Assembly (NCBI RefSeq): GCF_016803395.1
Contig: NZ_JAEVHL010000001.1
Location: 1-64,000 of the forward strand
Direction: 5' to 3'
Source: Micromonospora tarensis
GTDB taxonomy: Bacteria > Actinomycetota > Actinomycetes > Mycobacteriales > Micromonosporaceae
Length of the DNA stretch: 64,000 bases
The first letter of the stretch is position 1; every line of letters begins with the position of its first letter. Below the pieces are notes generated by a model that worked only from the letters and a program-made list of their open reading frames with translations, was not told where the DNA came from and ran no database searches. The position numbers and the translations under genes were made by a program. Of this stretch, positions 1 to 64,000 are shown piece after piece.

Positions 1-50
1 GCTCCTCGCGACCTGGACCGGCGCCTGCCTCACCTGCCACCGACCCGTGA

Positions 51-341
51 AACCCTTACACCGCAACAAACGCCACAGAACCTAACAAAGCACTACTAGC
101 CGCCGTACCGAACATCGCCTATCAAGGCGAGCAAACAGACCTCGCCGGACGGGCCGGCCTCGGCTTCACGGTGACCGCCGACGGCTCCACGACGCAGCTC
201 ATCATCAACCCCGGCACCGGTGAACTCCTCTCCGCGCGCGAACAAGTGTCCGGCACCCGGCCGGGCCTGTTCTCCTGCGTGCTGATCCTCGAGCGTGGCC
301 ACGCCACCAACGACACCGGAACACCTTCCACGCAACCCTGA
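51..341 (+). pseudogene. C-terminal remnant of a CU044_5270-family protein
   Basis: The frame from 51 to the TGA at 339-341 encodes about 96 residues that look like the tail of CU044_5270-type actinobacterial proteins. It has an AVPNIAYQGE stretch, then DLAGRAGLGFTVT, then IINPGTGELLSAREQ, which is the family's typical ending. The same frame is closed upstream by TGA at 48-50, and there is no start codon with a ribosome binding site. It therefore reads as a broken gene whose 5' part is missing or lies in another frame to the left. It lies outside the mobile element. The family assignment is from remembered sequence character, and the function of the family is unknown to me. Confidence 0.5.
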
Positions 342-737
342 GGTAGCCCGGCTAATGACGGGTCCCTGCCCACCCCGAACAGCAACCGATACTTGAAGAG
401 ACCGTTGTCCGAAATCGGCCTGTTTCAGGCTCTGCTCTACCGGACCGCCGGGTGCGGCCTGACGACCGAGGCCCGGTGCCGTCCGTAGATCCAGTCAAGC
501 GCTGCGGCTCGCGGCGGGCCAACGGCGTGAAATGCGCGTCGATTGGACCCGACGCGACCCGCGCGTAGCAGCCGACTGCTGGCCAACATTGATCACGCAC
601 TCGGGTTGCCCGTCGAGGACCGGCAACACCTGCACGCGGTGCTGACACCGTGATTCCCAAACGAACCGCCGCATCGATGATGTCGGTTCTGGCCTGTCGG
701 CATCGTGCTCAAGCGGTGCGTCTGTCACGCTTGTCCG
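342..737. other. gap without a convincing gene
   Basis: About 400 bases of non-coding character. Open frames here have random codon use, and I see no RNA gene, strong hairpin or ribosome binding site. Confidence 0.5.
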
Positions 738-1262
738 ATGACCGAATGGCTGTCGTTCTCGCCTGAAGGAGAACGGGTGAGGCTGAGGCCACCGGGTTAC
801 GGCGATGAGCCAGCTTTGATCGAGATGGCAACCGACCCGCACGTTCGTTCATACATCGGCGGTCCGATCGATCCGACGGTCGCGGCAGCCAACGCGATGC
901 AAAAAATCAGCGCCCAGGCGTGGGGCCAGTTCGTGATCGTCGGGCGCGTGAGCGGCGAGGTCGTTGGAAGCGGAAGCCTCGCGCGGAAGCGTGGCCCGTG
1001 GGAGGTGTCCTACCAGCTCCGGCGCGCGTACTGGGGGCACGGGCTGGCCGGCGAAGCGGTCGAGCTGATCCGCGTCTGGTTCTTCGAGAACCTCGACGAG
1101 AACCTGCTGATAGCCACGACTCAACGAGCGAACGATCGATCCAAGCGGTTGCTGTCGCGGGCGGGCGCGGTATTCGCCGGCACGTTCGAGCAGTACGGGT
1201 TGGTGCAGGAGCGGTTCGAGTTCCACCGTGGCGGGCACCCGCCACTGCGCCCTGACGCGTGA
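738..1262 (+). CDS. GNAT family N-acetyltransferase
   Basis: This 174-residue protein has the layout of the RimJ-like GNAT family, which transfers acetyl from acetyl-CoA to an amine. It begins with the ERVRLRPPGYGDEPAL strand-helix start. It then has a central strand at EVSYQLRRAYWGHGLAGEAV, matching the acetyl-CoA-binding R/Q-x-x-G-x-G/A loop (RAYWGHGLAG), and ends with NDRSKRLLSRAGAVFAGTFE, the usual N-x-x-S-x-x-L-x-x-x-G signature. An in-frame ATG at 705 would add 11 residues (MLKRCVCHACP) that do not look like the family, so I prefer 738. Neither start has a clear Shine-Dalgarno sequence. The gene stands alone in chromosomal sequence left of the element, and its substrate cannot be inferred. 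Confidence 0.85.
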   Translation: MTEWLSFSPEGERVRLRPPGYGDEPALIEMATDPHVRSYIGGPIDPTVAAANAMQKISAQAWGQFVIVGRVSGEVVGSGSLARKRGPWEVSYQLRRAYWGHGLAGEAVELIRVWFFENLDENLLIATTQRANDRSKRLLSRAGAVFAGTFEQYGLVQERFEFHRGGHPPLRPDA

Positions 1263-1672
1263 GGGCTTCCGCTCCTCATCGCCCCGTGCAGGTCGACGGC
1301 CGGGCAAGCAAACCGACCGCGGACCTGCCAAGCTAGGTGTCTTGCCGGGCCAACAGCTCGTTGCTGGTCTCGCTGTAGCTGGCAGTACCACGTCTGACAT
1401 AGAGATGGACCAGTGGCGAGGCACCACATCTTCCGTACACCGACCACGGGTGCAGGCTGCTGAGCCTTCTCCGATCGAACTCGTCCGAGTCCACCCGCGC
1501 GAGCGACGAGCGCGGCGGCGACGGCTTCCTGGATTCTGGCTATGAGTGATGACCGCCGGTCTCTAGGCCTGGACCGCGGGGTGCAGCTCGGACCCGCCCC
1601 AAGGACGAGGCCCGCCACCCGTCGCTCCGCCGTGCTGCCCCCGCCGCTACGAGGGGCGGGACGCACCGCTGT
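1263..1672. other. gap without a convincing gene
   Basis: About 410 bases with no reading frame of coding character, no RNA gene and no strong inverted repeat that I can see. Confidence 0.5.
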
Positions 1673-2216
1673 TTAAGCACAACGCCTATGTTCGCCATCG
1701 ATCGCCATCTCCCGAACCGGCTCACCAGCCGCGATCCTCTCGCAAAGCCGCAGCAGACCAGGATGCTGACGCAGGCGCACATACCCCTGTGGCGGATGGA
1801 AGCGGCCGAGTTCGGCGCGCACTTCCGCCACGGAGAGGCCCGGATACTCACGGATCCGCCGAACCGGCATGGCGAAAGCCTGATCAAGGCCTTCGACGTA
1901 CTCGAGGACGGTTGAACCGTTGCCCTGGCGAACCCGCTCAGCGATCTCGGCGATGCGCTCGGGAGAATCCACGATCGCTGGCGCAAGGTCGATGACAGAC
2001 ACCTAACCGACTCACGGGCGCGGTGAGGTAAACGAACCAACGTGTCGCTTGACCTTGGATGAACCTACGACGGAATTCGTGAACCTTCGCATGCCGCCAA
2101 AAGAGTTCATAGTAATCCGGATTCAGGGCCATCAGGACGGGCTCAGGGCCGGCTAAAGGGTCACCCTCCCCGAAGAGAGACTCCTGCACCGAGGCGGCAC
2201 GCCACGCGTTGGACAT
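1673..2216 (-). pseudogene. ASCH-domain protein, frameshifted
   Basis: Two overlapping minus-strand frames together spell one protein of about 180 residues. The first half (2216 down to about 2003) has VLMALNPDYYELFWRHAKVH and EFRRRF, then TRWFVYLTAPVSRL. This is the ASCH/PUA-like pattern in which a strand is followed by EFRRR and an aliphatic-tyrosine-x-T-x-P strand. The second half (from about 2000 down to 1673) carries on in another frame with AIVDSPERIAEIAERV, EYVEGLDQAFAMPV, YPGLSVAEVRAELGRFHPPQGY and QHPGLLRLC. Removing one base near 2000-2005 joins them. ASCH domains are thought to bind RNA or modified nucleotides. The break may be real decay or a one-base assembly error. An AGG-rich stretch lies about 12 bases before the ATG at 2216. 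Confidence 0.7.
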
Positions 2217-2247
2217 CAGGCATAGCCTTCCGACGACATGGCCAGCG

Positions 2248-3264
2248 CTAGGCTGGTCCAGCCGCCTGGATGCGGGCGGCGAACGGACGGATCCCGGGCA
2301 GCATTACCCCTCGATCGCGGGCAAGGAGGTCAGCGGTCAGATCCTGCGCCCAAGGCCGATACCGCACCTCTTGGGGGGCCGTCGCCTCGGCCTCCTGCAA
2401 CGCCACCCACGCCTCCGCGGCCCGGCCGCGACCCATCCATGCCAGCGCGACGTCTTCCCAGTAGCGGGCCCGACGCTCCGGCGTCGTGAACAGTTCGATC
2501 CGCACTCGGGAAGCATGATCGACGGCTGCGCCGAAGTCGCCGAGCGCCCGTGCGATTCCCGACCGGTACAGCTCAAGATCGTTTGGTCCAAATCCGGACG
2601 CCGTGCCGGAAGTCAACGCATCTCCTGCCTCCGCAGCCAGTGTCCACGCATCGTCGCGTCGGTCTGCGCGAGCAGCGGTGTAGGCGGCCGTCGCCAGCAT
2701 CGACGCGTACAGGGACACATCCCTGCCGGCTTTCAAACGGGTGTGCTCCCGGAGGTGAGCCGCAGCTTGAATGACCATTCGCTGCGCCTCATCGTGGCGG
2801 CCTGATCGGCGCAACACCACGGCGGCCGTCCGGTATGTCTCCGCGAGCGTGTGGAGGTCGTCGCACGCTCGCGCCGCCTGCACCGCCCGGTCCGCCATCG
2901 ACCACGCCACGCCAGGATCGTGCAATTTCACGCTGAGGCGCGTCGCCAGGCCATAAACCTCAGCGAGCACTGTCTGCACTGAGCCTGCCCGGTCGGTCGG
3001 TGCCGCGTCACGGGTCGCCTCGGCGGCGCGCAGCAACTCCGGCAGTTGTCGTGCGAGCTGCTGATAGCGGACCGCGTGGAAGTTGGCTGACGCTTGCGAC
3101 ATCGTTGTTCGCAGGGCGTCGATGGTGACGGGTGCCGCGCCTGGGGCGGCGGGCTCAAACAGCAGCCGGTCATGACCAACTACGGCTGCCGATCCGATTG
3201 CCGGCGCGGACGCGCCCAGCACGACACCGCCGAGCGTCCCGGTCACCAACGTCCGTCGCCGCAT
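2248..3264 (-). CDS. TPR-like helical repeat protein, the C-terminal half of an XRE-type regulator
   Basis: 338 residues, almost entirely alpha-helical and Ala/Arg-rich, with tandem helical pairs of TPR type. Examples are RAGSVQTVLAEVYGLATRL, AWSMADRAVQAARACDDL, LAETYRTAAVVLRRSGRHDE and YWEDVALAWMGRGRAAEAWV. In many actinobacterial regulators this region, starting with the MRRRTLVTGT-like segment, follows an N-terminal XRE helix-turn-helix. Here no such domain is encoded upstream in any frame. The bare N-terminus (MRRRTLVTGTLGGVVLGA) resembles a twin-arginine signal, so it may be exported or may be an internal segment left after loss of the DNA-binding part. GAGAGAGGAC lies just upstream of the ATG as a ribosome binding site. 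The role is presumably ligand or peptide sensing, but this is uncertain. Confidence 0.75.
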   Translation of the reverse strand: MRRRTLVTGTLGGVVLGASAPAIGSAAVVGHDRLLFEPAAPGAAPVTIDALRTTMSQASANFHAVRYQQLARQLPELLRAAEATRDAAPTDRAGSVQTVLAEVYGLATRLSVKLHDPGVAWSMADRAVQAARACDDLHTLAETYRTAAVVLRRSGRHDEAQRMVIQAAAHLREHTRLKAGRDVSLYASMLATAAYTAARADRRDDAWTLAAEAGDALTSGTASGFGPNDLELYRSGIARALGDFGAAVDHASRVRIELFTTPERRARYWEDVALAWMGRGRAAEAWVALQEAEATAPQEVRYRPWAQDLTADLLARDRGVMLPGIRPFAARIQAAGPA

Positions 3265-3280
3265 GTCGCTGTCCTCTCTC

Positions 3281-3403
3281 TCACCGCTCAGGGCTAGCAG
3301 CCGACCCTGCGAGAGCGACCGCCTCGTCTAACGCCCCCAGCAGACGCGGCGCCGGGCCTCCGCTGCGCCACGGGTTGGGGTAGACGGGCCGGCCGCAGTG
3401 CAC
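3281..3403 (-). CDS. possible 40-residue peptide upstream of the TPR protein
   Basis: A GTG-started frame ends 16 bases before the TPR-type gene. The peptide contains YPNPWRSGGPAPRLLGALDE and AVALAGSAASPER, has high-GC codon use and looks like a compact amphipathic helix. GCGGAG lies about 6 bases before the GTG. It could be a co-transcribed small protein or the residue of the lost N-terminal region of the regulator. No homology could be tested. Confidence 0.3.
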   Translation of the reverse strand: MHCGRPVYPNPWRSGGPAPRLLGALDEAVALAGSAASPER

Positions 3404-3902
3404 GGACTCCGCTAGCCGGGGGCAGCCCTACCCTTTCACCTCCCGGAGCCTTCGGACCTCAGGCCCGGGGGTGTCGCCTGGTGTTGCCTCGGAATTGGCG
3501 CCAGGCGATACGACGCCGAGCTTGTACTAGCTTTATCCCTCGTCGCCGCAGGAGGTGGCAGACCAGGGATACCGCTCCTTCTAGGGGCCGACAACGGCGT
3601 TGGCCAGCGCCCCTATCCGAACCGTCGGGTGTAGCGTTCAGCGCTGCAGCGGCCGGCACGGACCCCCACGCCCGGCCGCCACTTTGCAACGACTGCGAGG
3701 CCGGTCCGTCCTGCAAGGGAAGGACCGCCCTCCTGGTGGGGAGGATCGGGGGCTGTGGGCGATGACCTCACGCTCGGGCAGCGGCTCTCCGGGCTCGAGG
3801 CTATCCAGGGGTGCGGTGGCGGGCTATCAGCAATATTCGGGTGCACTGCGGCGCTGGCCCAGGAAGCCGAAGTCATCGCGCCAGCCCCTGTCTCCCTGAC
3901 GA
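3404..3902. other. intergenic gap, presumed left border zone of the element
   Basis: About 500 bases with no convincing gene between the TPR-type gene and the integrase. The near-palindrome GCTTGTACTAGC at 3520-3531 could be an operator for the TPR-type gene. The element's left attachment site should lie near here or at about 3.9 kb, but no tRNA 3' end or direct repeat could be identified by eye. Confidence 0.4.
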
Positions 3903-3943
3903 GCGATACAGGCTCCTCCCATTGTCGGAGGGGCCTGTATCGC
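3903..3943. terminator. 17-bp hairpin downstream of the integrase
   Basis: GCGATACAGGCTCCTCC at 3903-3919 pairs with GGAGGGGCCTGTATCGC at 3927-3943, with one G-T wobble and a 7-base loop. It lies 37 bases beyond the integrase stop and is the strongest hairpin at the left end. Its symmetry would allow it to terminate in both directions and insulate element from chromosome. It has no long T-run, as is usual for actinobacteria. Confidence 0.7.
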
Positions 3944-3980
3944 CATCGTGGGACTGCCGTGTTGCTGAGGGGGACGTGAA

Positions 3981-5443
3981 CTATGCCGCTTTTCGGTGCT
4001 TGCGGGGAACGAGTTTGGTGGCGGCCTCGGCGGTGGAGCGCTTGAGTTCCTGCAGGACGGACGTGTAGGTGTCGGCGGTGAGTTTGTAGTTGGCGTGGCC
4101 GAGGGTGTCTTGGATTTCCTTGATGCTGGCGCCGGCGGCGAGCATGAGAGTCGCGGCGGTGTGCCGAAGGTCGTGGAACCTGACGGGCGGCAGACCGCTT
4201 GCGGCGAGGTGACGATCGAAGCGGTCAGTGATCAGCTCGGGATGCCAAGGTCGGCCGTCGCGGCGGACGAAAAAAATATCACTATTGTGCCACTTCGCCC
4301 CGGCGGTGAGTTTCCATGTAGCGCGTCGAGCAAGGTAGGCCCGCAGTACGTTGACGGTGTCGTCGGCGAGCGGTACGGCACGGTCGCCGGCGGCGGACTT
4401 CACTTCCTTCGTAATGATCTTGTAGCCGACGCTGGTGCGTTGTTCGGTGATGGTGATCTCACCGTTGCCAAGGTCGACGTCGTAGTTGTGCAGGCCTGCG
4501 AGTTCGCCTCGGCGGGGCCCCGGTGAACGGCGAGGTCGAACAGTGCGGACAGTTCGGGATCGGCGCTCTCGACGTAGTCCAAGAACTCGCCGGCCTGGGC
4601 GGGCGTCCAGACCATGACGGCGCTGGGGCGGCGCCCGGTTTGCCGCCAGCGGTTGACGGCAGAGGCGGTCCACAGCCGTGGCTTGGGCGCGGCGCCGGAC
4701 TTGAGGTGAACCGACTCGGCGGGGTTGTTCTCGACGAGTTGGTGGCGGTAGAGGCGCCGGGCGTCGTTGAGTGCCTTGCGCAGGGTTGCCAGGATGCGAT
4801 GCATGCTGGCCGGGCCGACGGTGCGTACACCCTTGACCGTGTCTCGGACCGCCTTGTCGGTGCTGGCCTTTAGCGCGAGGATTTCGGCGTTGCGCTCTTC
4901 GATAGCGACGAAGACGGTTTGGATGTGTCCGGGGGTGAGCGTGTTCAGCGGTACGTGGCCGATCTTCGGTTTCCAGTAGTTGGTGATGTGGTCGCGGTAG
5001 CTGCGCAGGGTGGCCGGTGCGAGCCCCGTGCGGTTGGCGATCCAGGTGTCGAGGTACACGCCGAGGGTGATGGCCTTGCCGGCAGCGGTTTCGCCGGTGT
5101 GGATTCGGTGGGTGATGGTGTCGCGCTCGGGGAGTGCCTCGCCGGCTTTGAGGCTGTGCAGGAGGTCGGCGATGTGTTGGCGCATCAGCGCGTTGGTGCC
5201 GGCGAGGTCGAGCAGCGCGCGGGCGTTGTCGCGTTCGCTGGCTGCATGCTCGCGGTTGGTGAAGCCGGAGCGGCGTATTTGCCGGCGCTTGTTGCCGGCG
5301 TCGGTGGGCAGTTCGAGTTGGTATGCCCAATTGCCGTGGTGGGGGTTCCAGCCGTCGCCGCGGCGCAGCTTGGGGCACTTCGCTCCGAGCCGCTTGCCGT
5401 CCTTGCGGCAGCCGCACTGCTTGGTGATCGAGCCGTCGGCCAT
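3981..5443 (-). pseudogene. int: tyrosine recombinase/integrase, one frameshift
   Basis: A phage-type site-specific integrase of about 487 residues once one missing base is restored. The N-terminal part (5443 to about 4520) has a Cys-containing start (ITKQCGCRKDGKRLG), a core-binding domain (TLGVYLDTWIANRTGLAPAT, LRSYRDHITNYWKPKIGHV) and the start of the catalytic domain (ALFDLAVHRG). The rest continues in another frame with RRGELAGL (catalytic Arg), RFHDLRHTAATLML (H-x-x-R) and LGHANYKLTADTYTSV (His and nucleophile Tyr). The break is in a GGGGCCCC run near 4515, where one C appears to be missing. All catalytic residues are present, so this may be an assembly error or a recent inactivation. 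GAGGGAGG lies 8 bases before the ATG. The excisionase gene is just upstream. Confidence 0.85.
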
Positions 5444-5538
5444 GGAAGGTGCCTCCCTCGAACGGGGATGCCGCCGGTGGCAGCATCTGATTATCGGGCG
5501 TCGCGCGTGGTTGATCGACGCTCGTCACGGCGCAACGG

Positions 5539-5808
5539 TCAAGTCGCCGGCGGTCGGCGGTTTGGGTGGGTGGCGGTGAGGACGGCGATGATCGCGGTCA
5601 CGGATACCCGGTAGCGGGAGCCGATTTTGATGACCGGCACCGGCAGAGTGTCGGCTTGCGCCATGGCATAGGCGGTGGAGCGGGGCAGTCCGAAGATCTG
5701 CCCGACGGTGGCGATGTCGGTGACGGTGCCGAGCGCTCGGATTTGATCGATGGTCCAGTTGAGGTGATCGGGGGTCGACGGGCTGGCTGGTGAGGGCTGG
5801 GAAGTCAT
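5539..5808 (-). CDS. xis: excisionase-like helix-turn-helix protein
   Basis: 89 residues with a MerR/excisionase-type winged helix-turn-helix: TVTDIATVGQIFGLPRSTAY, then AQADTLPVPVIKIGSRYRVS. The motif of a regular helix-turn-helix followed by a wing with P-V-x-K-I-G-x-R-Y/W is typical of HTH_17 proteins. Such proteins bend attachment-site DNA with the integrase during excision, and may also repress it. It lies directly upstream of the integrase, as in most actinobacterial integrative elements. AAAGG precedes the ATG. The Pro/Ser-rich first 15 residues are probably disordered. Confidence 0.85.
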   Translation of the reverse strand: MTSQPSPASPSTPDHLNWTIDQIRALGTVTDIATVGQIFGLPRSTAYAMAQADTLPVPVIKIGSRYRVSVTAIIAVLTATHPNRRPPAT

Positions 5809-5832
5809 CGTGGTGTGCCTTTCATGAGGCGA

Positions 5833-6318
5833 TCAGTTGCCGGTGGGGGTGGAGCCGGTTGCCCTCCGTGGGGGTGCCGGACTTGGTGAGGTGCGATCAC
5901 TCGAAAGTGCGGGCCGTCGGCGGTCAGCCTTAAGGCAGGCTCGCGTATGGAGAGATAGCTCCGCTTCCGCACCCAGTTGACGGTGAGGTGCTGTGTGCAG
6001 GTGACCGTCCTTAGGCTGCCGCGAAAGCAGCTCTGCGCGTAGCCGCCGCTGGGCGGTGGTGCGAGCGCGGTCGCGGTCCGGCGCGGTGAGGGCGACGCCG
6101 ATCAGGACGATTGGGGCGACGCGTAGATGCGCTTCCCGCTGATCCGGGGATGCGGCAGGTCGCCGACGATCCGCGGCGTGGTGATTCGCCTTAACGACCG
6201 GACGGTCGGCCGCCCGCGGTAGGGGCTGCGGGGCTTGCAGAAATCCGATGTGTAGATCAATGAGAGCGGTGACGAGCGCCTCTGCGGCAGCCCGCGCTGG
6301 CCGCGTGACCGGCTTCAA
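5833..6318 (-). CDS. uncharacterised protein of the integrase operon
   Basis: 161 residues with a TTG start. The N-terminus is amphipathic (RAAAEALVTALIDLHIGFLQ), the middle is His/Arg/Asp-rich, and one hydrophobic strand, VAPIVLIGVALTAP, follows. The last 30 residues are Ser/Pro-rich. Codon use agrees with a real gene in this frame. The TTG has only a weak AGG upstream, so the start is uncertain. It ends 24 bases before the excisionase start and is probably in the same operon. I do not recognise the family. Confidence 0.5.
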   Translation of the reverse strand: MKPVTRPARAAAEALVTALIDLHIGFLQAPQPLPRAADRPVVKANHHAADRRRPAASPDQREAHLRVAPIVLIGVALTAPDRDRARTTAQRRLRAELLSRQPKDGHLHTAPHRQLGAEAELSLHTRACLKADRRRPALSSDRTSPSPAPPRRATGSTPTGN

Positions 6319-6390
6319 GCGCCTGTCTGTGGGCGCGCTGTGAAGCTGGTGGCGGGCGGCGTAGCCGGGTTAGTGCGGCCGGTGGGGCGG

Positions 6391-6957
6391 TTAGGTTGTC
6401 ATCGCCAGGACGTGGTGGGTCATCTCGGTCCAAGCGACGCCGAGCGCGTTGGGATGGTCGTCGAAGCAGAGCGCGAGACAATGTCCGCCAGAGCCGTCGA
6501 TGAAGGCGTAGGTGACCGTTGGTTGGCGCGCCGCCGCTTGATGGGTCTCTATGACGAGGCTCCACCGGTCGCCGTGGAGTACGACCGCAGCGCGTTCGCC
6601 GCGCAGGTTCCGGCCTACACGTATAGCAGCGGGCGTCGGTGCGGCGACGAGTTGTAAGGCCTCGTCGATGATCGTGGTTATCCGGGGGATTTCGTCGACC
6701 GGTGCGGTCAGGGCCAGAACTGGGAAAAGGCTCGGCCGGCCGGTCCGGGCGGCAACGGTCAGCCCGGTGGCGAGTTGGTCCGCTACCCGCCGTCGGTGTC
6801 GTTGGGTGACCGTGAGGGTGGGGAGGTTGATCGTCGCCGGTCGTACGGTGACGACCGGCCAGCTGAGGTTGTCCCGTTGGCGCGGGTTGCGCGACGCGTG
6901 ACGCGCCGATGATCCGGTCGTGGGCGGCAGGTCGTCGGGGCGGTCGGTCTTAGACAT
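6391..6957 (-). CDS. uncharacterised protein
   Basis: 188 residues. A basic, Pro-rich first 45 residues is followed by an alpha/beta-looking domain with several hydrophobic strands: SLFPVLALTAPVDEIPRITT, ERAAVVLHGDRWSLVIETHQ and TVTYAFIDGSGGHCLALCFD. The C-terminus ends WTEMTHHVLAMTT. GAAGGACGAGAA sits immediately before the ATG, giving a good ribosome binding site. The start overlaps the end of the small gene upstream by 8 bases, so the two are probably translationally coupled. No known motif is visible. Confidence 0.6.
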   Translation of the reverse strand: MSKTDRPDDLPPTTGSSARHASRNPRQRDNLSWPVVTVRPATINLPTLTVTQRHRRRVADQLATGLTVAARTGRPSLFPVLALTAPVDEIPRITTIIDEALQLVAAPTPAAIRVGRNLRGERAAVVLHGDRWSLVIETHQAAARQPTVTYAFIDGSGGHCLALCFDDHPNALGVAWTEMTHHVLAMTT

Positions 6958-7189
6958 TTCTCGTCCTTCGTGAGCATCGTGGTGTCGGGTCCAGCTCCAC
7001 AGCCGATGTCGACGCGAAGTCGGTCGTTACGTAGGCGCCCCTGTTGGCGGCTTCGAGGTCGGGCTCTGTGCGTGTCCGGTGCTGTAGCTGCTGCAAGCCG
7101 CGTAAGTGCTTTGCACCCACAGGCCGCGCGGTGAGAACACGCCGCGCTAGCCGCCGACGAGTGCAACCGGCAGAGATCAAGGGTGACAA
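6950..7189 (-). CDS. possible small basic protein, TTG start
   Basis: A 79-residue frame starting at TTG (7187-7189), with AAGGA 8 bases upstream, that overlaps the next gene's start. Its sequence is Arg-rich at first, then LEAANRGAYVTTDFASTSAV and a basic tail. An ATG at 7267 would extend it by 26 residues but lacks a good ribosome binding site. GC at third positions is moderate, so the call is tentative. The competing frame from ATG at about 7203 is Cys/Ala-rich and has poorer spacing. Confidence 0.35.
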   Translation of the reverse strand: MSPLISAGCTRRRLARRVLTARPVGAKHLRGLQQLQHRTRTEPDLEAANRGAYVTTDFASTSAVELDPTPRCSRRTRNV

Positions 7190-7309
7190 CGGACATTCCT
7201 TCGGTAGTGGGGTGGGTTGTGTCGGCAGCAGCGGGTGGGCGCACGACGTAACTTGATGGGCGCCCACCCTGAGGGCTGGCTTCGGTGTCGAGGTGACGAG
7301 GGGCGGGCG

Positions 7310-7762
7310 TCAGCGCGGCGGTTGCCAGCGGAGGCGGGCGATGTGGTCGACGCCGTGGTCGCTGCGGGGTCGGGCAGCGCGGGACCAGCCGGGTGTAGGC
7401 GGCCGGGTGGCGACGACGCGCCACCCGGCCGCCCGCAGGCTGGCCCCGGACTCGCCCTGTTGGGTGTAGGTGACCAACCGTCGGTAGCCGAGCGCTTTCG
7501 CGGCTCGCCAGGCGGCGCCGTAGAGCATGCTGCAGCCGTTCCGAGCGGTGTCGGCGACGGCGACGCGGGTGACTTCGAGGGTGTGGCCGTCGTCGAGCAT
7601 CCGCGCGACGGGCCGGCCGACCACCGCCACCCCGACGAGAACGTCGTCCTGGGCGATGCCGAGGGAGAACTTGTGTCCTCGGGGCGGGCGGTGGTGGCGA
7701 TGCCAGTCGGTGATGAATTCGCCGGCCTGAGCGAAGGTGACTGGAACGAGGCGCAGGCTCAT
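7310..7762 (-). CDS. XF1762 family protein (GNAT-like)
   Basis: 150 residues beginning LRLVPVTFAQAGEFITDWHR-HHRPPRGHKF and continuing SLGIAQDDVLVGVAVVGRPV, then LEVTRVAVADTARNGCSMLY. It then has AAWRAAKALGYRRLVTYTQQ and GESGASLRAAGWRVV. This order matches XF1762-type proteins, GNAT-fold proteins found mostly in phages and mobile elements, where a role in base modification or recruitment has been proposed but not established. The start overlaps the upstream methyltransferase stop by ATGA, so the genes are coupled. It is the last gene of the DNA-modification block before the small uncharacterised genes. Confidence 0.8.
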   Translation of the reverse strand: MSLRLVPVTFAQAGEFITDWHRHHRPPRGHKFSLGIAQDDVLVGVAVVGRPVARMLDDGHTLEVTRVAVADTARNGCSMLYGAAWRAAKALGYRRLVTYTQQGESGASLRAAGWRVVATRPPTPGWSRAARPRSDHGVDHIARLRWQPPR

Positions 7763-8915
7763 GTCGTGTCCTGCGCCAGGTGTGGACGTAGCCGGGTGAT
7801 GGCCTCGTGGTGGAACTGCTCGGCGATGTCGATGCCGAGGTAGCGCCGGCCGAGGTGCATCGCGGCAAGGCCGGTGGTGCTGGCGCCGGAGAACGGGTCG
7901 AGGACCACGCCGCTGGCTGGGCAGCCGGCGGCGATCGCCCGTAGTGGCAGGTCGATGGGGAACGGCGCGATGTGGGAGCCGCGGTAGGGGCGGGTGGCGA
8001 TGCGCCACACGTCACCGGGGTTGCGGCCCCGGACGTGTGCGGCGGTGTGGGCGTGCCCGAGCGGTTTGAGGTTGCCCGCCGAGGCGCGTGGCTCGGCGGT
8101 GTTGGTGGCGGCGTACTTGCTGCCGTAGGCGGTGGCGCCTCGGCGGCGGGCGGTCGCTCCGATCCCGCCGGTGGCGCCCTTGCGGGCGCGCCGATGACTC
8201 GGCTGCCGTCGGCCGCCGCTGGGTGCGCCAGCGGTATCCGGATGGGGTCGAGGTCGAAAAAGTAGGTGGGTGATGGGGTGAGCAGGAACAGCAGTTCGTA
8301 GGTGGTGGATAGGCGGTCGCGGACAGACTCGGGCATCGGGTTGGTCTTGGACCAGATGATCGCGTTGCGCAGCCACCAGCCGTCGGCTTGCAGCGCGAAC
8401 GCGACCCGCCAGGGCACGCCGATGAGGTTTTTCGCCGCAAGGGTGTCCTGCGCGCGGGGGTTCGCCGGTCGTCGGCCTCCTGGCTGTGGCCGGCCTGCTT
8501 GGGGTGCGCCGCCGGAGGCGCTGCTGTAGCTGTCGCCGAGGTTGAGCCAGCAGGTGCCGGTGGGTGTGAGCACCCTGCGCACTTGGCGGAATACGTCGAC
8601 CAGCCGGTCTATGTATTTGTCGAGGGTGGGTTCGAGTCCGTACTGCGGATCGGACCATCGGGCGGGGCATCGCCGGCAGGTGGCGCCGTCGACCCGACGG
8701 CTTGCGTCGTGCGGGCAGTAGGAGTTGCCGCCGCTCCAGCGGCCGGTGCCGTAGTCGCGCAGCCCCCAGAACGGGGGTGAGGTGACGACGCAGTCGACGG
8801 ACGCCTCGGACATGGCGGTCAGCACCTGCCGGGTGTCGCCGAGGTAGAGGGTGATTGGCCCTTCCTGGTGGTACTGGTATTCAGCCAGACCCACCGGGCG
8901 GTGATCTTCGGTCAT
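7759..8915 (-). pseudogene. beta-class DNA amino-methyltransferase (N4-C or N6-A), one frameshift
   Basis: The first frame (8915 to about 8190) contains ITLYLGDTRQVL and the catalytic motif IV VDCVVTSPPFWGLRDYG. It also has a Cys/His knuckle (CPHDASRRVDGATCRRC) and PTGTCWLNLGDSY. A second frame carries on with GDVWRIATRPYRGSHIAPFP, then motif I VVLDPFSGASTTGLAA and RRYLGIDI. Motif IV before motif I defines the beta order of SAM-dependent DNA amino-methyltransferases, about 385 residues in all. The frames meet at 8180-8195 in a GC-rich stretch where one or two bases are wrong. The ATG at 8913-8915 overlaps the C5-methyltransferase stop (ATGA). The two parts are otherwise complete, so an assembly error is as likely as decay. 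Confidence 0.85.
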
Positions 8916-10305
8916 GACGGTGCCTGCCAGCGGTGCGGGCACAGCAGCAGCCGCAGCGCGGCTGCTGCCTGCTGGGGGACGACGCCGTTACCCAAGACCC
9001 GCAGCGCGAGGGTGCGCGGCAAGCCCAGCGTGGGGTCGGTGACGTGGCCCTGGTTGAGGCCCATCAGCCATTCCACGAACGGTGGGGCGAGCACGGGCTT
9101 GCCGTGCTGCCCGGCCTGGGTCGGTTCCGGTGCGCCTCGGCCGAGTAGCAGCTCCCACCGGGCGATGGCGGCGGCGTAACCGCCCCACCGGTGCTCGTCG
9201 AGGTCGCCGAGGCCGGCGACGGTGGTGCGCAAGTCCGCCCCGCCGTCGCCGTGGCGTCCCGGGCCGCGCCCGTCGGACGCGCGGGGTGTGGGCAGGGTGC
9301 GGGTGGGTACCCGCACCGCCGCCGACGGCAGGGTGAGATCGCCATGCGAGCCGCGCTGCCCCGGGCAACCTTTCGCTCCGTCGGTGGCCCTGGGGGTGGG
9401 CAGCAGCACCTGCGACAGCGGGGGCCGGAACCCGGCCCCCGCCTTACGTCCGGGGGTGCCGGTGTCGCTGGCCCTCGGGGTGGGCAGCAGCCGGGTGGCG
9501 TCGGTCAGCGTCCGGCCCTGGTGATCGATCGGCGTGACGCGGCCGGCGGTGACGTTGGCCGAGGATCGGCTGTCCGCCACCGTCGGCGTTGGCATGAGCT
9601 GCCCGGCGACGCCAGCCAGGCTCGGCCGGCGGGTCGCCCCGGCGGACGGGGACTTGTTCGACCCGTATGCCACCGCGGTGGGGGTGGGCAGCAGGCCGTG
9701 GGTGGAGCCGGACGGTTCGATCAGGTCGGGTAGCCCGTACTGGTGCCCGGGGCCCTTTCCGTCACGGGCGCACGGTGTCGGCAACGTCCGCACCCCCTCG
9801 GTGAGGTTCTGCGGGTGTGGCCAGCAGGAACAGTCGGTCGCGGCGGTGCGCGGCGCCGATGTCGGATGCGCGTAGGCACGTCCAGCTCGTGTCGTACCCG
9901 AGCGTGGCCAGGTCGCTTCGACGACGTCGAAGCCGCGGCGGAGGAGCGCGGCGACGTTTTCCACGAAAACGAGCGGCGGTCGAAGGTGGCGAACGGCGTC
10001 GGCGACAGCGCTCCACAGGCTGGAGTGCGCACCGGTGATGCCGGCTCGTTTGCCGGCGTTGGAGATGTCCTGGCAGGGGAAGCCGGCGGTGAGGATGTCG
10101 ACGGGTGCGACGGTGCTCCAGTCGACGGCACGGATGTCGCCGAGGTTCGGGACGTCGGGCCAGTGGTGGGCGCAGACGGTGGCGGCGTGTCGGTCGGTCT
10201 CGGCGTACCAGGTGAGCTGGCCGCCGAGCACCAGCTCGACGGCCATGTCGAGGCCGCCGTAGCCGGTGCACAGCGATCCGATGCGGGGTGGGAGGTGCCG
10301 GTCAA
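8912..10305 (-). pseudogene. dcm: DNA cytosine-C5 methyltransferase with PTPR repeats, several frameshifts
   Basis: The enzyme would methylate cytosine at C5. Visible motifs in order are motif I RIGSLCTGYGGLDMAV, motif IV VDILTAGFPCQDIS with the catalytic Cys, motif VI PPLVFVENVAALL, and motif VIII HRRDRLFLLA, which lies in a different frame. There follow six repeats of (L)LPTPRASD type and the C-terminal RTLALRVLGNGVVPQQAAAA (motif X). The TTG at 10303-10305 overlaps the upstream stop as TTGA, but its frame must gain one C within about 25 bases to reach motif I. Two further shifts lie near 9917 and 9833, flanking motif VIII. The repeats occupy the region where the target-recognition domain is expected. 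Confidence 0.85.
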
Positions 10306-11192
10306 TCGCGCACCTCCCGCCCCGGCGCGACCGATGAGTCGGGCGTTGGCTCGGTGGCCGTGTCTGGGTGGGGACAGGTCCACGGCCCGCACCCCGGCAC
10401 ATCCGTCTGCGCCTCAGTCCTGGGGCGGAGGGTGACCTGGTCGAGGGGGACGCGCTGGCGGTGCAAAAAGAACTGCCCCCGCAAAGGCTGCCCGGCGGCG
10501 TTGGCCCGCGCCGACCCGTGGCGGATCGCCGCGTCGAACGCCACTGCGTCGACCCATCCGGTTGGGTCGTCATGGCGCAACCGCACCCACTCCGCGTCGG
10601 TGCGGAACGGGCATCCCACGCACGCGCTGCGCGGGGTGTCCGCCCACCCGTGCGCGGCGAGGTAGGCGAGGCAGTCCTTGCGCCGCCAGCCGAGATCGAG
10701 CAGCGGGAAGACGTTGCGCATGTAGGCGACGTCGGCGTCACGGGCCCGGCCGATCTCGTCCAGGCTGATTCCGATTGCCATCTCGGCGATCACACCAGCG
10801 GGGACCCGGGCGGGGTGCGGGTAGCCGAGGCGGCGCCGCACCTCCACCTTGATCGGTTTGATCTTGTACTCGCCCGTGCACTGGCGGCGTGCCATGCCCC
10901 GCTCGCCGTTGGGTCCCAGGGTGAACAGGGGCATTGAGGCGAAGCGGTGGTCCGGATCGAGGGCGTCGCGGCGGATGTCACCCGCCGCGACCCGCACGAC
11001 CGGAATCCCCGATACGGCGGCCAGCTGCTCCAGTCGGCGCAGATGGGCGTAGACCGCGGCCGGTTCCCAGCCGGTGTTCGCGAAGATCGCCGCGTCGAAC
11101 GTAGGGACCTTGCCATGCGCCGCGAGCAGCAGCAGAGTGGAGCTCTGCACGCCGGCGCCGAGGCTCAGGTATCGGTGGGTGGGTATCTTCAC
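10302..11192 (-). CDS. PAPS-reductase/ATP-pyrophosphatase-like enzyme
   Basis: 296 residues of the N-type ATP pyrophosphatase fold (phosphoadenosine phosphosulfate reductase-like family). The PP-loop is RYLSLGAGVQSSTLLLLAA, a G-x-x-S-S variant. It is followed by DAAIFANTGWEPAAVYAHLR and IPVVRVAAGD. Cysteines occur at RRQCTGEYKIKPI, SACVGCPFRTD and CGPWTCPH, which could hold zinc or iron-sulfur. Homologues in phages and mobile elements sit next to DNA methyltransferases, and related DndC-type proteins move sulfur into DNA. Its true substrate is not known, and assimilatory sulfate reduction is unlikely in this context. It overlaps the neighbouring genes by 4 bases on both sides, so it belongs to the modification operon. 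Confidence 0.75.
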   Translation of the reverse strand: MKIPTHRYLSLGAGVQSSTLLLLAAHGKVPTFDAAIFANTGWEPAAVYAHLRRLEQLAAVSGIPVVRVAAGDIRRDALDPDHRFASMPLFTLGPNGERGMARRQCTGEYKIKPIKVEVRRRLGYPHPARVPAGVIAEMAIGISLDEIGRARDADVAYMRNVFPLLDLGWRRKDCLAYLAAHGWADTPRSACVGCPFRTDAEWVRLRHDDPTGWVDAVAFDAAIRHGSARANAAGQPLRGQFFLHRQRVPLDQVTLRPRTEAQTDVPGCGPWTCPHPDTATEPTPDSSVAPGREVRD

Positions 11193-12172
11193 GCGATCAC
11201 CCCGCCCTCGGGGGTGTTCAGGATCGGTGAACCCGGGTCGCCGCCCGGCTGGCGGAAGATCAGCACGTCCTCATGGGTGATCAGGTGCAGCGGGATGCCG
11301 CCGGCGCGGGCCTTGCGCACGGCTTGGAGTTGGAAGAACGACGGCCGGGCGACGAGCTGCCCGTCGCGTACCGCCGCGAGTAGCGCCACGCACCGTTCGG
11401 TGGGCACCAGGCCGGCGCGGACGCCGGCGGCGATCACGGCGCTGGGCAGGTCGACCAGTTGCCCGTGCTTGCGCCACGGCCGGGCAGTAACCACGACGGT
11501 GCCGCCGGGCCGCAGCAGGCCCGCGCAGCCGCGCAGGATCCGCTCGAACCCGTCGGCGAGTCCGGTGAGGTCACGGTAGGCGAGGTTCCCGCGGTCGGCG
11601 CCGTCGTTGTAGGCGTTGTCGAACTTCGCCACCCCGTCCTCGCCGGGTCGGACCAGACCGTGCACGGTCGGCCCGTACGGCGGCGAGGTGACCACGAGAG
11701 CGACCTGTCCCGCCAGAGCGGCGGGCAGGAGGGTGGACAGGCGGGTGGCGTCGCCGCGGACCACCGACGCCCTGCCGGTCGCGCCGTGGTGGTGGGCGTG
11801 GGTGATGTTGGCGTCGGCGATGTTGGACCAGCGCGGCTCGTACTCCACGCCGATGGCGTCGCGGCCGGCATGGATGGCCTCGACGAGGGTGGTGCCGATC
11901 CCGCACATCGGGTCGAGGACCAGGTCCCCAGGATGGGTGTAGGCGTGCACCGCGTGCGCGGCGATGGCCGGGAGCATCCGGGCCGGGTGCTTGACCGACT
12001 CAGGCACGTACCGGCCGCGGCGCTGCACTGGCCCGGTGCGCTGGGCGGTCGCCCACACCGACAGACCTTCCGGCTGCGCGGAGTGGCGCCGAGCGCTGTC
12101 GCCCAGGGTGGAGTCCTGGGTCGGCTCCTGAGACTCGGCGGGAGAAGCGGTGTGCTCAGCCACGGCTCTCAC
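11189..12172 (-). CDS. DNA methyltransferase, TRM11-like/amino-methyltransferase fold
   Basis: 327 residues. Residues 1-55 are a polar leader. Then come KHPARMLPAIAAHAVHAYTH, motif I GDLVLDPMCGIGTTLVEAIH, the acidic motif II AIGVEYEPRW, RGDATRL, and motif IV ALVVTSPPYGPTVHG. The catalytic SPPY follows motif I, the opposite order to the neighbouring beta enzyme. The protein ends with RPGGTVVVTARPWRKHGQLV and a strand-rich C-terminus. This is a SAM-dependent methyltransferase acting on exocyclic amino groups, most likely in DNA given the context. The start lies inside the end of the upstream methyltransferase-like gene and the stop overlaps the next gene by ATGA. Confidence 0.8.
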   Translation of the reverse strand: MRAVAEHTASPAESQEPTQDSTLGDSARRHSAQPEGLSVWATAQRTGPVQRRGRYVPESVKHPARMLPAIAAHAVHAYTHPGDLVLDPMCGIGTTLVEAIHAGRDAIGVEYEPRWSNIADANITHAHHHGATGRASVVRGDATRLSTLLPAALAGQVALVVTSPPYGPTVHGLVRPGEDGVAKFDNAYNDGADRGNLAYRDLTGLADGFERILRGCAGLLRPGGTVVVTARPWRKHGQLVDLPSAVIAAGVRAGLVPTERCVALLAAVRDGQLVARPSFFQLQAVRKARAGGIPLHLITHEDVLIFRQPGGDPGSPILNTPEGGVIA

Positions 12173-13051
12173 CGCCGATGTGGCGCTGCGCGCGCGCCTT
12201 GTTCGCGGGCGAGAACACGAGCAGGTCCGCGTGGACCCGAACGTGCGCCACCCAGTGCGGATGGGTCAGGGTGAGCAGTTCCTCGTCGGTGACGTGGTAG
12301 ACGAACGCGTCGCCGTCGGTGTCGGCGCCGACGGCGACGATGTGCTGCAGGTAGCCCAAACCCACCTGCGCGGCGGCGGTGGCCACCGGGGTGAAGTCCT
12401 CCAGGCCGCCAGCTGCGGTGGGAACGGTGACGACCAGGACGAGGCAGCCGCCGAGGCGCAGCAGCCGCGCGCACTCGCTCAGCAGCCACGCCAGCCGGAC
12501 CCGGTTGGTGGTGCCGTCGGGGTCAAGCGGCCAGCAGGCCACGACCAGGCTCGTCGCCTCGCCGAGGGACGTGGGACCGTCTGCTGCGGTGGTGCGATCG
12601 GTGGGCGGTTGCCCGTCGGTGAGGTCGTCGCCGAACCATGCGGTCATGTCCGGAAGGCCGTCGCCCTCGCCCTCGTCGCCGTCGTCGCTGTCGTCGAGGG
12701 CGGCGGGATCGGGTCGCGCCGGCGGGGTGGCTGGTCCGATGATCAGGCTGGACGCGTCGGTGAACCAGCCCGGGTGGTGTCGCCGGCGCCCGCGGCGCAC
12801 ACGGCGCTCAGGGCGTGATCGGCGGTGAGGTCGACCACGACCTCGCCGGGGCGGGTATAGGCGGCGACGAGCCGGTAGGCCAGGCGGGCGCCAAGGCTAC
12901 GCCCGGCGTCAGCCGGGCCGTGGGCGGTGCGCCACACGGTCACGGGCACCGGCGGGTCGCCGGCGATCACGTCGATCAGGGTCGGGTCGACCGCGCGCGG
13001 GTCGACGGGGTGGATGGGGTGCTGGTGGTGCTGCGGCGTGTGCTCGCTCAT
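12156..13051 (-). pseudogene. methyltransferase-like protein with degenerate motif I, one frameshift
   Basis: The frame from ATG 13051 encodes VPVTVWRTAHGP and RLAYRLVAAYTRPGEVVVDL, then TADHALSAVCAAG, where a G-x-G SAM-binding loop would be expected. A second frame continues with RRRHHPGWFTDASSLIIGPA and an acidic spacer (LDDSDDGDEGEGDG). It then has TTNRVRLAWLLSECARLLRL and GGCLVLVVTV, as in a methyltransferase core, and HVRVHADLLVFSPAN. The two join near 12775-12785 if one base is restored. The motif I residues are altered and no SPPY is present, so it may be a non-catalytic partner of the downstream enzyme. It is the first gene of the modification operon and starts 30 bases after the conserved 70-bp element. 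Confidence 0.65.
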
Positions 13052-13080
13052 GTGGTGTCGGCTCCACGCCGCGCATGCAG

Positions 13081-13150
13081 TGCGCTGACACTTGTAAACC
13101 CGCGCCTGTGTGCTCTGGCGAACGCCTGTCAAACTCACAGCCGCTCACAA
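13081..13150 (-). promoter_or_regulatory. 70-bp control element, copy 1 (reads toward the methylation operon)
   Basis: Read on the minus strand, this stretch matches 15488-15557 on the plus strand at 58 of 70 positions. The invariant blocks are two TGTGAG units 10 bp apart, GACAGGCGTTC, CCAGAGCACACAGGCG and TTTACAAGTG. It ends 30 bases before the first gene of the methylation operon. It is probably a promoter/operator shared with the conjugation operon. No canonical -35/-10 pair is obvious. Confidence 0.7.
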
Positions 13151-13888
13151 CATGGCGGCGACCGTGCTGTGCGCAGTCGGTGGATACCTCCCCGCTCACC
13201 GAAGAGAAGCCCCGTGGACGTCGGCAGCGAGGCACAGGACAGCACAGCCGCACCGCGGGGCGCCTGGTCATCGACAGCCGGCGATGACGCGAGCCGATGA
13301 CAAACTGTCCGCAGCGCGCTGATGCGACTCGTGGTGACAGCCCTAAAGCCGTCCTTGTCCTGTCCGACAAAGTGGCCGGGCCGACGCGCCGCAGCGTCAC
13401 AGGCGGCGTCATCGCCGGCCGGCGGCGGCGTGGCCGCGACCGCGTCAGGTACCACGCCGATGCCTGCCGCGCGCATTCGTGACCGATGTCAACGTCCTGC
13501 TCACGAGCACCTGCGGACATGATGTCAACGACAAGGTTCAATGCCAGGATGACCGCTTGCCACGGGGCGGTGTCATCGCCGACGGTGGCGGCGCCGCTGC
13601 GGCAACCTGTTAGCCGCGAGCGTTGCCAATCTGTCCAAGGCATCGAAGCAGACCGTTGACATTGTCATTGTGGCAGGGGGTGCCGGACACGTCGGCGGCA
13701 CCCGGAAGACGGCCACGATGGCGCGCCCAGCGCGCGGTCGTCATGTCACTTCGGCCACGCCGACGTCCTCGCCGGACAGGATTGCGGGAACCGCCGCGAA
13801 GCCGTTCGGCCGGCGCCCGGACGCGGCGCGACGACGGGTCGAGGACTCCGTCGTCATACACACGTCTCGGCAGGCCGCTGCGCGCGGC
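13151..13888. other. intergenic gap
   Basis: About 740 bases between the control element and the decamer array without a convincing gene on either strand. No RNA gene seen. Confidence 0.5.
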
Positions 13889-14103
13889 TGTGAGCCGCTG
13901 CGCGCGGCTGTGAGCCGCTGCGCGCGGCTGTGAGCCGCTGCGCGCGGCTGTGAGCCGCTGCGAGCGGCACGACGGGCCGCTGTGAGCGTCTGTGAGCGGC
14001 ACGGACAGGCCGCTGTGAGCCGCTGTGAGCCGCTGTGAGCCGTTGTGAGCGGCACGACGGGCCGCTGTGAGCGGCTGTGAGCGGCACGACAGGCCGTTGT
14101 GAG
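13889..14103 (+). repeat. phased TGTGAG decamer array
   Basis: Thirteen TGTGAG copies start at 13889, 13909, 13929, 13949, 13981, 13991, 14014, 14024, 14034, 14044, 14066, 14076 and 14098. The first four are exact 20-bp repeats (CTGTGAGCCGCTGCGCGCGG). Others are 10 bp apart, and GGCACGACGGGCCG-type spacers recur. The one-helical-turn spacing suggests cooperative binding of a protein on one DNA face, as in iterons or operators. Confidence 0.8.
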
Positions 14104-14257
14104 AAGCGCGGCGAAACCGGGGCCGTGTGGGTTGGATTGTCGCTCACAGTCCTGGTCAGCGGGTCGCGCGGCAACGAGCGCCACCACCGAAGGTGGCACC
14201 GACGCGCAGCCACCCCCACCGGAGTGAGGAGCACCTCTGACAGCGGCAGAGGCGCGC

Positions 14258-14283
14258 TGACCTGCGCTGTGAGCGTCTGTGAG
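14258..14283 (+). promoter_or_regulatory. TGACCTGCGCTGTGAG box plus second TGTGAG
   Basis: TGACCTGCGCTGTGAG at 14258-14273 is followed 10 bp later by another TGTGAG at 14278, 80 bases upstream of the sigma-like gene. The 16-base box recurs on the opposite strand at 24153-24168 and, with one change, at 24297-24312. It is a likely operator. Confidence 0.6.
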
Positions 14284-14362
14284 CCACGCCTGTCCTAATC
14301 GGTTGCTCAGACGTCGCCCAGGTCGGCGGCGACACCGAGATCGACTCCGAGGAGTGGCAATC

Positions 14363-15226
14363 ATGAGCACGACTTCAACGCAGTGGCCGCAGTCCCCGCT
14401 GGACGCCGCCGAGGTGGCGTTCGCGGCGTTGACCTGCGACCCCGCGCCCTTGTCAATCGACCTCGACCAGCTCGGCCCAGACGTCGGCCTACCGGCGGGT
14501 GTCATGACGGTGCTGGCGGTGCGCGACTGGCTGCTGGCGCATCGCACGTCCTTCGAGGCACGCGACGCGGTGTGGGTCGAGATGATCCGCCGTGCCCGCC
14601 TGGACGGGCCGCAGTGGGTCATCGGCGCGGTCGGCATGGCCCTGCCAGCGCTGCGCCGCTACACCCGTCAGCTGTGCAACGGCTACCCCGGCGACCCCGA
14701 CGACATCGAGGCGGAGGTCCTCTCCGGGTTCTTGGTAGCGCTGCGCGATCACGTGGATCTCGCCCGGCCCGCCCCCTACGCCGGGCTGTGCCGCGCCGGC
14801 TGGCGCGCCGGGTTCAAGCTGCGCCAGCAGGCGGCGGAGGTCACGCCGGTGGAGGACGTCGAGCACGTCATCGGGCCCCGCACCCCGCAGATTCCCTACG
14901 GGCATCCCGACGTGCTGGTCAACCGCGCCGTGCGGCTCGGCATCCTCGACGCCGACGACGAGCAGTCCTACATCGACGTGCGACTCGGTCGTCGGGCGAT
15001 CGAACCGATCGCCGCCCGGCGGGGCCTGAGCACCGATGCCCTACGGATGCGCCTGGGGCGCATCGACACCCGCATCGCCGAAGCCCTCGCCTCGGGCCTG
15101 CTCACAGGGACGGCATCCCCGCAGGCCGCCGAGGCCCTCGCTCTACAGGCTGAACGACGCAGCAAACTGCGCGCCGCCCGCCGCCCTGCCCGTCAGGACA
15201 CGAGCCAGGCGGCAGCCGCCGCCTGA
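14363..15226 (+). CDS. sigma-factor-like regulator
   Basis: 287 residues. The middle (RRYTRQLCNGYPGDPDDIEA, EVLSGFLVALRD) resembles a sigma-70 region 2 helix pair. The C-terminal part (DADDEQSYIDVRLGRRAIEP, IAARRGLSTDALRMRLGRID) resembles the helix-turn-helix of region 4. The ends are Ala-rich and probably disordered. It may therefore act as an element-encoded sigma factor or a sigma-like transcription activator. GAGGAG lies 9 bases before the ATG. An in-frame upstream ATG at 14279 has no ribosome binding site. It sits between the two 70-bp control elements, next to the decamer array, and is a candidate for the protein that reads them. Similarity to sigma factors is weak, so a different DNA-binding role is possible. 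Confidence 0.55.
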   Translation: MSTTSTQWPQSPLDAAEVAFAALTCDPAPLSIDLDQLGPDVGLPAGVMTVLAVRDWLLAHRTSFEARDAVWVEMIRRARLDGPQWVIGAVGMALPALRRYTRQLCNGYPGDPDDIEAEVLSGFLVALRDHVDLARPAPYAGLCRAGWRAGFKLRQQAAEVTPVEDVEHVIGPRTPQIPYGHPDVLVNRAVRLGILDADDEQSYIDVRLGRRAIEPIAARRGLSTDALRMRLGRIDTRIAEALASGLLTGTASPQAAEALALQAERRSKLRAARRPARQDTSQAAAAA

Positions 15227-15246
15227 GACCCGACCCGCACGCGATC

Positions 15247-15285
15247 CCGCGGCGCCGCACCGGAATTCCGGTTCGGGCGCCGCGG
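15247..15285 (+). terminator. nested palindrome after the sigma-like gene
   Basis: The outer arms CCGCGGCGCC (15247-15256) and GGCGCCGCGG (15276-15285) enclose the perfect palindrome CCGGAATTCCGG (15260-15271). It starts 20 bases after the stop codon, consistent with a terminator. A weaker hairpin (TCGGCTC/GAGCCGA) follows at 15399-15427. Confidence 0.6.
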
Positions 15286-15468
15286 CCTTGTCCACGCCGC
15301 TCGCCGACGGCATCCCCCGGGGAGGGCTGACGAACCTGTCGCGGGAACGCTGCCACCAAACGTAGCGCCGAGGACGAAGCACCGGCGACAAGATCATCTC
15401 GGCTCAGAGAGAACCCCTCGGAGCCGAAACCGACAAAGTGCAGGTCAGGCGCGAGAAGACGGGCTGTG

Positions 15469-15557
15469 TGTGAGCGGCTGTGAGTCCTTGTGAGTCGCTG
15501 TGAGAACGACAGGCGTTCACCAGAGCACACAGGCGGCGGTTTACAAGTGCGAGACCA
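15469..15557 (+). promoter_or_regulatory. TGTGAG tetrad and 70-bp control element, copy 2 (reads toward the conjugation operon)
   Basis: Four TGTGAG units start at 15469, 15479, 15489 and 15499, exactly 10 bp apart. The last two begin the 70-bp element (15488-15557) shared in inverted orientation with 13081-13150. The first conjugation gene starts 284 bases downstream, leaving a long leader without a convincing gene. AGTGCAGGTCA at about 15437-15447 is a partial match to the 16-base box. Role inferred: operator/promoter for transfer genes. Confidence 0.65.
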
Positions 15558-15840
15558 CTTCACCCGCCATCGAGCGGGCGTGACGGTCCCGCCCGCCGCC
15601 AGAGGGCCGGGCCCACACCGGGCCGCCCCACGCACCGGACGTCTCCGGGTGCCGCGCAATTTGGTGCGCTGACACCACACCGAACAGATCGCTACCCGAC
15701 AAGGGAGGACGTGCTCCTCCCGGGGACGGTCGTGCTTCGAGGCGCTGTCCGCGCCCGCGCCCCTCTGGCGGCGGTCCACCCACCCGGACCGCCGACAACC
15801 GCCCCGCCCTTACCCGGCCGGGGCCGGAGGTGAACGCTCA

Positions 15841-16224
15841 ATGTCCCGCATTCCGGCACGTCTTCGTGCCCTCACCCGCTCCCGCACCGCCCGTCAGGTC
15901 GGCCGCGTCGCCGCCGTGACCGGCGAGGTGCTGCTGTTTCTGTCCGTGCCCGCCGCCGCGTACGCCGACACCGGCGTGCCCGTGCTGGCGGCGAACTCCC
16001 TCCCGGTCGTCATCCTCAACCTGCAGATGTGGTTGATCGGCATCCTCGCGGCCGTCGCCACCCTGTTCCTCGTCCTGGCCGGCGTCTACTGGGCCACCGC
16101 CGGAGGAGACCCAGCGCAGGTTGACAAGGCCAAGAGCGCGCTGAAGAACGCCCTGATCGGCTACGGCCTCGCCGTGCTGGCTCCGATCCTGCTCGGGATC
16201 GTCCAGGGCATCGTCGGAGGCTGA
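15841..16224 (+). CDS. type IV secretion pilin (VirB2/TrbC-like)
   Basis: 127 residues. The signal-like N-terminus is basic (SRIPARLRALTRSRTARQ) and is followed by a hydrophobic helix ending VPAAAYA, a probable signal-peptidase site near residue 42. Two further membrane helices follow (MWLIGILAAVATLFLVLAG and ALIGYGLAVLAPILLGIVQG), separated by GGDPAQVDKAKSALKN. This is the layout of VirB2-type pilins of actinobacterial conjugation systems. GGAGG lies about 12 bases before the ATG. It is the first gene of the transfer operon and lies 7 bases before the VirB6-like gene. The product is expected to form the extracellular or envelope part of the transfer channel. Confidence 0.8.
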   Translation: MSRIPARLRALTRSRTARQVGRVAAVTGEVLLFLSVPAAAYADTGVPVLAANSLPVVILNLQMWLIGILAAVATLFLVLAGVYWATAGGDPAQVDKAKSALKNALIGYGLAVLAPILLGIVQGIVGG

Positions 16225-16231
16225 CGCCGCT

Positions 16232-17155
16232 ATGGGAATGAGTTATCTGCTGGGCCAAATCCTCGACTGGATGGCGGCGGCGATCCTCGCGACCCTCGAC
16301 GCGCTGATCGGGGTGATCAGCAGCGCGCTGCTGATCACCCCGGACGTCACGGTCCTGCCGCAGGTGCAGGCCCTGACCGGCCGCTCGATCTGGGTCGTCG
16401 ACACCGCCTTCGTCCTCGCGTTCGTCGCCGCCGGCGTGCTCACCATGACCGCCGGCGGCGGCGAAGCCTCCCAGTACACCGTCAAGGACCTCATGCCGCG
16501 GCTGATCGTCGGGTTCGTCGCCGCGCACTTCTCGCAGCTGTGGTGCCGCATGCTCATCGACCTCGCCAACGCCCTCACCGCAGCCCTGACCACCCCCGAC
16601 GGGGACAGCGACGGCGCGTTGCGGGCGATCAAAACACACATCAGTGCGGGGCAGGACAAGACCGCGGTGCTGTTGTTCGTGGTCTGCGTGGCGATCATCG
16701 CGGTGCTACTCGCCTCGACCGCGTTCAGTGTGATCGTTCGCTTCGCGACAGTGCTGGTCCTGACGGCGTTCGCGCCGTTGGCGCTGGCGTGTCACGCCCT
16801 TCCGCAAACCGATCCGATCGCCCGGATGTGGTGGAAGGCCTACGCCGGGACCCTCGCGGTGCCGATCGTGCAGGGCTTCACCCTGTACGCCGGGCAGTGG
16901 ATGCTCACCGACCCCGACAACCTGCTGCCCGTGCTCGGGCTGCCGGTGGACCCGGGCGGGGTGATCAACCTGTTCGTCGTGATGGTCATGCTGTGGACCA
17001 CCCTGCGGGTGCCCGCGATGATGAAAAGCTTCGTCTCCACCGGCAACGGCCGCGGCGCGAACATGATCGGCGCCGCGGTGCGGGTGGTCGTGGTGCAGCA
17101 GGCCACCCGCTCGATTCCCGGCCTCGGCCGCGGACTGCGGGCGGTGAGCCGATGA
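16232..17155 (+). CDS. TrbL/VirB6-like membrane protein
   Basis: 307 residues with at least six hydrophobic segments, including ILATLDALIGVISSALLI, VVDTAFVLAFVAAGVLTM, VLLFVVCVAIIAVLLAS, FATVLVLTAFAPLALACH and INLFVVMVMLWTTLRVP. The region FAPLALACHALPQTDPIARM, followed by WKAYAGTLAVPIVQGFTL, is characteristic of TrbL/VirB6 inner-membrane channel proteins. The basic tail (SIPGLGRGLRAVSR) would be cytoplasmic. Its stop overlaps the next gene by ATGA, so the PrgI-like protein is coupled. It probably forms the inner-membrane pore with VirB3/VirB4-like partners. Confidence 0.8.
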   Translation: MGMSYLLGQILDWMAAAILATLDALIGVISSALLITPDVTVLPQVQALTGRSIWVVDTAFVLAFVAAGVLTMTAGGGEASQYTVKDLMPRLIVGFVAAHFSQLWCRMLIDLANALTAALTTPDGDSDGALRAIKTHISAGQDKTAVLLFVVCVAIIAVLLASTAFSVIVRFATVLVLTAFAPLALACHALPQTDPIARMWWKAYAGTLAVPIVQGFTLYAGQWMLTDPDNLLPVLGLPVDPGGVINLFVVMVMLWTTLRVPAMMKSFVSTGNGRGANMIGAAVRVVVVQQATRSIPGLGRGLRAVSR

Positions 17156-18111
17156 CCGCCATCGACCGCACCGAGGCAGGCCGTGCGCGGATGCCGTCAG
17201 ACGTGGACGCCCCGGACAAGGTGCTCTATGGGCTGACCTTCCGTCAGCTGGCGATCCTCGCCGTCGCCGCCCTGGCCTTCTACGGCGCGTGGCGTGCCCT
17301 GCACCACCTCGTGCCGGCGCTGGTTCTCGTCGGCGCCGCCGTGGTCCTCGGCGGCCTCGTGTTCGGTGTCGCCGTCGGCCGCCGCGACGGCCTGCCGCTG
17401 GACGTGTGGCTGCTCGCCGCCGTCCGGCACGCCCGGGCGCCGCGTGCGCTGTCGACGACGGACACGACGTCGACGACGCCGGACTGGGTCCAGGCACCGA
17501 AGAGCAGGGTCATGGTGCCGGCGCCGCTGAAGCTGCCCGCCGACGCGATCGACGACGAGGGAGAAATCCGCCTGGGCGGGGCGCGGGCGGCGATGGTCGC
17601 CGCGACCAGCGTCAACCTGGCGCTGCGCACCGCCGACGAACAGGCCGCCCTGGTCGACACGTTCGGCCGGTGGCTCAACAGCCTGTCCACGCCGACGCAG
17701 ATCGTCGTGTCGGCGCAGCCGGTCGATCTGCACTCCGCCGCCACCACGCTGTCGCAGGCCGTGGAGTCGCTGCCTCACCCGGCGCTGGTGGACGCGGCAG
17801 CTGACCACGCCCGCTTCCTCGACGACCTCGCCACCCGGCGGGATCCGCTGCGCCGACAGGTTCTCATCGTCACCCGCAGCAGCGCGGGCGAACGCGGAGA
17901 CCACGCGGCGCGCCGACGCGCCGACGACACCGTCCGGTCTCTGTCTGGTCTGGGGGTCACCACCCGCGCCCTGGACGGGGCGGCGGTCACCGCGGCGATC
18001 GCCGCAGCGGCCGACCCGTACCGGCCCTCACGCCCTGGCGGGCTCGCCGCCCCCGACGCCGTCATCACCGGCCCACACACCCACTCCGACACCAGGAAGA
18101 AGGCACGCTGA
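17152..18111 (+). CDS. PrgI-family (VirB3-like) conjugation protein
   Basis: 319 residues. The N-terminus MPSDVDAPDKVLYGLTFRQL-AILAVAALAFYG fits the PrgI family, whose members carry two close membrane helices (here about residues 28-48 and 52-72). A soluble domain follows, with RVMVPAPLKLPADAIDDEGE, IRLGGARAAMVAATSVNLAL, EQAALVDTFGRWLNSLSTP and QIVVSAQPVDL. This part corresponds to the N-terminal region often fused to VirB4. It is translated from an ATG overlapping the upstream stop and shares one base (TGATG) with the VirB4 start. It presumably docks the VirB4 ATPase to the membrane channel. Confidence 0.8.
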   Translation: MTAIDRTEAGRARMPSDVDAPDKVLYGLTFRQLAILAVAALAFYGAWRALHHLVPALVLVGAAVVLGGLVFGVAVGRRDGLPLDVWLLAAVRHARAPRALSTTDTTSTTPDWVQAPKSRVMVPAPLKLPADAIDDEGEIRLGGARAAMVAATSVNLALRTADEQAALVDTFGRWLNSLSTPTQIVVSAQPVDLHSAATTLSQAVESLPHPALVDAAADHARFLDDLATRRDPLRRQVLIVTRSSAGERGDHAARRRADDTVRSLSGLGVTTRALDGAAVTAAIAAAADPYRPSRPGGLAAPDAVITGPHTHSDTRKKAR

Positions 18112-19901
18112 TGAAACCCCGTAAACGCTCCCGCACGGCTACTGGCGGCCTCCGCCCGCCGTCGTCGCTGGCGGGCGCCGTCACGCCCGCCTCAGTCGAG
18201 GTGACCCCGCGGATGCTGCGCGTCGGCGACGGGTACGCCGCGACCCTCGTCGTCACCGGCTACCCCGCCGAGGTCGGCCACGCCTGGCTGGAGCCGCTCC
18301 TGTCGTGGCCGGGCCGCCTCGACCTGGCCCTGCACATCGACCCGCTGCCCGCACCGATCGCGGCGTCTCGGCTGCGCAACCAGCGCGCCCGCTTCGAGTC
18401 CAGCCGCCGCGCTGGCGCCGAGAGTGGAAAGCTGCCCGACCCCTACGTCGAGGCGGCGGCCGAGGACGCCGCCGACCTGGCCCAGCGCCTGGCCCGTGGT
18501 GCGGCGAAACTGTTCCGCGTCGGGCTGTACCTGACCGTGCACGCCCGCACCGAGGACGAACTTCTGCAGGCCTGCGCGCAGGTGAAGGCCGCCGCCGCGT
18601 CCACGCTCATCGAGGTGCAGCCCGCGACCTGGCGCCACCTCGCCGGCTGGACCACCACCCTGCCCCTGTGCACGGACTCGCTGCAGATGCGCCGCACCAT
18701 GGACACCCAAGCCCTCGCCGCCGCGTTCCCCCTCGCCTCGGCCGACCTGCCCGCACCGCTACCCGGCGACCCACCCGCCGAAGGCGGCGTGCTCTACGGG
18801 GTCAACCCCGACTCGCAGGGCATCGTGTGGTGGGACCGCTGGGCGCAGGAAAACCACAACTCCGTCGTCCTCGCGCGCTCCGGCGCCGGCAAGAGCTACT
18901 TCGTCAAGCTGGAGATCCTGCGCAACCTCTACCAGCAGGTGCAGATCGCCGTCATCGACCCCGAAGACGAATACCTCAGGCTCGCCGACGCCGTCGGCGG
19001 CACCGTGGTACGCCTCGGCGCCACCGGCGTGAAGATCAACCCCCTCGACCTGCCCGCCGGGGACACCCGACCCGACGTGCTGACCCGCCGCGGGCTGTTC
19101 CTGCACACCCTGATCGCCGTGCTCCTCGGCCACCAACCGCCACCGGCCGAACGCGCGGCGCTCGACCGGGCGATCCTCGCCGTCTACCGCCACGCCGGCA
19201 TCACCGCCGACCCGGCGACCCACCACCGGCCCGCGCCGCTGCTGCGCGACCTCGCCGCCCGCCTGGACGACGACAGCGATCCGGCCGCCGGGCAGCTCGC
19301 CGCCCGCCTCGCACCGTGGGTGCAGGGATCGTTCTCCCAGCTGTTCGACGGCCCGTCCACCACCCGCCTCGACGGGCACCTGGTCGTGTGGTCGCTGCGG
19401 CAGCTGCCCGACGAACTGCGCACCGTCGGCACCCTCCTGGCCCTCGACGCGATCTGGCGGCAGGTCGACGCCCCCGGCCGGTCAGCGACCCGGCGCCTGG
19501 TCGTGGTCGACGAGGCGTGGCTGCTCATGCGCGACGGCGAAGGCGCCCGCTTTCTGTTCCGAATGTCGAAAGCCGCGCGGAAACGTCACGCCGGCCTGGC
19601 CGTGATCACCCAAGACGTCGCCGACGTCCTCGGCACCGACCTCGGGCAAGCCGTCGTCGCCAACGCCGCCACACAGGTGCTGCTCAAGCAGGCCCCGCAG
19701 GCCATCGACGCCATCGGCGACGCGTTTGGCCTCACCGCCGGCGAACGCCGGCTGCTGCTCGCCGCCCGCGTCGGCACCGGCCTGCTGATCTCCGGCACCA
19801 ACCGCACCAGCTTCGAGGCGATCGCCTCCAACACCGAACACCAACTCGCCACCACCCGCCCCGGCGACCTGGCCGGCCTCGACGACGAGGAGGACCTGTG
19901 A
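18111..19901 (+). CDS. virB4: VirB4-like conjugation ATPase
   Basis: 596 residues. The N-terminal domain (about 1-230) is the VirB4/TrbE type, with TPRMLRVGDGYAATLVVTGY and RARFESSRRAGAESG. The ATPase domain contains Walker A VVLARSGAGKSYFVK (257-262 core), VIDPEDEYLRLADAVGG and KINPLDLP. Walker B is RRLVVVDEAWLLM at about 462-473, followed by GLAVITQDVADVLG and a C-terminal LLISGTNRTSFEAIAS. All ATPase motifs are intact. It powers pilus or channel assembly and DNA transfer from the cytoplasmic face. It overlaps the PrgI-like gene by one base and the coupling protein gene by GTGA, which indicates a tightly coupled operon. Confidence 0.92.
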   Translation: MKPRKRSRTATGGLRPPSSLAGAVTPASVEVTPRMLRVGDGYAATLVVTGYPAEVGHAWLEPLLSWPGRLDLALHIDPLPAPIAASRLRNQRARFESSRRAGAESGKLPDPYVEAAAEDAADLAQRLARGAAKLFRVGLYLTVHARTEDELLQACAQVKAAAASTLIEVQPATWRHLAGWTTTLPLCTDSLQMRRTMDTQALAAAFPLASADLPAPLPGDPPAEGGVLYGVNPDSQGIVWWDRWAQENHNSVVLARSGAGKSYFVKLEILRNLYQQVQIAVIDPEDEYLRLADAVGGTVVRLGATGVKINPLDLPAGDTRPDVLTRRGLFLHTLIAVLLGHQPPPAERAALDRAILAVYRHAGITADPATHHRPAPLLRDLAARLDDDSDPAAGQLAARLAPWVQGSFSQLFDGPSTTRLDGHLVVWSLRQLPDELRTVGTLLALDAIWRQVDAPGRSATRRLVVVDEAWLLMRDGEGARFLFRMSKAARKRHAGLAVITQDVADVLGTDLGQAVVANAATQVLLKQAPQAIDAIGDAFGLTAGERRLLLAARVGTGLLISGTNRTSFEAIASNTEHQLATTRPGDLAGLDDEEDL

Positions 19902-22438
19902 ACCCCACCGCCCACCTCGCCACCGTTCCCGCACCCAGCGCACCCCCCACAGGTATCGCCCCGCCCACAAGCATCGCGCCCCCCACGGGCGCGACTCGAT
20001 GGCTGCTCGACGCCGCCGAGTGGGCGGCGCAGCGACCGTGGCTCCTCGCGGTCGCCGCGAGCGCGCTGGTCGCCTTCGTGGCGGCCCGCAACCTCCTCGC
20101 CATCTGGCGACACCGCCATCACGCCGACGGCGCGCGCCTGGTGACCATCGCCCCGCCACCCGAGGTGGACCCGCACAGCAGCGCCGCGCTGTGGTCCAAC
20201 CTGGCCGGCACCCTCACCCCCTCGCGGCGGCGCCGGCTGCTCTACGGCAGCCCGCACGTCGTGTGGCAGTACACCTGGACTGGGCGGCGGCTGCTGATCG
20301 GCGTGTGGGTGCCCGGCACCGTCCCACCCGGCGCCGTTGAAGCCGCCGTGCGCGCCGCGTGGCCCGGCGCCGCCTGCACCACCGATGACAACCCCGGCCC
20401 GCCGATCCCGGCCGACACGACGGCGGTGGGCGGGCACCTGCTGCCCGTCGCCGCCGAGTGGCTGCCGCTGCGCACCGACCACGACAACGACCCGCTGCGC
20501 GCCCTGATGTCCGCCGGCTCCAGCCTGCGCGCCGACGAGCACGCCTGCGTGCAGATCCTCACCCGCCCTGCCACCGCCCGCCGCGTTCAACGGGCCCGCC
20601 GCGCCGCGAGCCGGCTGCGCGACGGCACGACCGCCCTGCCCACCATCAACCCGGCCGCCCCGCTGCTCTGGCTCATCGAGGCGTTCCTACCCGGGCGCTC
20701 CGCCAGCACCACCCGCGCCACGCCGACGGCCCGCCGGGATCCGAGCGTGGAACGCGATGTGCGCGCCATCCTCGACAAGATCGCCCACCCGCTGTGGGAG
20801 ACCGCCGTGCGGTACGCCGTCGGTAAGGACACCCACCGCGCCAACACCGACCAGCGTCCGCGACTGCGGGGCACAGCGGACACGATCGCGGCGGCGTTCG
20901 CCGTGTACTCCGGCCGCAACCGGGTCACCCACCGCGTGCGCATGTCGTCGCCAGCTGCGGTTATCGCCCAACGGCGCCTCGGGGCAGGCTTTCTCACCTG
21001 CACCCCGGAGCTGGCCACGCTCGCCGCTCTTCCCCGCGACCTGGCGGTGCCAGGCTTGGACCGCGCACGGGCCAAGTCGATGCCGGCACCGGTCGCGGTG
21101 TCTTCCGGCGGTCGCGGTGAGAAGGTCCTCGGCGACGCGGAGATCGACGGCCACGCCGTGGCCCTCGCCGTGCCGGACGCCCGGTACCACACACATGTGA
21201 TCGGATCGACGGGCAGCGGCAAAACAACGCTGCTGGTCAACATGGCCGTCGACGACATCATCGCCGGTCGCGGCACCGTCGTCATCGACCCGCACGGCGA
21301 CCTGGTCCTGGACATCCTCGATCGGCTACCCGCCGAGGTCGCGGACCGGGTGGTGCTCTTCGACCCCGACCAGCCCAACCCGCCGACGATCAACCCCCTA
21401 TCGGGCGACGATCCCGACCTGGTCGTCGACAACCTCGTGTCGATCTTCGGGAGCATCTTCTCCAAGGCGTGGGGACCACGCATGGACGACGTCATGCGAG
21501 TGGCCTGCCTCACTCTGCTGCGGCACGCCAACGTCACCCTGCAGCACATCCCACCGCTGCTCAACTCGCCGCAGTTCCGCTCCGCCATGACCGTCCAGCT
21601 CGACGACCCAGCCGGGCTCAGGGGCTTCTGGCAGTGGTACGACGAACTCAACCCCGCCCTACGCGCCCAGGTCATCGGCCCCGTCCTCGCCCGCCTGCGC
21701 GCCTTCCTGCTCCGGGACTTCGTCAAACGCACCATGGGATTCCCCCAATCGAGCTTCGACATCGGCCAGATCCTCGACGGCGGGGCGCTGCTGGTGCGCA
21801 TCCCCAAGGGCCAACTAGGAGAGGACACCAGCAAACTGCTGGGATCGCTGATCCTGGCGCAGGTGTGGCAGGCCGCCACCGCCCGCGCCCGCATCGCACC
21901 CGACCAACGCCGCGACGCCACCCTGATCATCGACGAGGCGCAGAACTTCCTCACCCTCGCCAACAGCCTGGACACGATGCTCGCCGAGGCCCGCAAGTAC
22001 CGGCTGTCGCTGGTCCTGTCCCACCAGGACCTCGCCCAGTTCCCCAAGGACCTCCTCGCCGCCGCGTCAGCGAACGCCCGAAACAAGATCTACTTCTCCT
22101 GCGCGCCAGAGGACGCCGCCGTGCTGGCCAGGCACACCCTGCCCGAACTCGACGAGCACGACCTGACCCACCTCGACGCCTACACCGCCGTGGCCCGCCT
22201 GATCACCGATGGGCGCCAGGCCCCGGCGTTCACCATGCGCACCCGCCCCCCGAAACCCATCGTCGGCGCCGCCACCGCCATCCGGCAGACCGCTGCGAAG
22301 AAGGTCGAGCCACAGGACACCAGCGCCATCGACGACCTCGTCGAGCAGCTGTCGCAGCCGACCAAGGACGACAGCCGGCGACGCGGCGGCGACACCCGCA
22401 ACGACAAAACAGCCGGCCACCCCTCGCGCCGCCCCTGA
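19898..22438 (+). CDS. VirD4/TraG-type coupling ATPase
   Basis: 846 residues from the GTG that overlaps the VirB4 stop, with GAGGAGGAC as ribosome binding site. After a Pro/Thr-rich tail there is one membrane helix (about 47-69, WLLAVAASALVAFVAARNLL). A soluble region follows, then a HerA/TraG-like motor. Its Walker A is HVIGSTGSGKTTLLVNM (436-443), followed by VVIDPHGDLVLDIL and INPLSGDDPDLVVDNL. Walker B is ATLIIDEAQNFLTLAN (about 674-681), then SLVLSHQDLAQFP and NKIYFSCAPEDAAVLA. The C-terminal 70 residues are polar and may recruit substrate. It should deliver DNA to the VirB4-driven channel. No relaxase domain is visible in it. Confidence 0.88.
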   Translation: MNPTAHLATVPAPSAPPTGIAPPTSIAPPTGATRWLLDAAEWAAQRPWLLAVAASALVAFVAARNLLAIWRHRHHADGARLVTIAPPPEVDPHSSAALWSNLAGTLTPSRRRRLLYGSPHVVWQYTWTGRRLLIGVWVPGTVPPGAVEAAVRAAWPGAACTTDDNPGPPIPADTTAVGGHLLPVAAEWLPLRTDHDNDPLRALMSAGSSLRADEHACVQILTRPATARRVQRARRAASRLRDGTTALPTINPAAPLLWLIEAFLPGRSASTTRATPTARRDPSVERDVRAILDKIAHPLWETAVRYAVGKDTHRANTDQRPRLRGTADTIAAAFAVYSGRNRVTHRVRMSSPAAVIAQRRLGAGFLTCTPELATLAALPRDLAVPGLDRARAKSMPAPVAVSSGGRGEKVLGDAEIDGHAVALAVPDARYHTHVIGSTGSGKTTLLVNMAVDDIIAGRGTVVIDPHGDLVLDILDRLPAEVADRVVLFDPDQPNPPTINPLSGDDPDLVVDNLVSIFGSIFSKAWGPRMDDVMRVACLTLLRHANVTLQHIPPLLNSPQFRSAMTVQLDDPAGLRGFWQWYDELNPALRAQVIGPVLARLRAFLLRDFVKRTMGFPQSSFDIGQILDGGALLVRIPKGQLGEDTSKLLGSLILAQVWQAATARARIAPDQRRDATLIIDEAQNFLTLANSLDTMLAEARKYRLSLVLSHQDLAQFPKDLLAAASANARNKIYFSCAPEDAAVLARHTLPELDEHDLTHLDAYTAVARLITDGRQAPAFTMRTRPPKPIVGAATAIRQTAAKKVEPQDTSAIDDLVEQLSQPTKDDSRRRGGDTRNDKTAGHPSRRP

Positions 22439-23191
22439 CGGGCGCACCCCTGCCCCGCAGACGCGACCACGGGCACCCAGCGGGCCGATGACGGATCTCG
22501 GTTCCTCGTCGCCGACGCCCAGCGCACCCAGCTTCGCGAAAGGAGGACACACGTCCCTGGCCCAGACAGCACTACTACGCAATTACAGGTCCCTCACCCG
22601 AGGGGCCTCATCGACTCTCTCCCGAGGACACTCACATGTCAGCGCGATCATCGACTCCCGAATGCCAGCCATCCGAGCCACACTGGACACCGCCGACCCA
22701 CCTGTACAGGGCCGGCCGACCGCTCACCGTCCACCGACTGTCCCGGCACCCTCACCGGCCGAGGACAACCCACCTGCCGCACCCGGCGGAGGGCGCAGCG
22801 AGGCAACACCTCGCCCCACAACGACCCACCGCACGAGGGGCTTTCACCACCGTCGCCGGCGTCGACAGCGGCCAGCACGACGCCGCCGCCGCGACGGGCA
22901 GAACCACACCCGCCACGTCACCGACCGCAGGTCCGCACCCCAGACCTCGGCACCCCGCCACCACCCAGGACCGCGACGACCTCGGCCCGTCGCTGTCAGT
23001 GGGCCGCCTGCGGCCTCCGTGTTGGCGTCGGTGCCGCGCCACGGCTTGGGGGCGGTGTGGGTGTGCGTGTAGAGGCGGATACCGACACCGACCGTCCCGA
23101 CGGGCCACATCCGCAGCGCACCGCCGGTGTGCCGACCAATCCGCTCTGCTGCAAAAGACCCTCAGGGGTCTCTCCTGTGGGGGTAATCGCC
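22439..23191. other. 750-base gap between the coupling ATPase and the replication-relaxation gene
   Basis: No convincing gene. Two overlapping Arg/Pro/His-rich frames exist, one from ATG 22636 with CGAGGA upstream, but their codon third positions are much less GC-rich than those of neighbours. A strong AAAGGAGG at 22539-22546 is not followed by any usual start codon. A small hairpin, AGACCC-TCAG-GGGTCT, at 23156-23171 precedes the replication-relaxation gene. Confidence 0.5.
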
Positions 23192-24127
23192 ATGCGTAAA
23201 AGCCAAGACCGTGTTCTGCGTGTCCAAGCTCAACTCACCGATCGTGATCGCCTGCTTCTCGACTGGCTATCCGATCACAAGGTCCTCACCACGTTCCAGA
23301 TCAGCCATGCCCTGTTCGGGTCGCTCGACTTCGCCCAGCGGCGGCTGCTGAAGCTGCACCAACTCGGCCTCGTGGACCGGTTCCGGCCGCTGCGAGCCGG
23401 CGGCGGCTCGTATCCCTGGCACTACGTCCTCGACCAGATCGGCGCGGAATGCGTCGCCGCCACCCGAGACCACACACCGCCTCGACCCGGGCAAACGGTG
23501 GTGCGCAAGCGCCGACTGGCCGCCAGCCGGACACTGGATCACCTGCTGGGGGTCAACCAGTTCTTCACCGACCTCGCCGGGCGGGCACGTACTGCCCCGC
23601 AGGCGCAGCTAGAGCGGTGGTGGTCGGAGCAACGGTGCGCAGAGCCAGGCGCGTTCGACACCACACTGCTCTCTCCGGTTCGTCCGGACGGACACGGCGT
23701 GTTCAGCGAAGGAGATCGCCGAGTGGCGTTCTTCGCCGAGTTCGACAGTGGCCTCGAGCGGCCCCGCGTGCTGCTGAACAAGGTGAGCAGCTACACCGTC
23801 CACGCCGCCATGGGCGGCCCCGCCTGGCCGGTGCTGTTCTGGCTGCCCAACACCGCCCAAGAACGCGCTCTGCACGACCTGCTGACGGGTTTGCGCACCT
23901 CGGTGCCGGTGGCCACCGCTGCCCGCGACAGCGTGCCTAACGGGGCCTGCGCGGCCGATGCCGTCTGGCTGGTCGTCGGTGCGGACGACGCGCCGCGCCG
24001 GCTGCTGGACCTGGCCGACCTCGGCGAACCCGCACCCGACGTCGACCAGATCGTCGACCTCGCCTGGCCGACCCGGATCCCCACCCCCACTCACCCGCTG
24101 ACAACCCACCGCCCCGACGACGTCTGA
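23192..24127 (+). CDS. replication-relaxation family protein
   Basis: 311 residues. A winged helix-turn-helix N-terminus (LTDRDRLLLDWLSDHKVLTT, FQISHALFGSLDFAQRRLLK, LHQLGLVDRFRPLR) is followed by RTLDHLLGVNQFFTDLAGRA, LERWWSEQRCAE and a nuclease-like core, VAFFAEFDSGLERPRVLLNK and WPVLFWLPNTAQERALHDLL. This is the pattern of the Replic_Relax family common on actinobacterial plasmids and integrative elements. The name reflects suspected roles in replication or relaxation, and the biochemistry is not established. The ATG at 23192 follows GTGGGGG. The next 250 bases hold TGTGAG/CTCACA sites, so this protein is a candidate to bind them. Confidence 0.8.
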   Translation: MRKSQDRVLRVQAQLTDRDRLLLDWLSDHKVLTTFQISHALFGSLDFAQRRLLKLHQLGLVDRFRPLRAGGGSYPWHYVLDQIGAECVAATRDHTPPRPGQTVVRKRRLAASRTLDHLLGVNQFFTDLAGRARTAPQAQLERWWSEQRCAEPGAFDTTLLSPVRPDGHGVFSEGDRRVAFFAEFDSGLERPRVLLNKVSSYTVHAAMGGPAWPVLFWLPNTAQERALHDLLTGLRTSVPVATAARDSVPNGACAADAVWLVVGADDAPRRLLDLADLGEPAPDVDQIVDLAWPTRIPTPTHPLTTHRPDDV

Positions 24128-24142
24128 CAGCTCGCCGGCTCG

Positions 24143-24354
24143 CTCACAGCCGCTCACAGCGCAGGTCACCGCCCCACCCGCACCTCCATCGGCGGCTGGG
24201 GCGCTCTGGTCTCAGCGCGGCGTCTGTGAGCGGGCCCGCCACTCACAGCGACTCACAGCCACTCACACCAGAAACACCCGCAGCGGCTGTTGATCTCTCA
24301 CAGTGCAGGTCAACCCGCCTGCCGATGGCTGCGGCGGCCCGCCGCCGCTGTGAG
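24143..24354. repeat. TGTGAG/CTCACA cluster downstream of the replication-relaxation gene
   Basis: CTCACA starts at 24143, 24153, 24242, 24252, 24262 and 24297; TGTGAG starts at 24225 and 24349. Neighbouring copies are 10 bp apart. CTCACAGCGCAGGTCA (24153-24168) and CTCACAGTGCAGGTCA (24297-24312) are the reverse complement of the box at 14258. The cluster lies in the 567-base gap before the cargo array. It may be an origin, a transfer site or an operator; the rest of that gap holds no visible gene. Confidence 0.65.
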
Positions 24355-24694
24355 TGCCCCGGGCTACCGTTCACGGCACTACACAACCCCACATATCTCC
24401 ACCCGGTTCGGTCCCACCGCAGGGATCCCCGCCGCACATCCGGTACGCCACGCCCACCCGCCTACGCCGGTCGGCACGCGCGCCCGCGGCGACCCCCACG
24501 GTCGCACCCAACCACCCGCACCAGCGCACCACGCGCCCCGCACCACCGACCTCACCCACGAACCCAGTGGCCTGGTCACCTCCGCGCCCACGCGCGACCT
24601 GCCCGCCGACCTGACTCCGACCCACGATCCCGGTGAGCCGGTCAGATCCGCGCGCCCCGACACCTCATCACCCCACTCAAAGGAGGACCTCACC

Positions 24695-25531
24695 ATGTCC
24701 GCTGCCAATGGCACCCCACTGACCGCTCACGGCAGCCGTGTGCCCGCCACCCCCATCCGACAGGCCCCCACGAAGGCCGCCCAGGCGCAGCCGCGCCCAC
24801 AGGCCCCCGCGAAGGCCACCATCACCATCGTGCCCGCGACGGTCACGCCGGCGCCGACCATCGCCACGATGGTCATCTGCCTGCCCGACGAGTTGCCCGC
24901 CGAAGCGCTCACCGCGCACCAGCTGCGCACCCACTTCGGTGTCACCGGCACCCTCACCCCGCTGTTCTGGGCGGTACCGCAGCTGCGGCTGTGGCAGCGC
25001 CACCAGATGATCGGCCTGCGTAAGGGCCGTCCCATCCCCTGCGCGGGAGGACCGGTGCGGCTGCTCGACCTGCACGGCATGCGTCACGCCGCCGCCATCG
25101 GCGCCGCCATTCGCTACCAGATCTGGGAGCAGGCGGTGCATGGCACCCGGGCGGCCACCCCGTGGCCGACCTTCGAAACCCGCCACCTCACCGACCCGCA
25201 GAAGTACCCGTACGACACCGCGGTGGCGGACTTTCACGCCCAACCCCGTGTCAACGCCATGCGTCTGCACGCGGCCGTCACCCCCGGCCCCGGCCAACCC
25301 GGCGTCGGAGAACTGGAGATGTACCAGGCAGGCCAGATGGCCTACCAGCACCACCGAGCAGCCAGCGCCGTCGTCGGCGACGCGATGCTCACCATCGACG
25401 GCCACAAACTGGCCCCGGTCAGCGACTCACTCACCCACCGGGTGACCTACCTCGAGCAAGCCCTGCGCCACCTCGACACCCTCGAGCCCGGCCAACGGCT
25501 CCTCGCGGTAGCCCTCGACACCACCGCATGA
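24695..25531 (+). CDS. uncharacterised cargo protein, first of the array
   Basis: 278 residues with AAAGGAGG 8 bases before the ATG. The first 65 residues are Ala/Pro/Gln-rich and probably disordered. Then comes TIATMVICLPDELPAEALTA, HQLRTHFGVTGTLTPLFWAV, PVRLLDLHGMRHAAAIGAAI-RYQIWEQAVHGT and a helical C-terminus with AGQMAYQHHRAASAVVGDAM and THRVTYLEQALRHLDTLEPG. No catalytic motif is apparent. It is the first gene after the TGTGAG cluster and is followed by an inverted repeat, so it may be transcribed from a promoter in that cluster. I do not recognise the family. Confidence 0.75.
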   Translation: MSAANGTPLTAHGSRVPATPIRQAPTKAAQAQPRPQAPAKATITIVPATVTPAPTIATMVICLPDELPAEALTAHQLRTHFGVTGTLTPLFWAVPQLRLWQRHQMIGLRKGRPIPCAGGPVRLLDLHGMRHAAAIGAAIRYQIWEQAVHGTRAATPWPTFETRHLTDPQKYPYDTAVADFHAQPRVNAMRLHAAVTPGPGQPGVGELEMYQAGQMAYQHHRAASAVVGDAMLTIDGHKLAPVSDSLTHRVTYLEQALRHLDTLEPGQRLLAVALDTTA

Positions 25532-25545
25532 CACCCGTCCGGACG

Positions 25546-25583
25546 CGCGCCCTGATCCCCGCACCCAGGGGATTCCAGGCGCG
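25546..25583 (+). terminator. inverted repeat after the first cargo gene
   Basis: CGCGCCCTGATCCCC (25546-25560) pairs with GGGGATTCCAGGCGCG (25568-25583) with a small bulge, loop 7. It lies between the stop codon and the next ribosome binding site, as elsewhere in the array. Confidence 0.55.
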
Positions 25584-25654
25584 CCGCCCGGCGGTGCCGG
25601 TTTCCTCGCAAGGGCCGGTTCTTGCCCCACCCACCTATGCCAAGGAGGCACACC

Positions 25655-26227
25655 ATGAACCCAGAACGTCGCGCCGCCGCTATCACGGCCGCGCTGACCG
25701 GTGTCGAAGCCCTCGCCGACGCGCGAGGCTGGGACGCTGTCCCCGCGCTGCTCGGCGTGTTCGAATCCACCTCTCACACCCGCGTGGGAAGCCTCTACGT
25801 CGACGAACTGCCCATCGACTCATCGATTTGGCGGATGCACGCGATGCCCGGCGCCCGCGCGACGGCACCCTACTGGATCGGCCTTCGCGCCATCACCGCA
25901 GTGTTGACCACCGCCAAGGCCCCCGAACTGCGGGCGTGGACCCGCGCCCAGATCGGGCCCGTTCTCGCCCTGGCATTCCTTGGTGAAGGACTCGACACCA
26001 GCGAGTCCGGTCGCGACGCCTCCGCCCTCGGACTACCGAGCCCCGACGACGGCATCCCGGTACGGGCACTGACCGCCTGCGACGTCGACGGGCGCCACTA
26101 CCAGTTCCTGCGCTACCGCGGCGCGGCCACCATCACCAGCGTCGTGCTGGACGACCCACCAGCTGAGATCCGAGACCGCGGGATCTCGGCCGATGTGCGC
26201 CGTGTACTCAGCACCATCCGCGCCTAA
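25655..26227 (+). CDS. uncharacterised protein, paralogue family D
   Basis: 190 residues with AAGGAGG 8 bases upstream. It starts with a helical segment, AAAITAALTGVEALADARGW-DAVPALLGVF, then ITAVLTTAKAPELRAWTRAQ. The C-terminal half has VRALTACDVDGRHYQFLRYR and SVVLDDPPAEIRDRGISADV. The pattern of a D-x-D/H-G-x-x-Y strand followed by a D-D-P turn recurs in the genes at 29293, 50136 and 52939, so I treat them as one paralogous family inside this element. Function is unknown and no enzyme motif is visible. Confidence 0.75.
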   Translation: MNPERRAAAITAALTGVEALADARGWDAVPALLGVFESTSHTRVGSLYVDELPIDSSIWRMHAMPGARATAPYWIGLRAITAVLTTAKAPELRAWTRAQIGPVLALAFLGEGLDTSESGRDASALGLPSPDDGIPVRALTACDVDGRHYQFLRYRGAATITSVVLDDPPAEIRDRGISADVRRVLSTIRA

Positions 26228-26606
26228 CCTGCGCGGCCAACCACCCCAGCGCGGACCCTCGACCGCTCCACTACCAACGCACGCCAGCCGTTCGGGCCCG
26301 CACCCCGGCCGCGTTCGGCAGAGAACCACGCCAGACCCTCGCACCGCAGGCCGAGGCAATCGCAGTCAACGCGAACGCGCCACGTGGCCCCGCGCCCGGT
26401 ATCGCTCACCGACCGGCGGGCCTTTATCCCACGCCTCAGCGCGCCGCCACCGGCAGGCCCGGGCCGTGCTTCTCGCACCAGTAGCGCCGACGCTCACGCC
26501 CCGCTGCGCCAGGCGCCCCGGGCATGGGGCTTTCGCAGCACCGGCCTAAGACAGGCCGCCCTGTTCCTCTTCCCGCCCAACACACCCTCACGGAGGTTTC
26601 TTCACC
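26228..26606. other. intergenic gap with short hairpins
   Basis: 380 bases without a convincing gene. GCCCC...GGGGCTTT (26515-26532) and GGCCTAAGACAGGCC (about 26543-26557) are small terminator-like hairpins before the next ribosome binding site. Confidence 0.45.
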
Positions 26607-27530
26607 ATGTCCCGACTGTGGTTCCGCATCGAGGACGTCCTGCCCCTGGCGGAACATGCCCTCGCCAGCCCCACCCACCGCCTCACCGCAGGGCAGATCG
26701 CCGCCGGCGAGCTCAACGGCCCGGCGCTGAGCCTCACCCGCTACGGCGAGCGCGCACACATCCGGTCCAACGGCGTCCCCGTCTGGTACACCCGCGACGG
26801 CGACGAGCACATCGCCTTCAGCGCCTCCTGGCGCCGCACCACCACCGCGAGCCTCGGACGCGAGCGGGTACAACACCTGTACCTGCCGCTGGGCTCGTCC
26901 ACCGCCGCCGAGCGGCGGCTGATCGATGTCCTGCGCGGCGCGCGCCACCTCGAGCACAACTGGCTGGCAATCAACACCCCGGTGTGGCCCGGCGCGGCTC
27001 TCGACGCGATCCACCTGCAGTCCTTCGACTACCGCGGCGACATCGCGCCACCCGACGCGCGCTGGCGGCCCGTGATGGTCTCCTCGCGGCAAGTGCGCAA
27101 TCACAGCTATCCCGCCCTGGTAGCCGACGACTGCAGCACGGACGCCCGCGGTCTCATCTGCCGTTTCGACCCGATCACCGCCCGACGGATCGCCGACGAC
27201 CTGACCGGCCGATGGCGGATGGGCAGCATGCCCGGGGAATACCCGCTGCTGCGCTTCGACGGCGACATCGCGGCGCTACTGGAGGAACGCGACACCGGCG
27301 GCGGCGACATCGTCCTCGATCTCGACGAGCGCTGCCACCCCGATCGGGACGGCTACTACAGCATCGGCGCCCACCGCTGGTTCTGGACCGCCGACACCTG
27401 GACCCCCATGCCGCCGCGCGCCCGGATGCGCCTGCACCTGACCGCTCTGGCCGGTCGGCTGCGCACCAGAACCGCCACCCACCTGCCGCCTCGGCAGGAA
27501 CCCGCCGCGGTCACCGATCCGCCGTTCTAA
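26607..27530 (+). CDS. uncharacterised protein, paralogue family A (long form)
   Basis: 307 residues with GGAGG 11 bases before the ATG. The N-terminal module reads FRIEDVLPLAEHALASPTHR, then ALSLTRYGERAHIRSNGVPV-WY. The same order of LAEHA, a strand, and SNG-x-P occurs at 42389, 51948 and 54810. A middle domain (RPVMVSSRQVRNHSYPALVA) and a C-terminal domain (RWRMGSMPGEYPLLRFDGDI, CHPDRDGYYSIGAHRWFW) also match the 54810 protein, and the last part recalls 34234 and 37544. Probably cytoplasmic; there is no signal peptide or membrane helix. No catalytic motif recognised. Confidence 0.8.
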   Translation: MSRLWFRIEDVLPLAEHALASPTHRLTAGQIAAGELNGPALSLTRYGERAHIRSNGVPVWYTRDGDEHIAFSASWRRTTTASLGRERVQHLYLPLGSSTAAERRLIDVLRGARHLEHNWLAINTPVWPGAALDAIHLQSFDYRGDIAPPDARWRPVMVSSRQVRNHSYPALVADDCSTDARGLICRFDPITARRIADDLTGRWRMGSMPGEYPLLRFDGDIAALLEERDTGGGDIVLDLDERCHPDRDGYYSIGAHRWFWTADTWTPMPPRARMRLHLTALAGRLRTRTATHLPPRQEPAAVTDPPF

Positions 27531-27555
27531 CCGGCGGCGCCCCGCCCCCCTGCCC

Positions 27556-27586
27556 GGCCGGATCTCGCTCGCCCGCAGGTCCGGCC
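27556..27586 (+). terminator. inverted repeat between cargo genes
   Basis: GGCCGGA (27556-27562) pairs with TCCGGCC (27580-27586), loop 17. It is weaker than other hairpins in the array but in the same position relative to the next gene. Confidence 0.4.
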
Positions 27587-27654
27587 ATCGCACTTGATTC
27601 GTCCCGCGATTGAAGCGTGGATCAGTGCTGACCTCACATGACAAGGGAGATGCC

Positions 27655-28464
27655 ATGCCCGACCAACCGGAGACCGTGCCACCGCACGCCCTATTCAAGG
27701 TGCTCGCCGCCCTCGCTGATCTCGGCGACGCCACCGCCGCCGCCGTGGCCGAGCACGCCGACCTCGGCGACTCCACCGCCACGGCCAAGCTGCGCGTCTG
27801 GGAAGGGACCGGACAAACCGAACGCGTTCAAGGCGACGACAAGCGCGCCGTGTGGCGGCTGACCGACTCCGGCCACGCCACCGTCGGCGCCGGCCGCACC
27901 TCCTCACCAACGGACTCGTCCTCCGGGCCCGAGTCGCCGCCCGACGACTCGCCAAGCACCGGCGATGCCGTTGACGACGATCCCGGCGCAACCAGCGACA
28001 CCGAGCAGTCCGGCGAACAGCCCACCACGCCGACGCCCGACAATGCCGCCGACGGCGAACCTCCCGCCGCCGACCCGCACGCTCGCGCTGACGAGCCGAC
28101 CGCAGGCGACGACAACCCCACACCGACGGTCGACGACGACCCACCGCAGGCCGGCACGCTCGACGACAGCGAAGCGGAGGCTGTCGCCACCCCGGACGCG
28201 GCGAGCACGGCACCTGGGCGCAGCCACCGGGCGAAGGGCTCGCTGCGCGCGGCGGTGCTGGACATCCTCGAAGCGCACCCCGACCGGGCCTACAAGACCG
28301 GCGAGTTGTGCAAGCTCATCGACGCCGCCGAAGCCGGCACCGGCGTGCTGAAGGCCCGCCCGGGCGCGGTCGTGAACGCGGCGGTCAAGTTGGTCGCCGC
28401 GGGCAAGGTCGTGCAGACCGTCGAGAAGCCCGCGACCTTCCAACTCGCCCCCGCCGCCCAGTAG
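27655..28464 (+). CDS. double winged-helix protein with acidic linker
   Basis: 269 residues. Residues 1-85 form a MarR-like winged helix (ALFKVLAALADLGDATAAAV, TATAKLRVWEGTGQTERVQG, DDKRAVWRLTDSG). Residues about 86-185 are an Asp/Pro/Thr/Ser-rich, strongly acidic, low-complexity linker. Residues 190-269 form a second winged helix (GSLRAAVLDILEAHPDRAYK, TGELCKLIDAAEAGTGVLKA, PGAVVNAAVKLVAAGKVVQT). The protein could bridge two DNA sites or act as a DNA-binding adaptor. I prefer the ATG at 27655, with AAGGGAG upstream, over an in-frame ATG at 27610. Autonomous regulators of this layout occur in actinobacteria, but the target is unknown. Confidence 0.75.
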   Translation: MPDQPETVPPHALFKVLAALADLGDATAAAVAEHADLGDSTATAKLRVWEGTGQTERVQGDDKRAVWRLTDSGHATVGAGRTSSPTDSSSGPESPPDDSPSTGDAVDDDPGATSDTEQSGEQPTTPTPDNAADGEPPAADPHARADEPTAGDDNPTPTVDDDPPQAGTLDDSEAEAVATPDAASTAPGRSHRAKGSLRAAVLDILEAHPDRAYKTGELCKLIDAAEAGTGVLKARPGAVVNAAVKLVAAGKVVQTVEKPATFQLAPAAQ

Positions 28465-28489
28465 CGGCTGCACCCATTCGTCAGGTAGC

Positions 28490-28533
28490 CCAGGGGCGGG
28501 CGTGAAGTTTGGCCGCTGCTCGCCCGCCCCTGG
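28490..28533 (+). terminator. 13-bp perfect inverted repeat
   Basis: CCAGGGGCGGGCG (28490-28502) pairs exactly with CGCCCGCCCCTGG (28521-28533), loop 18. It ends 23 bases before the GGDEF gene start and just before its ribosome binding site. Confidence 0.65.
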
Positions 28534-28556
28534 TGCTCCTTCTCAGACAAGGAGCC

Positions 28557-29198
28557 ATGCCAGTGTCGCAAACCGTGCAACAGATGCTCACCTGCGCCGG
28601 CGGAATTCTCGCCGGTCTCGCCGTCGCCGCGCCCCTGCTGTCGTGGCAGCAGCGGGCCCTGATCAGGGCCCGCTGGGCGGCGAACCACGACGACATCACC
28701 AGCCTGCCCAACCGGCGGCTGTTCCTCACCCACCTGCGCGCCGCCCTGGCCGACAACACACCGGTCGGGGTGGTGCTGCTGGACCTCAACAACTTCAAAA
28801 GCGTCAACGACGCCCTCGGTCACGAAGTCGGCAACGACCTGCTCGACCAGGTCGGCCGCCGCCTGACCAGCCTCCCCGGGAGCGTGGGGATCGCCGCGAG
28901 GCTCTCCGGCGACGAATTCGCGTTGCTCGTCCGTGGTACTCGCGAGGACACCGCCGCCGCGGCCCACGCCGCCTGGCAAGCGATCGCCGCCGGCACGATC
29001 CTCGTGGTCAACGGCGACCTGCCCGTGACAGCGTCGGTCGGCTACACCCACACCCACCACCCCAACGTCAGCCCACGGCAGCTGCTGACCGAAGCCGACA
29101 GCGCGATGTACGAGGCCAAGACCGCCGACGGTCGGGTCCGCGAGTACCTGCCCCACCGCACCGCGACGGTGCGCAGCCGCGACCGCCAGCGCCACTGA
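28557..29198 (+). CDS. GGDEF-domain protein (putative diguanylate cyclase)
   Basis: 213 residues: one N-terminal membrane helix (about 8-28, CAGGILAGLAVAAPLL) followed directly by a GGDEF domain. Family landmarks are DDITSLPNRRLFLTHL, GVVLLDLNNFKSVNDALGHE (metal and guanine region), VGNDLLDQVGRRL, ARLSGDEFALLVRG, VTASVGYTHTH and EADSAMYEAK. The signature loop is SGDEF instead of GGDEF. Ser at the first position is tolerated in some active cyclases, so activity is possible but not certain. There is no sensor domain. AAGGAG lies 6 bases before the ATG at 28557; an upstream ATG at 28509 is less likely. If active it would make cyclic di-GMP, which in actinomycetes influences development. Confidence 0.85.
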   Translation: MPVSQTVQQMLTCAGGILAGLAVAAPLLSWQQRALIRARWAANHDDITSLPNRRLFLTHLRAALADNTPVGVVLLDLNNFKSVNDALGHEVGNDLLDQVGRRLTSLPGSVGIAARLSGDEFALLVRGTREDTAAAAHAAWQAIAAGTILVVNGDLPVTASVGYTHTHHPNVSPRQLLTEADSAMYEAKTADGRVREYLPHRTATVRSRDRQRH

Positions 29199-29225
29199 AC
29201 CTCGCCCCGCCCGAACCTCACGCGC

Positions 29226-29262
29226 CAAGGACCCCGCAGCCAATCCGGCCGCGGGGTCCTTG
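29226..29262 (+). terminator. 12-bp perfect inverted repeat
   Basis: CAAGGACCCCGC (29226-29237) pairs exactly with GCGGGGTCCTTG (29251-29262), loop 13. It ends 30 bases before the next start. Confidence 0.65.
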
Positions 29263-29292
29263 CCGTCGTGCACCCCTGAGATGGGAGACCCC

Positions 29293-29877
29293 GTGCTGTC
29301 CTTCACCGCCGTCCACAACCTCTGCACCTGCCTCATCGAGGCTTCCACCGACTCAACCCGATTCGCATGGAACCAGCCGCCAACGCTGTTGCTCGTCCAC
29401 GACTGGCCGCTGATCACCGCCGCTACACCGCGGGGCCCGGCGATGCGGAGTCTGGAGTTCCCGGCGCACCCCGACGACATGCTCGACAACCCGGCCGGAC
29501 TACCCGCTCTCCTGCACCGCCTCGCGGCCACCCTGCACAGCACTCCGAGGGGCACGCCCTACAACCGCACCCTCGACACGATCATGACCCGGATCCGTGA
29601 TGCCGCCCCGGACACGCGCCTTCTGGCCTGGGCCGCCTGCTACGGGGACCTCGACACGCTCGACGGCGAACCCCGTCAGATCCGCCGCGTCGATGCTGTC
29701 GACATCGACGGAAGGCTCTACCAGCTCACCCACCTTACCGGCGAGGAGCACCCCCTGGTGCTCGTCGACGACACCCCCGACCCCCGCGACCTGCCCGCCA
29801 CCTACCCCGGCCTGGTCGCGTTGCTGGCCGCCACCGCCCGCTACGCCCAACCCGCGTCCGCCGGGGCGAAGGCATGA
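29293..29877 (+). CDS. uncharacterised protein, paralogue family D
   Basis: 194 residues from the GTG at 29293, which has GGGAG 5 bases upstream; an ATG at 29281 lies inside that site. The N-terminus (LSFTAVHNLCTCLIEASTDS, PPTLLLVHDWPLITAA) resembles the start of the 50136 protein. The C-terminal half has RQIRRVDAVDIDGRLYQLTH and EEHPLVLVDDTPDPRDLPA, the family D signature of D-x-D-G-x-x-Y followed by D-D-x-P. The stop overlaps the next gene by ATGA. Unknown function. Confidence 0.7.
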   Translation: MLSFTAVHNLCTCLIEASTDSTRFAWNQPPTLLLVHDWPLITAATPRGPAMRSLEFPAHPDDMLDNPAGLPALLHRLAATLHSTPRGTPYNRTLDTIMTRIRDAAPDTRLLAWAACYGDLDTLDGEPRQIRRVDAVDIDGRLYQLTHLTGEEHPLVLVDDTPDPRDLPATYPGLVALLAATARYAQPASAGAKA

Positions 29878-30176
29878 TCCCGGCCACCGCAGCCGACGCC
29901 AGCGCAGACGAGCCGATCTTCAGCCGGTGCGGACCCGACGGCGGGTCCATCCGGTGCCGGGTCTGCTTGGCCGTCGACGAGGTCGTCGTCACGGAACTTC
30001 CGGCGGCGATGGCCGCCTGCGGCGAGAACACCACTGCGCGCTGCTTGCGCTGCGGGTCGAGCGAGACCAACGACCCGGTGTACGGCTGGCGCGCCAGGCC
30101 CAGCACCCCGCCTGCCCCAGACCGTGCCCCACGTGAAAGCGCTACCACACCTGCGTGCGAAGGAGCCTGTCCGTGA
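29874..30176 (+). CDS. small zinc-ribbon protein
   Basis: 100 residues. CRVCLAVDEVVVTELPAAMA and ARCLRCGSSETNDPVYGW contain paired C-x-x-C motifs typical of a zinc ribbon. The same ribbon forms the C-terminus of the protein at 32020 (CTVCGAVDEIDHVEVPSMAG, CTRCGSSVATDPMFG). The start overlaps the family D gene by ATGA and the stop overlaps the GTG of the next gene by 4 bases. The three are therefore probably produced together. Likely a nucleic-acid or protein-binding adaptor; exact role unknown. Confidence 0.65.
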   Translation: MIPATAADASADEPIFSRCGPDGGSIRCRVCLAVDEVVVTELPAAMAACGENTTARCLRCGSSETNDPVYGWRARPSTPPAPDRAPRESATTPACEGACP

Positions 30177-30688
30177 GTACCACCTGCTGCATCGGCGCCA
30201 TCGACCCCGACAACTCAACTCTCGTGCGCGCACGGATCGTGCACTACGACGGATACCCGTCCAACGTGCTGCCGACCCTGGCCGCGATCTGGGCCGCCCA
30301 CGCCCATCAGGACACCGCCGCGCTGATCACCACGATCCTCGCCAACGACTGGGAGCAGCTCGACGAGGACACCACCGCCAGCACCAGCTCGAACTTCGCC
30401 GGCCAGAAGCCGGTGCCCGGAGTCGGCATCACCCTGGCCTCCGCCAGCGACGGCGTGACGGTGGACCCGCCGGAACCGGTCACGGTTTTCCCGCTCTGCC
30501 ACGCCGGGCACCTCGACGTCGAGTGGATTTACCTCATCGATGCCGCCGCCGACACCATCGTCGTGCACACCGGCGACGGGACCCGCGTCTCCGTCTACCC
30601 GCTGGTCACCTGCCTGAGCACCGACGGCGCCGGGGCGGCTGAGCGGCGGCGCGGATCGCAACCACCACCAGCATCGGCACCGCGATGA
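30173..30688 (+). CDS. uncharacterised protein, matches the N-terminal half of the 32020 protein
   Basis: 171 residues from GTG 30173, with AAGGAG 8 bases upstream. It starts STTCCIGAIDPDN, then VRARIVHYDGYPSNVLPTLA, AIWAAHAHQDTAALITTILA and NDWEQLDEDTT. It continues with VTVFPLCHAGHLDVEWIYLI and AADTIVVHTGDGT. The same order (I-G-x-x, ARIVHYDGYP-like strand, helix I-W, W-x-x-L) is seen in the first 140 residues of the 32020 protein, where it is fused to the zinc ribbon. Here ribbon and domain are separate adjacent genes. Function unknown. Confidence 0.7.
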   Translation: MSTTCCIGAIDPDNSTLVRARIVHYDGYPSNVLPTLAAIWAAHAHQDTAALITTILANDWEQLDEDTTASTSSNFAGQKPVPGVGITLASASDGVTVDPPEPVTVFPLCHAGHLDVEWIYLIDAAADTIVVHTGDGTRVSVYPLVTCLSTDGAGAAERRRGSQPPPASAPR

Positions 30689-31722
30689 GTGCCCGCGCAC
30701 TCGGTGCGGTCGCCGCCGGGGTGGTCGCTGTGCTGGTGCTGTGCGCCGGCGGCATCGCCGCGCTGTTCGGCGGAGGCGGCAGCGCGTCAGCCGCCTGCTA
30801 CACCGCTGTCGGCCCAGACGGACAACCGGTGCTGCCCACCCTCGCGGCGTCCCCGCCAACTGACGGAGCTGGGAGCTGGAACAGCGAACAACTCGCCAAC
30901 GCCCGCACGATCATCACCGTCGGCGCCGAACAGCAGGTGCCAGCTCGCGGCTGGATCATCGCGCTCGCCACCGCCATGCAGGAGTCCGGGCTCCGCAACC
31001 TCACCGGCGGCGACCGCGACTCTGTCGGCCTGTTCCAGCAACGCCCCAGCCAAGGCTGGGGAACGCCGGCCCAACTCGGCGACCCCACCTACGCCGCCGG
31101 CAAGTTCTACGACAAGCTAGCCGCCATCACCGGCTGGCAGACCATGCCGCTCACCGAGGCCGCCCAAGCAGTCCAACGCTCCGCCTACCCCGACGCTTAC
31201 GCGAAGTGGGAGGACGACGCGACATCGCTTGTACAGGAGCAGGTCACATCAAGCGATGGCGTCGAGCTCGACTGCTCCTCCATGGCACTCGGCACCGCCG
31301 AACCGGCCCCGCGCAACTCCGACGGCTCCTGGCCGGAGGAGAACTGCGCTATCCGTCCCGATCCGACCACCGGCACCGGCTGCGTGACGCCCCGCCTACT
31401 CCATCTCGTCCAACAAACCACCGCTGCCGGCTTTCCAAAGCCAGGCTGCTACCGCGTCGATGACCACGGCGAACACCCGAAAGGCCGCGCCTGCGACTGG
31501 ATGATGACCGCCGGCGGCGAAGCGTCCGGCACCCAGAAAGCCCGCGGCGACGCGATGGCCGCCTGGGCCGTCGCCAACGCCGACCGTCTCGGCATCCAGT
31601 ACGTCATCTGGTTTCGCCAGATATGGACCGAGTCCGAAGGCTGGCACCCCTACAACAACCCATGGGGTGGCAACGACCCCTCCGGATGGCACACCAACCA
31701 CATCCACATGAGCGTCCAGTAA
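30685..31722 (+). CDS. VirB1-like cell-wall hydrolase (lytic transglycosylase-type plus C-terminal domain)
   Basis: 345 residues. A signal or anchor helix spans about residues 7-30, ending SASAACY. The first domain has NARTIITVGAEQQVPARGWI, IALATAMQESGLRNLTGGDR and DSVGLFQQRPSQGWGTPAQL. The E in MQESG and the GLFQQRPSQGWG loop match SLT-like lytic transglycosylases used in conjugation. The second domain (CVTPRLLHLVQQTTAAGFPK, HPKGRACDWMMTAGG, WHTNHIHMSVQ) resembles the ARB-07466-type C-terminal domain with D-W-M and H-x-H-x-S/M residues. It should act outside the membrane to open peptidoglycan for the type IV channel. The start overlaps the previous gene by ATGA. Confidence 0.8.
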   Translation: MSARALGAVAAGVVAVLVLCAGGIAALFGGGGSASAACYTAVGPDGQPVLPTLAASPPTDGAGSWNSEQLANARTIITVGAEQQVPARGWIIALATAMQESGLRNLTGGDRDSVGLFQQRPSQGWGTPAQLGDPTYAAGKFYDKLAAITGWQTMPLTEAAQAVQRSAYPDAYAKWEDDATSLVQEQVTSSDGVELDCSSMALGTAEPAPRNSDGSWPEENCAIRPDPTTGTGCVTPRLLHLVQQTTAAGFPKPGCYRVDDHGEHPKGRACDWMMTAGGEASGTQKARGDAMAAWAVANADRLGIQYVIWFRQIWTESEGWHPYNNPWGGNDPSGWHTNHIHMSVQ

Positions 31723-32019
31723 GGACGGACCCGCTCCTCATGCCTACCCGAGAAACCCAGAGCATCCCCGCTGGCGCCGTGGACGCTGGCCTCAAGCGGG
31801 CTACCCGCTCAACCCGCAGGCAGCTCGAGAAAAGCCGTGATCGCGAAGCGCCGATCGATGGCCCCCGCAGCCCATACCCCGCACCACGAATAACGCCGTC
31901 TCCCAGCACGGGCCCTAGCGGCGAAGCCGGCGGACCCACGATCACCCGATTCGACGGCGCCCGACCACGGGCGACCCGCCGTACCCCCACCCACAGTTCC
32001 CCACGGAGGAGGAAGGCAC

Positions 32020-32688
32020 GTGAGCGCACCCGTACTGATCGGTGTCGCCGCACTCCGCGGCAGGTACACCACCCGCTCCATCCAGCTCGGCGAGAACCCG
32101 GAGATCCTGGTGCCGCTGCTGCGCCGGATCTGGACCGACACGTTCGGCCGCGACACCGACGCGATGGCCGGCGCGCTGCTGGCCCGTAACTGGTGGAGCC
32201 TCGCCGTCGACCCCAAGCCCCGGCGATGGCACCGGCAGCCGCCCGTAGCGGGACTGGGCTACCCGGCCGTCACCGAGAACAACACGATCCGTCAGGGGTC
32301 GCTGCGGGAGGACCTCGACGGGTTCGACGAGTGGCTGTACCTGCTGCGCCTCGACCAGCGGTTGCTGGTGGTGTACGAGGCGACGGTCCACGGCCGCTGG
32401 CTGCGGCACAGCGTGCACCACCTCGACCCGGTCGAGGACCTGTTCGTCACCGCACCCGCCCTCGACGAGGGCGGCTCGGTGATGACGGTGTGCACCGTCT
32501 GCGGGGCGGTCGACGAAATTGACCACGTCGAGGTGCCGTCCATGGCCGGCTACGGCCACGACACCGCCACCATCTGCACCCGCTGCGGCTCCTCGGTTGC
32601 CACCGACCCGATGTTCGGCGCCCACATCACCCGCAAGCCCTGGCCGCCGCATGCCCCCACGACGGATGACGCGGGCGGCACCCGATGA
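32020..32688 (+). CDS. uncharacterised fusion: 30173-like domain plus zinc ribbon
   Basis: 222 residues from a GTG preceded by GGAGGAGGAA. Residues 1-140 (IGVAALRGRYTTRSIQLGEN, ILVPLLRRIWTDTFGRDTDA, MAGALLARNWWSLAVD, WLYLLRLDQRLLVVYEATVH) resemble the separate 30173 protein. Residues about 155-200 are the zinc ribbon of 29874 with four cysteines in two C-x-x-C pairs. The ribbon-bearing half has its own internal Met, MTVCTVCGAVDE. The 300 bases upstream have no other gene. A Rosetta-stone arrangement suggests the 29874 and 30173 products work together. Function unknown. Confidence 0.75.
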   Translation: MSAPVLIGVAALRGRYTTRSIQLGENPEILVPLLRRIWTDTFGRDTDAMAGALLARNWWSLAVDPKPRRWHRQPPVAGLGYPAVTENNTIRQGSLREDLDGFDEWLYLLRLDQRLLVVYEATVHGRWLRHSVHHLDPVEDLFVTAPALDEGGSVMTVCTVCGAVDEIDHVEVPSMAGYGHDTATICTRCGSSVATDPMFGAHITRKPWPPHAPTTDDAGGTR

Positions 32689-32823
32689 GCACGTCCCCCC
32701 AACTCCGCCGCCCACCAGCGGCAGTACGGGGTCCTCATCACCGATGGCGAACTTCCTGAGCACGCGCGCCTTAGTGCCATCACCGCACCCGCGACAAGAC
32801 CGACAACCCGAAAGGAAGGGCTC

Positions 32824-33327
32824 ATGATTCTGCCCACGCAGGAGGAGATCCTGCACCGCATCGACCAGCACGCCACCGCTCGTGAGGACATGTTCGGCTT
32901 CCGCCGCGAACTGCTGATCAACGCCCTCGATATCGACCACGCCCGCCCGTTCCTGCAGCCCGACACCACCGCGCCGCAGTGGAACCGCCACCGTTGGGAT
33001 AGTCACGACGGCCCCGAGGAATATGGCCGCAACTACCTCTGGTTCGCCGTGCACAAGATCCTGGATCACCGCAGTGGATCCGCAGGACGCGCGGTCGACA
33101 AGCTCACCGAACTGGCCTGGCTGTTCGGCCGCGACGACGTCGTGACCGCTATGAACAGCGCCGCCTACCCGATGTACGGGGCCCCGAAGATCACCGTGTT
33201 CGCCGATGGGCTCGGCTGGCCCCTGCACAGCCTCGCACAGGGCCCCGGCTGGCGTGACGCCTTCATCCGCATGGCCGCCGGCCTGCCCTGCAGCCCCGAC
33301 GGCTGCGTCTGGGGATGCGAGGAGTAA
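32824..33327 (+). CDS. uncharacterised protein, paralogue family C
   Basis: 167 residues with AAAGGAAGG upstream. Sequence landmarks are EDMFGFRRELLINALDIDHA, YGRNYLWFAVHKILDHRSGS, VDKLTELAWLFGRDDVVTAM, YPMYGAPKITVFADGLGWPL and a Cys-rich end (AAGLPCSPDGCVWGCEE). The protein at 35567 matches nearly throughout, including the C-x4-C-x3-C ending, so the two are duplicates within 3 kb. Mostly helical and cytoplasmic. The terminal Cys cluster may bind a metal. No known family recognised. Confidence 0.75.
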   Translation: MILPTQEEILHRIDQHATAREDMFGFRRELLINALDIDHARPFLQPDTTAPQWNRHRWDSHDGPEEYGRNYLWFAVHKILDHRSGSAGRAVDKLTELAWLFGRDDVVTAMNSAAYPMYGAPKITVFADGLGWPLHSLAQGPGWRDAFIRMAAGLPCSPDGCVWGCEE

Positions 33328-33366
33328 CCCCGCCCCGGCACGACCCGCCCAGCACGTGGCTCAGCA

Positions 33367-33398
33367 CCGGCCGCGACCCGAACCCGGGTCGCGGCCGG
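33367..33398 (+). terminator. 14-bp perfect hairpin with AACC loop
   Basis: CCGGCCGCGACCCG (33367-33380) pairs exactly with CGGGTCGCGGCCGG (33385-33398) around AACC. It ends 35 bases before the next start. Its core CGCGACC..AACC..GGTCGCG recurs at 45169-45194. Confidence 0.7.
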
Positions 33399-33433
33399 AT
33401 CTCGTTTCCCCCTTACCGAAAGGACCACCCCAG

Positions 33434-34102
33434 GTGACCCCTCAGCCGCCCCCACCCGAACCCACCGGCTACATCCTGCGCCTGCCGCCCCTGCCGCCGG
33501 CAGCGCCCGTAGACCTCGGCGCCTACAGCCACGATCCGGGCAGCACGGTCCTCGACCGCGCCGCCGTCGAATACCGCCTGGCCGGCCGCGGCGAGAGCGG
33601 CAGCGCCATCGCCGTCGGCGACCTCGTCCAACCAGTCGGCGAAGCCACTCGACAGCGGGTCACCGCCGTTGACCACCAGACCGGCCAGATCACCATCACC
33701 AGCGACAGCGACACGCCCCGCACGCTCGCCGGTCGTGATGTGGAGGTCGTCAGCCTCGCCGCGCATCCACCGGTGCCCGACGACCTCCTAGAAGGGCTGA
33801 GCCTGGAGCAGGCGCGGGAGCGTGTTACCGACATCGCCTCCGACTACGGCAGATATCCCCAGTACACGAACGCCTACTTCGCCGACTGGGTGTTCGGCCG
33901 CGTCGTGGCCGATATCCATTGGCGCAACGACCCCGCCGCGCCGGTGGACTTCCCCGCCGGGCAACGCGTGCTCGTGCGTCCCGACAACCGGCCCGTCTAC
34001 GGCGCGATCAACCCGCCCACCCTGACTGGGTACTGCACCCGCGGCCCCCGACCTGGCATCCCCACCGCGGTCTGGCCGCATCAGATCCGCCTCGAAAGCT
34101 GA
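33434..34102 (+). CDS. uncharacterised protein
   Basis: 222 residues from GTG 33434, with AAAGGA 9 bases upstream. A Pro-rich N-terminus precedes a small beta-rich domain (SAIAVGDLVQPVGEATRQRV, TAVDHQTGQITITSDSDTPR, TLAGRDVEVVSLA) that resembles an SH3-like or DUF4314-like barrel. A domain with DIASDYGRYPQYTNAYFADW-VFGRVVADIHWRNDPAAPVD and FPAGQRVLVRPDNRPVYGAI follows. The last part reads like a second barrel. No catalytic motif seen. It sits next to the DUF4314 protein, with which it may share a barrel fold. Confidence 0.65.
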   Translation: MTPQPPPPEPTGYILRLPPLPPAAPVDLGAYSHDPGSTVLDRAAVEYRLAGRGESGSAIAVGDLVQPVGEATRQRVTAVDHQTGQITITSDSDTPRTLAGRDVEVVSLAAHPPVPDDLLEGLSLEQARERVTDIASDYGRYPQYTNAYFADWVFGRVVADIHWRNDPAAPVDFPAGQRVLVRPDNRPVYGAINPPTLTGYCTRGPRPGIPTAVWPHQIRLES

Positions 34103-34233
34103 CCGTCCCATCACGCCTGGCGTCCCGCCGCGACGCCACCACGGGCACACGGGCGAGGACAGCCACACCGCCGCAACCGAGACCGCCAACACCAACGGCC
34201 GCACGCACGACACCATTGAGGAGGGCAACTGCG

Positions 34234-35397
34234 ATGACAAGCCCTACCAGCAACAGCGACCCCGAAGAACAGCCCGCAGCGGATCATTACCGCCGCGGCG
34301 ACCGGGTCGCCTTGGAGCACACCAGCGACTCCGACACCGGGCTGCGCCCCGAAGCCCAGGGCACGGTGCGCCGCTACGACCCACAAGGCCAGGTCCTCGA
34401 CGTGGCCTGGGACAGCGGCTCCCAACTGTCACTTCTGCTAGGCGAGGGCGACCGTGTCCGTCGGCTCCCCGCCCCTTCATCCGCCGAGCTGTGGCAGCAG
34501 GTGCGTGATGCGTTGCGTGCCGCGGGGGCGGCTGCCGGTCGCGACGCCGCCGGCTGGTGGACGCAACACACCCTGGGCGGCCAGGCGCGCGGCGACGTCA
34601 CCGACATCGCGCGACGGGTCTTGTCCGGCATTGAGGACATCGTCCCGATGATCCTCGACGGGCTCCCGACAGCCGATCGGTACCACCTCGCCGAGGACCC
34701 TGAGCGCTACGCCGAGCACGCCCCGCCCGACGCGCCAGCCTGGCAGGACCTGAGCGCGCAGCAGCGCGACCAGGCGCGGTGGGCGTGGTGCGACGGCTAC
34801 GACGACGCCGCGCACGCCGAGGCCGAACGCCAGTGCCGCATGCTGCTGCACCCCGATGGCGACGACCGCGACCTCACCCATGTCCACCCCGACCGCGTGC
34901 GCCTGGGCGGGCCGGGTGTGTTCGCCGGCGACTGGGCCTGGCAGCCCAACGCCGACGGGCAGATGCGCGTCCCGGTCGGGTTCGTCGGCATCCTGGTCGA
35001 CCTGTGGAACGGCTGGGCCGTGTTCACCTGCACCCGCGAGGTCGCGGAGGCGATCGTCGCTGACCAACAGGCCGCCCGCGACAGCCTGCGCCAGTCCCTG
35101 GCACAGGGAGGTTTGCCCGAGGCGGACCTGGACCGCGTCGTGGACCAATCCATGGCGCGGCTGTCCTTCGACGGCGACGCCATCGTCGCGGACTTCACCC
35201 GCCTCGAGGACGACCCGGACGCCATCGAGCGAGTCAGCCCGGACACGGACGGCCGGTACGACGTGATGGGCCGCTCGTGGACCTGGCTGCCTGTGCATCC
35301 CTACGACTGCGACCGCATCGCCGGTGCCATCCCCGACCCACCAGGGCACGGCCACGCCGAGCACGGCCCCCACCGCACCCAGGAGGCCGGTGACTGA
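34234..35397 (+). CDS. DUF4314-domain protein with family F C-terminus
   Basis: 387 residues with GAGGAGGGC 8 bases upstream. Residues about 18-75 (YRRGDRVALEHTSDSDTGLR, PEAQGTVRRYDPQGQVLDVA, WDSGSQLSLLLGEGDRVRRL) fit the DUF4314 barrel common on actinobacterial mobile elements. A helical middle follows (ADIARRVLSGIEDIVPMIL-like; AWCDGYDDAAHAEAERQCRM). The C-terminal domain has GFVGILVDLWNGWAVFTCTR, ARLSFDGDAIVADFTRLEDD and DTDGRYDVMGRSWTWLPVHP-YDCDRIAG. That ending is shared with the stand-alone 37544 protein, which defines paralogue family F. Function unknown. Confidence 0.75.
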   Translation: MTSPTSNSDPEEQPAADHYRRGDRVALEHTSDSDTGLRPEAQGTVRRYDPQGQVLDVAWDSGSQLSLLLGEGDRVRRLPAPSSAELWQQVRDALRAAGAAAGRDAAGWWTQHTLGGQARGDVTDIARRVLSGIEDIVPMILDGLPTADRYHLAEDPERYAEHAPPDAPAWQDLSAQQRDQARWAWCDGYDDAAHAEAERQCRMLLHPDGDDRDLTHVHPDRVRLGGPGVFAGDWAWQPNADGQMRVPVGFVGILVDLWNGWAVFTCTREVAEAIVADQQAARDSLRQSLAQGGLPEADLDRVVDQSMARLSFDGDAIVADFTRLEDDPDAIERVSPDTDGRYDVMGRSWTWLPVHPYDCDRIAGAIPDPPGHGHAEHGPHRTQEAGD

Positions 35398-35566
35398 CCA
35401 GCGGACACCCGACCGTCAGCGAACGCCGCAACCCGGACAAAGCGTCACCGTCTCGCCCACGCCGGTCGCGGACACGCGCCGACTCCCGTACGCCGTCGAC
35501 CTCCAGTCGATGCCGCACCATCGTCCGCTTCGGCGATGACAGCTACTTCCGAGAAAGGAACAAATC

Positions 35567-36067
35567 ATGATCAGACGCCGTGTGTACGAGATCGGCAACC
35601 GGCTAGAAGCGCTGCGCGACGTCCCCGGCAGGGATCCGTTCGGGTTCCGCCGAGAGATCCTCCTGCAGGCGCTCAGCTACGAAGACGCCCGATTGCTTCT
35701 TCCCGACTGGGTAGACGCGCGGCTGTTCGACCATCAACGGTGGGGGTGGCGCCGTGACCCCGAGGTGTACGCCCGCTCTTACCTCTGGTCGGCGGTGCAC
35801 GACATCCTGACGCATCGCCGCCGCTGGGCGAGCCGGTCGGTCGACCAGCTCACCGAACTGGCCTGGTTGTTCGGCCACGACGACGTTGTCGCGGCCATGG
35901 ACGCGGCCCCATACCCGATCCACGGGGCGCCGAAGATCGCGGCCTTCGCCGACGGGCTCGGTTGGCCGTTAGAAATCATCGGCGACGCCAACCGGCGACG
36001 CTTCGCGCGCATGGCGGCCGGTCAGCCCTGCGACCCCAATGGCTGCCGCTACGGCTGCCAGGACTAG
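35567..36067 (+). CDS. uncharacterised protein, paralogue family C
   Basis: 166 residues with GAAAGGAAC upstream. It is the sister of the 32824 protein: DPFGFRREILLQALSYEDAR, YARSYLWSAVHDILTHRRRW, VDQLTELAWLFGHDDVVAAM, YPIHGAPKIAAFADGLGWPL and AAGQPCDPNGCRYGCQD line up residue for residue with few gaps. Conservation of the central AAYP/GAPKI-x-x-FADGLGWPL block and of the three terminal Cys suggests these matter for function. Unknown role. Confidence 0.75.
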   Translation: MIRRRVYEIGNRLEALRDVPGRDPFGFRREILLQALSYEDARLLLPDWVDARLFDHQRWGWRRDPEVYARSYLWSAVHDILTHRRRWASRSVDQLTELAWLFGHDDVVAAMDAAPYPIHGAPKIAAFADGLGWPLEIIGDANRRRFARMAAGQPCDPNGCRYGCQD

Positions 36068-36472
36068 GCACCGCCACCTCCATTGCCAGCGGCCACAACC
36101 GCTCGCCAGATGGCACCAAGCGGTGCTTCCGAGCCTGACCGCCGTCAGCAGCACAGATCAACCGCGAGTCCCGCCCAGACAGAGGGCCGGGTGACCATCT
36201 GCCAACCGCCCCTGAGTGCTGCCGCGGTCCCACAGGGCCCCGCGTCGCCCAACTCGCACGATCGGCAGGCCGGCGTACACCGCGGGCTGAACGCCGGCTG
36301 ACCACGATCACGCCAGCTCCGGTCGCCGCAGGTGATTTCCGAAGGAACGCCGCCCGACGGCGAGCGCCGTCGCCCGCGGCCAGCGGTATTTCCGCGGGTC
36401 ATCACCCCAGGCAATGGGGGCTGACTGACGGGCCATCAACACCGCAGAGGTGTACGGCCCTACCCATCCTTC

Positions 36473-36526
36473 GTGACAGAGCTGCCCCTGGCGCGCGTCG
36501 CCGTGCGTCGGAGGCAGCTCTGTCAC
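36473..36526 (+). promoter_or_regulatory. 14-bp inverted repeat upstream of the Lsr2 gene
   Basis: GTGACAGAGCTGCC (36473-36486) pairs exactly with GGCAGCTCTGTCAC (36513-36526) around a 26-base loop. The right arm ends 7 bases before the ribosome binding site of the Lsr2 gene. It could be an attenuator hairpin or an operator for self-repression. The preceding 400 bases (36068-36472) hold no convincing gene. Confidence 0.6.
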
Positions 36527-36547
36527 TTCATGAAAGGAATCACCCTG

Positions 36548-36892
36548 ATGGCAACCAGGACGGTTGTCGTGCTCACCGACGACCTGGACAACAGCACCGA
36601 GGACGTCAGCACGCATCGCCTCGCCTTCGACGGCGTCGAGTACGAAATCGACCTGTCCTCGCACAACCTGCAGCGGCTTCGGGATACGTACCTCGCAGCG
36701 GCCCGCCGGCTACCCAAGCGACACGGCCGAGGCGCCCCCACCGGCCTTCCGGCCGATGTCCGCGCATTCTGGAAAACCCACGAACAGCCGCTGCGGCTTC
36801 CCCCGTACCGCAGGCACGGCCCGATCCCACCGGCGGTGTACGACGCCTACCGCGCCGCTGCCGCCCGCACGACCGGTCAGGGGACACGCTGA
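36548..36892 (+). CDS. lsr2: Lsr2-family nucleoid-associated protein
   Basis: 114 residues. The N-terminal dimerisation domain shows ATRTVVVLTDDLDNSTEDVS, THRLAFDGVEYEIDLSSHNL and QRLRDTYLAAARRLPK. After a linker the C-terminal DNA-binding helices read LPADVRAFWKTHEQPLRLPP and HGPIPPAVYDAYRAA, as in Lsr2, although the usual RGR AT-hook core is here RRHGPIP. Lsr2 is the actinobacterial H-NS analogue, which silences AT-rich foreign DNA. A copy on a mobile element may silence the element or modify the host's network. AAAGGA precedes the ATG at 36548. The stop shares a base with the next ATG (TGATG). Confidence 0.85.
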   Translation: MATRTVVVLTDDLDNSTEDVSTHRLAFDGVEYEIDLSSHNLQRLRDTYLAAARRLPKRHGRGAPTGLPADVRAFWKTHEQPLRLPPYRRHGPIPPAVYDAYRAAAARTTGQGTR

Positions 36893-37557
36893 TGGCACAT
36901 CAGATCTTCGCCGTCCTGGTACGCGCCGGGGCGACCGTCGCCAGCATCGACGCGCACCTGGTCAAGCCGATGCGGCTCGTGAGCCGTGAGCACCGCATCG
37001 ATGGCTACCGGCTCGGTGGGCAGGTCACCGGAGCGTGGGATCGCAGCTACGACCCCGCCGCCGATGCGAACAACTGGCACACCTGCGGCGCCTGCCATGG
37101 CACCACCCAGATTGACGGGACGACGTGTCTCATGTGCGCCGACGCCGCGCAGGCCGGCCGCCGGCCCGGCACCGTGGTGCCCTGGAGCTACACCGATTGG
37201 GCCCGGTACCCGGGCGACATCGTGGCGCTGCCGAGGCTGCTCCATCCGGGCTGGCGGTTCCCGCCGGGCCGCACCCCGGTGGCCTGGGTCGACCTGGCCG
37301 GCGTTGTGTGGCTCGACACCGAGCAAGCCAACTTCGCCGGCAGCGACAGCGGTGACGTGCCGCCGCGTCTGCGGACGGTCTTCCGGGATCTGCTCAACGG
37401 ACGTCGCAACCCCGACCCGACGGTGCTGCCCGCCGTACGCCGACCCACCGTGGCCGGCTGGCCCCTGCCCGCGCGGCACCCCGGGCGAATACAACGGGAA
37501 CGCTCTGCGTTCCGGGCGGCGAATTGGTCGGTGGCGGTCGTCGATGCCCACTCCTGA
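36892..37557 (+). CDS. uncharacterised zinc-knuckle protein
   Basis: 221 residues, coupled to the Lsr2 gene by a shared A (TGATG). It starts AHQIFAVLVRAGATVASIDA. A four-Cys knuckle HTCGACHGTTQIDGTTCLMC lies at about residues 63-82. The rest has IVALPRLLHPGWRFPPGRTP, VAWVDLAGVVWLDTEQANFA and a basic tail. The knuckle suggests metal-stabilised binding of nucleic acid or protein. The stop region overlaps the next gene by 14 bases. No family recognised. Its coupling to Lsr2 is the main clue to function. Confidence 0.65.
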   Translation: MAHQIFAVLVRAGATVASIDAHLVKPMRLVSREHRIDGYRLGGQVTGAWDRSYDPAADANNWHTCGACHGTTQIDGTTCLMCADAAQAGRRPGTVVPWSYTDWARYPGDIVALPRLLHPGWRFPPGRTPVAWVDLAGVVWLDTEQANFAGSDSGDVPPRLRTVFRDLLNGRRNPDPTVLPAVRRPTVAGWPLPARHPGRIQRERSAFRAANWSVAVVDAHS

Positions 37558-37936
37558 CTACCGGCCGCCACGCGGCAGCGCCGCGGTGTTCTCCGGGCCG
37601 TGGCTGCGCTACCAGACGAGTCGCCAGTCGCACCGCTACCAAGAGGGCTACGCGGCGACGCTGATCGGCTGGTGGAACGGCGCCTGCGAGCTCAGCATCG
37701 ACGCCGACGCCGCTCGGGCGCTCGCCCGGGGTTTCGCCGAGATGGCCGAGACCGTCGGCGGTGACTGGCGCACCGTCGACTTCGACGGCGACGTGCTCAC
37801 CATCGCCCGACCGCTGTCCTTCGGCGGCGGCGTCCACCTCGCAAAGCCCACCGACGGGCGCTACCGAATCGGCTGGGGTCTGCCCTGGATGCCCGTAGAC
37901 CCCCGGCGCTGTGACCGGGTCGTCGGACACCCCTAG
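37544..37936 (+). CDS. small protein, paralogue family F
   Basis: 130 residues starting inside the end of the previous gene (14-base overlap). It has YAATLIGWWNGACELSIDAD, AARALARGFAEMAETVGGDW, RTVDFDGDVLTIARPLSFGG and PTDGRYRIGWGLPWMPVDPR-RCDRVVGHP. The D-F-D-G-D, DGRY-x-(I/V)-G and W-x-P-V-x-P-x-x-CDR-(V/I) sequence is the same as the C-terminal domain of the 34234 protein. No clear ribosome binding site is visible, consistent with translational coupling. Function unknown. Confidence 0.7.
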   Translation: MPTPDYRPPRGSAAVFSGPWLRYQTSRQSHRYQEGYAATLIGWWNGACELSIDADAARALARGFAEMAETVGGDWRTVDFDGDVLTIARPLSFGGGVHLAKPTDGRYRIGWGLPWMPVDPRRCDRVVGHP

Positions 37937-37982
37937 ACCCTGGTACGCCGACCGATTCTGGTCGGCAACGTTGCGTCCCACC

Positions 37983-38025
37983 CGTCAGCAGCTCGCGGCG
38001 AAAGCCCACCGTCTGGCTGCTGACG
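37983..38025 (+). terminator. 10-bp inverted repeat, first of two
   Basis: CGTCAGCAGC (37983-37992) pairs exactly with GCTGCTGACG (38016-38025), loop 23. Confidence 0.5.
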
Positions 38026-38066
38026 TCGTTTGAGCTGTTCCTGTCTCCGCTGCGCGGACTGTTTCT

Positions 38067-38096
38067 GCCCGCGCACCCGGAGACGGGTGCGCGGGC
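38067..38096 (+). terminator. 13-bp perfect hairpin with GAGA loop
   Basis: GCCCGCGCACCCG (38067-38079) pairs exactly with CGGGTGCGCGGGC (38084-38096) around GAGA. It ends 26 bases before the MoxR gene start. Confidence 0.7.
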
Positions 38097-38122
38097 CCAT
38101 CCCCTGACCCAGGAGGACCCGC

Positions 38123-39235
38123 ATGGATCCCACAGCTTCAGCCGCCACCGCGCCCACCACGGGCGGTGGCAAGCGACCGGGCTATCTGTACCACATGGTC
38201 GCCGCGTACCTCAGCTCCCACCCGGACCAAGTCTTTACGGTCGGGGAGATCACCAAGGCTCTGTCCGTGCCGTCAACTGGCGCGGTCTTCGAGGCGCTCA
38301 AGAAGATGGCCAAGGCCGGGTACGCCACCCACCAGACGAACCCGCACCGCTTTCAGGTCACCCAAGCCGGCATCGACGCTGCGGGCACGATGCCACCGCC
38401 CGCCCCGCACACCCCCCGCCAGGGCCGCGGGACAAGCCGCCGACAGCCGGTCACCCGCCCCAACGGAGACCTGTACTTCCCGCGCAAACTCGCCGGGGCC
38501 ACCGACGTGGACGTGCTGCGCCGGCTGCGCGACAAACGCATCCCGGTCCTGCTCTACGGCCCGCCCGGCACCGGCAAGACCGCCCTCGTCGAGGCCGCCT
38601 TCCCCGACCTGCTCACCGTCGCCGGCACGGGCGACACCGTCGTCGAGGACTTCCTCGGCAACTTCATCCCCCTACCCGACGGCGGCTTCGAGTTCATCTA
38701 TGGACCCCTCGTCGCCGCCATGCGCGAGGGCCGGGCGCTGCTGGTTGACGACGCCACCCTCATCGCGCCGAAGGTTCTGGCCGTGCTCTACCCGGCCATG
38801 GACGGCCGCCGCGTCATCAGCATCCCCGGGTACCGCAACGAACGCGTCGAGGCCACCGAAGGGTTCTACGTCATCGCCGGACACAACCCCGGCGTGCACG
38901 GGGCGATCCTCACCGAGGCGCTCGCGTCCCGGTTCGACGTGCATATCGAGGTCACCACCGACTGGGACCTCGCCCGCCACCTCGGCGTTCCCCGACCCGC
39001 CGTCGAGGCCGCGATAACCCTGAACACCGACCTCGCCGCCGGCCGCGTCGGCTGGGCGCCGCAACTGCGCGAACTGCTCGGCTTCACCCGGGTCACCAAG
39101 ACCCTCGGGTCCGCGGCCGCAGTCTCCAACCTCGTCGGCCGTGCCCCCATCGACGACCGCGAGCAGGTCCTCGCCGCCCTCAAGGCGCAGTTCGGTGCCG
39201 AGATCACACCGCTGACCCTCGGCAAACAGCGCTGA
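38123..39235 (+). CDS. MoxR-type AAA+ ATPase with N-terminal winged helix
   Basis: 370 residues. Residues about 20-88 are a winged helix (YLYHMVAAYLSSHPDQVFTV, GEITKALSVPSTGAVFEALK, KMAKAGYATHQTNPHRFQVT). The AAA+ domain follows: Walker A PVLLYGPPGTGKTALVEAAF (146-153), GDTVVEDFLGNFIPLPDGGF and a Walker B GRALLVDDATLIAPKVLAVL in which the second acidic residue is Asp. It then has EGFYVIAGHNPGVHGAILTE and ALASRFDVHIEVTTDWDLAR (sensor and arginine-finger region). MoxR ATPases remodel partners in concert with VWA proteins, and the next gene, 25 bases on, encodes one. AGGAGG lies 8 bases before the ATG. The attached DNA-binding domain is unusual for this family. Confidence 0.85.
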   Translation: MDPTASAATAPTTGGGKRPGYLYHMVAAYLSSHPDQVFTVGEITKALSVPSTGAVFEALKKMAKAGYATHQTNPHRFQVTQAGIDAAGTMPPPAPHTPRQGRGTSRRQPVTRPNGDLYFPRKLAGATDVDVLRRLRDKRIPVLLYGPPGTGKTALVEAAFPDLLTVAGTGDTVVEDFLGNFIPLPDGGFEFIYGPLVAAMREGRALLVDDATLIAPKVLAVLYPAMDGRRVISIPGYRNERVEATEGFYVIAGHNPGVHGAILTEALASRFDVHIEVTTDWDLARHLGVPRPAVEAAITLNTDLAAGRVGWAPQLRELLGFTRVTKTLGSAAAVSNLVGRAPIDDREQVLAALKAQFGAEITPLTLGKQR

Positions 39236-39260
39236 CCCCTCAATCGAAAGGACCAGCTCG

Positions 39261-40853
39261 ATGCCCAACCCGTCCACCCACCGGCGCTCCGGCTCCGGCA
39301 CGTCACCGGCCAACACCTCGGGCTGGAGTGCCTGGAGCGACGCCTGGACCCGGCACGTCCCGATCCTGACCGGCCGCGAAGACCTGAGCGTCACCGTCGC
39401 CCCCGACGCCGCAGGCGGCGCCGCGGCCTGCTTCTACCCCGACGCCCGCCGCATCGAGATCGACGCCACCCACATCGGCGACCCCGACATCACCGACCCA
39501 TACCGCGCCGGACACAAACGCCTCGTACCCACCGCCTACGGCCTGCTCGTGCACGAAGCCGCCCACGCCACCCACAGCCTGTGGACGACACCCCCGAACA
39601 CCCCGCCGGTCGTGGCCGCCGTCGCCGACATGCTCGAAGAGTCTCGCGTCGAGAATCGGCAACGCGGCAGGCGCCGCGGGGACCGCAAGTGGCTGCGCCA
39701 CACCATCACCACCCTGCTCGATCCCGGCGACGCGCCTGTCGACGACGCCTGGCACGCCGGCAACCTCGCCGCCTTACTCCTGGCCCGCGTGGATGCCCGC
39801 ATCGTCACCGCCAAGGACATCAAGGGCGTACGCGCTGCCGTCACCGCCGTCCTGGGCCGCAAGCGGCTGTGGCAGTTGCGTGACGTGTGGCGCGAAGCCC
39901 ATCGGGTCGACGACGACGACGCCGCCTCGATGATCGGCCTGGCGTGGCGGTGGTGTCACATCCTCGGCATCGACCCCCTTCGGCGGCCGACGCCACCCGA
40001 GGTTGACCCCGGCGAGTTCGCCGGCCAGCTCGCCCAAGCCCTCGCTGACTACCTCGCCCGCGCAACCGGTCAGACCGTAACTGAGTACAACGCGAGCAGG
40101 AAACGGTACTCAGCTCAGGCGGGGTGGATACACCGCGAGCCCACCGAGATGGAGCGCGCTGCCGCTCGGCACCTCGCCGCGCGGCTACGCCGCGCCCGTA
40201 CCCACCAAGCCGAACCCGACAAGCGACTCAGCCTGACACCACCCGGACGGCTGCTCACCCGCCACGCCATCACCGCCCAGGCGCAGATCGCCGCTGGCGC
40301 CATGCCCACCGCCTCACCTTGGCAGCGACGGGCCCAACTCCCACCACCGAAGCCAAACCTGAACCTGGGCATCATCGTCGACGCCTCCTTCTCGATGCTC
40401 CCCTACACCGCCCCGATGTCATCGGCGGGGTGGATCCTCGCCCACGCCGCGCGCAGCAACCAGGCCGTCACCACCATGATCGGCTTCGGCAGCGACGTCA
40501 CCCTGCTCGTCCCGCCTCACCGACACCCCACCCACGTGCTCGAACTGGGCCTCGGCGGCGGCAGCACCGCGTTCACCGACGCGGTCAAACTCGCCGACCA
40601 ACTCCTCCATCTGCGCCAGCCCGGACGGCTGCGCATGCTCGCCGTCGTCTCCGACGGCGAGCTACCTGACATCGACCCCGCCCAACGCCTCATCACCACC
40701 CTGCACCGTGCGGGATGTCCAGTGCTGTGGCTACGCCCCGCAGACCTGTCCGGGCACACCTTCGCTGACACCACCACCCTCCTGGTCGACGACCCGATCC
40801 AGGCAATTGAGGCCATCGCCGACGCCGCCGTCTTCGCCCTCGAACACGCCTGA
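39261..40853 (+). CDS. VWA-domain protein with HEAAH putative metallopeptidase segment
   Basis: 530 residues with AAAGGA upstream. The N-terminal part contains YGLLVHEAAHATHSLW (His98, Glu99, His102) and, 24 residues on, DMLEESRVENRQ, whose Glu could be a third zinc ligand. A basic helical middle follows. The C-terminal VWA domain has NLNLGIIVDASFSMLPYTAP (MIDAS D-x-S-x-S at 374-378), GFGSDVTLLVPPHRH, GLGGGSTAFTDAVKLADQLL and RLRMLAVVSDGELPDID. Together with the MoxR ATPase this forms the familiar ATPase/VWA pair (NorQ/NorD- or CoxD/CoxE-like) used for metal insertion or complex remodelling. The substrate here is unknown. Confidence 0.8.
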   Translation: MPNPSTHRRSGSGTSPANTSGWSAWSDAWTRHVPILTGREDLSVTVAPDAAGGAAACFYPDARRIEIDATHIGDPDITDPYRAGHKRLVPTAYGLLVHEAAHATHSLWTTPPNTPPVVAAVADMLEESRVENRQRGRRRGDRKWLRHTITTLLDPGDAPVDDAWHAGNLAALLLARVDARIVTAKDIKGVRAAVTAVLGRKRLWQLRDVWREAHRVDDDDAASMIGLAWRWCHILGIDPLRRPTPPEVDPGEFAGQLAQALADYLARATGQTVTEYNASRKRYSAQAGWIHREPTEMERAAARHLAARLRRARTHQAEPDKRLSLTPPGRLLTRHAITAQAQIAAGAMPTASPWQRRAQLPPPKPNLNLGIIVDASFSMLPYTAPMSSAGWILAHAARSNQAVTTMIGFGSDVTLLVPPHRHPTHVLELGLGGGSTAFTDAVKLADQLLHLRQPGRLRMLAVVSDGELPDIDPAQRLITTLHRAGCPVLWLRPADLSGHTFADTTTLLVDDPIQAIEAIADAAVFALEHA

Positions 40854-41007
40854 CAGAGCAGCTGACCGAGGCACAGAACCTCTACCGCTCATAGGAAGTC
40901 AATGGAGGCCCGCACCACCGCCGTCCATGTCTCGACGGTGCCGAGGCACCTGATCACAGGTCACCTCGGCGCCACCGACGGCGCGACGCGCCACGAAAGG
41001 CACCTCC

Positions 41008-41030
41008 AGCGGCGACGCACCGTCGCCGCT
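41008..41030 (+). terminator. 10-bp hairpin
   Basis: AGCGGCGACG (41008-41017) pairs exactly with CGTCGCCGCT (41021-41030) around CAC, in the 294-base gap after the VWA gene. Confidence 0.5.
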
Positions 41031-41091
41031 GCGCTCTGACACACCTCGCACGCACCAGGCCGTTGCCCGGCCAACCGCGCACCAGCGCACC

Positions 41092-41121
41092 CCCGGGCAC
41101 GGCCGTACGGCCGTGCCCGGG
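41092..41121 (+). terminator. perfect 30-bp palindrome
   Basis: CCCGGGCACGGCCGT is followed directly by its exact reverse complement with no spacer, 26 bases before the FAD monooxygenase start. It could act as a hairpin terminator (with a natural 4-base loop) or as a dimeric operator. Confidence 0.7.
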
Positions 41122-41147
41122 TTCCCCCATGCTCGGAAGGGAATCTG

Positions 41148-42326
41148 ATGGCACTGCCGACGCTCACACACCCGACAGGCGCATCGACACCTCGCGAAGC
41201 GAATCTGCTGACCCATCGCACGCAGCCACGCATCGCGGTAATCGGCGGATCCCTCACCGGATGCACCGCCGCGCTGCTCCTCCTGCACGCTGGCTTCGAC
41301 CAGATCGCCGTGTACGAAGCCGCCCCGCACAGCGCCCCGCGCGGCGGCGGGTTGATCGGCTTGGAGCACCCCGCTCTGGACATTCTCGACCGCCTCGGCA
41401 TCGGCCAGAACGAGATCGTCGCCTACACCTCCGAAACCGTCTGGCAGGTCACCGTCCGCGCCCGCCAACCCATCCACACCGCCCAGCAGGTCTATCCGGG
41501 CCGCAACACCACCTGGACGCTGCTGCACCACGCGCTGACCAGCCGCCTACCCGACGCGCTGCTGCACACCGGCCGCCGCTTCACCCGCCTCGACGTGCGC
41601 CACGGACAACCGACGCTCACCTTCGCCGACGGATCCCACGAGCCCGCGGATCTGGTCGTCTTCGCCGACGGCCGCTCGTCAGTCGGCCGCCGCCTATTCG
41701 ACCCCCACCGCCGGCTGCGCTACGCCGGCTACACCGCCCACCGCGGCCAGACCACCGCAGAGAACACAACGCTGCGCGACTTCCTTCGCCTGGAACCACC
41801 GCGCTGCCAGTACAACGTCGCCCCAATTCCCGGCGGCCTGGACTGGACGTTCTACCTCCCCTGCAGTCCCACCGCCTACGCCCACCACTTCGGGGCGCCA
41901 CCCGAGCGACGAGTCTTCGCCCTACCCCAGCACGTCGGACCGGCAGCCCGTACCCACGTCGACGAGCACGCCGCCCGGCTGCTGCCGGCACCCCACGCGG
42001 CGACCGTGCACGCCACCACCGAGCGCATGGCCGTGCCCGTGATGGACATCGACGCACCCACGCGCATGGCGTGGCCCGTCGGGCACGGATGGGCGGTGCT
42101 GCTCGGCGACGCCCTCGCCCCCGTCCGCCCGCATACCGCCCGCGGCGCGAACAACGGCATCGAACAAGCCGCCGGCCTGAGCGCCGCACTGACCCACCAT
42201 CACCGCCACCGCGCCGACCTGTCCGCGGCGCTGCACGCCTGGCAGCGGCGGCACCTCCCCGGCGCCATCAGCGCGGTGCAGCAAGGTCCCGTCCTCGCCG
42301 CGCACCTCGGACTCAGCAACCCGTGA
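41148..42326 (+). CDS. FAD-dependent monooxygenase/hydroxylase
   Basis: 392 residues. The N-terminal Rossmann fold is RIAVIGGSLTGCTAALLLLH (G-G-x-x-x-G), followed by AVYEAAPHSAPRGGGLIGLE (adenine/ribose contact and GGG-x-I loop), DLVVFADGRSSVGRRLF (second dinucleotide strand) and WAVLLGDALAPVRPHTARGA-NNGIEQAAGLSAAL (GD-x(3)-P flavin motif). This is the p-hydroxybenzoate-hydroxylase-type layout, most like 2,6-dihydroxypyridine or 6-hydroxynicotinate hydroxylases. It would hydroxylate an aromatic using NAD(P)H and O2; the substrate is unknown. GGAAGGGAAT lies before the ATG. It is the only obviously metabolic enzyme in the array. Confidence 0.85.
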   Translation: MALPTLTHPTGASTPREANLLTHRTQPRIAVIGGSLTGCTAALLLLHAGFDQIAVYEAAPHSAPRGGGLIGLEHPALDILDRLGIGQNEIVAYTSETVWQVTVRARQPIHTAQQVYPGRNTTWTLLHHALTSRLPDALLHTGRRFTRLDVRHGQPTLTFADGSHEPADLVVFADGRSSVGRRLFDPHRRLRYAGYTAHRGQTTAENTTLRDFLRLEPPRCQYNVAPIPGGLDWTFYLPCSPTAYAHHFGAPPERRVFALPQHVGPAARTHVDEHAARLLPAPHAATVHATTERMAVPVMDIDAPTRMAWPVGHGWAVLLGDALAPVRPHTARGANNGIEQAAGLSAALTHHHRHRADLSAALHAWQRRHLPGAISAVQQGPVLAAHLGLSNP

Positions 42327-42329
42327 CAT

Positions 42330-42352
42330 CCGGCCGAACCCCGACCGGCCGG
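42330..42352 (+). terminator. 7-bp inverted repeat
   Basis: CCGGCCG (42330-42336) pairs with CGGCCGG (42346-42352), loop 9, directly after the monooxygenase stop. Confidence 0.4.
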
Positions 42353-42388
42353 CTACTCGATCACCCAAGCAGCCAGGAAGGAAGCCTG

Positions 42389-42820
42389 ATGGCGCTGCAC
42401 CTGTACTTCGATCTCAGGGACGCTCTGCTACTGGCCGAACACGCGGTCGCCGCCGCAGAACACGTCCCGTCCTTCACCGAGCGCGAAGCCGGCACCCCCT
42501 GCCCGGGCGCGCTGGAGTGGGTCCACGACCACGGCGTCTACCTCATGTCCAACGGCCTGCCCCGACTCAAAGACCCCGACCGGCCCGACGCCAATTTGAC
42601 CGTCTATGCGGACGGCTGGAATCCCGACACCGACGGCCACCGCTACGACCCCGACCTCGGCGGAGACGACTTCGTCGAGCACCTGCACCTCACCGAGGTG
42701 CCCACACCGCTGATCGACGAGCTGCGCGAAGCCCGTGCCGCCGGCTACGAGTGGCTGCGCCTGACCGTCCACGCCGACACCTACGACGTGAGCGTCACCC
42801 GCACCCGCCAGCACGACTGA
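42389..42820 (+). CDS. uncharacterised protein, paralogue family A (short form)
   Basis: 143 residues with GGAAGGAAG before the ATG. It reads ALHLYFDLRDALLLAEHAVA, CPGALEWVHDHGVYLMSNGL, LTVYADGWNPDTDGHRYDPD, LGGDDFVEHLHLTEVPTPLI and EWLRLTVHADTYDVSVTRTR. The 51948 protein matches almost throughout. The LAEHA...SNG-x-P module is also the N-terminus of the long family A proteins at 26607 and 54810. Small, acidic, cytoplasmic. Function unknown. Recurrence four times within 28 kb suggests it matters to the element. Confidence 0.75.
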   Translation: MALHLYFDLRDALLLAEHAVAAAEHVPSFTEREAGTPCPGALEWVHDHGVYLMSNGLPRLKDPDRPDANLTVYADGWNPDTDGHRYDPDLGGDDFVEHLHLTEVPTPLIDELREARAAGYEWLRLTVHADTYDVSVTRTRQHD

Positions 42821-42830
42821 ACACCCCCAG

Positions 42831-42870
42831 CCGCCTGTCCCGAACCCTGTTTGGGGCTCGGGACAGGCGG
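42831..42870 (+). terminator. 13-bp perfect inverted repeat
   Basis: CCGCCTGTCCCGA (42831-42843) pairs exactly with TCGGGACAGGCGG (42858-42870). The loop can add a CCC/GGG pair. It ends 24 bases before the next start. Confidence 0.65.
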
Positions 42871-42894
42871 GCTGCCAACAACCGGGAGAACGTC

Positions 42895-43404
42895 ATGTCC
42901 GACAGCCCCGACACTGTCGAATCCATCCTGCGCGACGCGTGGGACAGCTTTCACCCTGGGCGCGCTGCCCCATTGGGATGGCTCACGCACACCACCGCGC
43001 GCATCCACGAATACCTCCGGACCCAGCAACCCGCCCCGATCCCACCCACGCCGCCCACCGCCATCGACGAACAGCTGGCGCGGCTGCTCCGACGGGTCTG
43101 GCACACCCTGCGCGACGCGACCGTCAATAACCGCCTCACCCCGGACGCGGCCGAGGCGATCCTGCACTCCCTGGACCTGCCCGGGCTACCACGACGCTGG
43201 CAGGTCGGCCTCACCCTGCCGCTAACGATGGACGTGCTCGCTGTCGACCGAGATGGCGCCTTCGAAGCCGCCGAGGACGCCATACACGCCGCGCTTGACG
43301 GTGGCGAGAACGACACCCGCCTCGAGTGGGAACCCGTCATCCGCGACGGCGCGACCGCCGGAGACGTCGATGCCACCGCGGACGCGCCCGAACTTCCGAC
43401 GTGA
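42895..43404 (+). CDS. uncharacterised protein
   Basis: 169 residues with GGGAGAA 6 bases before the ATG. Helical N-terminal half (TVESILRDAWDSFHPGRAAP, LGWLTHTTARIHEYLRT), then IDEQLARLLRRVWHTLRDAT and LTPDAAEAILHSLDLPGLPR. A strand-rich part follows with QVGLTLPLTMDVLAVDRDGA-FEAAEDAIHAALD. The last part looks like a small ferredoxin-like alpha/beta unit. No motif that predicts activity. Confidence 0.65.
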   Translation: MSDSPDTVESILRDAWDSFHPGRAAPLGWLTHTTARIHEYLRTQQPAPIPPTPPTAIDEQLARLLRRVWHTLRDATVNNRLTPDAAEAILHSLDLPGLPRRWQVGLTLPLTMDVLAVDRDGAFEAAEDAIHAALDGGENDTRLEWEPVIRDGATAGDVDATADAPELPT

Positions 43405-43451
43405 CGTCCCCACAGGTCCGTCACCGCTCTCACGTTCAAAGGAACCCTGCT

Positions 43452-44252
43452 GTGATCTCAGAACTGATACGCACTCACACCGGCCACACCATCGCCGACG
43501 ACACGCTCGCCGCCGCCCGCACCCGAGGCGGATCACTCGCAGCGACCGCCTCGGCGATCACCGACGCTTGCCACGCCCTCATGGCCACCGAAGCCGACCT
43601 CGCCACAAGCGTCGACGCGATCAGCGGGCACCTCAGCCAGATACGCCGTGCCGTCACCGGAGGACCGAGCACCTCATATGTCACCCGCCACCGCCTCGTC
43701 GCCCTGCAGCAGCTCGGGCCCCGCTGCGACGGACTGACCGCGCAATGGGCCTCTCAGATCACTCACCTACGCGCCGTGGTCCGCATCTGGCTAGCCCACC
43801 AATCGCATCAAGGCGCACCCTCCGACAGCACCATCAAGGACTTCGCCACCGGAATCATCATCCTGATCGACAACGACATCAGTGAAGGCGTCCTGCCCCT
43901 CGGTGTCGGCTCTTTCTCCGACCTGCACTCCTACCTCGACGCCAACGACTACCTCTACGCCGAAGGCGTCCCCTACGGCACGGAAGCCGCCAGCGAGATC
44001 ACCGTCGCCGTGCAGGACCTCGTCGAGGCTCGCCTGCGAACGCCCGGCCGACCGTTCTGCACCTACGGAGCCTGCACCTTCGCCGATCACGACCACACCA
44101 CCTTGCACAGCCCCGACGGCGCCGACCTTCCTGCGATACAACCCATGCACTGTCAGCACTGCGGTCGGCCCGCCCACTACGACTCGCGCCTTGACGACTA
44201 CCGGCACGACGACCCCGCCGCGCCCGACTGCTTCCTCATCCACCGCGCCTAG
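43452..44252 (+). CDS. uncharacterised helical protein with C-terminal zinc knuckles
   Basis: 266 residues from GTG 43452, with AAAGGA 8 bases upstream. The first 180 residues are helical (TIADDTLAAARTRGGSLAAT, ASAITDACHALMATEADLAT, VALQQLGPRCDGLTAQWASQ). The C-terminus has CTYGACTFADHDHTTLHSPD, then MHCQHCGRPAHYDSRLDDYR and HDDPAAPDC, with Cys/His pairs fit for one or two zinc sites. Probable nucleic-acid or protein-binding adaptor. Unknown family. It is the last gene before an AT-richer stretch (44.25-45.2 kb). Confidence 0.65.
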   Translation: MISELIRTHTGHTIADDTLAAARTRGGSLAATASAITDACHALMATEADLATSVDAISGHLSQIRRAVTGGPSTSYVTRHRLVALQQLGPRCDGLTAQWASQITHLRAVVRIWLAHQSHQGAPSDSTIKDFATGIIILIDNDISEGVLPLGVGSFSDLHSYLDANDYLYAEGVPYGTEAASEITVAVQDLVEARLRTPGRPFCTYGACTFADHDHTTLHSPDGADLPAIQPMHCQHCGRPAHYDSRLDDYRHDDPAAPDCFLIHRA

Positions 44253-44445
44253 GTCGCCTTAAAACGCCAGAGCGCAATACGCCGGTCAAGGAAACGTTCA
44301 AGAGACTTCGACGTGCAATCGCGGCCCAGTCAGCCGCCGGGCCCAACGGCGACTTGACTGTCCATGATTTCCAGGGCTTGATCGTGCGGAATTGATCGCT
44401 TGCCGACTAAGAGCAAGTTGCGACATTAGCGGATTGGAGCAGTTT

Positions 44446-44841
44446 ATGGGTGATCCAATGGCAGGCGTGGTCTTGGCCTACCGCACTCTGGCTGCGGCTC
44501 TTAAGAAAGCGGCAGACGACATCGAATTGCGAAGGGGGGCGCACAGCGATCTGCAGGCCGCAATCGAGCAACTCCCCGAGCTGACGGACGCAATGCTTGA
44601 CGAGTTGTTCGCGGCTAAGGCCCGGCGTGCGAATCCGAGGTTGGGGCCCGTGCAACGGGAAATTCTGAAAATCCCTGGGTTGAAGGGCCTTCCTGGAATG
44701 TCAAACGCCGAGATTAGGAAGGTTGTCGGCCGCACCGAGGGCAGTGTGCATGCGGCTATGCATGCCCTCGAAAGGCGGGGTTTGGTGACGTCAGTTGACG
44801 GAAGGCCGCGACGTTGGCAGCTTGTGGAAAAACTCGGCTAA
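44446..44841 (+). CDS. winged-helix DNA-binding protein
   Basis: 131 residues starting at ATG 44446, with GGAG 7 bases upstream. N-terminal helices (GVVLAYRTLAAALKKAADDI, LQAAIEQLPELTDAMLDELF) precede a basic segment and a winged helix: LGPVQREILKIPGLKGLPGM, SNAEIRKVVGRTEGSVHAAM and HALERRGLVTSVDGRPRRWQ. Codon use is less GC-biased than neighbours, as is the surrounding DNA, which suggests separate acquisition. Likely a transcriptional regulator, target unknown. A longer start at 44392 would add Cys-containing residues without a ribosome binding site. Confidence 0.7.
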   Translation: MGDPMAGVVLAYRTLAAALKKAADDIELRRGAHSDLQAAIEQLPELTDAMLDELFAAKARRANPRLGPVQREILKIPGLKGLPGMSNAEIRKVVGRTEGSVHAAMHALERRGLVTSVDGRPRRWQLVEKLG

Positions 44842-44965
44842 AGCTGCCTGCCTTCGTCCATGTAGTGGGGTGGCCGCTCCGACGGGCTCGACGGCGGGTT
44901 TCCCTGCCGCTGGTCTGGACGGCGACCGCTGCGTCGACGCCGATCCTGAGAGGGCAGCCCCAACT

Positions 44966-45052
44966 ATTCCGTACCGCCACGAGTTACCCGCCAACGTCGA
45001 CGACGTCCTGCTGGGGGTGCTGGTCGACGAGTCGTCGCTGAGCGGGAGGTAG
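44966..45052 (+). pseudogene. remnant of a 47742-like gene
   Basis: An open stretch ending at TAG 45050-45052 reads IPYRHELPANVDDVLLGVLV and resembles the start of the 47742 protein (MPHRRALPRNVSDVLLWLLA). It lacks the Cys-containing second half and has no own start codon, so it looks like a leftover of a duplicated gene. Confidence 0.35.
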
Positions 45053-45168
45053 CAAACCGCGCCAGGCTGCCACCAGCGACGCCACTTCTTCGACGTCTCC
45101 CTGCGGGTCCCAGCGATTGCCGGGCTTTAGCGGCGAACGAGTCACCAGTACCTATCCCGACATTCCCG

Positions 45169-45194
45169 ATCCGCGACCGAACCCGGTCGCGGAT
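45169..45194 (+). terminator. 11-bp perfect hairpin with AACC loop
   Basis: ATCCGCGACCG (45169-45179) pairs exactly with CGGTCGCGGAT (45184-45194) around AACC. It ends 23 bases before the GHKL gene start and resembles the hairpin at 33367. Confidence 0.65.
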
Positions 45195-45217
45195 TTCGCT
45201 ATTTCCGGAGGAAATTC

Positions 45218-47323
45218 GTGTCCGACATCAACAGCGCCATCGGCGTCTCACGCGCCGGAGCAGACCCGTCCGCAAGCGGGGCCGCGGCTAATACCGACAG
45301 CTTGGCCTACCCCATCTCACCGGAGTACGTGAAGTCGTGGACGCCCGTGCGGGCGGTGTCCGAACTGATTGCCAACGCGATCGACGAAGACCCGAACGCC
45401 CAGGTCAGCTGGACCGACGGGGTCCTGACCATCGCCGACGAGGGCCCCGGCATCCCCGAAGAAGGGCTGATCCTGGGTGTCTCCACCAAGACCAACGAGC
45501 AGATCGGCCAATTCGGCGAAGGGAAAAAACTCGCCTGCCTCGTACTGGCCCGCTCTCCGGAGATCGGCGCCGTGCGCTGCGAGACCGTCGGCTACGGCTT
45601 CATTCCCGCCGTCGAGCGTCGCAAGCTGCTCGGCGGGCTGATCCCCTCCCGCTCTCAGCAGGGCAGCGAGGTCCTCGTCTACCGATTCCACCCCAACACC
45701 CGCACCGGCGGCACCGTCTTCACCGTCGAGTGCCCCCGAAAGCTGGCAGAGGAGGCCATCGGACGTTTCCGCGCCCTGGCCGAGCCTAGCTACCGGCCGC
45801 CGCAGGCACCCGGGGTGTGCGTGCGCGACGAAGATCCGGGACGGGTGTGGATTGGCGGGGTGCTGGTCACCCGCATGTCCGGCTTCCTTGCCTCCTACGA
45901 CCTGTCCCTGGACCACAAGGCGCTGCAAAACCGGGACCGGACCGTGGTGGAGGCCGGCGCGTTGCGCACCGCAGTGCGCGACATCCTCGCCGGCAGCGAA
46001 GACCCGCAGATCATTGAGTTGTTCGCTCGCCACGTGCTCGATGGCGGGAAACTCCGGGAACAGGAACAGTTCTTCGGCGATGTGAGGATGCCCCGCCCCC
46101 GCGCTGCGTGGCGTTCCTGGGGCCGCACCCACCTGCCGGAGCGGGCGTACTACACCTCACCGGGCGGTGAGGAAGCCGCTCTCTATCTCAAGGACAAGGG
46201 CTACACCGAGCTGCTCGCCGCCGGTCTCAGTGGACACCAACAGCTGGCCGTCATGGGCCTGCTGGGTGTGGAGGCGGCCAGAGCCAGCCAGACTCGCCAC
46301 GTCGTCCGTAATGCCAACAGGACCAGCTGGGTCGCGCGGAAGGCACTGACCGACGCGGAACGCACCCTGTTGAACGAATGCTGCGAGTTGGTGCGGCGCG
46401 CGATTGGCCCGTTCGCGCTCGACCGGGTGAAGGTGTACGACCAGAGCGATGAGTCGCCGTGCTCCCGGGGCTTCTACCGACCGCTGACCGGAGACGTGGC
46501 CATCCACCGCGACCAGCTCACCGACCGGCACCGGACGCTGCGGGTGTTGCTGCACGAGGCCGCGCACCGGGTCGGGCATCGCGGCGGCGGCCACTGGCCG
46601 GCGATCCCTGACTACCATGACCGCAGCCGTGGATTCGAGCACATGCTCGAAGACTTCGCCGCCCGGCTGCTCGGTCTACTGGCCGACGGCAGCGGGCTAC
46701 CGCAGATCGATACCGCCGCCGCGGTCCCCGACGACCAGGGCCGGAACTCGAAGGCCGACGGTCCGGGCGGGCGGGGCCGCAACTGGCGGGCCGACGACCC
46801 GGGCGTGCCCGCCGTACGCCGCGAACTGGCGCACCTGCTCCTCGACCAACTCCCGAATGCGCTCACCGCCGGCGGCTTCCGCACCGCCACAGAGCTGGTG
46901 GCCTCCACCGCGGTGTATCCCGGCTACTGGCGCCTCCTGACAAATCCTCGCCCGGTCGGCTACCGCTCGTATCGCGGAGACCATGCCGGCGACTACGACA
47001 AGGTTGCCCTGCTCGCCGAGGCGACCGGCCTGCACCCGCCAGTGGTATGGCTGGGCTACCACCTGTGCGAAGGCCCCATCCGAGGGCGCCGCAGCGAGAC
47101 CTGGCGTCGGCCTGGACCGTGGACCGCCAAAACCCGAGCCGACATCACACGAGCGTGCGCGGACCTCGACAAGCTCGGCGGCCCATACGCCGAGCAGGTC
47201 CCCGCGCTGCAGGCACTCGCCGACGGGACGATCCCCGCGCCGTTCGACGACGAGAGTTGGCACACCCCCGCCCGCACACTCCTGGCCGCCGAACGTAGCC
47301 GGCTCGGCCTGCCGACACCCTGA
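45218..47323 (+). CDS. GHKL ATPase fused to a HEAAH putative zinc protease
   Basis: 701 residues from GTG 45218, with GGAGGAAA upstream. The N-terminus is a Bergerat-fold ATPase as in Hsp90, MutL and MORC proteins: N-box VRAVSELIANAIDEDPNAQV (49-56), G1 TIADEGPGIPEEGLILG (74-80) and G2 KTNEQIGQFGEGKKLACLVL (97-106). A linking region follows (SFLASYDLS-like and DHKALQNRDRTVVEAGALRT). Then comes a metalloprotease-like segment, TLRVLLHEAAHRVGHRGGGH (His446, Glu447, His450), with Glu residues in RSRGFEHMLEDFAARLLGLL as possible third ligand. The C-terminal 220 residues are helical and basic. ATP binding and proteolysis in one chain suggest a switchable effector or remodeller. I know no characterised protein with this layout. 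Confidence 0.75.
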   Translation: MSDINSAIGVSRAGADPSASGAAANTDSLAYPISPEYVKSWTPVRAVSELIANAIDEDPNAQVSWTDGVLTIADEGPGIPEEGLILGVSTKTNEQIGQFGEGKKLACLVLARSPEIGAVRCETVGYGFIPAVERRKLLGGLIPSRSQQGSEVLVYRFHPNTRTGGTVFTVECPRKLAEEAIGRFRALAEPSYRPPQAPGVCVRDEDPGRVWIGGVLVTRMSGFLASYDLSLDHKALQNRDRTVVEAGALRTAVRDILAGSEDPQIIELFARHVLDGGKLREQEQFFGDVRMPRPRAAWRSWGRTHLPERAYYTSPGGEEAALYLKDKGYTELLAAGLSGHQQLAVMGLLGVEAARASQTRHVVRNANRTSWVARKALTDAERTLLNECCELVRRAIGPFALDRVKVYDQSDESPCSRGFYRPLTGDVAIHRDQLTDRHRTLRVLLHEAAHRVGHRGGGHWPAIPDYHDRSRGFEHMLEDFAARLLGLLADGSGLPQIDTAAAVPDDQGRNSKADGPGGRGRNWRADDPGVPAVRRELAHLLLDQLPNALTAGGFRTATELVASTAVYPGYWRLLTNPRPVGYRSYRGDHAGDYDKVALLAEATGLHPPVVWLGYHLCEGPIRGRRSETWRRPGPWTAKTRADITRACADLDKLGGPYAEQVPALQALADGTIPAPFDDESWHTPARTLLAAERSRLGLPTP

Positions 47324-47741
47324 CCCGATATCGGAGAAAACGGCGACCCGACGGCGCGGCTATCGGCCCACAGCTACACCGAACTGGATGACGCCTTGAC
47401 CCCCTGATCGAACAGATCGGGGGTCGAGACCGAGATGCTGGCGCTCAAGCGCCTTCGCCGTCCCGCACGCCCCGCGCGGCGTAGCCCTGTGGATGGCTCC
47501 GCAGCCGGGCCATCAGCGCACTCTCGCCACCTCGCTTGCCCAATTCACCAACTACGGGTGCCAGTCCCACTTGTCGGTTGCGAGGCGTTTCTCGGCCGCC
47601 GCGGTGACTTGATCAATTCGTGAAGTCGAGCGTGACTGCACCTAGTCGCCGCCCCGGCGTACCCGACAGCGGCATCCCTACAACCGCTGGCCAGGGGCGG
47701 CGACCCGCTGCCGAGACGACTGCGAAAGAGGCAACTCGACC
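47324..47741. other. intergenic gap with hairpin
   Basis: About 420 bases without a convincing gene. GACCCCCTGATC (47398-47409) pairs with GATCGGGGGTC (47415-47425) with one bulge and forms a probable terminator for the GHKL gene. Confidence 0.5.
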
Positions 47742-48074
47742 ATGCCGCACCGCCGCGCCCTACCCCGCAACGTCAGTGACGTCCTGCTGTGGCTGCTCGC
47801 CGCCGATGTCGCCGACGCCCACCCACCCCGTCCCGACCGGCCGGGTCACTGCGCCAACCTGCGTTGCGTCGACGAGGTGTATCCGTGCCCACCGGCGCGT
47901 GACGCACAGCGCGCCCGCCAGGCCGCCACTCGGCCCACCCTGATCGCGCGCGGCCGGGCCCGAGTCACCGCACCGGTCGCCGCCCTGGCGACGAGGTTCA
48001 CCGGCTGGTTCCGACCCACCCGACCGATCCCGCCATCGTCGCCACGGTCCATGCCGTCCCCCCGGGCGGCCTGA
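47742..48074 (+). CDS. small basic protein with Cys pair
   Basis: 110 residues with AAAGAGG before the ATG. RNVSDVLLWLLAADVADAHP is followed by CANLRCVDEVYPCPPARDAQ and a long Arg/Ala/Pro-rich tail. The C-x4-C...C pattern followed by a short basic helix resembles small actinobacterial proteins found on mobile elements. A truncated relative lies at 44966. Function unknown. Confidence 0.55.
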   Translation: MPHRRALPRNVSDVLLWLLAADVADAHPPRPDRPGHCANLRCVDEVYPCPPARDAQRARQAATRPTLIARGRARVTAPVAALATRFTGWFRPTRPIPPSSPRSMPSPRAA

Positions 48075-48158
48075 GCACCCAAGCACCCTGGCGGACCTCA
48101 CGCGGCCCAAACCCGGCGACGCCCCGTCCCTGGGTGCCCATTTATCAAAGGAGAACAA

Positions 48159-49175
48159 TTGAGCTTTCACACCGAGAAGACGATCGCCGGCTACGCCCGC
48201 GCGGCAGTCGACCTGCGCCTTCGTATGACCGATTACTGCCGTGGGCGATTCGCCCAGCGGTACATGCGGGCGTGGTTGGAGTCCCGCTTCGACGACGACA
48301 TCGCCCACGACCTCGACCTCCATGAGACGTTCAGCCGCATCGCTCACCAACCGTGGCGCGACGGCGACCCCTACGTTCTCGCTCCGGCCATGACCGCGAT
48401 CATCGCCGCCGCCGCCCAAGCGCTCGACCTGACCGGCGACATCATCAGCAGCGACACCGCGCCCAGCGACGCCGGTGTGCTGTTCCTGCCCGAACCAATT
48501 TACGAGCGCGGCCCCCACGGTGAGGTCACCTCCATTGGCGCGATCACCTGGATCAAGGCCCGCCTTCGCGACAGCGGAGGCAGCTTCTGGGCGATCTTCG
48601 GCTGGGCCGACCGCGACGACCCCCTCGACCCCTCCGCCACCCGACGCCGCAAACAGGTCGCGGCGGCCCCCGAACTCGCCGCGCAGTTCGGCCCCTACGT
48701 CCTCAACACCTTCGCCAACATCCCCATCGGCACCCCGATCCCCGCGCACGGCGAACAACCCGAAGCCGCAGACGTGGACTGGGAAACCGCGCCCGACGGC
48801 CGGTTCTGCATCGACGAGTCCGCACTGAGCATGCGGGCCGTAGCGGCGGTGCTGTACGCGTTCTGGCGCATCCAGGAACAACCCATCGCCACCGTCGCCC
48901 ACCCACCCCTGGACCGGGCCGCCCGCAGGCGGGCTCTGCGCGCCAGCCTGCGCCACGACACCCGCGTGGTCATGCTTCGACGCACCCAGGCCACCGCCGA
49001 AGCCACCGGCGAGGCCAAATGGCACTACCGCGTCCGGTTCATCGTACGTGGGCACTGGCGACGCCTGACCGACGCCAACGACCAGCCCTACCGCATCTGG
49101 ATCCACTCCCACATCAAGGGCCCCGACGGCGCGCCCCTGCTTCTCGGCGAAACCGTCGCCGTCCTCGCCCGCTGA
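48159..49175 (+). CDS. uncharacterised protein, paralogue family B
   Basis: 338 residues from a TTG with AAAGGAGAA 5 bases upstream. It reads TEKTIAGYARAAVDLRLRMT, DPYVLAPAMTAIIAAAAQAL-DLTGDIISSDTAPSDAGVLF, LPEPIYERG, WAIFGWADRD and VAAVLYAFWRIQEQPIATV. The highly conserved end is KWHYRVRFIVRGHWRRLTDA, YRIWIHSHIKGPDGAPLLLG. This C-terminus recurs in many uncharacterised actinobacterial plasmid and element proteins, and the 53521 protein is a full-length paralogue. It may bind nucleic acid through the RVRFxVRGHWR strand. No known enzymatic motif. Confidence 0.8.
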   Translation: MSFHTEKTIAGYARAAVDLRLRMTDYCRGRFAQRYMRAWLESRFDDDIAHDLDLHETFSRIAHQPWRDGDPYVLAPAMTAIIAAAAQALDLTGDIISSDTAPSDAGVLFLPEPIYERGPHGEVTSIGAITWIKARLRDSGGSFWAIFGWADRDDPLDPSATRRRKQVAAAPELAAQFGPYVLNTFANIPIGTPIPAHGEQPEAADVDWETAPDGRFCIDESALSMRAVAAVLYAFWRIQEQPIATVAHPPLDRAARRRALRASLRHDTRVVMLRRTQATAEATGEAKWHYRVRFIVRGHWRRLTDANDQPYRIWIHSHIKGPDGAPLLLGETVAVLAR

Positions 49176-49276
49176 CCCCCACTCGAACTGATCGACGTAC
49201 CGCTGCCACGCCGTGCGGCGACCACGCCGCCTCGCCTTGCAGCCGTGCCCGCTACGAGAACAGAGAGAGCGACATC

Positions 49277-49876
49277 ATGTTGCACACCGACTACCCCTTC
49301 GACACCAACAATCGCGCCTACCAGCGGTTGCTCACCCTCGCCGGCGAACACTTCGAAGTTGTCACCTGGGAGAACGCCACTGGCCGACCCACCATGCTCA
49401 CCCTGGTCGACGTCGCCAGCCACGACGCGGTCAGCCTCGCCCTGATCGACACCGCCGACGACCACCAGGCGCACGCGCTGCTCGCTGTCACCACCGACGC
49501 GGCGATGTCCCTGCACGGACCCATCGCCGGACGGACGGCAGCGGCTGACTACGCCCCCCACCTCGCCATGCACAACGCGGACATCGCCGCCACGACGCCA
49601 GCCGCCCTGCACCACCCCGACAGCATGACAATCGGGACGAGCGAGTGGCTGACCATCCCACCCGACATCGCGGCAGCCGCCCACACCGGAGCGCTCGACA
49701 CCACAAGCGTCGGCTTGGTGCTGCTCGATCGCGACCGCGCCCAGATGGTTGTCGTCGGCCCCTTCTCCACCCCCGCGGACGCGCAGGCATGGCAACCCGC
49801 CACCGACGGATGGCCGCCTGTGGACCGCGTCGTCGTCGGCCTGCACCCACCTGCGTCAGAGACGGACTCACCGTAG
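49277..49876 (+). CDS. uncharacterised protein
   Basis: 199 residues with GAGAGAGCGAC before the ATG. It starts LHTDYPFDTNNRAYQRLLTL-AGEHFEVVTWENA, then TMLTLVDVASHDAVSLALID and HALLAVTTDAAMSLHGPIAG. A second, similar-looking half (DSMTIGTSEWLTIPPDIAAA, TTSVGLVLLDRDRAQMVVVG) suggests an internal duplication of an alpha/beta unit. No catalytic signature seen. Followed by a strong hairpin. Confidence 0.65.
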   Translation: MLHTDYPFDTNNRAYQRLLTLAGEHFEVVTWENATGRPTMLTLVDVASHDAVSLALIDTADDHQAHALLAVTTDAAMSLHGPIAGRTAAADYAPHLAMHNADIAATTPAALHHPDSMTIGTSEWLTIPPDIAAAAHTGALDTTSVGLVLLDRDRAQMVVVGPFSTPADAQAWQPATDGWPPVDRVVVGLHPPASETDSP

Positions 49877-49916
49877 AAGGCCGCAACTCGACGATTGGCC
49901 GCATCCGCTCAACCCC

Positions 49917-49944
49917 GCACCGGCCTGACTCCTCAGGCCGGTGC
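49917..49944 (+). terminator. 12-bp perfect hairpin
   Basis: GCACCGGCCTGA (49917-49928) pairs exactly with TCAGGCCGGTGC (49933-49944) around CTCC, 41 bases after the stop of the preceding gene. Confidence 0.7.
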
Positions 49945-50135
49945 TCTTCGCTGCGCCAAATGACAGCCACCTGAGTCGGCACCGCCACGCCCCTGTTCAC
50001 CACGGGGCGGTGCCGACCCATCGCCACACAGGCCCGGCACACCAGCCAGTCAGACCTGACGTCACGCCTGACTCGTCACCGTGGCGGCGCGCCAAACGGC
50101 GGAACGCCCTGGCAACACCTAGAGAACGGATCCCG

Positions 50136-50683
50136 ATGCTGTCACCGATTCAACACGAAGCCGTCGTGCACTGCTTGCACGGCATAGACAGGCTCGCAGC
50201 GACAACGCACCCGTGGCCCGGGCCAGTCGTGTTCGGCTGGCTCCGAGAGACCTCACTGCCCGATCACCCCGACCCGACCCGAGCGCCCGCGCCGTCGATG
50301 TCGTCCCGCTGCTTGTCGACCCGCAGCGATGGCACAACGAACCGGACGGGCCGGTCGCGGCCCTGCGCGAGGTCGCCACCGAGGCGCACCACCCCGACCA
50401 CCAGGCAGCCATCGCCTTACAGGCCGGCACCCGCGACTACCAGCAACGCGTTCTGGCCTACCTGTTCATGTACCCGAGGATTGTCGAGCACGAGAGCGAC
50501 GCACCCACCGAAGTGCGGTGCATCGACGCGGTCGCCACCGACGGCACGATCTATGTGCTCACCCGCATGCCGGACACCGACACGGGTCTCCTCGCGACCA
50601 TCGACGACCCGGGCGACAACCCGGTCATTGACCTGCTGCGGCAGATGATGACCCTCACATACCCCGATGGCTCCAACCTCTGA
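50136..50683 (+). pseudogene. family D protein, one frameshift
   Basis: From ATG 50136 (GAGAACGGA upstream) the frame reads MLSPIQHEAVVHCLHGIDRL and TTHPWPGPVVFGWLRETSLP, like the start of the 29293 protein. Near 50270-50295 it loses sense. Another frame takes over with RAVDVVPLLVDPQRWHNEPD, AALREVATEAHHPDHQAAIA, EVRCIDAVATDGTIYVLTRM and LLATIDDPGDNPVIDLL, the family D C-terminus. One base restored in the GC-rich junction gives about 182 residues. The gap upstream (49945-50135) has no gene. Unknown function; decay or sequencing error. Confidence 0.65.
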
Positions 50684-50846
50684 CAGCCCCTCACCAATTC
50701 CAAGCCACTGACGGGCCTGCCAGAGCCCGAGTCGTGGCCCACTGCACGCAAACCGCGTCAACCCTGGGGCACAGCGGGGACGGCAACCGAGCACATCGGC
50801 GAGGCCGCACCCGCGCCCAGCGCATGAATGGCGCGCGTCCACATCC

Positions 50847-50899
50847 GCACACCGGTAGGCCCCTCGGCTCAATCTCCGCCGCGGGGCCTACCGGTGTGC
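50847..50899 (+). terminator. 17-bp perfect inverted repeat
   Basis: GCACACCGGTAGGCCCC (50847-50863) pairs exactly with GGGGCCTACCGGTGTGC (50883-50899), loop 19. It is the longest perfect spaced repeat in the array and ends 26 bases before the DUF4192 start. Confidence 0.7.
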
Positions 50900-50925
50900 C
50901 TCCCCACGCCCACGAGGAGTTTCCT

Positions 50926-51951
50926 ATGGCCCACGATCACCGACCCCATATTTCTCTGGCTTCCGTTGCTGACCTGCTTGCCGCCGTGCCGTACCTGTTC
51001 GGCTTTCATGTTGACCACAGCGTCGTCATCGCCGGATACACCGAGTCCATGCTCACCGCGGCCACCCGCGCTGACCTGCCCAAGCGTGACGAAGTCCCCT
51101 CATGGGTCGACGCCACCACATCACAGTCTCTCGCCATGCTGCGCAACGTCGGCGCCACCGCCGCGACCATCATCGGCTACGGGCCCGCTGACACGGTCAC
51201 CCCGATCGTCGACATCCTCACCCCACACTTCGACCAGGCCGGAATTACCGTTCGCGACGCGTTGCGGGTCACCGACGGCCGCTACTACTCCTACCTCTGC
51301 GACGATCCAGCGTGCTGCCCCGTCGACGGGGTCCCGTTCGACGCCGTCGGCAGCGTCGTCGCCGTGAACGCGATCGTCGCGGGCCAGATGGCGCTGCCCG
51401 ACCGGGCTGCTCTCGTGGCCAGCATCGCCCCCACGACCGGCGCCGCCCGCGACGCCGTCACGACAGCCACCCAGCGGGCACATGAGCGACGCGACACCCT
51501 GTTCGCTGCGGGCCGGCGGGCGGCAGTCATCCGCGCCGGAAAGAAGGCGCTCCGAGCGGCGGTCGCCCGCTACGCCGACGACCGGGTCCTCACCGACGAC
51601 GAGGTGGCCTGGCTGTCCGTGCTCCTCCTCGACTACAAGGTCCGTGACGCCGCCTGGCGAACCAACGACGCCAACTCATCGGACCTCGCCTTATGGACCG
51701 ACATCACCCGCCGCGTCGACCCAGCCCTCGCCGCACCACCAGCCGTCCTACTCGCCGTCATCGCCTGGCGGACAGGACTCGGCGCCCTCGCCTCCGTCGC
51801 TATCGACCGGGCATTGGACGCCGACCCCAACGACCCTCTCGCCCATCTGATCGACCACGCCCTGCGCGCCGGCATTCCACCCGCCGCCCTTGACAGCCAA
51901 GCCACCCCGACAACCTCTGCCGAGAACCCGCCATCAACCGACCAGAAATGA
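50926..51951 (+). CDS. DUF4192-domain protein
   Basis: 341 residues with GAGGAG before the ATG. The start ISLASVADLLAAVPYLFGFH followed by DHSVVIAGYTESM is the diagnostic opening of DUF4192. It continues with VGATAATIIGYGPADTVTPI, YYSYLCDDPACCPVDGVPFD (the family's conserved Y-x(4)-C-x-D-x-x-C-C-P loop) and VVAVNAIVAGQMALPDRAAL. Later come ADDRVLTDDEVAWLSVLLLD and LLAVIAWRTGLGALASVAID, a helical C-terminal half. The family is widespread in actinobacteria and of unknown function. The stop overlaps the next ATG (ATGA). Confidence 0.85.
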   Translation: MAHDHRPHISLASVADLLAAVPYLFGFHVDHSVVIAGYTESMLTAATRADLPKRDEVPSWVDATTSQSLAMLRNVGATAATIIGYGPADTVTPIVDILTPHFDQAGITVRDALRVTDGRYYSYLCDDPACCPVDGVPFDAVGSVVAVNAIVAGQMALPDRAALVASIAPTTGAARDAVTTATQRAHERRDTLFAAGRRAAVIRAGKKALRAAVARYADDRVLTDDEVAWLSVLLLDYKVRDAAWRTNDANSSDLALWTDITRRVDPALAAPPAVLLAVIAWRTGLGALASVAIDRALDADPNDPLAHLIDHALRAGIPPAALDSQATPTTSAENPPSTDQK

Positions 51952-52394
51952 GCACCCTGATGGCCCTGCACCTTCAATTCAACCTGACCGAGACGCTGCG
52001 GCTGGCTGAACACGCCGTCTCCAGCACCGAGCAGGCCCAGTCCTACACAGAAACCGAGGACGGCATCGCCTGCCCTGGCGCGCTGGTCTGGATCCACGAC
52101 GAGGGCGTCTACCTCATGTCCAGCGGCCTGCCGCGCCTCCACGACCCGGACCGTCCCGACTCCAACCTCCTGGTCTACGCCGACGGCTGGAACCCGAACA
52201 CCGACGGCTATCGCCGCGACGTTGACCTCGGCGGCGACGACTTCGCCGAACATTTACACCTCACTGACCCGGCCGCGCCACTGATCAGAGAGCTACGCGC
52301 GGCTCACGCCGAGGGTTACCGCTGGCTGCAACTCACCGTGACCGGCACCGCCTACGAGGTGAGCGTCGCCGGTAGTTGTCAACGTCCACTCTGA
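51948..52394 (+). CDS. uncharacterised protein, paralogue family A (short form)
   Basis: 148 residues if started at the ATG that overlaps the DUF4192 stop. The ATG at 51960 gives a start (MALHLQFNLTETLRLAEHAV) collinear with the 42389 protein. It continues CPGALVWIHDEGVYLMSSGL, LLVYADGWNPNTDGYRRDVD, LGGDDFAEHLHLTDPAAPLI and YRWLQLTVTGTAYEVSVAGS. It is a close duplicate of the 42389 protein and shares the LAEHA module with 26607 and 54810. Function unknown. Confidence 0.75.
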   Translation: MSTLMALHLQFNLTETLRLAEHAVSSTEQAQSYTETEDGIACPGALVWIHDEGVYLMSSGLPRLHDPDRPDSNLLVYADGWNPNTDGYRRDVDLGGDDFAEHLHLTDPAAPLIRELRAAHAEGYRWLQLTVTGTAYEVSVAGSCQRPL

Positions 52395-52437
52395 CCGAAC
52401 CGCACGTTCGCCTCCGGCCCGCCCCTCCGAGAAAACC

Positions 52438-52469
52438 GGAACGGCCCCGACCCGCGTCGGGGCAGTTCC
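52438..52469 (+). terminator. 14-position hairpin
   Basis: GGAACGGCCCCGAC (52438-52451) pairs with GTCGGGGCAGTTCC (52456-52469) with one mismatch, loop 4. The surrounding 52395-52616 holds no gene. Confidence 0.6.
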
Positions 52470-52616
52470 CGCATTCGGGCGTCCTATCACAGCGAAACGA
52501 CGACGTCTCAGCGGGACACGACTTGCTGTCTTTATTCAAGCGAGCGTCAATTCTAACGCGATTCGCCAAGTAATCCGCCTGATGTAAGGCGCTCACGGTC
52601 AGCCTAAGTAATAGCT

Positions 52617-52880
52617 ATGCCCGTCATCCCGTCGATGTCAGATGTGATCTTTGTCGATCGCTGCGACCTGCCTACACCGAGCTTTCCTGGGGGCCTATCT
52701 ATCTCTCGCCTTACTGCTTCGCACAGTCACCGTTTTCTTCGACGGCGGCGTCCTGTGTGCGAGAGGTGCTACGAGGGCGTCCAGCGACTGCTGGCCGCCA
52801 TCCCCGAACCGCCCCGCGACCCGTCACTAACGCTGGAGGGGTACCAACGACAAGCCGAGAACGCGATCCAGCCGGAATAA
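52617..52880 (+). CDS. possible small Cys-pair protein
   Basis: 87 residues without a visible ribosome binding site. The first half (MSDVIFVDRCDLPTPSFPGG) is unremarkable. The second (RRRRPVCERCYEGVQRLLAA, IPEPPRDPSLTLEGYQRQAE) has a C-x-x-C followed by a helix, like small metal-binding proteins. Codon use is weakly biased and the DNA is AT-richer than average, so this may be a recent acquisition or a chance frame. Confidence 0.35.
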   Translation: MPVIPSMSDVIFVDRCDLPTPSFPGGLSISRLTASHSHRFLRRRRPVCERCYEGVQRLLAAIPEPPRDPSLTLEGYQRQAENAIQPE

Positions 52881-52938
52881 ACAATTATTGCTCAGCCCGA
52901 GACGGCAAGTAAGCACAATGAGGAAAGGCGGACTTTCA

Positions 52939-53460
52939 ATGAACAGCCCTGGCAACGGCATACCCGACCTAAACCGAGAGCATCTCCTGAAGCACCTGAT
53001 TGGGATCGAGGCGTTCGGCGAATCTTCCGGCTGGAATCATTCGCCGGTACTCCTCGCCATCACGAACGAACCTGCGCCGGGAACGGCCGACGAGTGGCGG
53101 CTTGCCGCGAGATCAGTAGATGTACCGCGGCGGATCTGGCACGACGCCGGCCCGATCGAGGTCCTAGACGCGCTCCTCGCGCAGTTCCGGTCACCTGCCT
53201 CCCAAGCGGTGGCGGTACTTACTTCCCACGACAATCCGTACACCCGCAATGTGGGCTGGGCCTTCGTCTACATCAAGCAATCTGCGGATGGCAAGGAAGC
53301 CCGGGTCGTTGATGCGGCGGACGAGCATGGCGGCCTGTATCGGATAGCACGGCTGCGGGGCGCGGCTCCAGAGAACGAGTACGACGCCGATGGCTCAGTT
53401 TACGCGGAGACGCCAACCCACCGAATCCTTCTTCAGCTCGTTACCGCCACGCGTCTCTAA
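52939..53460 (+). CDS. uncharacterised protein, paralogue family D
   Basis: 173 residues from ATG 52939 with AAAGGCGG upstream; an earlier ATG at 52918 is possible. It has LLKHLIGIEAFGESSGWNHS-PVLLAITNEP, then WRLAARSVDVPRRIWHDAGP, IEVLDALLAQFRSPASQAVA, RNVGWAFVYIKQSADGKEAR and VVDAADEHGGLYRIARLRGA. The GIEAFGESSGW start matches GVEALADARGW in the 25655 protein, and the D-x-x-G-x-L-Y strand is the family D mark. Codon use is somewhat less GC-biased. Unknown function. Confidence 0.7.
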   Translation: MNSPGNGIPDLNREHLLKHLIGIEAFGESSGWNHSPVLLAITNEPAPGTADEWRLAARSVDVPRRIWHDAGPIEVLDALLAQFRSPASQAVAVLTSHDNPYTRNVGWAFVYIKQSADGKEARVVDAADEHGGLYRIARLRGAAPENEYDADGSVYAETPTHRILLQLVTATRL

Positions 53461-53520
53461 TTCGTGGGTGCATACCTGCGCCTGCTGCTCCCGAAGACCG
53501 CAAAGAAAGGATCAATTACT

Positions 53521-54558
53521 GTGGGCCTGAGACGGGAAACAACCTACGCCGGGTACGCCCGGGCCGCCGTAAACGCGAAGACCCTCATGGCGGAGCACTG
53601 CGCCCGACAAGGCGCCGACGAGCTTGTCTCGGTGATCATGGCGGATGCCCTGACTGTCAAAGTCAACAATCACCAGTGGCAGGCACAGACGGCGACCGCG
53701 CAGAGCGCTGGCCGCACCCTTACACGGCAACTCGAAACTGCCTGGCGCATCGGGGAGCCATTCGTCGTCGCCCCAGCGATGACGGCGATCATCGCCGCCG
53801 CCGCGCAGGCCCTAGACCTGACCGATGACCTACTCACCGCCGACACCGCGCCGACTGACAGCGGCGTGCTGTTCCTCCCCGAGCCAATCTTCATCCGCTC
53901 TGCCGCCGGCACCATCCGAGGCATAGCCGCGATCACCTGGACCACGATGATCACGCCTGCCGGCAGGTCCTGGTTGATCTGCGGCTGGGCGGATCACGAG
54001 GACACCGATGATCCTCACATCGCGGCGCTGCTCGCCTCAGCGGAGTACCAGCGCAACCGGGCCACCTTCGGGCCCTACATCCTCACTGACCTGACGACCC
54101 TGCCAGTCGGCAGACCAGTGCCCGCGCTTGAACTACCTGAGACCGATGCCCCGCCCATCGACTGGCGGAGCGCGCCGGACGGCCGCACGGTGATCGACGA
54201 TCGCACAGCATCCAGAGTCTGCGCCGCTATCACGTACGCGTTCTGGCGCATCCAAGCCCAACCCCTCGCCACCGTCAGCGAGTCACCGCTGCCGCGCGCA
54301 ACGAGCCGCCGCGCGGCACGGTCATCGATCGTGCACAACACCCGCGTGGTCATGCTCCGTCGAACCAGCCCCGTCGGGGCAGGCGTTGACGGTGACGCGA
54401 AGTGGCACTACCGGGTGCGGTTTTTCGTCCGTGGCCACTGGCGACACCTCACCGCCAAGGACGGCACCCGGTACCGGATCTGGATCCACACCCACATCAA
54501 GGGACCGGACGGAGCCCCGCTCCTGCACGGTGAACTGGTATCCGTCCTCGGCCGGTGA
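53521..54558 (+). CDS. uncharacterised protein, paralogue family B
   Basis: 345 residues from GTG 53521 with AAAGGA 8 bases upstream; a GTG/ATG further up at 53464 would add an unrelated leader. It aligns with the 48159 protein along its length: ETTYAGYARAAVNAKTLMAE, EPFVVAPAMTAIIAAAAQAL, DTAPTDSGVLFLPEPIFIRS and WLICGWADHEDTD. It continues with ITYAFWRIQAQPLATVSESP, KWHYRVRFFVRGHWRHLTAK and YRIWIHTHIKGPDGAPLLHG. The most conserved part is the C-terminal 60 residues. Function unknown. Confidence 0.8.
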   Translation: MGLRRETTYAGYARAAVNAKTLMAEHCARQGADELVSVIMADALTVKVNNHQWQAQTATAQSAGRTLTRQLETAWRIGEPFVVAPAMTAIIAAAAQALDLTDDLLTADTAPTDSGVLFLPEPIFIRSAAGTIRGIAAITWTTMITPAGRSWLICGWADHEDTDDPHIAALLASAEYQRNRATFGPYILTDLTTLPVGRPVPALELPETDAPPIDWRSAPDGRTVIDDRTASRVCAAITYAFWRIQAQPLATVSESPLPRATSRRAARSSIVHNTRVVMLRRTSPVGAGVDGDAKWHYRVRFFVRGHWRHLTAKDGTRYRIWIHTHIKGPDGAPLLHGELVSVLGR

Positions 54559-54605
54559 GCCCTGATCAGTCGCCGCCGCGCTAGCTGAGCAATGCAGGCC
54601 CTGCC

Positions 54606-54626
54606 GGGCCTACCGCCCGTAGGCCC
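54606..54626 (+). terminator. 8-bp hairpin
   Basis: GGGCCTAC (54606-54613) pairs with GTAGGCCC (54619-54626) around CGCCC, 47 bases after the family B stop. The remaining gap to 54810 has no gene. Confidence 0.5.
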
Positions 54627-54809
54627 TCGGCCTAGCGCCCGCGGTTGCCCCCGCTACGGCAACGCGCCCTCGCCTTCGGTACCCGCGTCGGGGGCGCGTC
54701 CGGGCGGTCATCTAACCGCGACGCCCGCGATTCACACGCTCTTCATCTCGCCCGGTTCCCGCCACGTGGACCGGGCCACTCGCCTGACCAACGGAAGGAA
54801 CACCGAACG

Positions 54810-55928
54810 ATGACACGCAGACTATGGTGGCGGACCGACAAGATCCTGCCCTTGGCCGAGCACGCCGCCGCCACGCCCCATCACCATCAGGCCCGTCAGC
54901 AGAACCGCGCCGGATGGCCTGCTGTGCCCGCGCTGATCTGGTCCCACGACGCCGACGGCGACTGGTTGTCCTCTAATGGTGACCCCACCTGGTACAGCGC
55001 CGATGGGACCGAGTACCGCGTGCGGGCCGAGACCTGGACCCACACCGCGACCGGCACCACCGGTAACCCCCATCCCGGCGACGACGGTGACGGGTTCCTT
55101 CCTCTGCGCCTGGAACACTCCGACGGGCGCCGAACGCTGCTCGAATTGCTCCGCTTCGCCCGCGCCCACGGCCTGCAGTGGTTCGGCGTTAACCCGGTCC
55201 GAACCAGCCAAGAGGGCACCGACCGGTACGTGATCTCGCACAGCCGGGGCGATGTCCTACCCGCCAAAGCGCTATGGGTGCCGGCACTCGTCACCTGCCA
55301 CAACGTAGGGGGAGGCTACTACCGGGCACTCGTCGCCGACGGATATACCGCTCTGCGCGGTGGCCTGCTGTGCCGGTTCCCGCGCCACGAGGTCGAACGC
55401 ATGAGCAGGCACCTGCACAGTCTGTCGATCGGCGACATGCCCGGCGAGCACCCCGTCCTGCATACCGCCCGCGACTTCGTCAGCGTGCAGTACGAGGAGA
55501 CCGCGAGCGACGAGGGCAGCCTGTGGATCGAGGACGACCGGGTGCCAGCCGACGCCGACGACCACTACGCGATCGGCGCCTACCGGTGGAAATGGTCGCC
55601 GCACGAGCCAGACGACGCCGACGGTCTTGGTCACGCCCATCGCCCCGAGGCCGACGCCGATTGGCGCGACAGGCCAGGCCTGCCCTCCATACCGCCCGGC
55701 GGGCGGCTGCTGGCGGCCGATGAGGCGGTAAGTCTCCTGGTGATGGGGAACCATTCCGAAAGTCGAGACGGCAGCCTGGCCATCGACGCCGCGCTGATCG
55801 AGGCAATTCGTCAAGGGCACATCGTCGCCTGCCTGTTTGGTGACGGCCGGGTCGCCTTCACCCGCGCGACCCAGCAGTCGGCAGGCTCAACCAGCCCAAC
55901 CCGAGCCCGCGGATTCGAGGTCCGATGA
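54810..55928 (+). CDS. uncharacterised protein, paralogue family A (long form)
   Basis: 372 residues with GGAAGGAA before the ATG. It aligns with the 26607 protein: LWWRTDKILPLAEHAAATPH, ALIWSHDADGDWLSSNGDPT, FLPLRLEHSDGRRTLLELLR, KALWVPALVTCHNVGGGYYR, RHLHSLSIGDMPGEHPVLHT and DADDHYAIGAYRWKWSPHE. It has an extra C-terminal 70 residues (LAADEAVSLLVMGNHSESRD, ALIEAIRQGHIVACLFGDGR) absent from 26607. The stop overlaps the HAD-like gene by ATGA. Function unknown; no membrane or secretion signals. Confidence 0.8.
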   Translation: MTRRLWWRTDKILPLAEHAAATPHHHQARQQNRAGWPAVPALIWSHDADGDWLSSNGDPTWYSADGTEYRVRAETWTHTATGTTGNPHPGDDGDGFLPLRLEHSDGRRTLLELLRFARAHGLQWFGVNPVRTSQEGTDRYVISHSRGDVLPAKALWVPALVTCHNVGGGYYRALVADGYTALRGGLLCRFPRHEVERMSRHLHSLSIGDMPGEHPVLHTARDFVSVQYEETASDEGSLWIEDDRVPADADDHYAIGAYRWKWSPHEPDDADGLGHAHRPEADADWRDRPGLPSIPPGGRLLAADEAVSLLVMGNHSESRDGSLAIDAALIEAIRQGHIVACLFGDGRVAFTRATQQSAGSTSPTRARGFEVR

Positions 55929-56941
55929 CCACCCCACGTACCGCTCCTGCTCTGGCCGCGAACCGGGCACGGCCGGTGGTCGCCATCGACGTCGACGGGG
56001 TACTCAACCCCGACGATCCGAGGACCGCCCGCCAGCTCGGCTACCACCCGCACCGCTACGACGGTCCCGCGCCCAGCGGTCAGCACGTCTCCGGCGAGGT
56101 GTGGCTGCACCCCGACCACGGCACCTGGCTCAGAGAACTCGCCCTCAACGCCGACCTGGTCTGGTGCACGAGCTGGGGCGCGATCGCCGCGACGTGGATC
56201 GGACCTCGACTCGGCCTGCCGGTTGACCTGCAGGTCATCGACGTCGGCCAAAGTGGCGTACGGTTCGGTCGCCAGCTCAAGCTCGCCGGTCTTTACCGAG
56301 CGATCGGCGGACGACCGGTGGCCGTTCTCGACGACACGTTCGGCGGCCGGGATGGGTCTGAGGCCGCTGACCGCACCGCGCGTGGCAAAGCCACTCTGCT
56401 AGTGCCCGTCGACGGCGTCACGGGCCTACAACGAGGTCACATCGATCAGGTCCTCAACTGGCTCAGTCGGTTGGCCATCGACGCGCAGGAGCCCTACGCG
56501 CGAGACGAGCCCAGAACCGGCCCGACTGCACCGCAGGAGAGCGACGAGGTGGGGGATGACGGCGGCGACCTCAGCATCGGCGATCCGGTGCTGCGGAAGT
56601 CGCGGCTGCTGTCCAGAAAGTGCGACACGTGCATCTTCCGTCCCGGGAACCTGATGCACCTTTCCGAGGGCCGCTTACGTGATCTGGTTGCCGAGGCTCG
56701 GCGTGACGAGGGTTTCGTCATCTGCCATGAGACGCTGCCCGGCTATCGGCGCCCCGGTGTCAAACCCGCTATTTGCCGAGGATTCGCCGACCGCTACTCC
56801 ACCCAGACGCTGCAGGTGATCGAACGGCTCTTCGGGTTCCTTGAAGTCGACCCGCCCGAGAAGGACGCAACTCCGACCGACGGCACTGTGCCGACGGGGG
56901 ACAGTGCCACTGGAAGCGCTGACCCCGGACCAGCTCGGTAG
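55925..56941 (+). CDS. HAD-like phosphatase fused to a cysteine-cluster domain
   Basis: 338 residues. The N-terminus RPVVAIDVDGVLNPDDPRTA has the catalytic D-x-D-G of HAD phosphatases, in the form seen in the HAD domain of Swiss-army-knife RNA repair proteins. ADLVWCTSWGAIAATWIGPR (motif II region) and PVAVLDDTFGGRDGSEAADR (motif IV acidic pair) follow. After a linker, RKCDTCIFRPGNLMHLSEGR, VICHETLPGYRRPG and AICRGFADRYST form a Cys-x-x-Cys...Cys...Cys domain common as a separate actinobacterial protein and possibly metal-binding. It may repair or trim RNA or nucleotide ends. It is the last gene of the plus-strand array and overlaps the previous one. Confidence 0.75.
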   Translation: MTTPRTAPALAANRARPVVAIDVDGVLNPDDPRTARQLGYHPHRYDGPAPSGQHVSGEVWLHPDHGTWLRELALNADLVWCTSWGAIAATWIGPRLGLPVDLQVIDVGQSGVRFGRQLKLAGLYRAIGGRPVAVLDDTFGGRDGSEAADRTARGKATLLVPVDGVTGLQRGHIDQVLNWLSRLAIDAQEPYARDEPRTGPTAPQESDEVGDDGGDLSIGDPVLRKSRLLSRKCDTCIFRPGNLMHLSEGRLRDLVAEARRDEGFVICHETLPGYRRPGVKPAICRGFADRYSTQTLQVIERLFGFLEVDPPEKDATPTDGTVPTGDSATGSADPGPAR

Positions 56942-57855
56942 ATCGGCGGTACCAGGCGACGGCCGCGCCCGCGCCAGGGCCTCCGACGACTGGGGCCTGT
57001 ACGCGTGCCAATTCGCGGCGTACGCCTGCTGTTGGGTAGACCTGCGGTCGTGTTATTTAGGTACTCATCGATGATGGGTGGGCTGGACCGGTATCACCGC
57101 GTCCCGCCCACCCATTGTCGGGCCCATTATGCCGGTTCCGATCAAAATGCCTCGGGTAGGTTCGCCGCCTTGCCGGCCCCGATGAGTAAGAGACGTGGCC
57201 TTTTTCGTTGGACCCAGTTGGAGATGGCGGGACAAGCGACTGCTCGTGGCCGATACCCCTCCTCGTAAACGACGAGCACCACCTCTCCAGGCAGGGGCAA
57301 TCCCTGGAGATTCGCCGGCACCTTTCGATGAGGCGGCAGCTTCGTGGCCTTACGGGGTGAACCTGCGGAATTGGGGCGACGTCTCGGGTGGGGTTGTCTT
57401 GTGCTCCGGCGTGCTCGAAGTCGTCTGGGTTGTTCGCTTGGTGAGGTAGGCGCTGGCGTGCGCGGCGCAACTCGTGGGCAAATCGCCGGCCGTTTGGCGA
57501 GGAGGCGCGAACACGACGTCCGGAGCTATGAGTCGGCCTCGATGGTCGCGAAGAACTTCCGAAGCTTCATGGGACATGCCCAGGTGGAGCAGTATCAACT
57601 CCGGTCGCGGGGCGTAGGCGTCCTGGTTCCGCAGCGTTGGAACGCTATCGCCTTAACGACGTCCCGGCTGACCGCGCCGACACCCCATCAGAGTCGGAGC
57701 CCTTTGCTCGCCAGTAGGTGAGGGTGGACGTGCCGGCCCGGCTCGGGGGTGTGGCCTCAGGCGGGGTGCCGCCTGTCGGGCGGCTGGGAGCCGAGCTTGT
57801 GGCTGCCCTGCCTGCCGGCGCCGCAGCGGCGAGAGTGTTCGAACTCTTCTTCCTG
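56942..57855. other. 900-base gap between cargo array and Tad module
   Basis: No convincing gene. Base composition is less GC-rich and the frames are short or random. ATGGGTGGGC (57074-57083) pairs with GCCCACCCAT (57106-57115), a likely bidirectional terminator between the converging operons. TCTCCAGG/CCTGGAGA at 57284-57310 is a weaker repeat. It may be a remnant zone. Confidence 0.5.
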
Positions 57856-58911
57856 TCAGTGGCGGAGGCTGTCGGCGGGGTGTCCGTTGTCGTTCGGCAT
57901 TGGCGGTGACCAGTACCGGTAGACGGTGCGCTCCGATTTCCCGATGCGGGCGGCGATGTCCGCGGGCGGTAGCTCCGGGTCGCGGCGGCGCCAGTAGGCG
58001 ACTGCGGCTGCGGTGTCAGCCGGTACGTTGTCTGTTCGCTCGTCACCCGCCGGTGCGGTCGGCTCGATGCTGCTGACGCTCGGCGACGAGGTCTGCGGCG
58101 GCGTGAGGCCGCCTACGTCGCCGAGGTTCGCGTCTGTCTCGGGTTTGGGCGCGCAGTTGTCCAGCGTAGCGACTGCTCTCTCCTGGTGCGGGCCGTTGTC
58201 GTCGTGCGGGCGATGCCGAGGGGTGGATGAGGTGCTGGCGCTGTCGGCGTCCGGTTCGGCTGTGATGGGTGCAGCGGCGTGTGAGGGCATCGCCGATACG
58301 GTGCTGGGGCGGTCGAGTCGGGCCGGGGCGTTGGTGGTTGCCGTGTCGGATGCGCGAGCCACAGGCCGCGCATCGCTCGGTGCTGCGGGCGCTGCTGCGG
58401 ATGCGTTGATGGGCGGCGACGGCGTGTGTGTGGGCGCGGGTGGCGATGGTGGGGGCATGGTGGTTCGGATCTTGGCGGTGATTTCGACGAGGCTGACACT
58501 GGCCACGATGACGAGCCCGTCGACGGAGATGGGCAGCAGGTACGCCCCGCCGTGCTCGGTCTCGCCGTAGCGGGCCGCAACCCCGGCAAGATGCCAGTAG
58601 CTCACCCAGGTCGCGATGGCGGCGATGACCGAGGTTGCCGCGATGCGGATCGCGCCGAGCAGACGCCGGTGGTGGGGCACCCGCGAGATCAACTCTACGG
58701 TGAGCAGGAGCGCCAGTGGTGGCCACGCGGCGATGATTTGGCTGATCGGATTCGGGCGGGCGTGTAAGACGTTCGCGGCCACCGACGCGGCGACGCCGAG
58801 GACGAGAGTTGCCCGTACCGCCCACCGCAGCCTGCGTAGCTGCTTGTCGTCGGTGGTCCCGGCGGCGACTGGTGTTCCCGGACCGCTGGCCAGATGAGAC
58901 GCGCTGCTCAC
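57856..58911 (-). CDS. DUF2637 (Spd-type) membrane protein with C-terminal helix-turn-helix
   Basis: 351 residues. Four membrane helices occupy residues about 30-150: WAVRATLVLGVAASVAANVL, QIIAAWPPLALLLTVELI, IAATSVIAAIATWVSYWHLA and YLLPISVDGLVIVASVSLVE. The last contains the S-V-D-G-L signature of DUF2637 proteins, many of which are spread (Spd) proteins of actinobacterial conjugative elements. A Pro/Ser/Ala-rich cytoplasmic linker leads to a helix-turn-helix at the end (LPPADIAARIGKSERTVYRY). It may help distribute element DNA along hyphae. The ATG overlaps the LysM-BTAD stop (ATGA), tying it to the Tad operon. Confidence 0.85.
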   Translation of the reverse strand: MSSASHLASGPGTPVAAGTTDDKQLRRLRWAVRATLVLGVAASVAANVLHARPNPISQIIAAWPPLALLLTVELISRVPHHRRLLGAIRIAATSVIAAIATWVSYWHLAGVAARYGETEHGGAYLLPISVDGLVIVASVSLVEITAKIRTTMPPPSPPAPTHTPSPPINASAAAPAAPSDARPVARASDTATTNAPARLDRPSTVSAMPSHAAAPITAEPDADSASTSSTPRHRPHDDNGPHQERAVATLDNCAPKPETDANLGDVGGLTPPQTSSPSVSSIEPTAPAGDERTDNVPADTAAAVAYWRRRDPELPPADIAARIGKSERTVYRYWSPPMPNDNGHPADSLRH

Positions 58912-61900
58912 ACCGACGGCCGACCGTCGGAGGAGCGTGGGCCGCGCCGTGAGCGCACTTCGGCGATGAGACGGTCGGCGAGGGTGAGTGTGTCGTCGGT
59001 GGGCTCGGCGTCGATCTCGCTAAGTCGTTGGGTCAGGGTCCGGCGCAGCAAACGGATGCCGTCGAGGTCACCGAGGGCGGCGTGGGCGCGCATCGCCTGT
59101 TGATACAGCTCCTCGTTGTAGGGGTGGTGGGGCAGGGCGGTGTCGTAGACGGCGGCCTGCTGCTCGGGCTGGTCGGCGAGTTCCTCGATCAGTGCGGAAA
59201 CGGCGTCGAGGGCTTCGCGTTGCACGGCGTGCCGGTGAGGTTCGAGCCACTCGTAGTCGCAGCCTTCGGCCAGGGGCCGGTAGTCCTCGACGGCGCGGCG
59301 CAGAGCCTGGGCCCGGTCGGCTCGACCGTCGGTGGCGCGCAGCGCGGCGCGCAGTCGCCACAGGTCGATGTCGAAGGAGTCGGGGTTGAGCTGGTAGCGG
59401 TGGTGGGGGCGGGTGAGGTAGGTGCCGGGCCCAGCGTGTTGGCGCAGCACGGCGCGCAGGTCGGAGACGTAGGTGTGCAGGCGGTGTGTGGCTTTGCTGG
59501 TGGGGGCGTCGGGCAGGAGGTCTTCGAGGATTGCTTCGGCGGCGGCGTCGCCGTCGCACACGGCGAGGTACACGAGGAGCTCCATGGACTTGGCGCGCAG
59601 CGCGCGTGGATGGTTGGCGCCGAGGATGGCCGGCGGGCCGAGCACCGTCACCTCGACCCGGCTACGCGGCGCTGCCGCTGGGCCAGCGCCGGACGCCTCG
59701 TCTTCGCGCGGCCCGGATGACGACGCGATGTCGTGGGACATGGTGTCGGCGTCCGCGGCAGCGGGCCCGTCAGAACCTTCCGGCGCTGCGCTGTCCTCGG
59801 GGACGGGCTGCTGGGCGGTCGGTGCGCTGACGGCGTCAGTGTGCGGTGCCGACGACGTCCCCGAGCCGTGTTCGTCGGGGTCGACGGACTCCTGGTCGGT
59901 GCTGTCACCGGCCGTGTCCGAGGCGTCCGCTACCGCGGTGGGGGCGGGGGCCGCCGCTGTCGCGGGCCCGAGCTTAGGTGGCGTCTCGATGGGTGCGGGT
60001 TCCGGCATCTGGCCGGTGTGGGACTCCGCGAGGGTCGCGAGCACGTCGACGGTTTCGGTGGGGTCAAGGATGGCGAGGCGGCCGACGTCGGCGGGATGGG
60101 GGCCGTGGCGGGCGTCGCCGTCGGCGCGGGTGACGGTGCCGTCGGCGGCGACGACGGCGGTGTCGCCGTCGGGCCATGCGCCGAGGAGTACGCCGTGGAT
60201 GTCCAGGCGTTGGCCTTGGGCGAGGAGCGCGGCGATGCGGGCGCGTTCGTGGCGGCCGGTCGCGTCGGCGAGCAGCATCACCGGCGCCAGGGGTTCTTCG
60301 AAGGGATCGGCGGCGCGCAGTTCGGCGATGGTGTCGACTTCGTGGTGGTAGGCCAGCCGGGTGCGGTGCAGGGTTTGTTCCTCGAGGATTTCCAGGGCGT
60401 CGTCGAGGTCCGCGGTGACGGTGAGTCGAGGGGTGTGGGGCAGATTGACGGCGGCGGCGCCAAGCAGGGTCGCGGCGGTGGTCGCGGGGATGACCACTTG
60501 GGTGCGGGCGTCGGGGTGTTCCGCCGCGCCGGCGGCGAGGGCGGCGGTGAGGAAGCCGCGGGCGGCGGCGTCTGCGCCGGGCCCGGTGAGGCCCAGGCCG
60601 GCCGCAGGCCACACGGCCGACAGGGGGTGGGCGAGTGCCGGTGCCACCGGCCCGCTGTCGGGGGCGTCGTCAATAGCGGTGGCGGCCTGCGCGGGGCTGG
60701 CTTCATGGACGGCGTCGGCGTCGTCGGTGAGGACATCGTCGGTCCGAGGTGACCGGCCGTTGTCTTCATCGGCTGGGCTGTCGGGGGGTGGGGCGTCGGT
60801 TGGGGTCGCCGCGTCGCGCAGGCCACGCCGGATCTGGCGGACCACGCGGGGCATGGGCGCCAGATCGGGGTCCGTCACAGGGCGCTGGACCGGCGGTTTG
60901 CGGGCGCGGTATCGGCGCTGCCGGTGTGCCCACACGATGGCCACCGCGGCGGCGATGGCGAGCGCCAGCCCACCATCGATCCAGCTGCCGGTCGGCAGCG
61001 GCACACCGTGGCCGGGGCGGGCGCTCCGGCTGCTGTCGGAGGTGGGGTTGGCGGCGGTGGCATCGCCGGTGGGGGTCGAGGCCGTACCGGTGGGTGTCGG
61101 GATGGCAGTCGGCGCGCTCGGGACGGGAACCTGCGGAGCGGTGCTCGCCGACGGCTCCTCGGCCGGTGGGACGTCGAGTGTGGTCTCTGGTGCCGGCGTG
61201 CGCGGCGCGGGCGGCGTGGGGGTTGAGGGCCGGGGTTGCTGCCCGGCGGGCGGGGTGGCGTCGGCGGGCAGGTCCAGCGCCCAGCCCGGGTAGATCACGT
61301 TCGGGTTGCGCAGGGTGCCGCCGACGTCGGCGAAGTGGGTGCCCCTGTTGAGGGCGAAGATTTCCGGCCAGCGGTTCGCGTCGCCGAGCCACTGCTCGGC
61401 GATCTTCGACAGGGTGTCGCCGCGCTTGACGGTGTGCACGTACTCGCGGCCGTTCGCGACGAGGGTGACCTCGCCGTGGGTCAGCGTCCGATCCGGCGTC
61501 GCGGCTGCCTGCGATACCTGGGTGCTGGTGGTGCCGGGGAGAGACTCGCGGTGCGCGACAGCCGCCGTGGCCGCGGCGACGCCGGAGGCACCCGGGTGGG
61601 CGTGGGCGGGACCAGTCAGGGGCGGGGTGGCGGCTTGCGCGGCGGTGGCCAGCACCCCGCCGGTGATCATGGCGATGAGTAGCGCGGCGAGGCCACGACC
61701 AGGGTTCAGGACACGGGGCTGAGGCAGTCTTCGGCCGGTGAGAGCGGCGGCGAGTTCGGCGAGCACCGACCAGGTGAACGAGGCCCAGGCCGCCCAGAGC
61801 AGGGCGGTCAGGACCGCGCCGATCATCTCGTCGGTCAGCGGGCTAGTCAGCGCGGTGGTGACGGTGTCCCAGGTAGGCGGCTGGTCGGGCAGCGGCGGGT

Positions 61901-62000
61901 CGAGGTAGCGCAGCAGCGCGTACGGCACGCCAGCGAGCAGCAGCGCCAGCGTCGCTCCGCCGACCGCGCGGCGGGCGACCTTTGACAGTGTCGCGATCAC
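58908..62000 (-). CDS. LysM and BTAD domain membrane protein
   Basis: 1,030 residues from a GTG overlapping the TadG-like stop. Three membrane helices (about 12-33, 60-82, 102-122) precede an extracytoplasmic LysM domain at about 186-244 (REYVHTVKRGDTLSKIAEQW, VIYPGWALDLP). A Pro/Thr-rich stretch and a fourth helix (342-358) follow. The cytoplasmic part has AGLGLTGPGADAAARGFLTA and TRLAYHHEVDTIAELRAADP. It ends (765-1030) in a winged helix plus BTAD helical domain (VTVLGPPAILGANHPRALRA, LHTYVSDLRAVLRQHAGPGT, HPYNEELYQQAMRAHAALGD) as in SARP/AfsR regulators. One chain could thus sense the wall and influence transcription. It is encoded with Tad pilus genes. Confidence 0.85.
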   Translation of the reverse strand: MIATLSKVARRAVGGATLALLLAGVPYALLRYLDPPLPDQPPTWDTVTTALTSPLTDEMIGAVLTALLWAAWASFTWSVLAELAAALTGRRLPQPRVLNPGRGLAALLIAMITGGVLATAAQAATPPLTGPAHAHPGASGVAAATAAVAHRESLPGTTSTQVSQAAATPDRTLTHGEVTLVANGREYVHTVKRGDTLSKIAEQWLGDANRWPEIFALNRGTHFADVGGTLRNPNVIYPGWALDLPADATPPAGQQPRPSTPTPPAPRTPAPETTLDVPPAEEPSASTAPQVPVPSAPTAIPTPTGTASTPTGDATAANPTSDSSRSARPGHGVPLPTGSWIDGGLALAIAAAVAIVWAHRQRRYRARKPPVQRPVTDPDLAPMPRVVRQIRRGLRDAATPTDAPPPDSPADEDNGRSPRTDDVLTDDADAVHEASPAQAATAIDDAPDSGPVAPALAHPLSAVWPAAGLGLTGPGADAAARGFLTAALAAGAAEHPDARTQVVIPATTAATLLGAAAVNLPHTPRLTVTADLDDALEILEEQTLHRTRLAYHHEVDTIAELRAADPFEEPLAPVMLLADATGRHERARIAALLAQGQRLDIHGVLLGAWPDGDTAVVAADGTVTRADGDARHGPHPADVGRLAILDPTETVDVLATLAESHTGQMPEPAPIETPPKLGPATAAAPAPTAVADASDTAGDSTDQESVDPDEHGSGTSSAPHTDAVSAPTAQQPVPEDSAAPEGSDGPAAADADTMSHDIASSSGPREDEASGAGPAAAPRSRVEVTVLGPPAILGANHPRALRAKSMELLVYLAVCDGDAAAEAILEDLLPDAPTSKATHRLHTYVSDLRAVLRQHAGPGTYLTRPHHRYQLNPDSFDIDLWRLRAALRATDGRADRAQALRRAVEDYRPLAEGCDYEWLEPHRHAVQREALDAVSALIEELADQPEQQAAVYDTALPHHPYNEELYQQAMRAHAALGDLDGIRLLRRTLTQRLSEIDAEPTDDTLTLADRLIAEVRSRRGPRSSDGRPSV

Positions 62001-62479
62001 AGGGGCACCTCCCCAGGCGTAGGCATGATCTGGGCTTCGGTGGCGGTGGTGACGCCGGTGGCGGGCGTGGCGGTGGCGGTGGCGGATACCGGGATGTCGG
62101 TGATGCCGACGAGGTGCAGGAGTTGGGTGCGGTGGCCAGTGGTGACCGTGACGGTGACCTGCTCGGTGGTGGCCGACACGGTGCCTGCCTGGCCGGCTTG
62201 GGTGAGGAAGGTTCTGGCGGCGGTGCTTGCTGCGGCGGGGTCGAGCTGTACCGCGCCGGTCGTGCGGTGCAGAGTCAGGTCGATCTCGTCGGCACCGGCG
62301 CGGGCGGCGGCCTGGGCGGTGTCGTAAGCGGACACCTTGGTGGCCATGGCCATGCCCTGGTCGAAGACAAGGCCGGCGAGGATGAGCACGATCAGGGTTC
62401 CCACGACAGTCCATGGGGTGATCTGTCCTCGGTCGTCGCGACGAACCGGACGTGCCCTAGCGGGGAGGCGGGTGGTCAC
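61997..62479 (-). CDS. TadG-like pilus assembly protein
   Basis: 160 residues from a GTG overlapping the previous stop. DDRGQITPWTVVGTLIVLIL-AGLVFDQGMAMATKVSAYDT is the TadG/TadE-type N-terminal segment: G-x-x-T/S-P/V followed by one membrane helix, then AQAAARAGADEIDL. The remainder is a small extracellular beta-rich domain (TEQVTVTVTTGHRTQLLHLV, VSATATATPATGV). It is a minor pilin or assembly component of the Flp/Tad machinery. Coupled on both sides by GTGA overlaps. Confidence 0.75.
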   Translation of the reverse strand: MTTRLPARARPVRRDDRGQITPWTVVGTLIVLILAGLVFDQGMAMATKVSAYDTAQAAARAGADEIDLTLHRTTGAVQLDPAAASTAARTFLTQAGQAGTVSATTEQVTVTVTTGHRTQLLHLVGITDIPVSATATATPATGVTTATEAQIMPTPGEVPL

Positions 62480-62943
62480 GGCTGGCTCCGGTACGCGTCT
62501 AGGGGCTGGCGGGAGGTGGTGGAGATGGTTACCGCCCCGGGCAGTCCCAGGCCGTATAGGTCTTCCAGCCGCACGCTGCAGGCCACGGTCGCGCTGACCT
62601 GTCCGCCGGGCGAGAACGAGCCGGCATCGATGGTGACCGTCGCGGGCTGGCAGGTGAGGCCGCGTCCGGTCAGGGTGAGCGACGCGGCGTCGTCGCCGGT
62701 GAGTCGGGCCTCGGCGGGCGTGGAGGCTAGGGATGCCTGCCGTGCCGCTGCCGCGGCGGCGGAGCGCACGTCGATCGCGGCCGACGCCAGCCGCAGGCAC
62801 GCCACGACGGCGAGGATCGCCATGACCATCAGCGGGATGTAGCCGAGGGCCATCTCGACGCTGACCGACCCTGCGTCCGAGGGTAGGGCCGCGCGGCGTC
62901 GACGGTGTGAGCGGGCATGGTGGTGAGTGTTTCGCTTGGTCAC
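62476..62943 (-). CDS. TadE-like minor pilin
   Basis: 155 residues from GTG 62943 with AAGGAG 8 bases upstream. A basic His/Arg leader is followed by SDAGSVSVEMALGYIPLMVM-AILAVVACLRL, the TadE signature (G-S-V-S-V-E-x-A plus membrane helix), and an extracytoplasmic part with two Cys (LTCQPATVTI, ATVACSVRLEDLYG) that may form a disulfide. A prepilin-peptidase-like processing site could lie at the G before SVSVE. It is part of the Tad operon and its stop overlaps the next GTG. Confidence 0.75.
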   Translation of the reverse strand: MTKRNTHHHARSHRRRRAALPSDAGSVSVEMALGYIPLMVMAILAVVACLRLASAAIDVRSAAAAAARQASLASTPAEARLTGDDAASLTLTGRGLTCQPATVTIDAGSFSPGGQVSATVACSVRLEDLYGLGLPGAVTISTTSRQPLDAYRSQP

Positions 62944-62975
62944 CGCGCTGCTCCTTGACTGGGCTGGTTGCGGGG

Positions 62976-63392
62976 TTAGCCGATGTCGGGTCGGAACCGC
63001 TCGACGGGGGCGCTGACCCGGGTGCTGACCGCAAGGCGCAGCCACGGCACGACGGCGGGGGCGCGACCGGACACGGCGACGGTGGCGGATTCGGGGTTGC
63101 GCTGCACCGCGACGCGCGGTTCGGTGACCACGCGGCCGGCGACCTGGTTGAGCACGGCGGTAGCGTCGGCGTGCCCGGCGGTAGCGGTGCCGCCGGAAAC
63201 TCGAGTGGTCTGCAGGGCGTGGTTGGCGGCGTGCTGGACGCCGAGCTGGGCCAAGGCCCACAGCGCCAGTTGCACGCCGATGAGCACGAGCAGGAACAGC
63301 AATGGGGCGTAGAGCACCACCTCGGTGCTCACCGATCCGCGGTCCCCAGCGCGCTGGCGCCGTCTGCGGCCTCTCGGTCGGTTAGTCGTCAC
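62976..63392 (-). CDS. TadE-like minor pilin
   Basis: 138 residues from GTG 63392, overlapping the upstream stop. The Arg-rich leader is followed by GDRGSVSTEVVLYAPLLFLL-VLIGVQLALWAL, the classical TadE start (G-S-x-S-x-E-x-V, then a membrane helix). The extracytoplasmic part has LGVQHAANHALQTTRVSGGT and a strand-rich C-terminus. It is a minor pseudopilin of the Tad apparatus. The gap to the next gene is 32 bases with its own ribosome binding site. Confidence 0.8.
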   Translation of the reverse strand: MTTNRPRGRRRRQRAGDRGSVSTEVVLYAPLLFLLVLIGVQLALWALAQLGVQHAANHALQTTRVSGGTATAGHADATAVLNQVAGRVVTEPRVAVQRNPESATVAVSGRAPAVVPWLRLAVSTRVSAPVERFRPDIG

Positions 63393-63595
63393 AGGCTGAT
63401 CCCGTTGATCTTGCCGAGGATCTTGGAGCGGAAGATGCCGTAGACGGTCAGGACGAGAGTGACCAGCAGAGCGATCCACATGACCTTCTCGGTGGTCTCG
63501 CTGCCCCTGTCGCCGCTCTCGCGCAGACGACGGACCCGGTCGGTGACGACGAGCTGTGCCAGAGTCACCAGGGCGAACAGTTTCCTCAGCCACAT
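63389..63595 (-). CDS. Flp-like small pilin or membrane peptide
   Basis: 68 residues with AAGGAGGCAG before the ATG. The leader ends RESGDRGSETTEKVMWIALL, followed by a hydrophobic helix (VTLVLTVYGIFRSKILGKIN). A Gly followed at +5 by Glu and then a membrane helix fits a type IVb prepilin cleavage site (RG/SETTE). It lies where the Flp major pilin is found in Tad operons. It could alternatively be a short membrane linker protein. The stop overlaps the TadE-like start. Confidence 0.65.
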   Translation of the reverse strand: MWLRKLFALVTLAQLVVTDRVRRLRESGDRGSETTEKVMWIALLVTLVLTVYGIFRSKILGKINGISL

Positions 63596-63652
63596 GAATC
63601 TGCCTCCTTGTGCGGGTCGAATCGGTGCCTGCGGTGCGGGCTGTTCTACGTG

Positions 63653-64000
63653 TCAGAAGGTGTCGATGGCGGTGACGGCCGGATAGAGGAGGAACAGCAT
63701 GTAGGCGGCGGCGAGAAGCATGACCGGCATCGACATGCGTTCGGTGGCAGAGTTGGCTTGCGCTTCGAGGGCCGCCGCTTGGTGGGCGCGCAGGGTCGCG
63801 GCACGGATCGTCAGGGAGTCACGGATGCGGGCGCCTTCGGTGCCGGCCAGGCTCATCGTGGCGGCGAGTTCGTGCAGCTCGATCACGCCGGTGTCCTCGC
63901 CGAGTTGCCCGAGCGCCTGCCAGGGCGGCACGCGCAGCAGGTGGGCGGTGTCCACCGCGCGGCGTAGCCGTTGCGCGGCCCAGCCGTGGCTGTCGGCGCA
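63653..64000 (-). CDS. TadC-like type II secretion F-family protein, C-terminal part (cut by window edge)
   Basis: The frame is open to the right edge, and the visible 115 residues are the end of a TadB/TadC membrane platform protein. AQRLRRAVDTAHLLRVPPWQ, DTGVIELHELAATMSLAGTE and GARIRDSLTIRAATLRAHQA, then AALEAQANSATERMSMPVML and AAAYMLFLLYPAV, form the T2SSF cytoplasmic helix bundle and final membrane helix. It supports the assembly ATPase in Tad pilus extrusion. The rest of the operon (TadA/TadB) should lie beyond the window. Confidence 0.85.
   Translation of the reverse strand, partial: CADSHGWAAQRLRRAVDTAHLLRVPPWQALGQLGEDTGVIELHELAATMSLAGTEGARIRDSLTIRAATLRAHQAAALEAQANSATERMSMPVMLLAAAYMLFLLYPAVTAIDTF

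Follow-up and report, generated by a model that had tools for sequence, protein, structure and literature searches.

When inverted copies of one sequence stand before two operons of the same mobile element, which functions are switched together, and by what? The question is raised by a window of 64,000 nt from Micromonospora tarensis, in which a first-pass annotation had described a 70-bp control element, present at 13081-13150 on the minus strand and at 15488-15557 on the plus strand, as fronting a DNA-methylation operon and a conjugation operon. Recomputation returns the same coordinates, strands and identity (58 of 70 positions), and the runner-up ungapped 70-mer, when the whole window is searched on both strands, agrees at 36 of 70. 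The alignable region is 80 nt long (13071-13150 and 15488-15567, 81%), both copies hold the invariant blocks that had been listed, and the phased TGTGAG units do follow each other at 10 bp, the left copy having two of them and the right copy four. The right copy leads into the T4SS operon as described, 283 bases before the ATG of the pilin ORF at 15841. On the left, 29 bases separate the copy from the ATG at 13051, close to the 30 bp claimed, but the gene starting there, which had been called methyltransferase-type, has no Pfam match at E 0.001 in either of its ORFs, and methylase matches begin only with the second gene of the left operon (c9, Table 1).

The name of DNA-methylation operon is likewise only partly apt: methylase-type genes are present, but they sit between copy A and an excisionase-like gene and tyrosine recombinase (xis-int), to which the operon continues. 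The excisionase-like match (HTH_17, E 2e-5, 25.2 bits) is below the cut-off of 27. Together with these two genes, the T4SS genes and coupling protein on the other side (pilin, TrbL, PrgI, VirB4/TraG and TrwB-like domains) give the window the components of a T4SS-type ICE. Two ORFs probably begin further in than annotated, that of the C5-cytosine methyltransferase-like protein because its annotated start overlaps ORF 10302-11192, and that with the PrgI domain because its start overlaps TrbL. No tRNA was found in the window, no convincing attachment-site end repeats in three small relatives, and no Rfam match at gathering thresholds in the region 12900-16300. Just past the Replic_Relax gene, at 24140-24280, lies a cluster of TGTGAG.

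Table 1. Features of the window, in order of position
Feature	Coordinates	Strand	Basis or remark
Tyrosine recombinase (integrase)	3981..5528	-	PF00589, E 3.1e-21
Excisionase-like gene	5539..5808	-	HTH_17; clusters with xis-like genes of relatives
N6/N4 DNA methyltransferase-like gene	6783..8942	-	Domain match
C5-cytosine methyltransferase-like ORF	8912..10741	-	Matches first part only of Pfam profile
DNA methyltransferase-like gene, c9	11189..12172	-	N6_N4_Mtase, UPF0020
First gene of left operon, c4	12156..13051	-	Frameshift-split relative to relatives
Copy A, promoter-like element	13071..13160	-	Toward methyltransferase-xis-int operon
No recognised gene	13165..14270		Copy A to sigma-like gene; rich in TGTGAG, TGTCA(A/T)C
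TGTGAG array, many units 10 bp apart	13876..14110	+	Upstream of sigma-like gene; more units at 14265-14284
Sigma-70-like protein, c2, candidate regulator	14363..15226	+	Profile comparison
Copy B, promoter-like element	15469..15567	+	Toward T4SS operon; carries 4 TGTGAG units
T4SS pilin	15841..16224	+	PF18895
TrbL/VirB6-like protein	16232..17155	+	Domain match
ORF with PrgI domain	16540..18111	+	Domain match
VirB4/TraG-like ATPase	18111..19901	+	Domain match
Replic_Relax protein	23057..24127	+	PF13814; transfer side

Conservation in related elements was the test named along with the original claim, and the pair does recur. The element is present in 34 of 151 Micromonospora genomes, and after removal of duplicates (L046, equal to L055; L057, equal to L054; L078, equal to L058) we analysed 38 loci, 22 of them ICE-type and 16 small and without a T4SS match. 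An outward-facing pair was found in 36, and a single copy in two; one locus, L056, has one copy only, though about 3.7 kb of contig continue past its sigma-like gene. In the 22 ICE-type loci one copy lies before methyltransferase-type genes and the other before the T4SS. The c4 match is 107-109 bp from the start of the element's profile in 20 of 21 ICE copies A (167 bp in the remaining one), and the T4SS pilin is the first gene after all 21 ICE copies B.

In a usual copy, TGT(G/C)AG half-sites, two to four in number, are spaced by about one helical turn; with them come a -35-like block (GYGTTCGCC), a spacer with a similar half-site in inverted orientation, (G/C)ACA, and a -10-like block (G-TTT...GTG). 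Of 81 copies, 63 have the TTT of this last block 27 bp from the core, five have it at 26 bp and one at 28 bp, and in 12 it was not found. The spelling of the repeats covaries with that of the inverted spacer site (56/57 and 19/24; exceptions in 6 of 81 copies), a count in which, as in the site counts, the copies are not phylogenetically independent, and from which one of 82 copies was left out (L049, 7980-8053, with an ACACG site and no anchor). The covariation suggests that a single protein probably reads both sites. The invariance of the spacer ACA is partly by construction, because the anchor itself demands ACA. Two operator specificities occur inside one element in L041, L047, L049 and L053. 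Downstream of the element the sequence differs by side, with GTGTCAGCGC on the excision side and a GTGCGGGACTTCC-like sequence on the transfer side, and this difference is retained in three distant relatives despite their different upstream spelling. Comparison establishes the parts of the element, their spacing, their conservation and the genes downstream; that the copies act as promoters we infer.

Further afield, three of 18 distant relatives have the same layout with a differently spelled pair (33-35/37 against null maxima of 26-27), the spellings of L076/L077 and of L130 being unrelated. The pair is absent in the other 15, which counts against our reading of the locus. The Micromonospora element itself is unmatched in L074-L077 at E 0.5, and a rebuilt profile gave no match at E 0.1 in L074-L077 or L129-L144. 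A looser search found inverted repeats of 38-40 nt, about 82% alike, in L139 and L141; they lie away from the pilin gene and were excluded, as were the pairs of L131 and L136, with one match above the null maximum.

What might read the element? The gene between the copies encodes what appears to be a diverged sigma-70-like protein. When its 54-row profile was compared by hhalign with 16 sigma sequences encoded by the same genome, the match reached 94.5% (P 7.7e-8, score 59.6) over 165 columns, collinear across sigma regions 2-4, while controls (seven other families, ten column shuffles and a reversal) reached at most a score of 17.9 and 0.4%. The match depends on the width of the profile, falling to 80.7% with 26 rows and to 5.2% (score 25.9) with 14 close rows. 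Pfam and NCBIfam gave no significant match for the protein, which we therefore call sigma-like and do not place in the sigma-70 family; among its family members only PhyR_sigma2 is matched, in 2 of 26 and at a best E of 0.015. Sequence searches of the PDB returned nothing significant either. Across the family-model and PDB searches the weak matches are the PhyR sigma2 domain and the RNA polymerase sigma factor 5uxx, which we take to be EcfG. The fold predicted from five rows is of low confidence (mean pLDDT 51.8), with helices over both sigma regions. The protein is like the ECF-like members of the sigma-70 family in its collinear match at regions 2 and 4 and in the promoter-like sites of fixed spacing near its gene, and unlike the family in being too diverged for Pfam and NCBIfam and in having an additional N-terminal part of about 80 residues; its binding of RNA polymerase is putative. 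The protein family extends outside the genus, occurring in 46 of the 296 genomes searched in the class; plasmid and phage collections held no homologue, and 23 pattern matches in viral contigs included no relatives. Being sigma-like and encoded between the copies, the protein is a fair candidate for the regulator that reads them. All 15 hand-picked loci with a homologue of 52-68% identity have the element, 14 of them with both copies (one of the 15, L062, had already been matched in the genus-wide element search).

The small loci bear on which coupling is constant. Their copies stand before xis-int (13 of 16) and before a Replic_Relax match (14 of 16), at distances that are more variable (280-360 before xis, mostly 234-676 before Replic_Relax), and they contain no c4 or c9 methylase-type match; a T4SS match was absent on either strand in the stretches examined. 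A copy before xis-int in loci with no such methylase match argues that the constant coupling is of excision with transfer, and that the methylases are probably passengers. Self-methylation before moving, as first proposed, is not supported by this comparison. Of the idea that one control governs modification and transfer, the conserved shared element before both operons stands, but the coupling to methylases is not constant. Eight of the small loci have no match to the sigma-like protein, and in five of those eight genomes no homologue above 300 bits was found, which suggests that these loci may be satellites that rely on the regulator of a helper, in the way that SGI1 relies on AcaCD.

We put at roughly 0.6 the probability that the inverted promoter pair and the regulator encoded at 14363-15226 between its copies co-induce the excision and transfer operons, the T4SS-less relatives without the regulator probably being satellites. 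The retention of the pair in related elements argues that excision and transfer are probably switched on together. The regulator would switch on both copies, whether as a sigma factor dedicated to them or, being sigma-derived, as an activator that binds the repeats. Copy A would drive the methyltransferase-xis-int operon and hence excision, with DNA modification as a passenger, and copy B would drive the T4SS-Replic_Relax operon, so that transfer is induced along with excision. Relatives that keep the pair and lack both T4SS and regulator gene would respond to the regulator of a helper. Four loci with four copies are left unexplained by the plain promoter reading: in these, two of the copies point toward one another across 85-540 bp in which we recognised no intact gene.

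A co-regulated promoter pair could also have another reader: a regulator of the host, or else Replic_Relax, might act on TGT(G/C)AG as activator or repressor, and the sigma-like protein would then have a different role; we regard this as unlikely. Tandem half-sites accompanied by an inverted one do resemble the operators of a separate DNA-binding protein, the Replic_Relax matches of the 14 small loci are co-directional with a copy, such a match occurs in 6 of 21 ICE copies B within the stretches examined, and the TGTGAG cluster after the window's Replic_Relax gene and the small loci and genomes lacking the sigma-like protein point the same way. Still, nothing specific beyond its presence speaks for the Replic_Relax protein near 23192, which is a possible reader, and the match is absent from the small loci L049 and L053. 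A host factor poorly explains two operator specificities in one element, and the sigma-like protein both picked out the element in 15 of 15 loci and is encoded next to the copies or between them in ICE-type loci. At its residue 144, 13 G-type rows have R or K and nine C-type or mixed rows have M; as this is one of 6 columns among 315 that separate G-type from C-type, the pattern is no more than suggestive.

Instead of being mainly promoters, the copies could belong to an origin of replication, transfer or partition, a non-coding core surrounded by iterons and inverted sites that the genes merely abut. This we consider improbable, even though 19 TGT(G/C)AG in both orientations lie between the window copies against about 1.3 expected, and in 18 loci taken together TGTCA(A/T)C-type 7-mers exceed expectation 30-48-fold. 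The conserved block has a direction and keeps a constant spacing to the gene that opens the methylase side, and the side-specific downstream sequence is kept in the three distant relatives. The TGTCA(A/T)C motif is nevertheless left unaccounted for by the promoter pair, and counts against it. An invertible switch for which the copies serve as recombination sites seems very improbable. In three of 22 ICE-type loci (L051, L052 and L062; hand count) the sigma-like gene is reversed with respect to the operons on either side and its 3' end lies 246-250 bp from a copy, which looks as though the DNA between the copies had flipped. However, a flip would change no promoter-operon assignment, because both copies face outward, the window copies are just about 80% alike, and rare flips are compatible with homologous recombination between repeats.

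Co-induction by the sigma-like regulator has partial parallels among known elements. The pSAM2-type AICEs transfer by means of a TraB/FtsK-type protein, unlike the Micromonospora element with its T4SS. The two are alike as actinobacterial integrative elements with an activator of their own, here a candidate, over xis and int, Pra being described as controlling the repSA-xis-int operon of pSAM2 (PMC3218068). A second parallel is AcaCD of IncA/C plasmids, an element-encoded master regulator of transfer genes and of the xis promoter of SGI1, a satellite that bears the same operator as its helper (PMC4605294); here, similarly, one promoter-like element is common to 22 ICE-type and 16 T4SS-less loci. 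AcaCD is, however, an FlhDC-family activator of gammaproteobacterial plasmids, whereas our candidate is sigma-like and actinobacterial, and we therefore do not class the system as an AcaCD/SGI1-like member. In addition, the predicted promoters here form an inverted pair with the candidate regulator gene between them, and int lies after xis and is read the same way, whereas int of SGI1 is described as constitutive. SetCD of SXT/R391 ICEs induces the integrase and excision-factor genes of MGIVflInd1, which is quiescent without its helper (PMC5704250); its type of regulator is unrelated, and the available part of that paper does not mention paired inverted promoters.

How actinomycete T4SS-type ICEs decide to excise appears to be little described: the available part of a paper on the regulation of Gram-positive conjugation (PMC6540685) contains no sigma-like ICE regulator, and titles and abstract openings of the open-licence papers matched by full-text search announce neither a twin-promoter nor a sigma-like switch for such elements. 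Actinobacterial conjugative elements might more broadly possess a sigma lineage of their own with privately spelled twin promoters, which would fire excision and transfer at the same time, and with operator codes that co-evolve with the regulator, small satellites that lack the regulator carrying one or two codes and being released by one or two helper lineages, a picture that we offer only tentatively. In it TGTGAG and TGTCAG would each be a code, as would the unrelated spellings seen in L076/L077 and in L130. If the main reading is true, one small protein and two promoters of about 100 bp would account for the coupling of excision to transfer, DNA modification would belong to the same programme, and operator codes would predict which helpers release which satellites.

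The inverted pair reported in the first-pass annotation lies where it was placed. The copy facing the methyltransferase-xis-int operon (copy A) and that facing the T4SS operon (copy B) agree at 58 of 70 positions, against 36 for the runner-up among all ungapped 70-mers of the window, and the alignable arms span 80 nt at 81% identity. With copy A as query, the 7.4 Mb host genome (532 contigs) gives four matches: the two in the window and another inverted pair, on contig C7. Across the genus, 34 of 151 genomes match the element, commonly with two copies that point outward and lie a few kb from each other, and a close homologue of the protein encoded between the window copies (the 14363 protein, our candidate regulator) is encoded in four named Micromonospora loci.

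Twenty stretches were selected from the genus match table, mostly for showing two copies, and the four Micromonospora homologue loci were added. An iterated DNA profile finds the pair in all 20 table-selected stretches, a figure that is not independent because the profile was built from those same stretches. For a second sample, 20 stretches were picked by hand from the whole span of the homologue ranking, with the 14363 protein as the only criterion: 15 with a 52–68% homologue, four with a 29–38% homologue, and one (L078) that duplicates L058. The element occurs in all 15 of the former (in one, L062, it had already been matched in the genus search), with both copies in 14 and a single copy beside a contig end in L060; it is absent at E 0.5 from all four of the latter. 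Paired copies, sought in related elements as the first-pass annotation had suggested, are carried by 36 of the 38 loci remaining after duplicate removal (four of these with four copies; L056 and L060 with one; 82 copies in total).

Features of the inverted-pair region and of two related loci
Feature	Sequence	Position	Strand
Copy A	window	13081-13150	-
Copy B	window	15488-15557	+
Sigma-like gene (14363 protein)	window	14363-15226	+
c4, first gene of left operon	window	12156-13051	-
Frame split in c4	window	12779-12788	-
c9, DNA methyltransferase-like	window	11189-12172	-
xis-like gene	window	5539-5808	-
Integrase gene	window	3981-5528	-
Second-motif region	window	13165-14270	
TGTGAG cluster	window	24140-24280	both orientations
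Profile match in cluster	window	24218-24267	
QueC-, radical SAM-, FolE2-, DUF6884-type genes	L039	13118-16730	
Transposase and TniB-like genes	L044	10037-13134	

Over 81 anchored copies, the anchor itself requiring ACA at +16 to +18, the element has TGT(G/C)AG half-sites at -14 and about -24 (in some copies also -34 and -44), a block G(C/T)GTTCGCCAGAGC, the ACA, and G-TTT at +25 to +29; the TTT offset is 27 in 63 copies, 26 in five and 28 in one, with none found in 12. Downstream of the element, GTGTCAGCGC is frequent on the excision side and GTGCGGGACTTCC or a similar sequence on the transfer side of ICEs (loci with T4SS). Where the repeat centre is G, the spacer-site centre is C in 56 of 57 copies; where it is C or T (counted together), the spacer-site centre is G in 19 of 24 (Fisher p 5e-13, uncorrected for relatedness). 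Since upstream repeats and spacer site change together, we infer that a single protein would bind both. In the tree of the 14363 protein, where several deep forks are open, TGTCAG-type loci fall at two separate points, and residue 144 of the protein, one of six columns separating TGTGAG from TGTCAG types, is R or K in 13/13 TGTGAG-type rows and M in 9/9 TGTCAG-type or mixed rows; with few lineages, tree and residue are only suggestive of an association with repeat type.

Between the copies, in the window and in comparable stretches of 17 further loci, a second motif is over-represented, TGTCA(A/T)C or its complement. TTGACAT occurs there 22 times against 0.46 expected (18 loci), TGTCAAC/T is absent between the copies in four of the 18 (L051, L063, L066, L070), and the motif is also found in elements lacking the gene for the 14363 protein. 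Directly 3' of the Replic_Relax gene in the window lie dense TGTGAG repeats, part of which the element profile matches (E 8e-5), and which could be an oriT or a second control site.

The 14363 protein has no Pfam or NCBIfam match. Compared by hhalign with 16 sigma sequences of the same genome, its family gives 5.2% (score 25.9) with 14 close rows, 80.7% (44.8) with 26 rows and 94.5% (59.6, P 7.7e-8) with 54 rows, 28 of them homologues from a class search, the last over 165 columns collinear with sigma regions 2 to 4. In controls against seven further families from these elements, ten column shuffles and one reversed alignment, the highest scores were 18.2 for the 26-row profile and 17.9 for the 54-row profile. 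PhyR_sigma2 is weakly matched in two of 26 members (E 0.015), and sigma factor chain 5uxx weakly at positions 95-243 (E 1.3), with four unrelated chains scoring higher; the AlphaFold model is poor. On the profile comparisons we term the protein sigma-like. Its gene is split in L048 (G034). In L051, L052 and L062 its orientation to the two flanking operons is reversed, yet its 3' end still lies 246–250 bp from a copy, as though the stretch bounded by the inverted copies had been turned round. In L044 the gene is separated from the plus copy by transposase (Mu-type C-terminal) and TniB-like genes; these are probably a Tn7-like insertion, which would account for the 7.9 kb spacing.

More distant homologues were followed in 18 stretches (L075-L077 and 15 of 16 further ones; L074 and L132, with no pilin match, were omitted). 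In most, pilin-TrbL-VirB4 genes adjoin the homologue, and matches to methyltransferase, xis or int often run in the opposite direction. A pair flanks the homologue in L076, L077 and L130 (33–35 of 37 identical, null maxima 26–27) and was not found in the other 15. Its spelling differs in these three (in L076, TTTCCAAT...GTAATCCCCTAGTG), yet they share similar side-specific sequence downstream, and GATTGGAGGGGTG of L130 resembles GATTGGAGGGTG of L072 and L073. New spelling with like downstream sequence is what one expects if a putative promoter and its regulator drift together.

The ICE type comprises 22 loci, 21 by a T4SS pilin match and L056 by methyltransferase-type genes. Within the stretches examined, which end at differing distances, c4 and c9 methyltransferase-type matches lie downstream of copy A in 21/21 ICE loci where it is covered, c4 at 107–109 bp in 20 and 167 bp in one, and xis or int matches are co-directional in 11/21. 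Downstream of copy B are pilin and TrbL (21/21), VirB4 (15/21) and Replic_Relax (6/21). The window's left operon, all on the minus strand, runs through c4, c9 and more methyltransferase-like genes to the xis-like and integrase genes; its c4 is split across two frames relative to relatives, where it is one gene. In the small loci, relatives without T4SS matches, a copy fronts xis and int in 13/16 and Replic_Relax in 14/16, and pilin, TrbL, VirB4, c4 and c9 matches are absent from either strand of all 16 stretches. Small elements that have the sigma-like gene share a block of ~8.6 kb (L035, L036, L038, L039), and those that lack it one of ~5.2 kb (L040, L042).

A sigma-like protein match is absent in eight small loci (L040, L041, L042, L043, L047, L049, L050, L053). 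In three of their genomes (G027, G050, G056) a close homologue is encoded elsewhere, and in two (G106, G088) all homologues are distant (79 and 165 bits); in the search with the 14363 protein none was matched in G038, and G144 and G148 were not among the matching genomes. TGTGAG-type copies stand together with TGTCAG- or TGTTAG-type copies in four of the eight. L041, L047, L049 and L053 have four copies ordered minus, plus, minus, plus, two facing each other, a TGTCAG/TGTTAG-type pair adjoining a TGTGAG-type pair. We infer that the eight are probably satellites answering to a helper's regulator, and liken them to SGI1 with AcaCD (PMC4605294) and MGIVflInd1 with SetCD (PMC5704250). For some, decay is an alternative to satellite status, as the L049 integrase is interrupted and the L041 Replic_Relax is reduced to a fragment. 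Beside the small elements of L049, L053 and L041 a tRNA-Lys (TTT) gene adjoins the integrase; a repeat of its end was not found within the stretches examined.

The case for shared control of both operons is thus strengthened, with the copies as putative promoters. The proposal that the element methylates itself before moving gives way to excision coupled with transfer: because most small loci keep the xis-int and Replic_Relax sides and their stretches show no c4 or c9 match, the constant coupling is that of excision and transfer, with methylation, in the larger elements, a passenger in the excision operon. In L039 the Replic_Relax genes are followed by QueC-, radical SAM-, FolE2- and DUF6884-type genes, with the same ORF clusters in L048, a set that we take to be 7-deazaguanine DNA-modification-like and possibly cargo. 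With this set adjoining Replic_Relax, a different kind of DNA modification may recur beside the switch.
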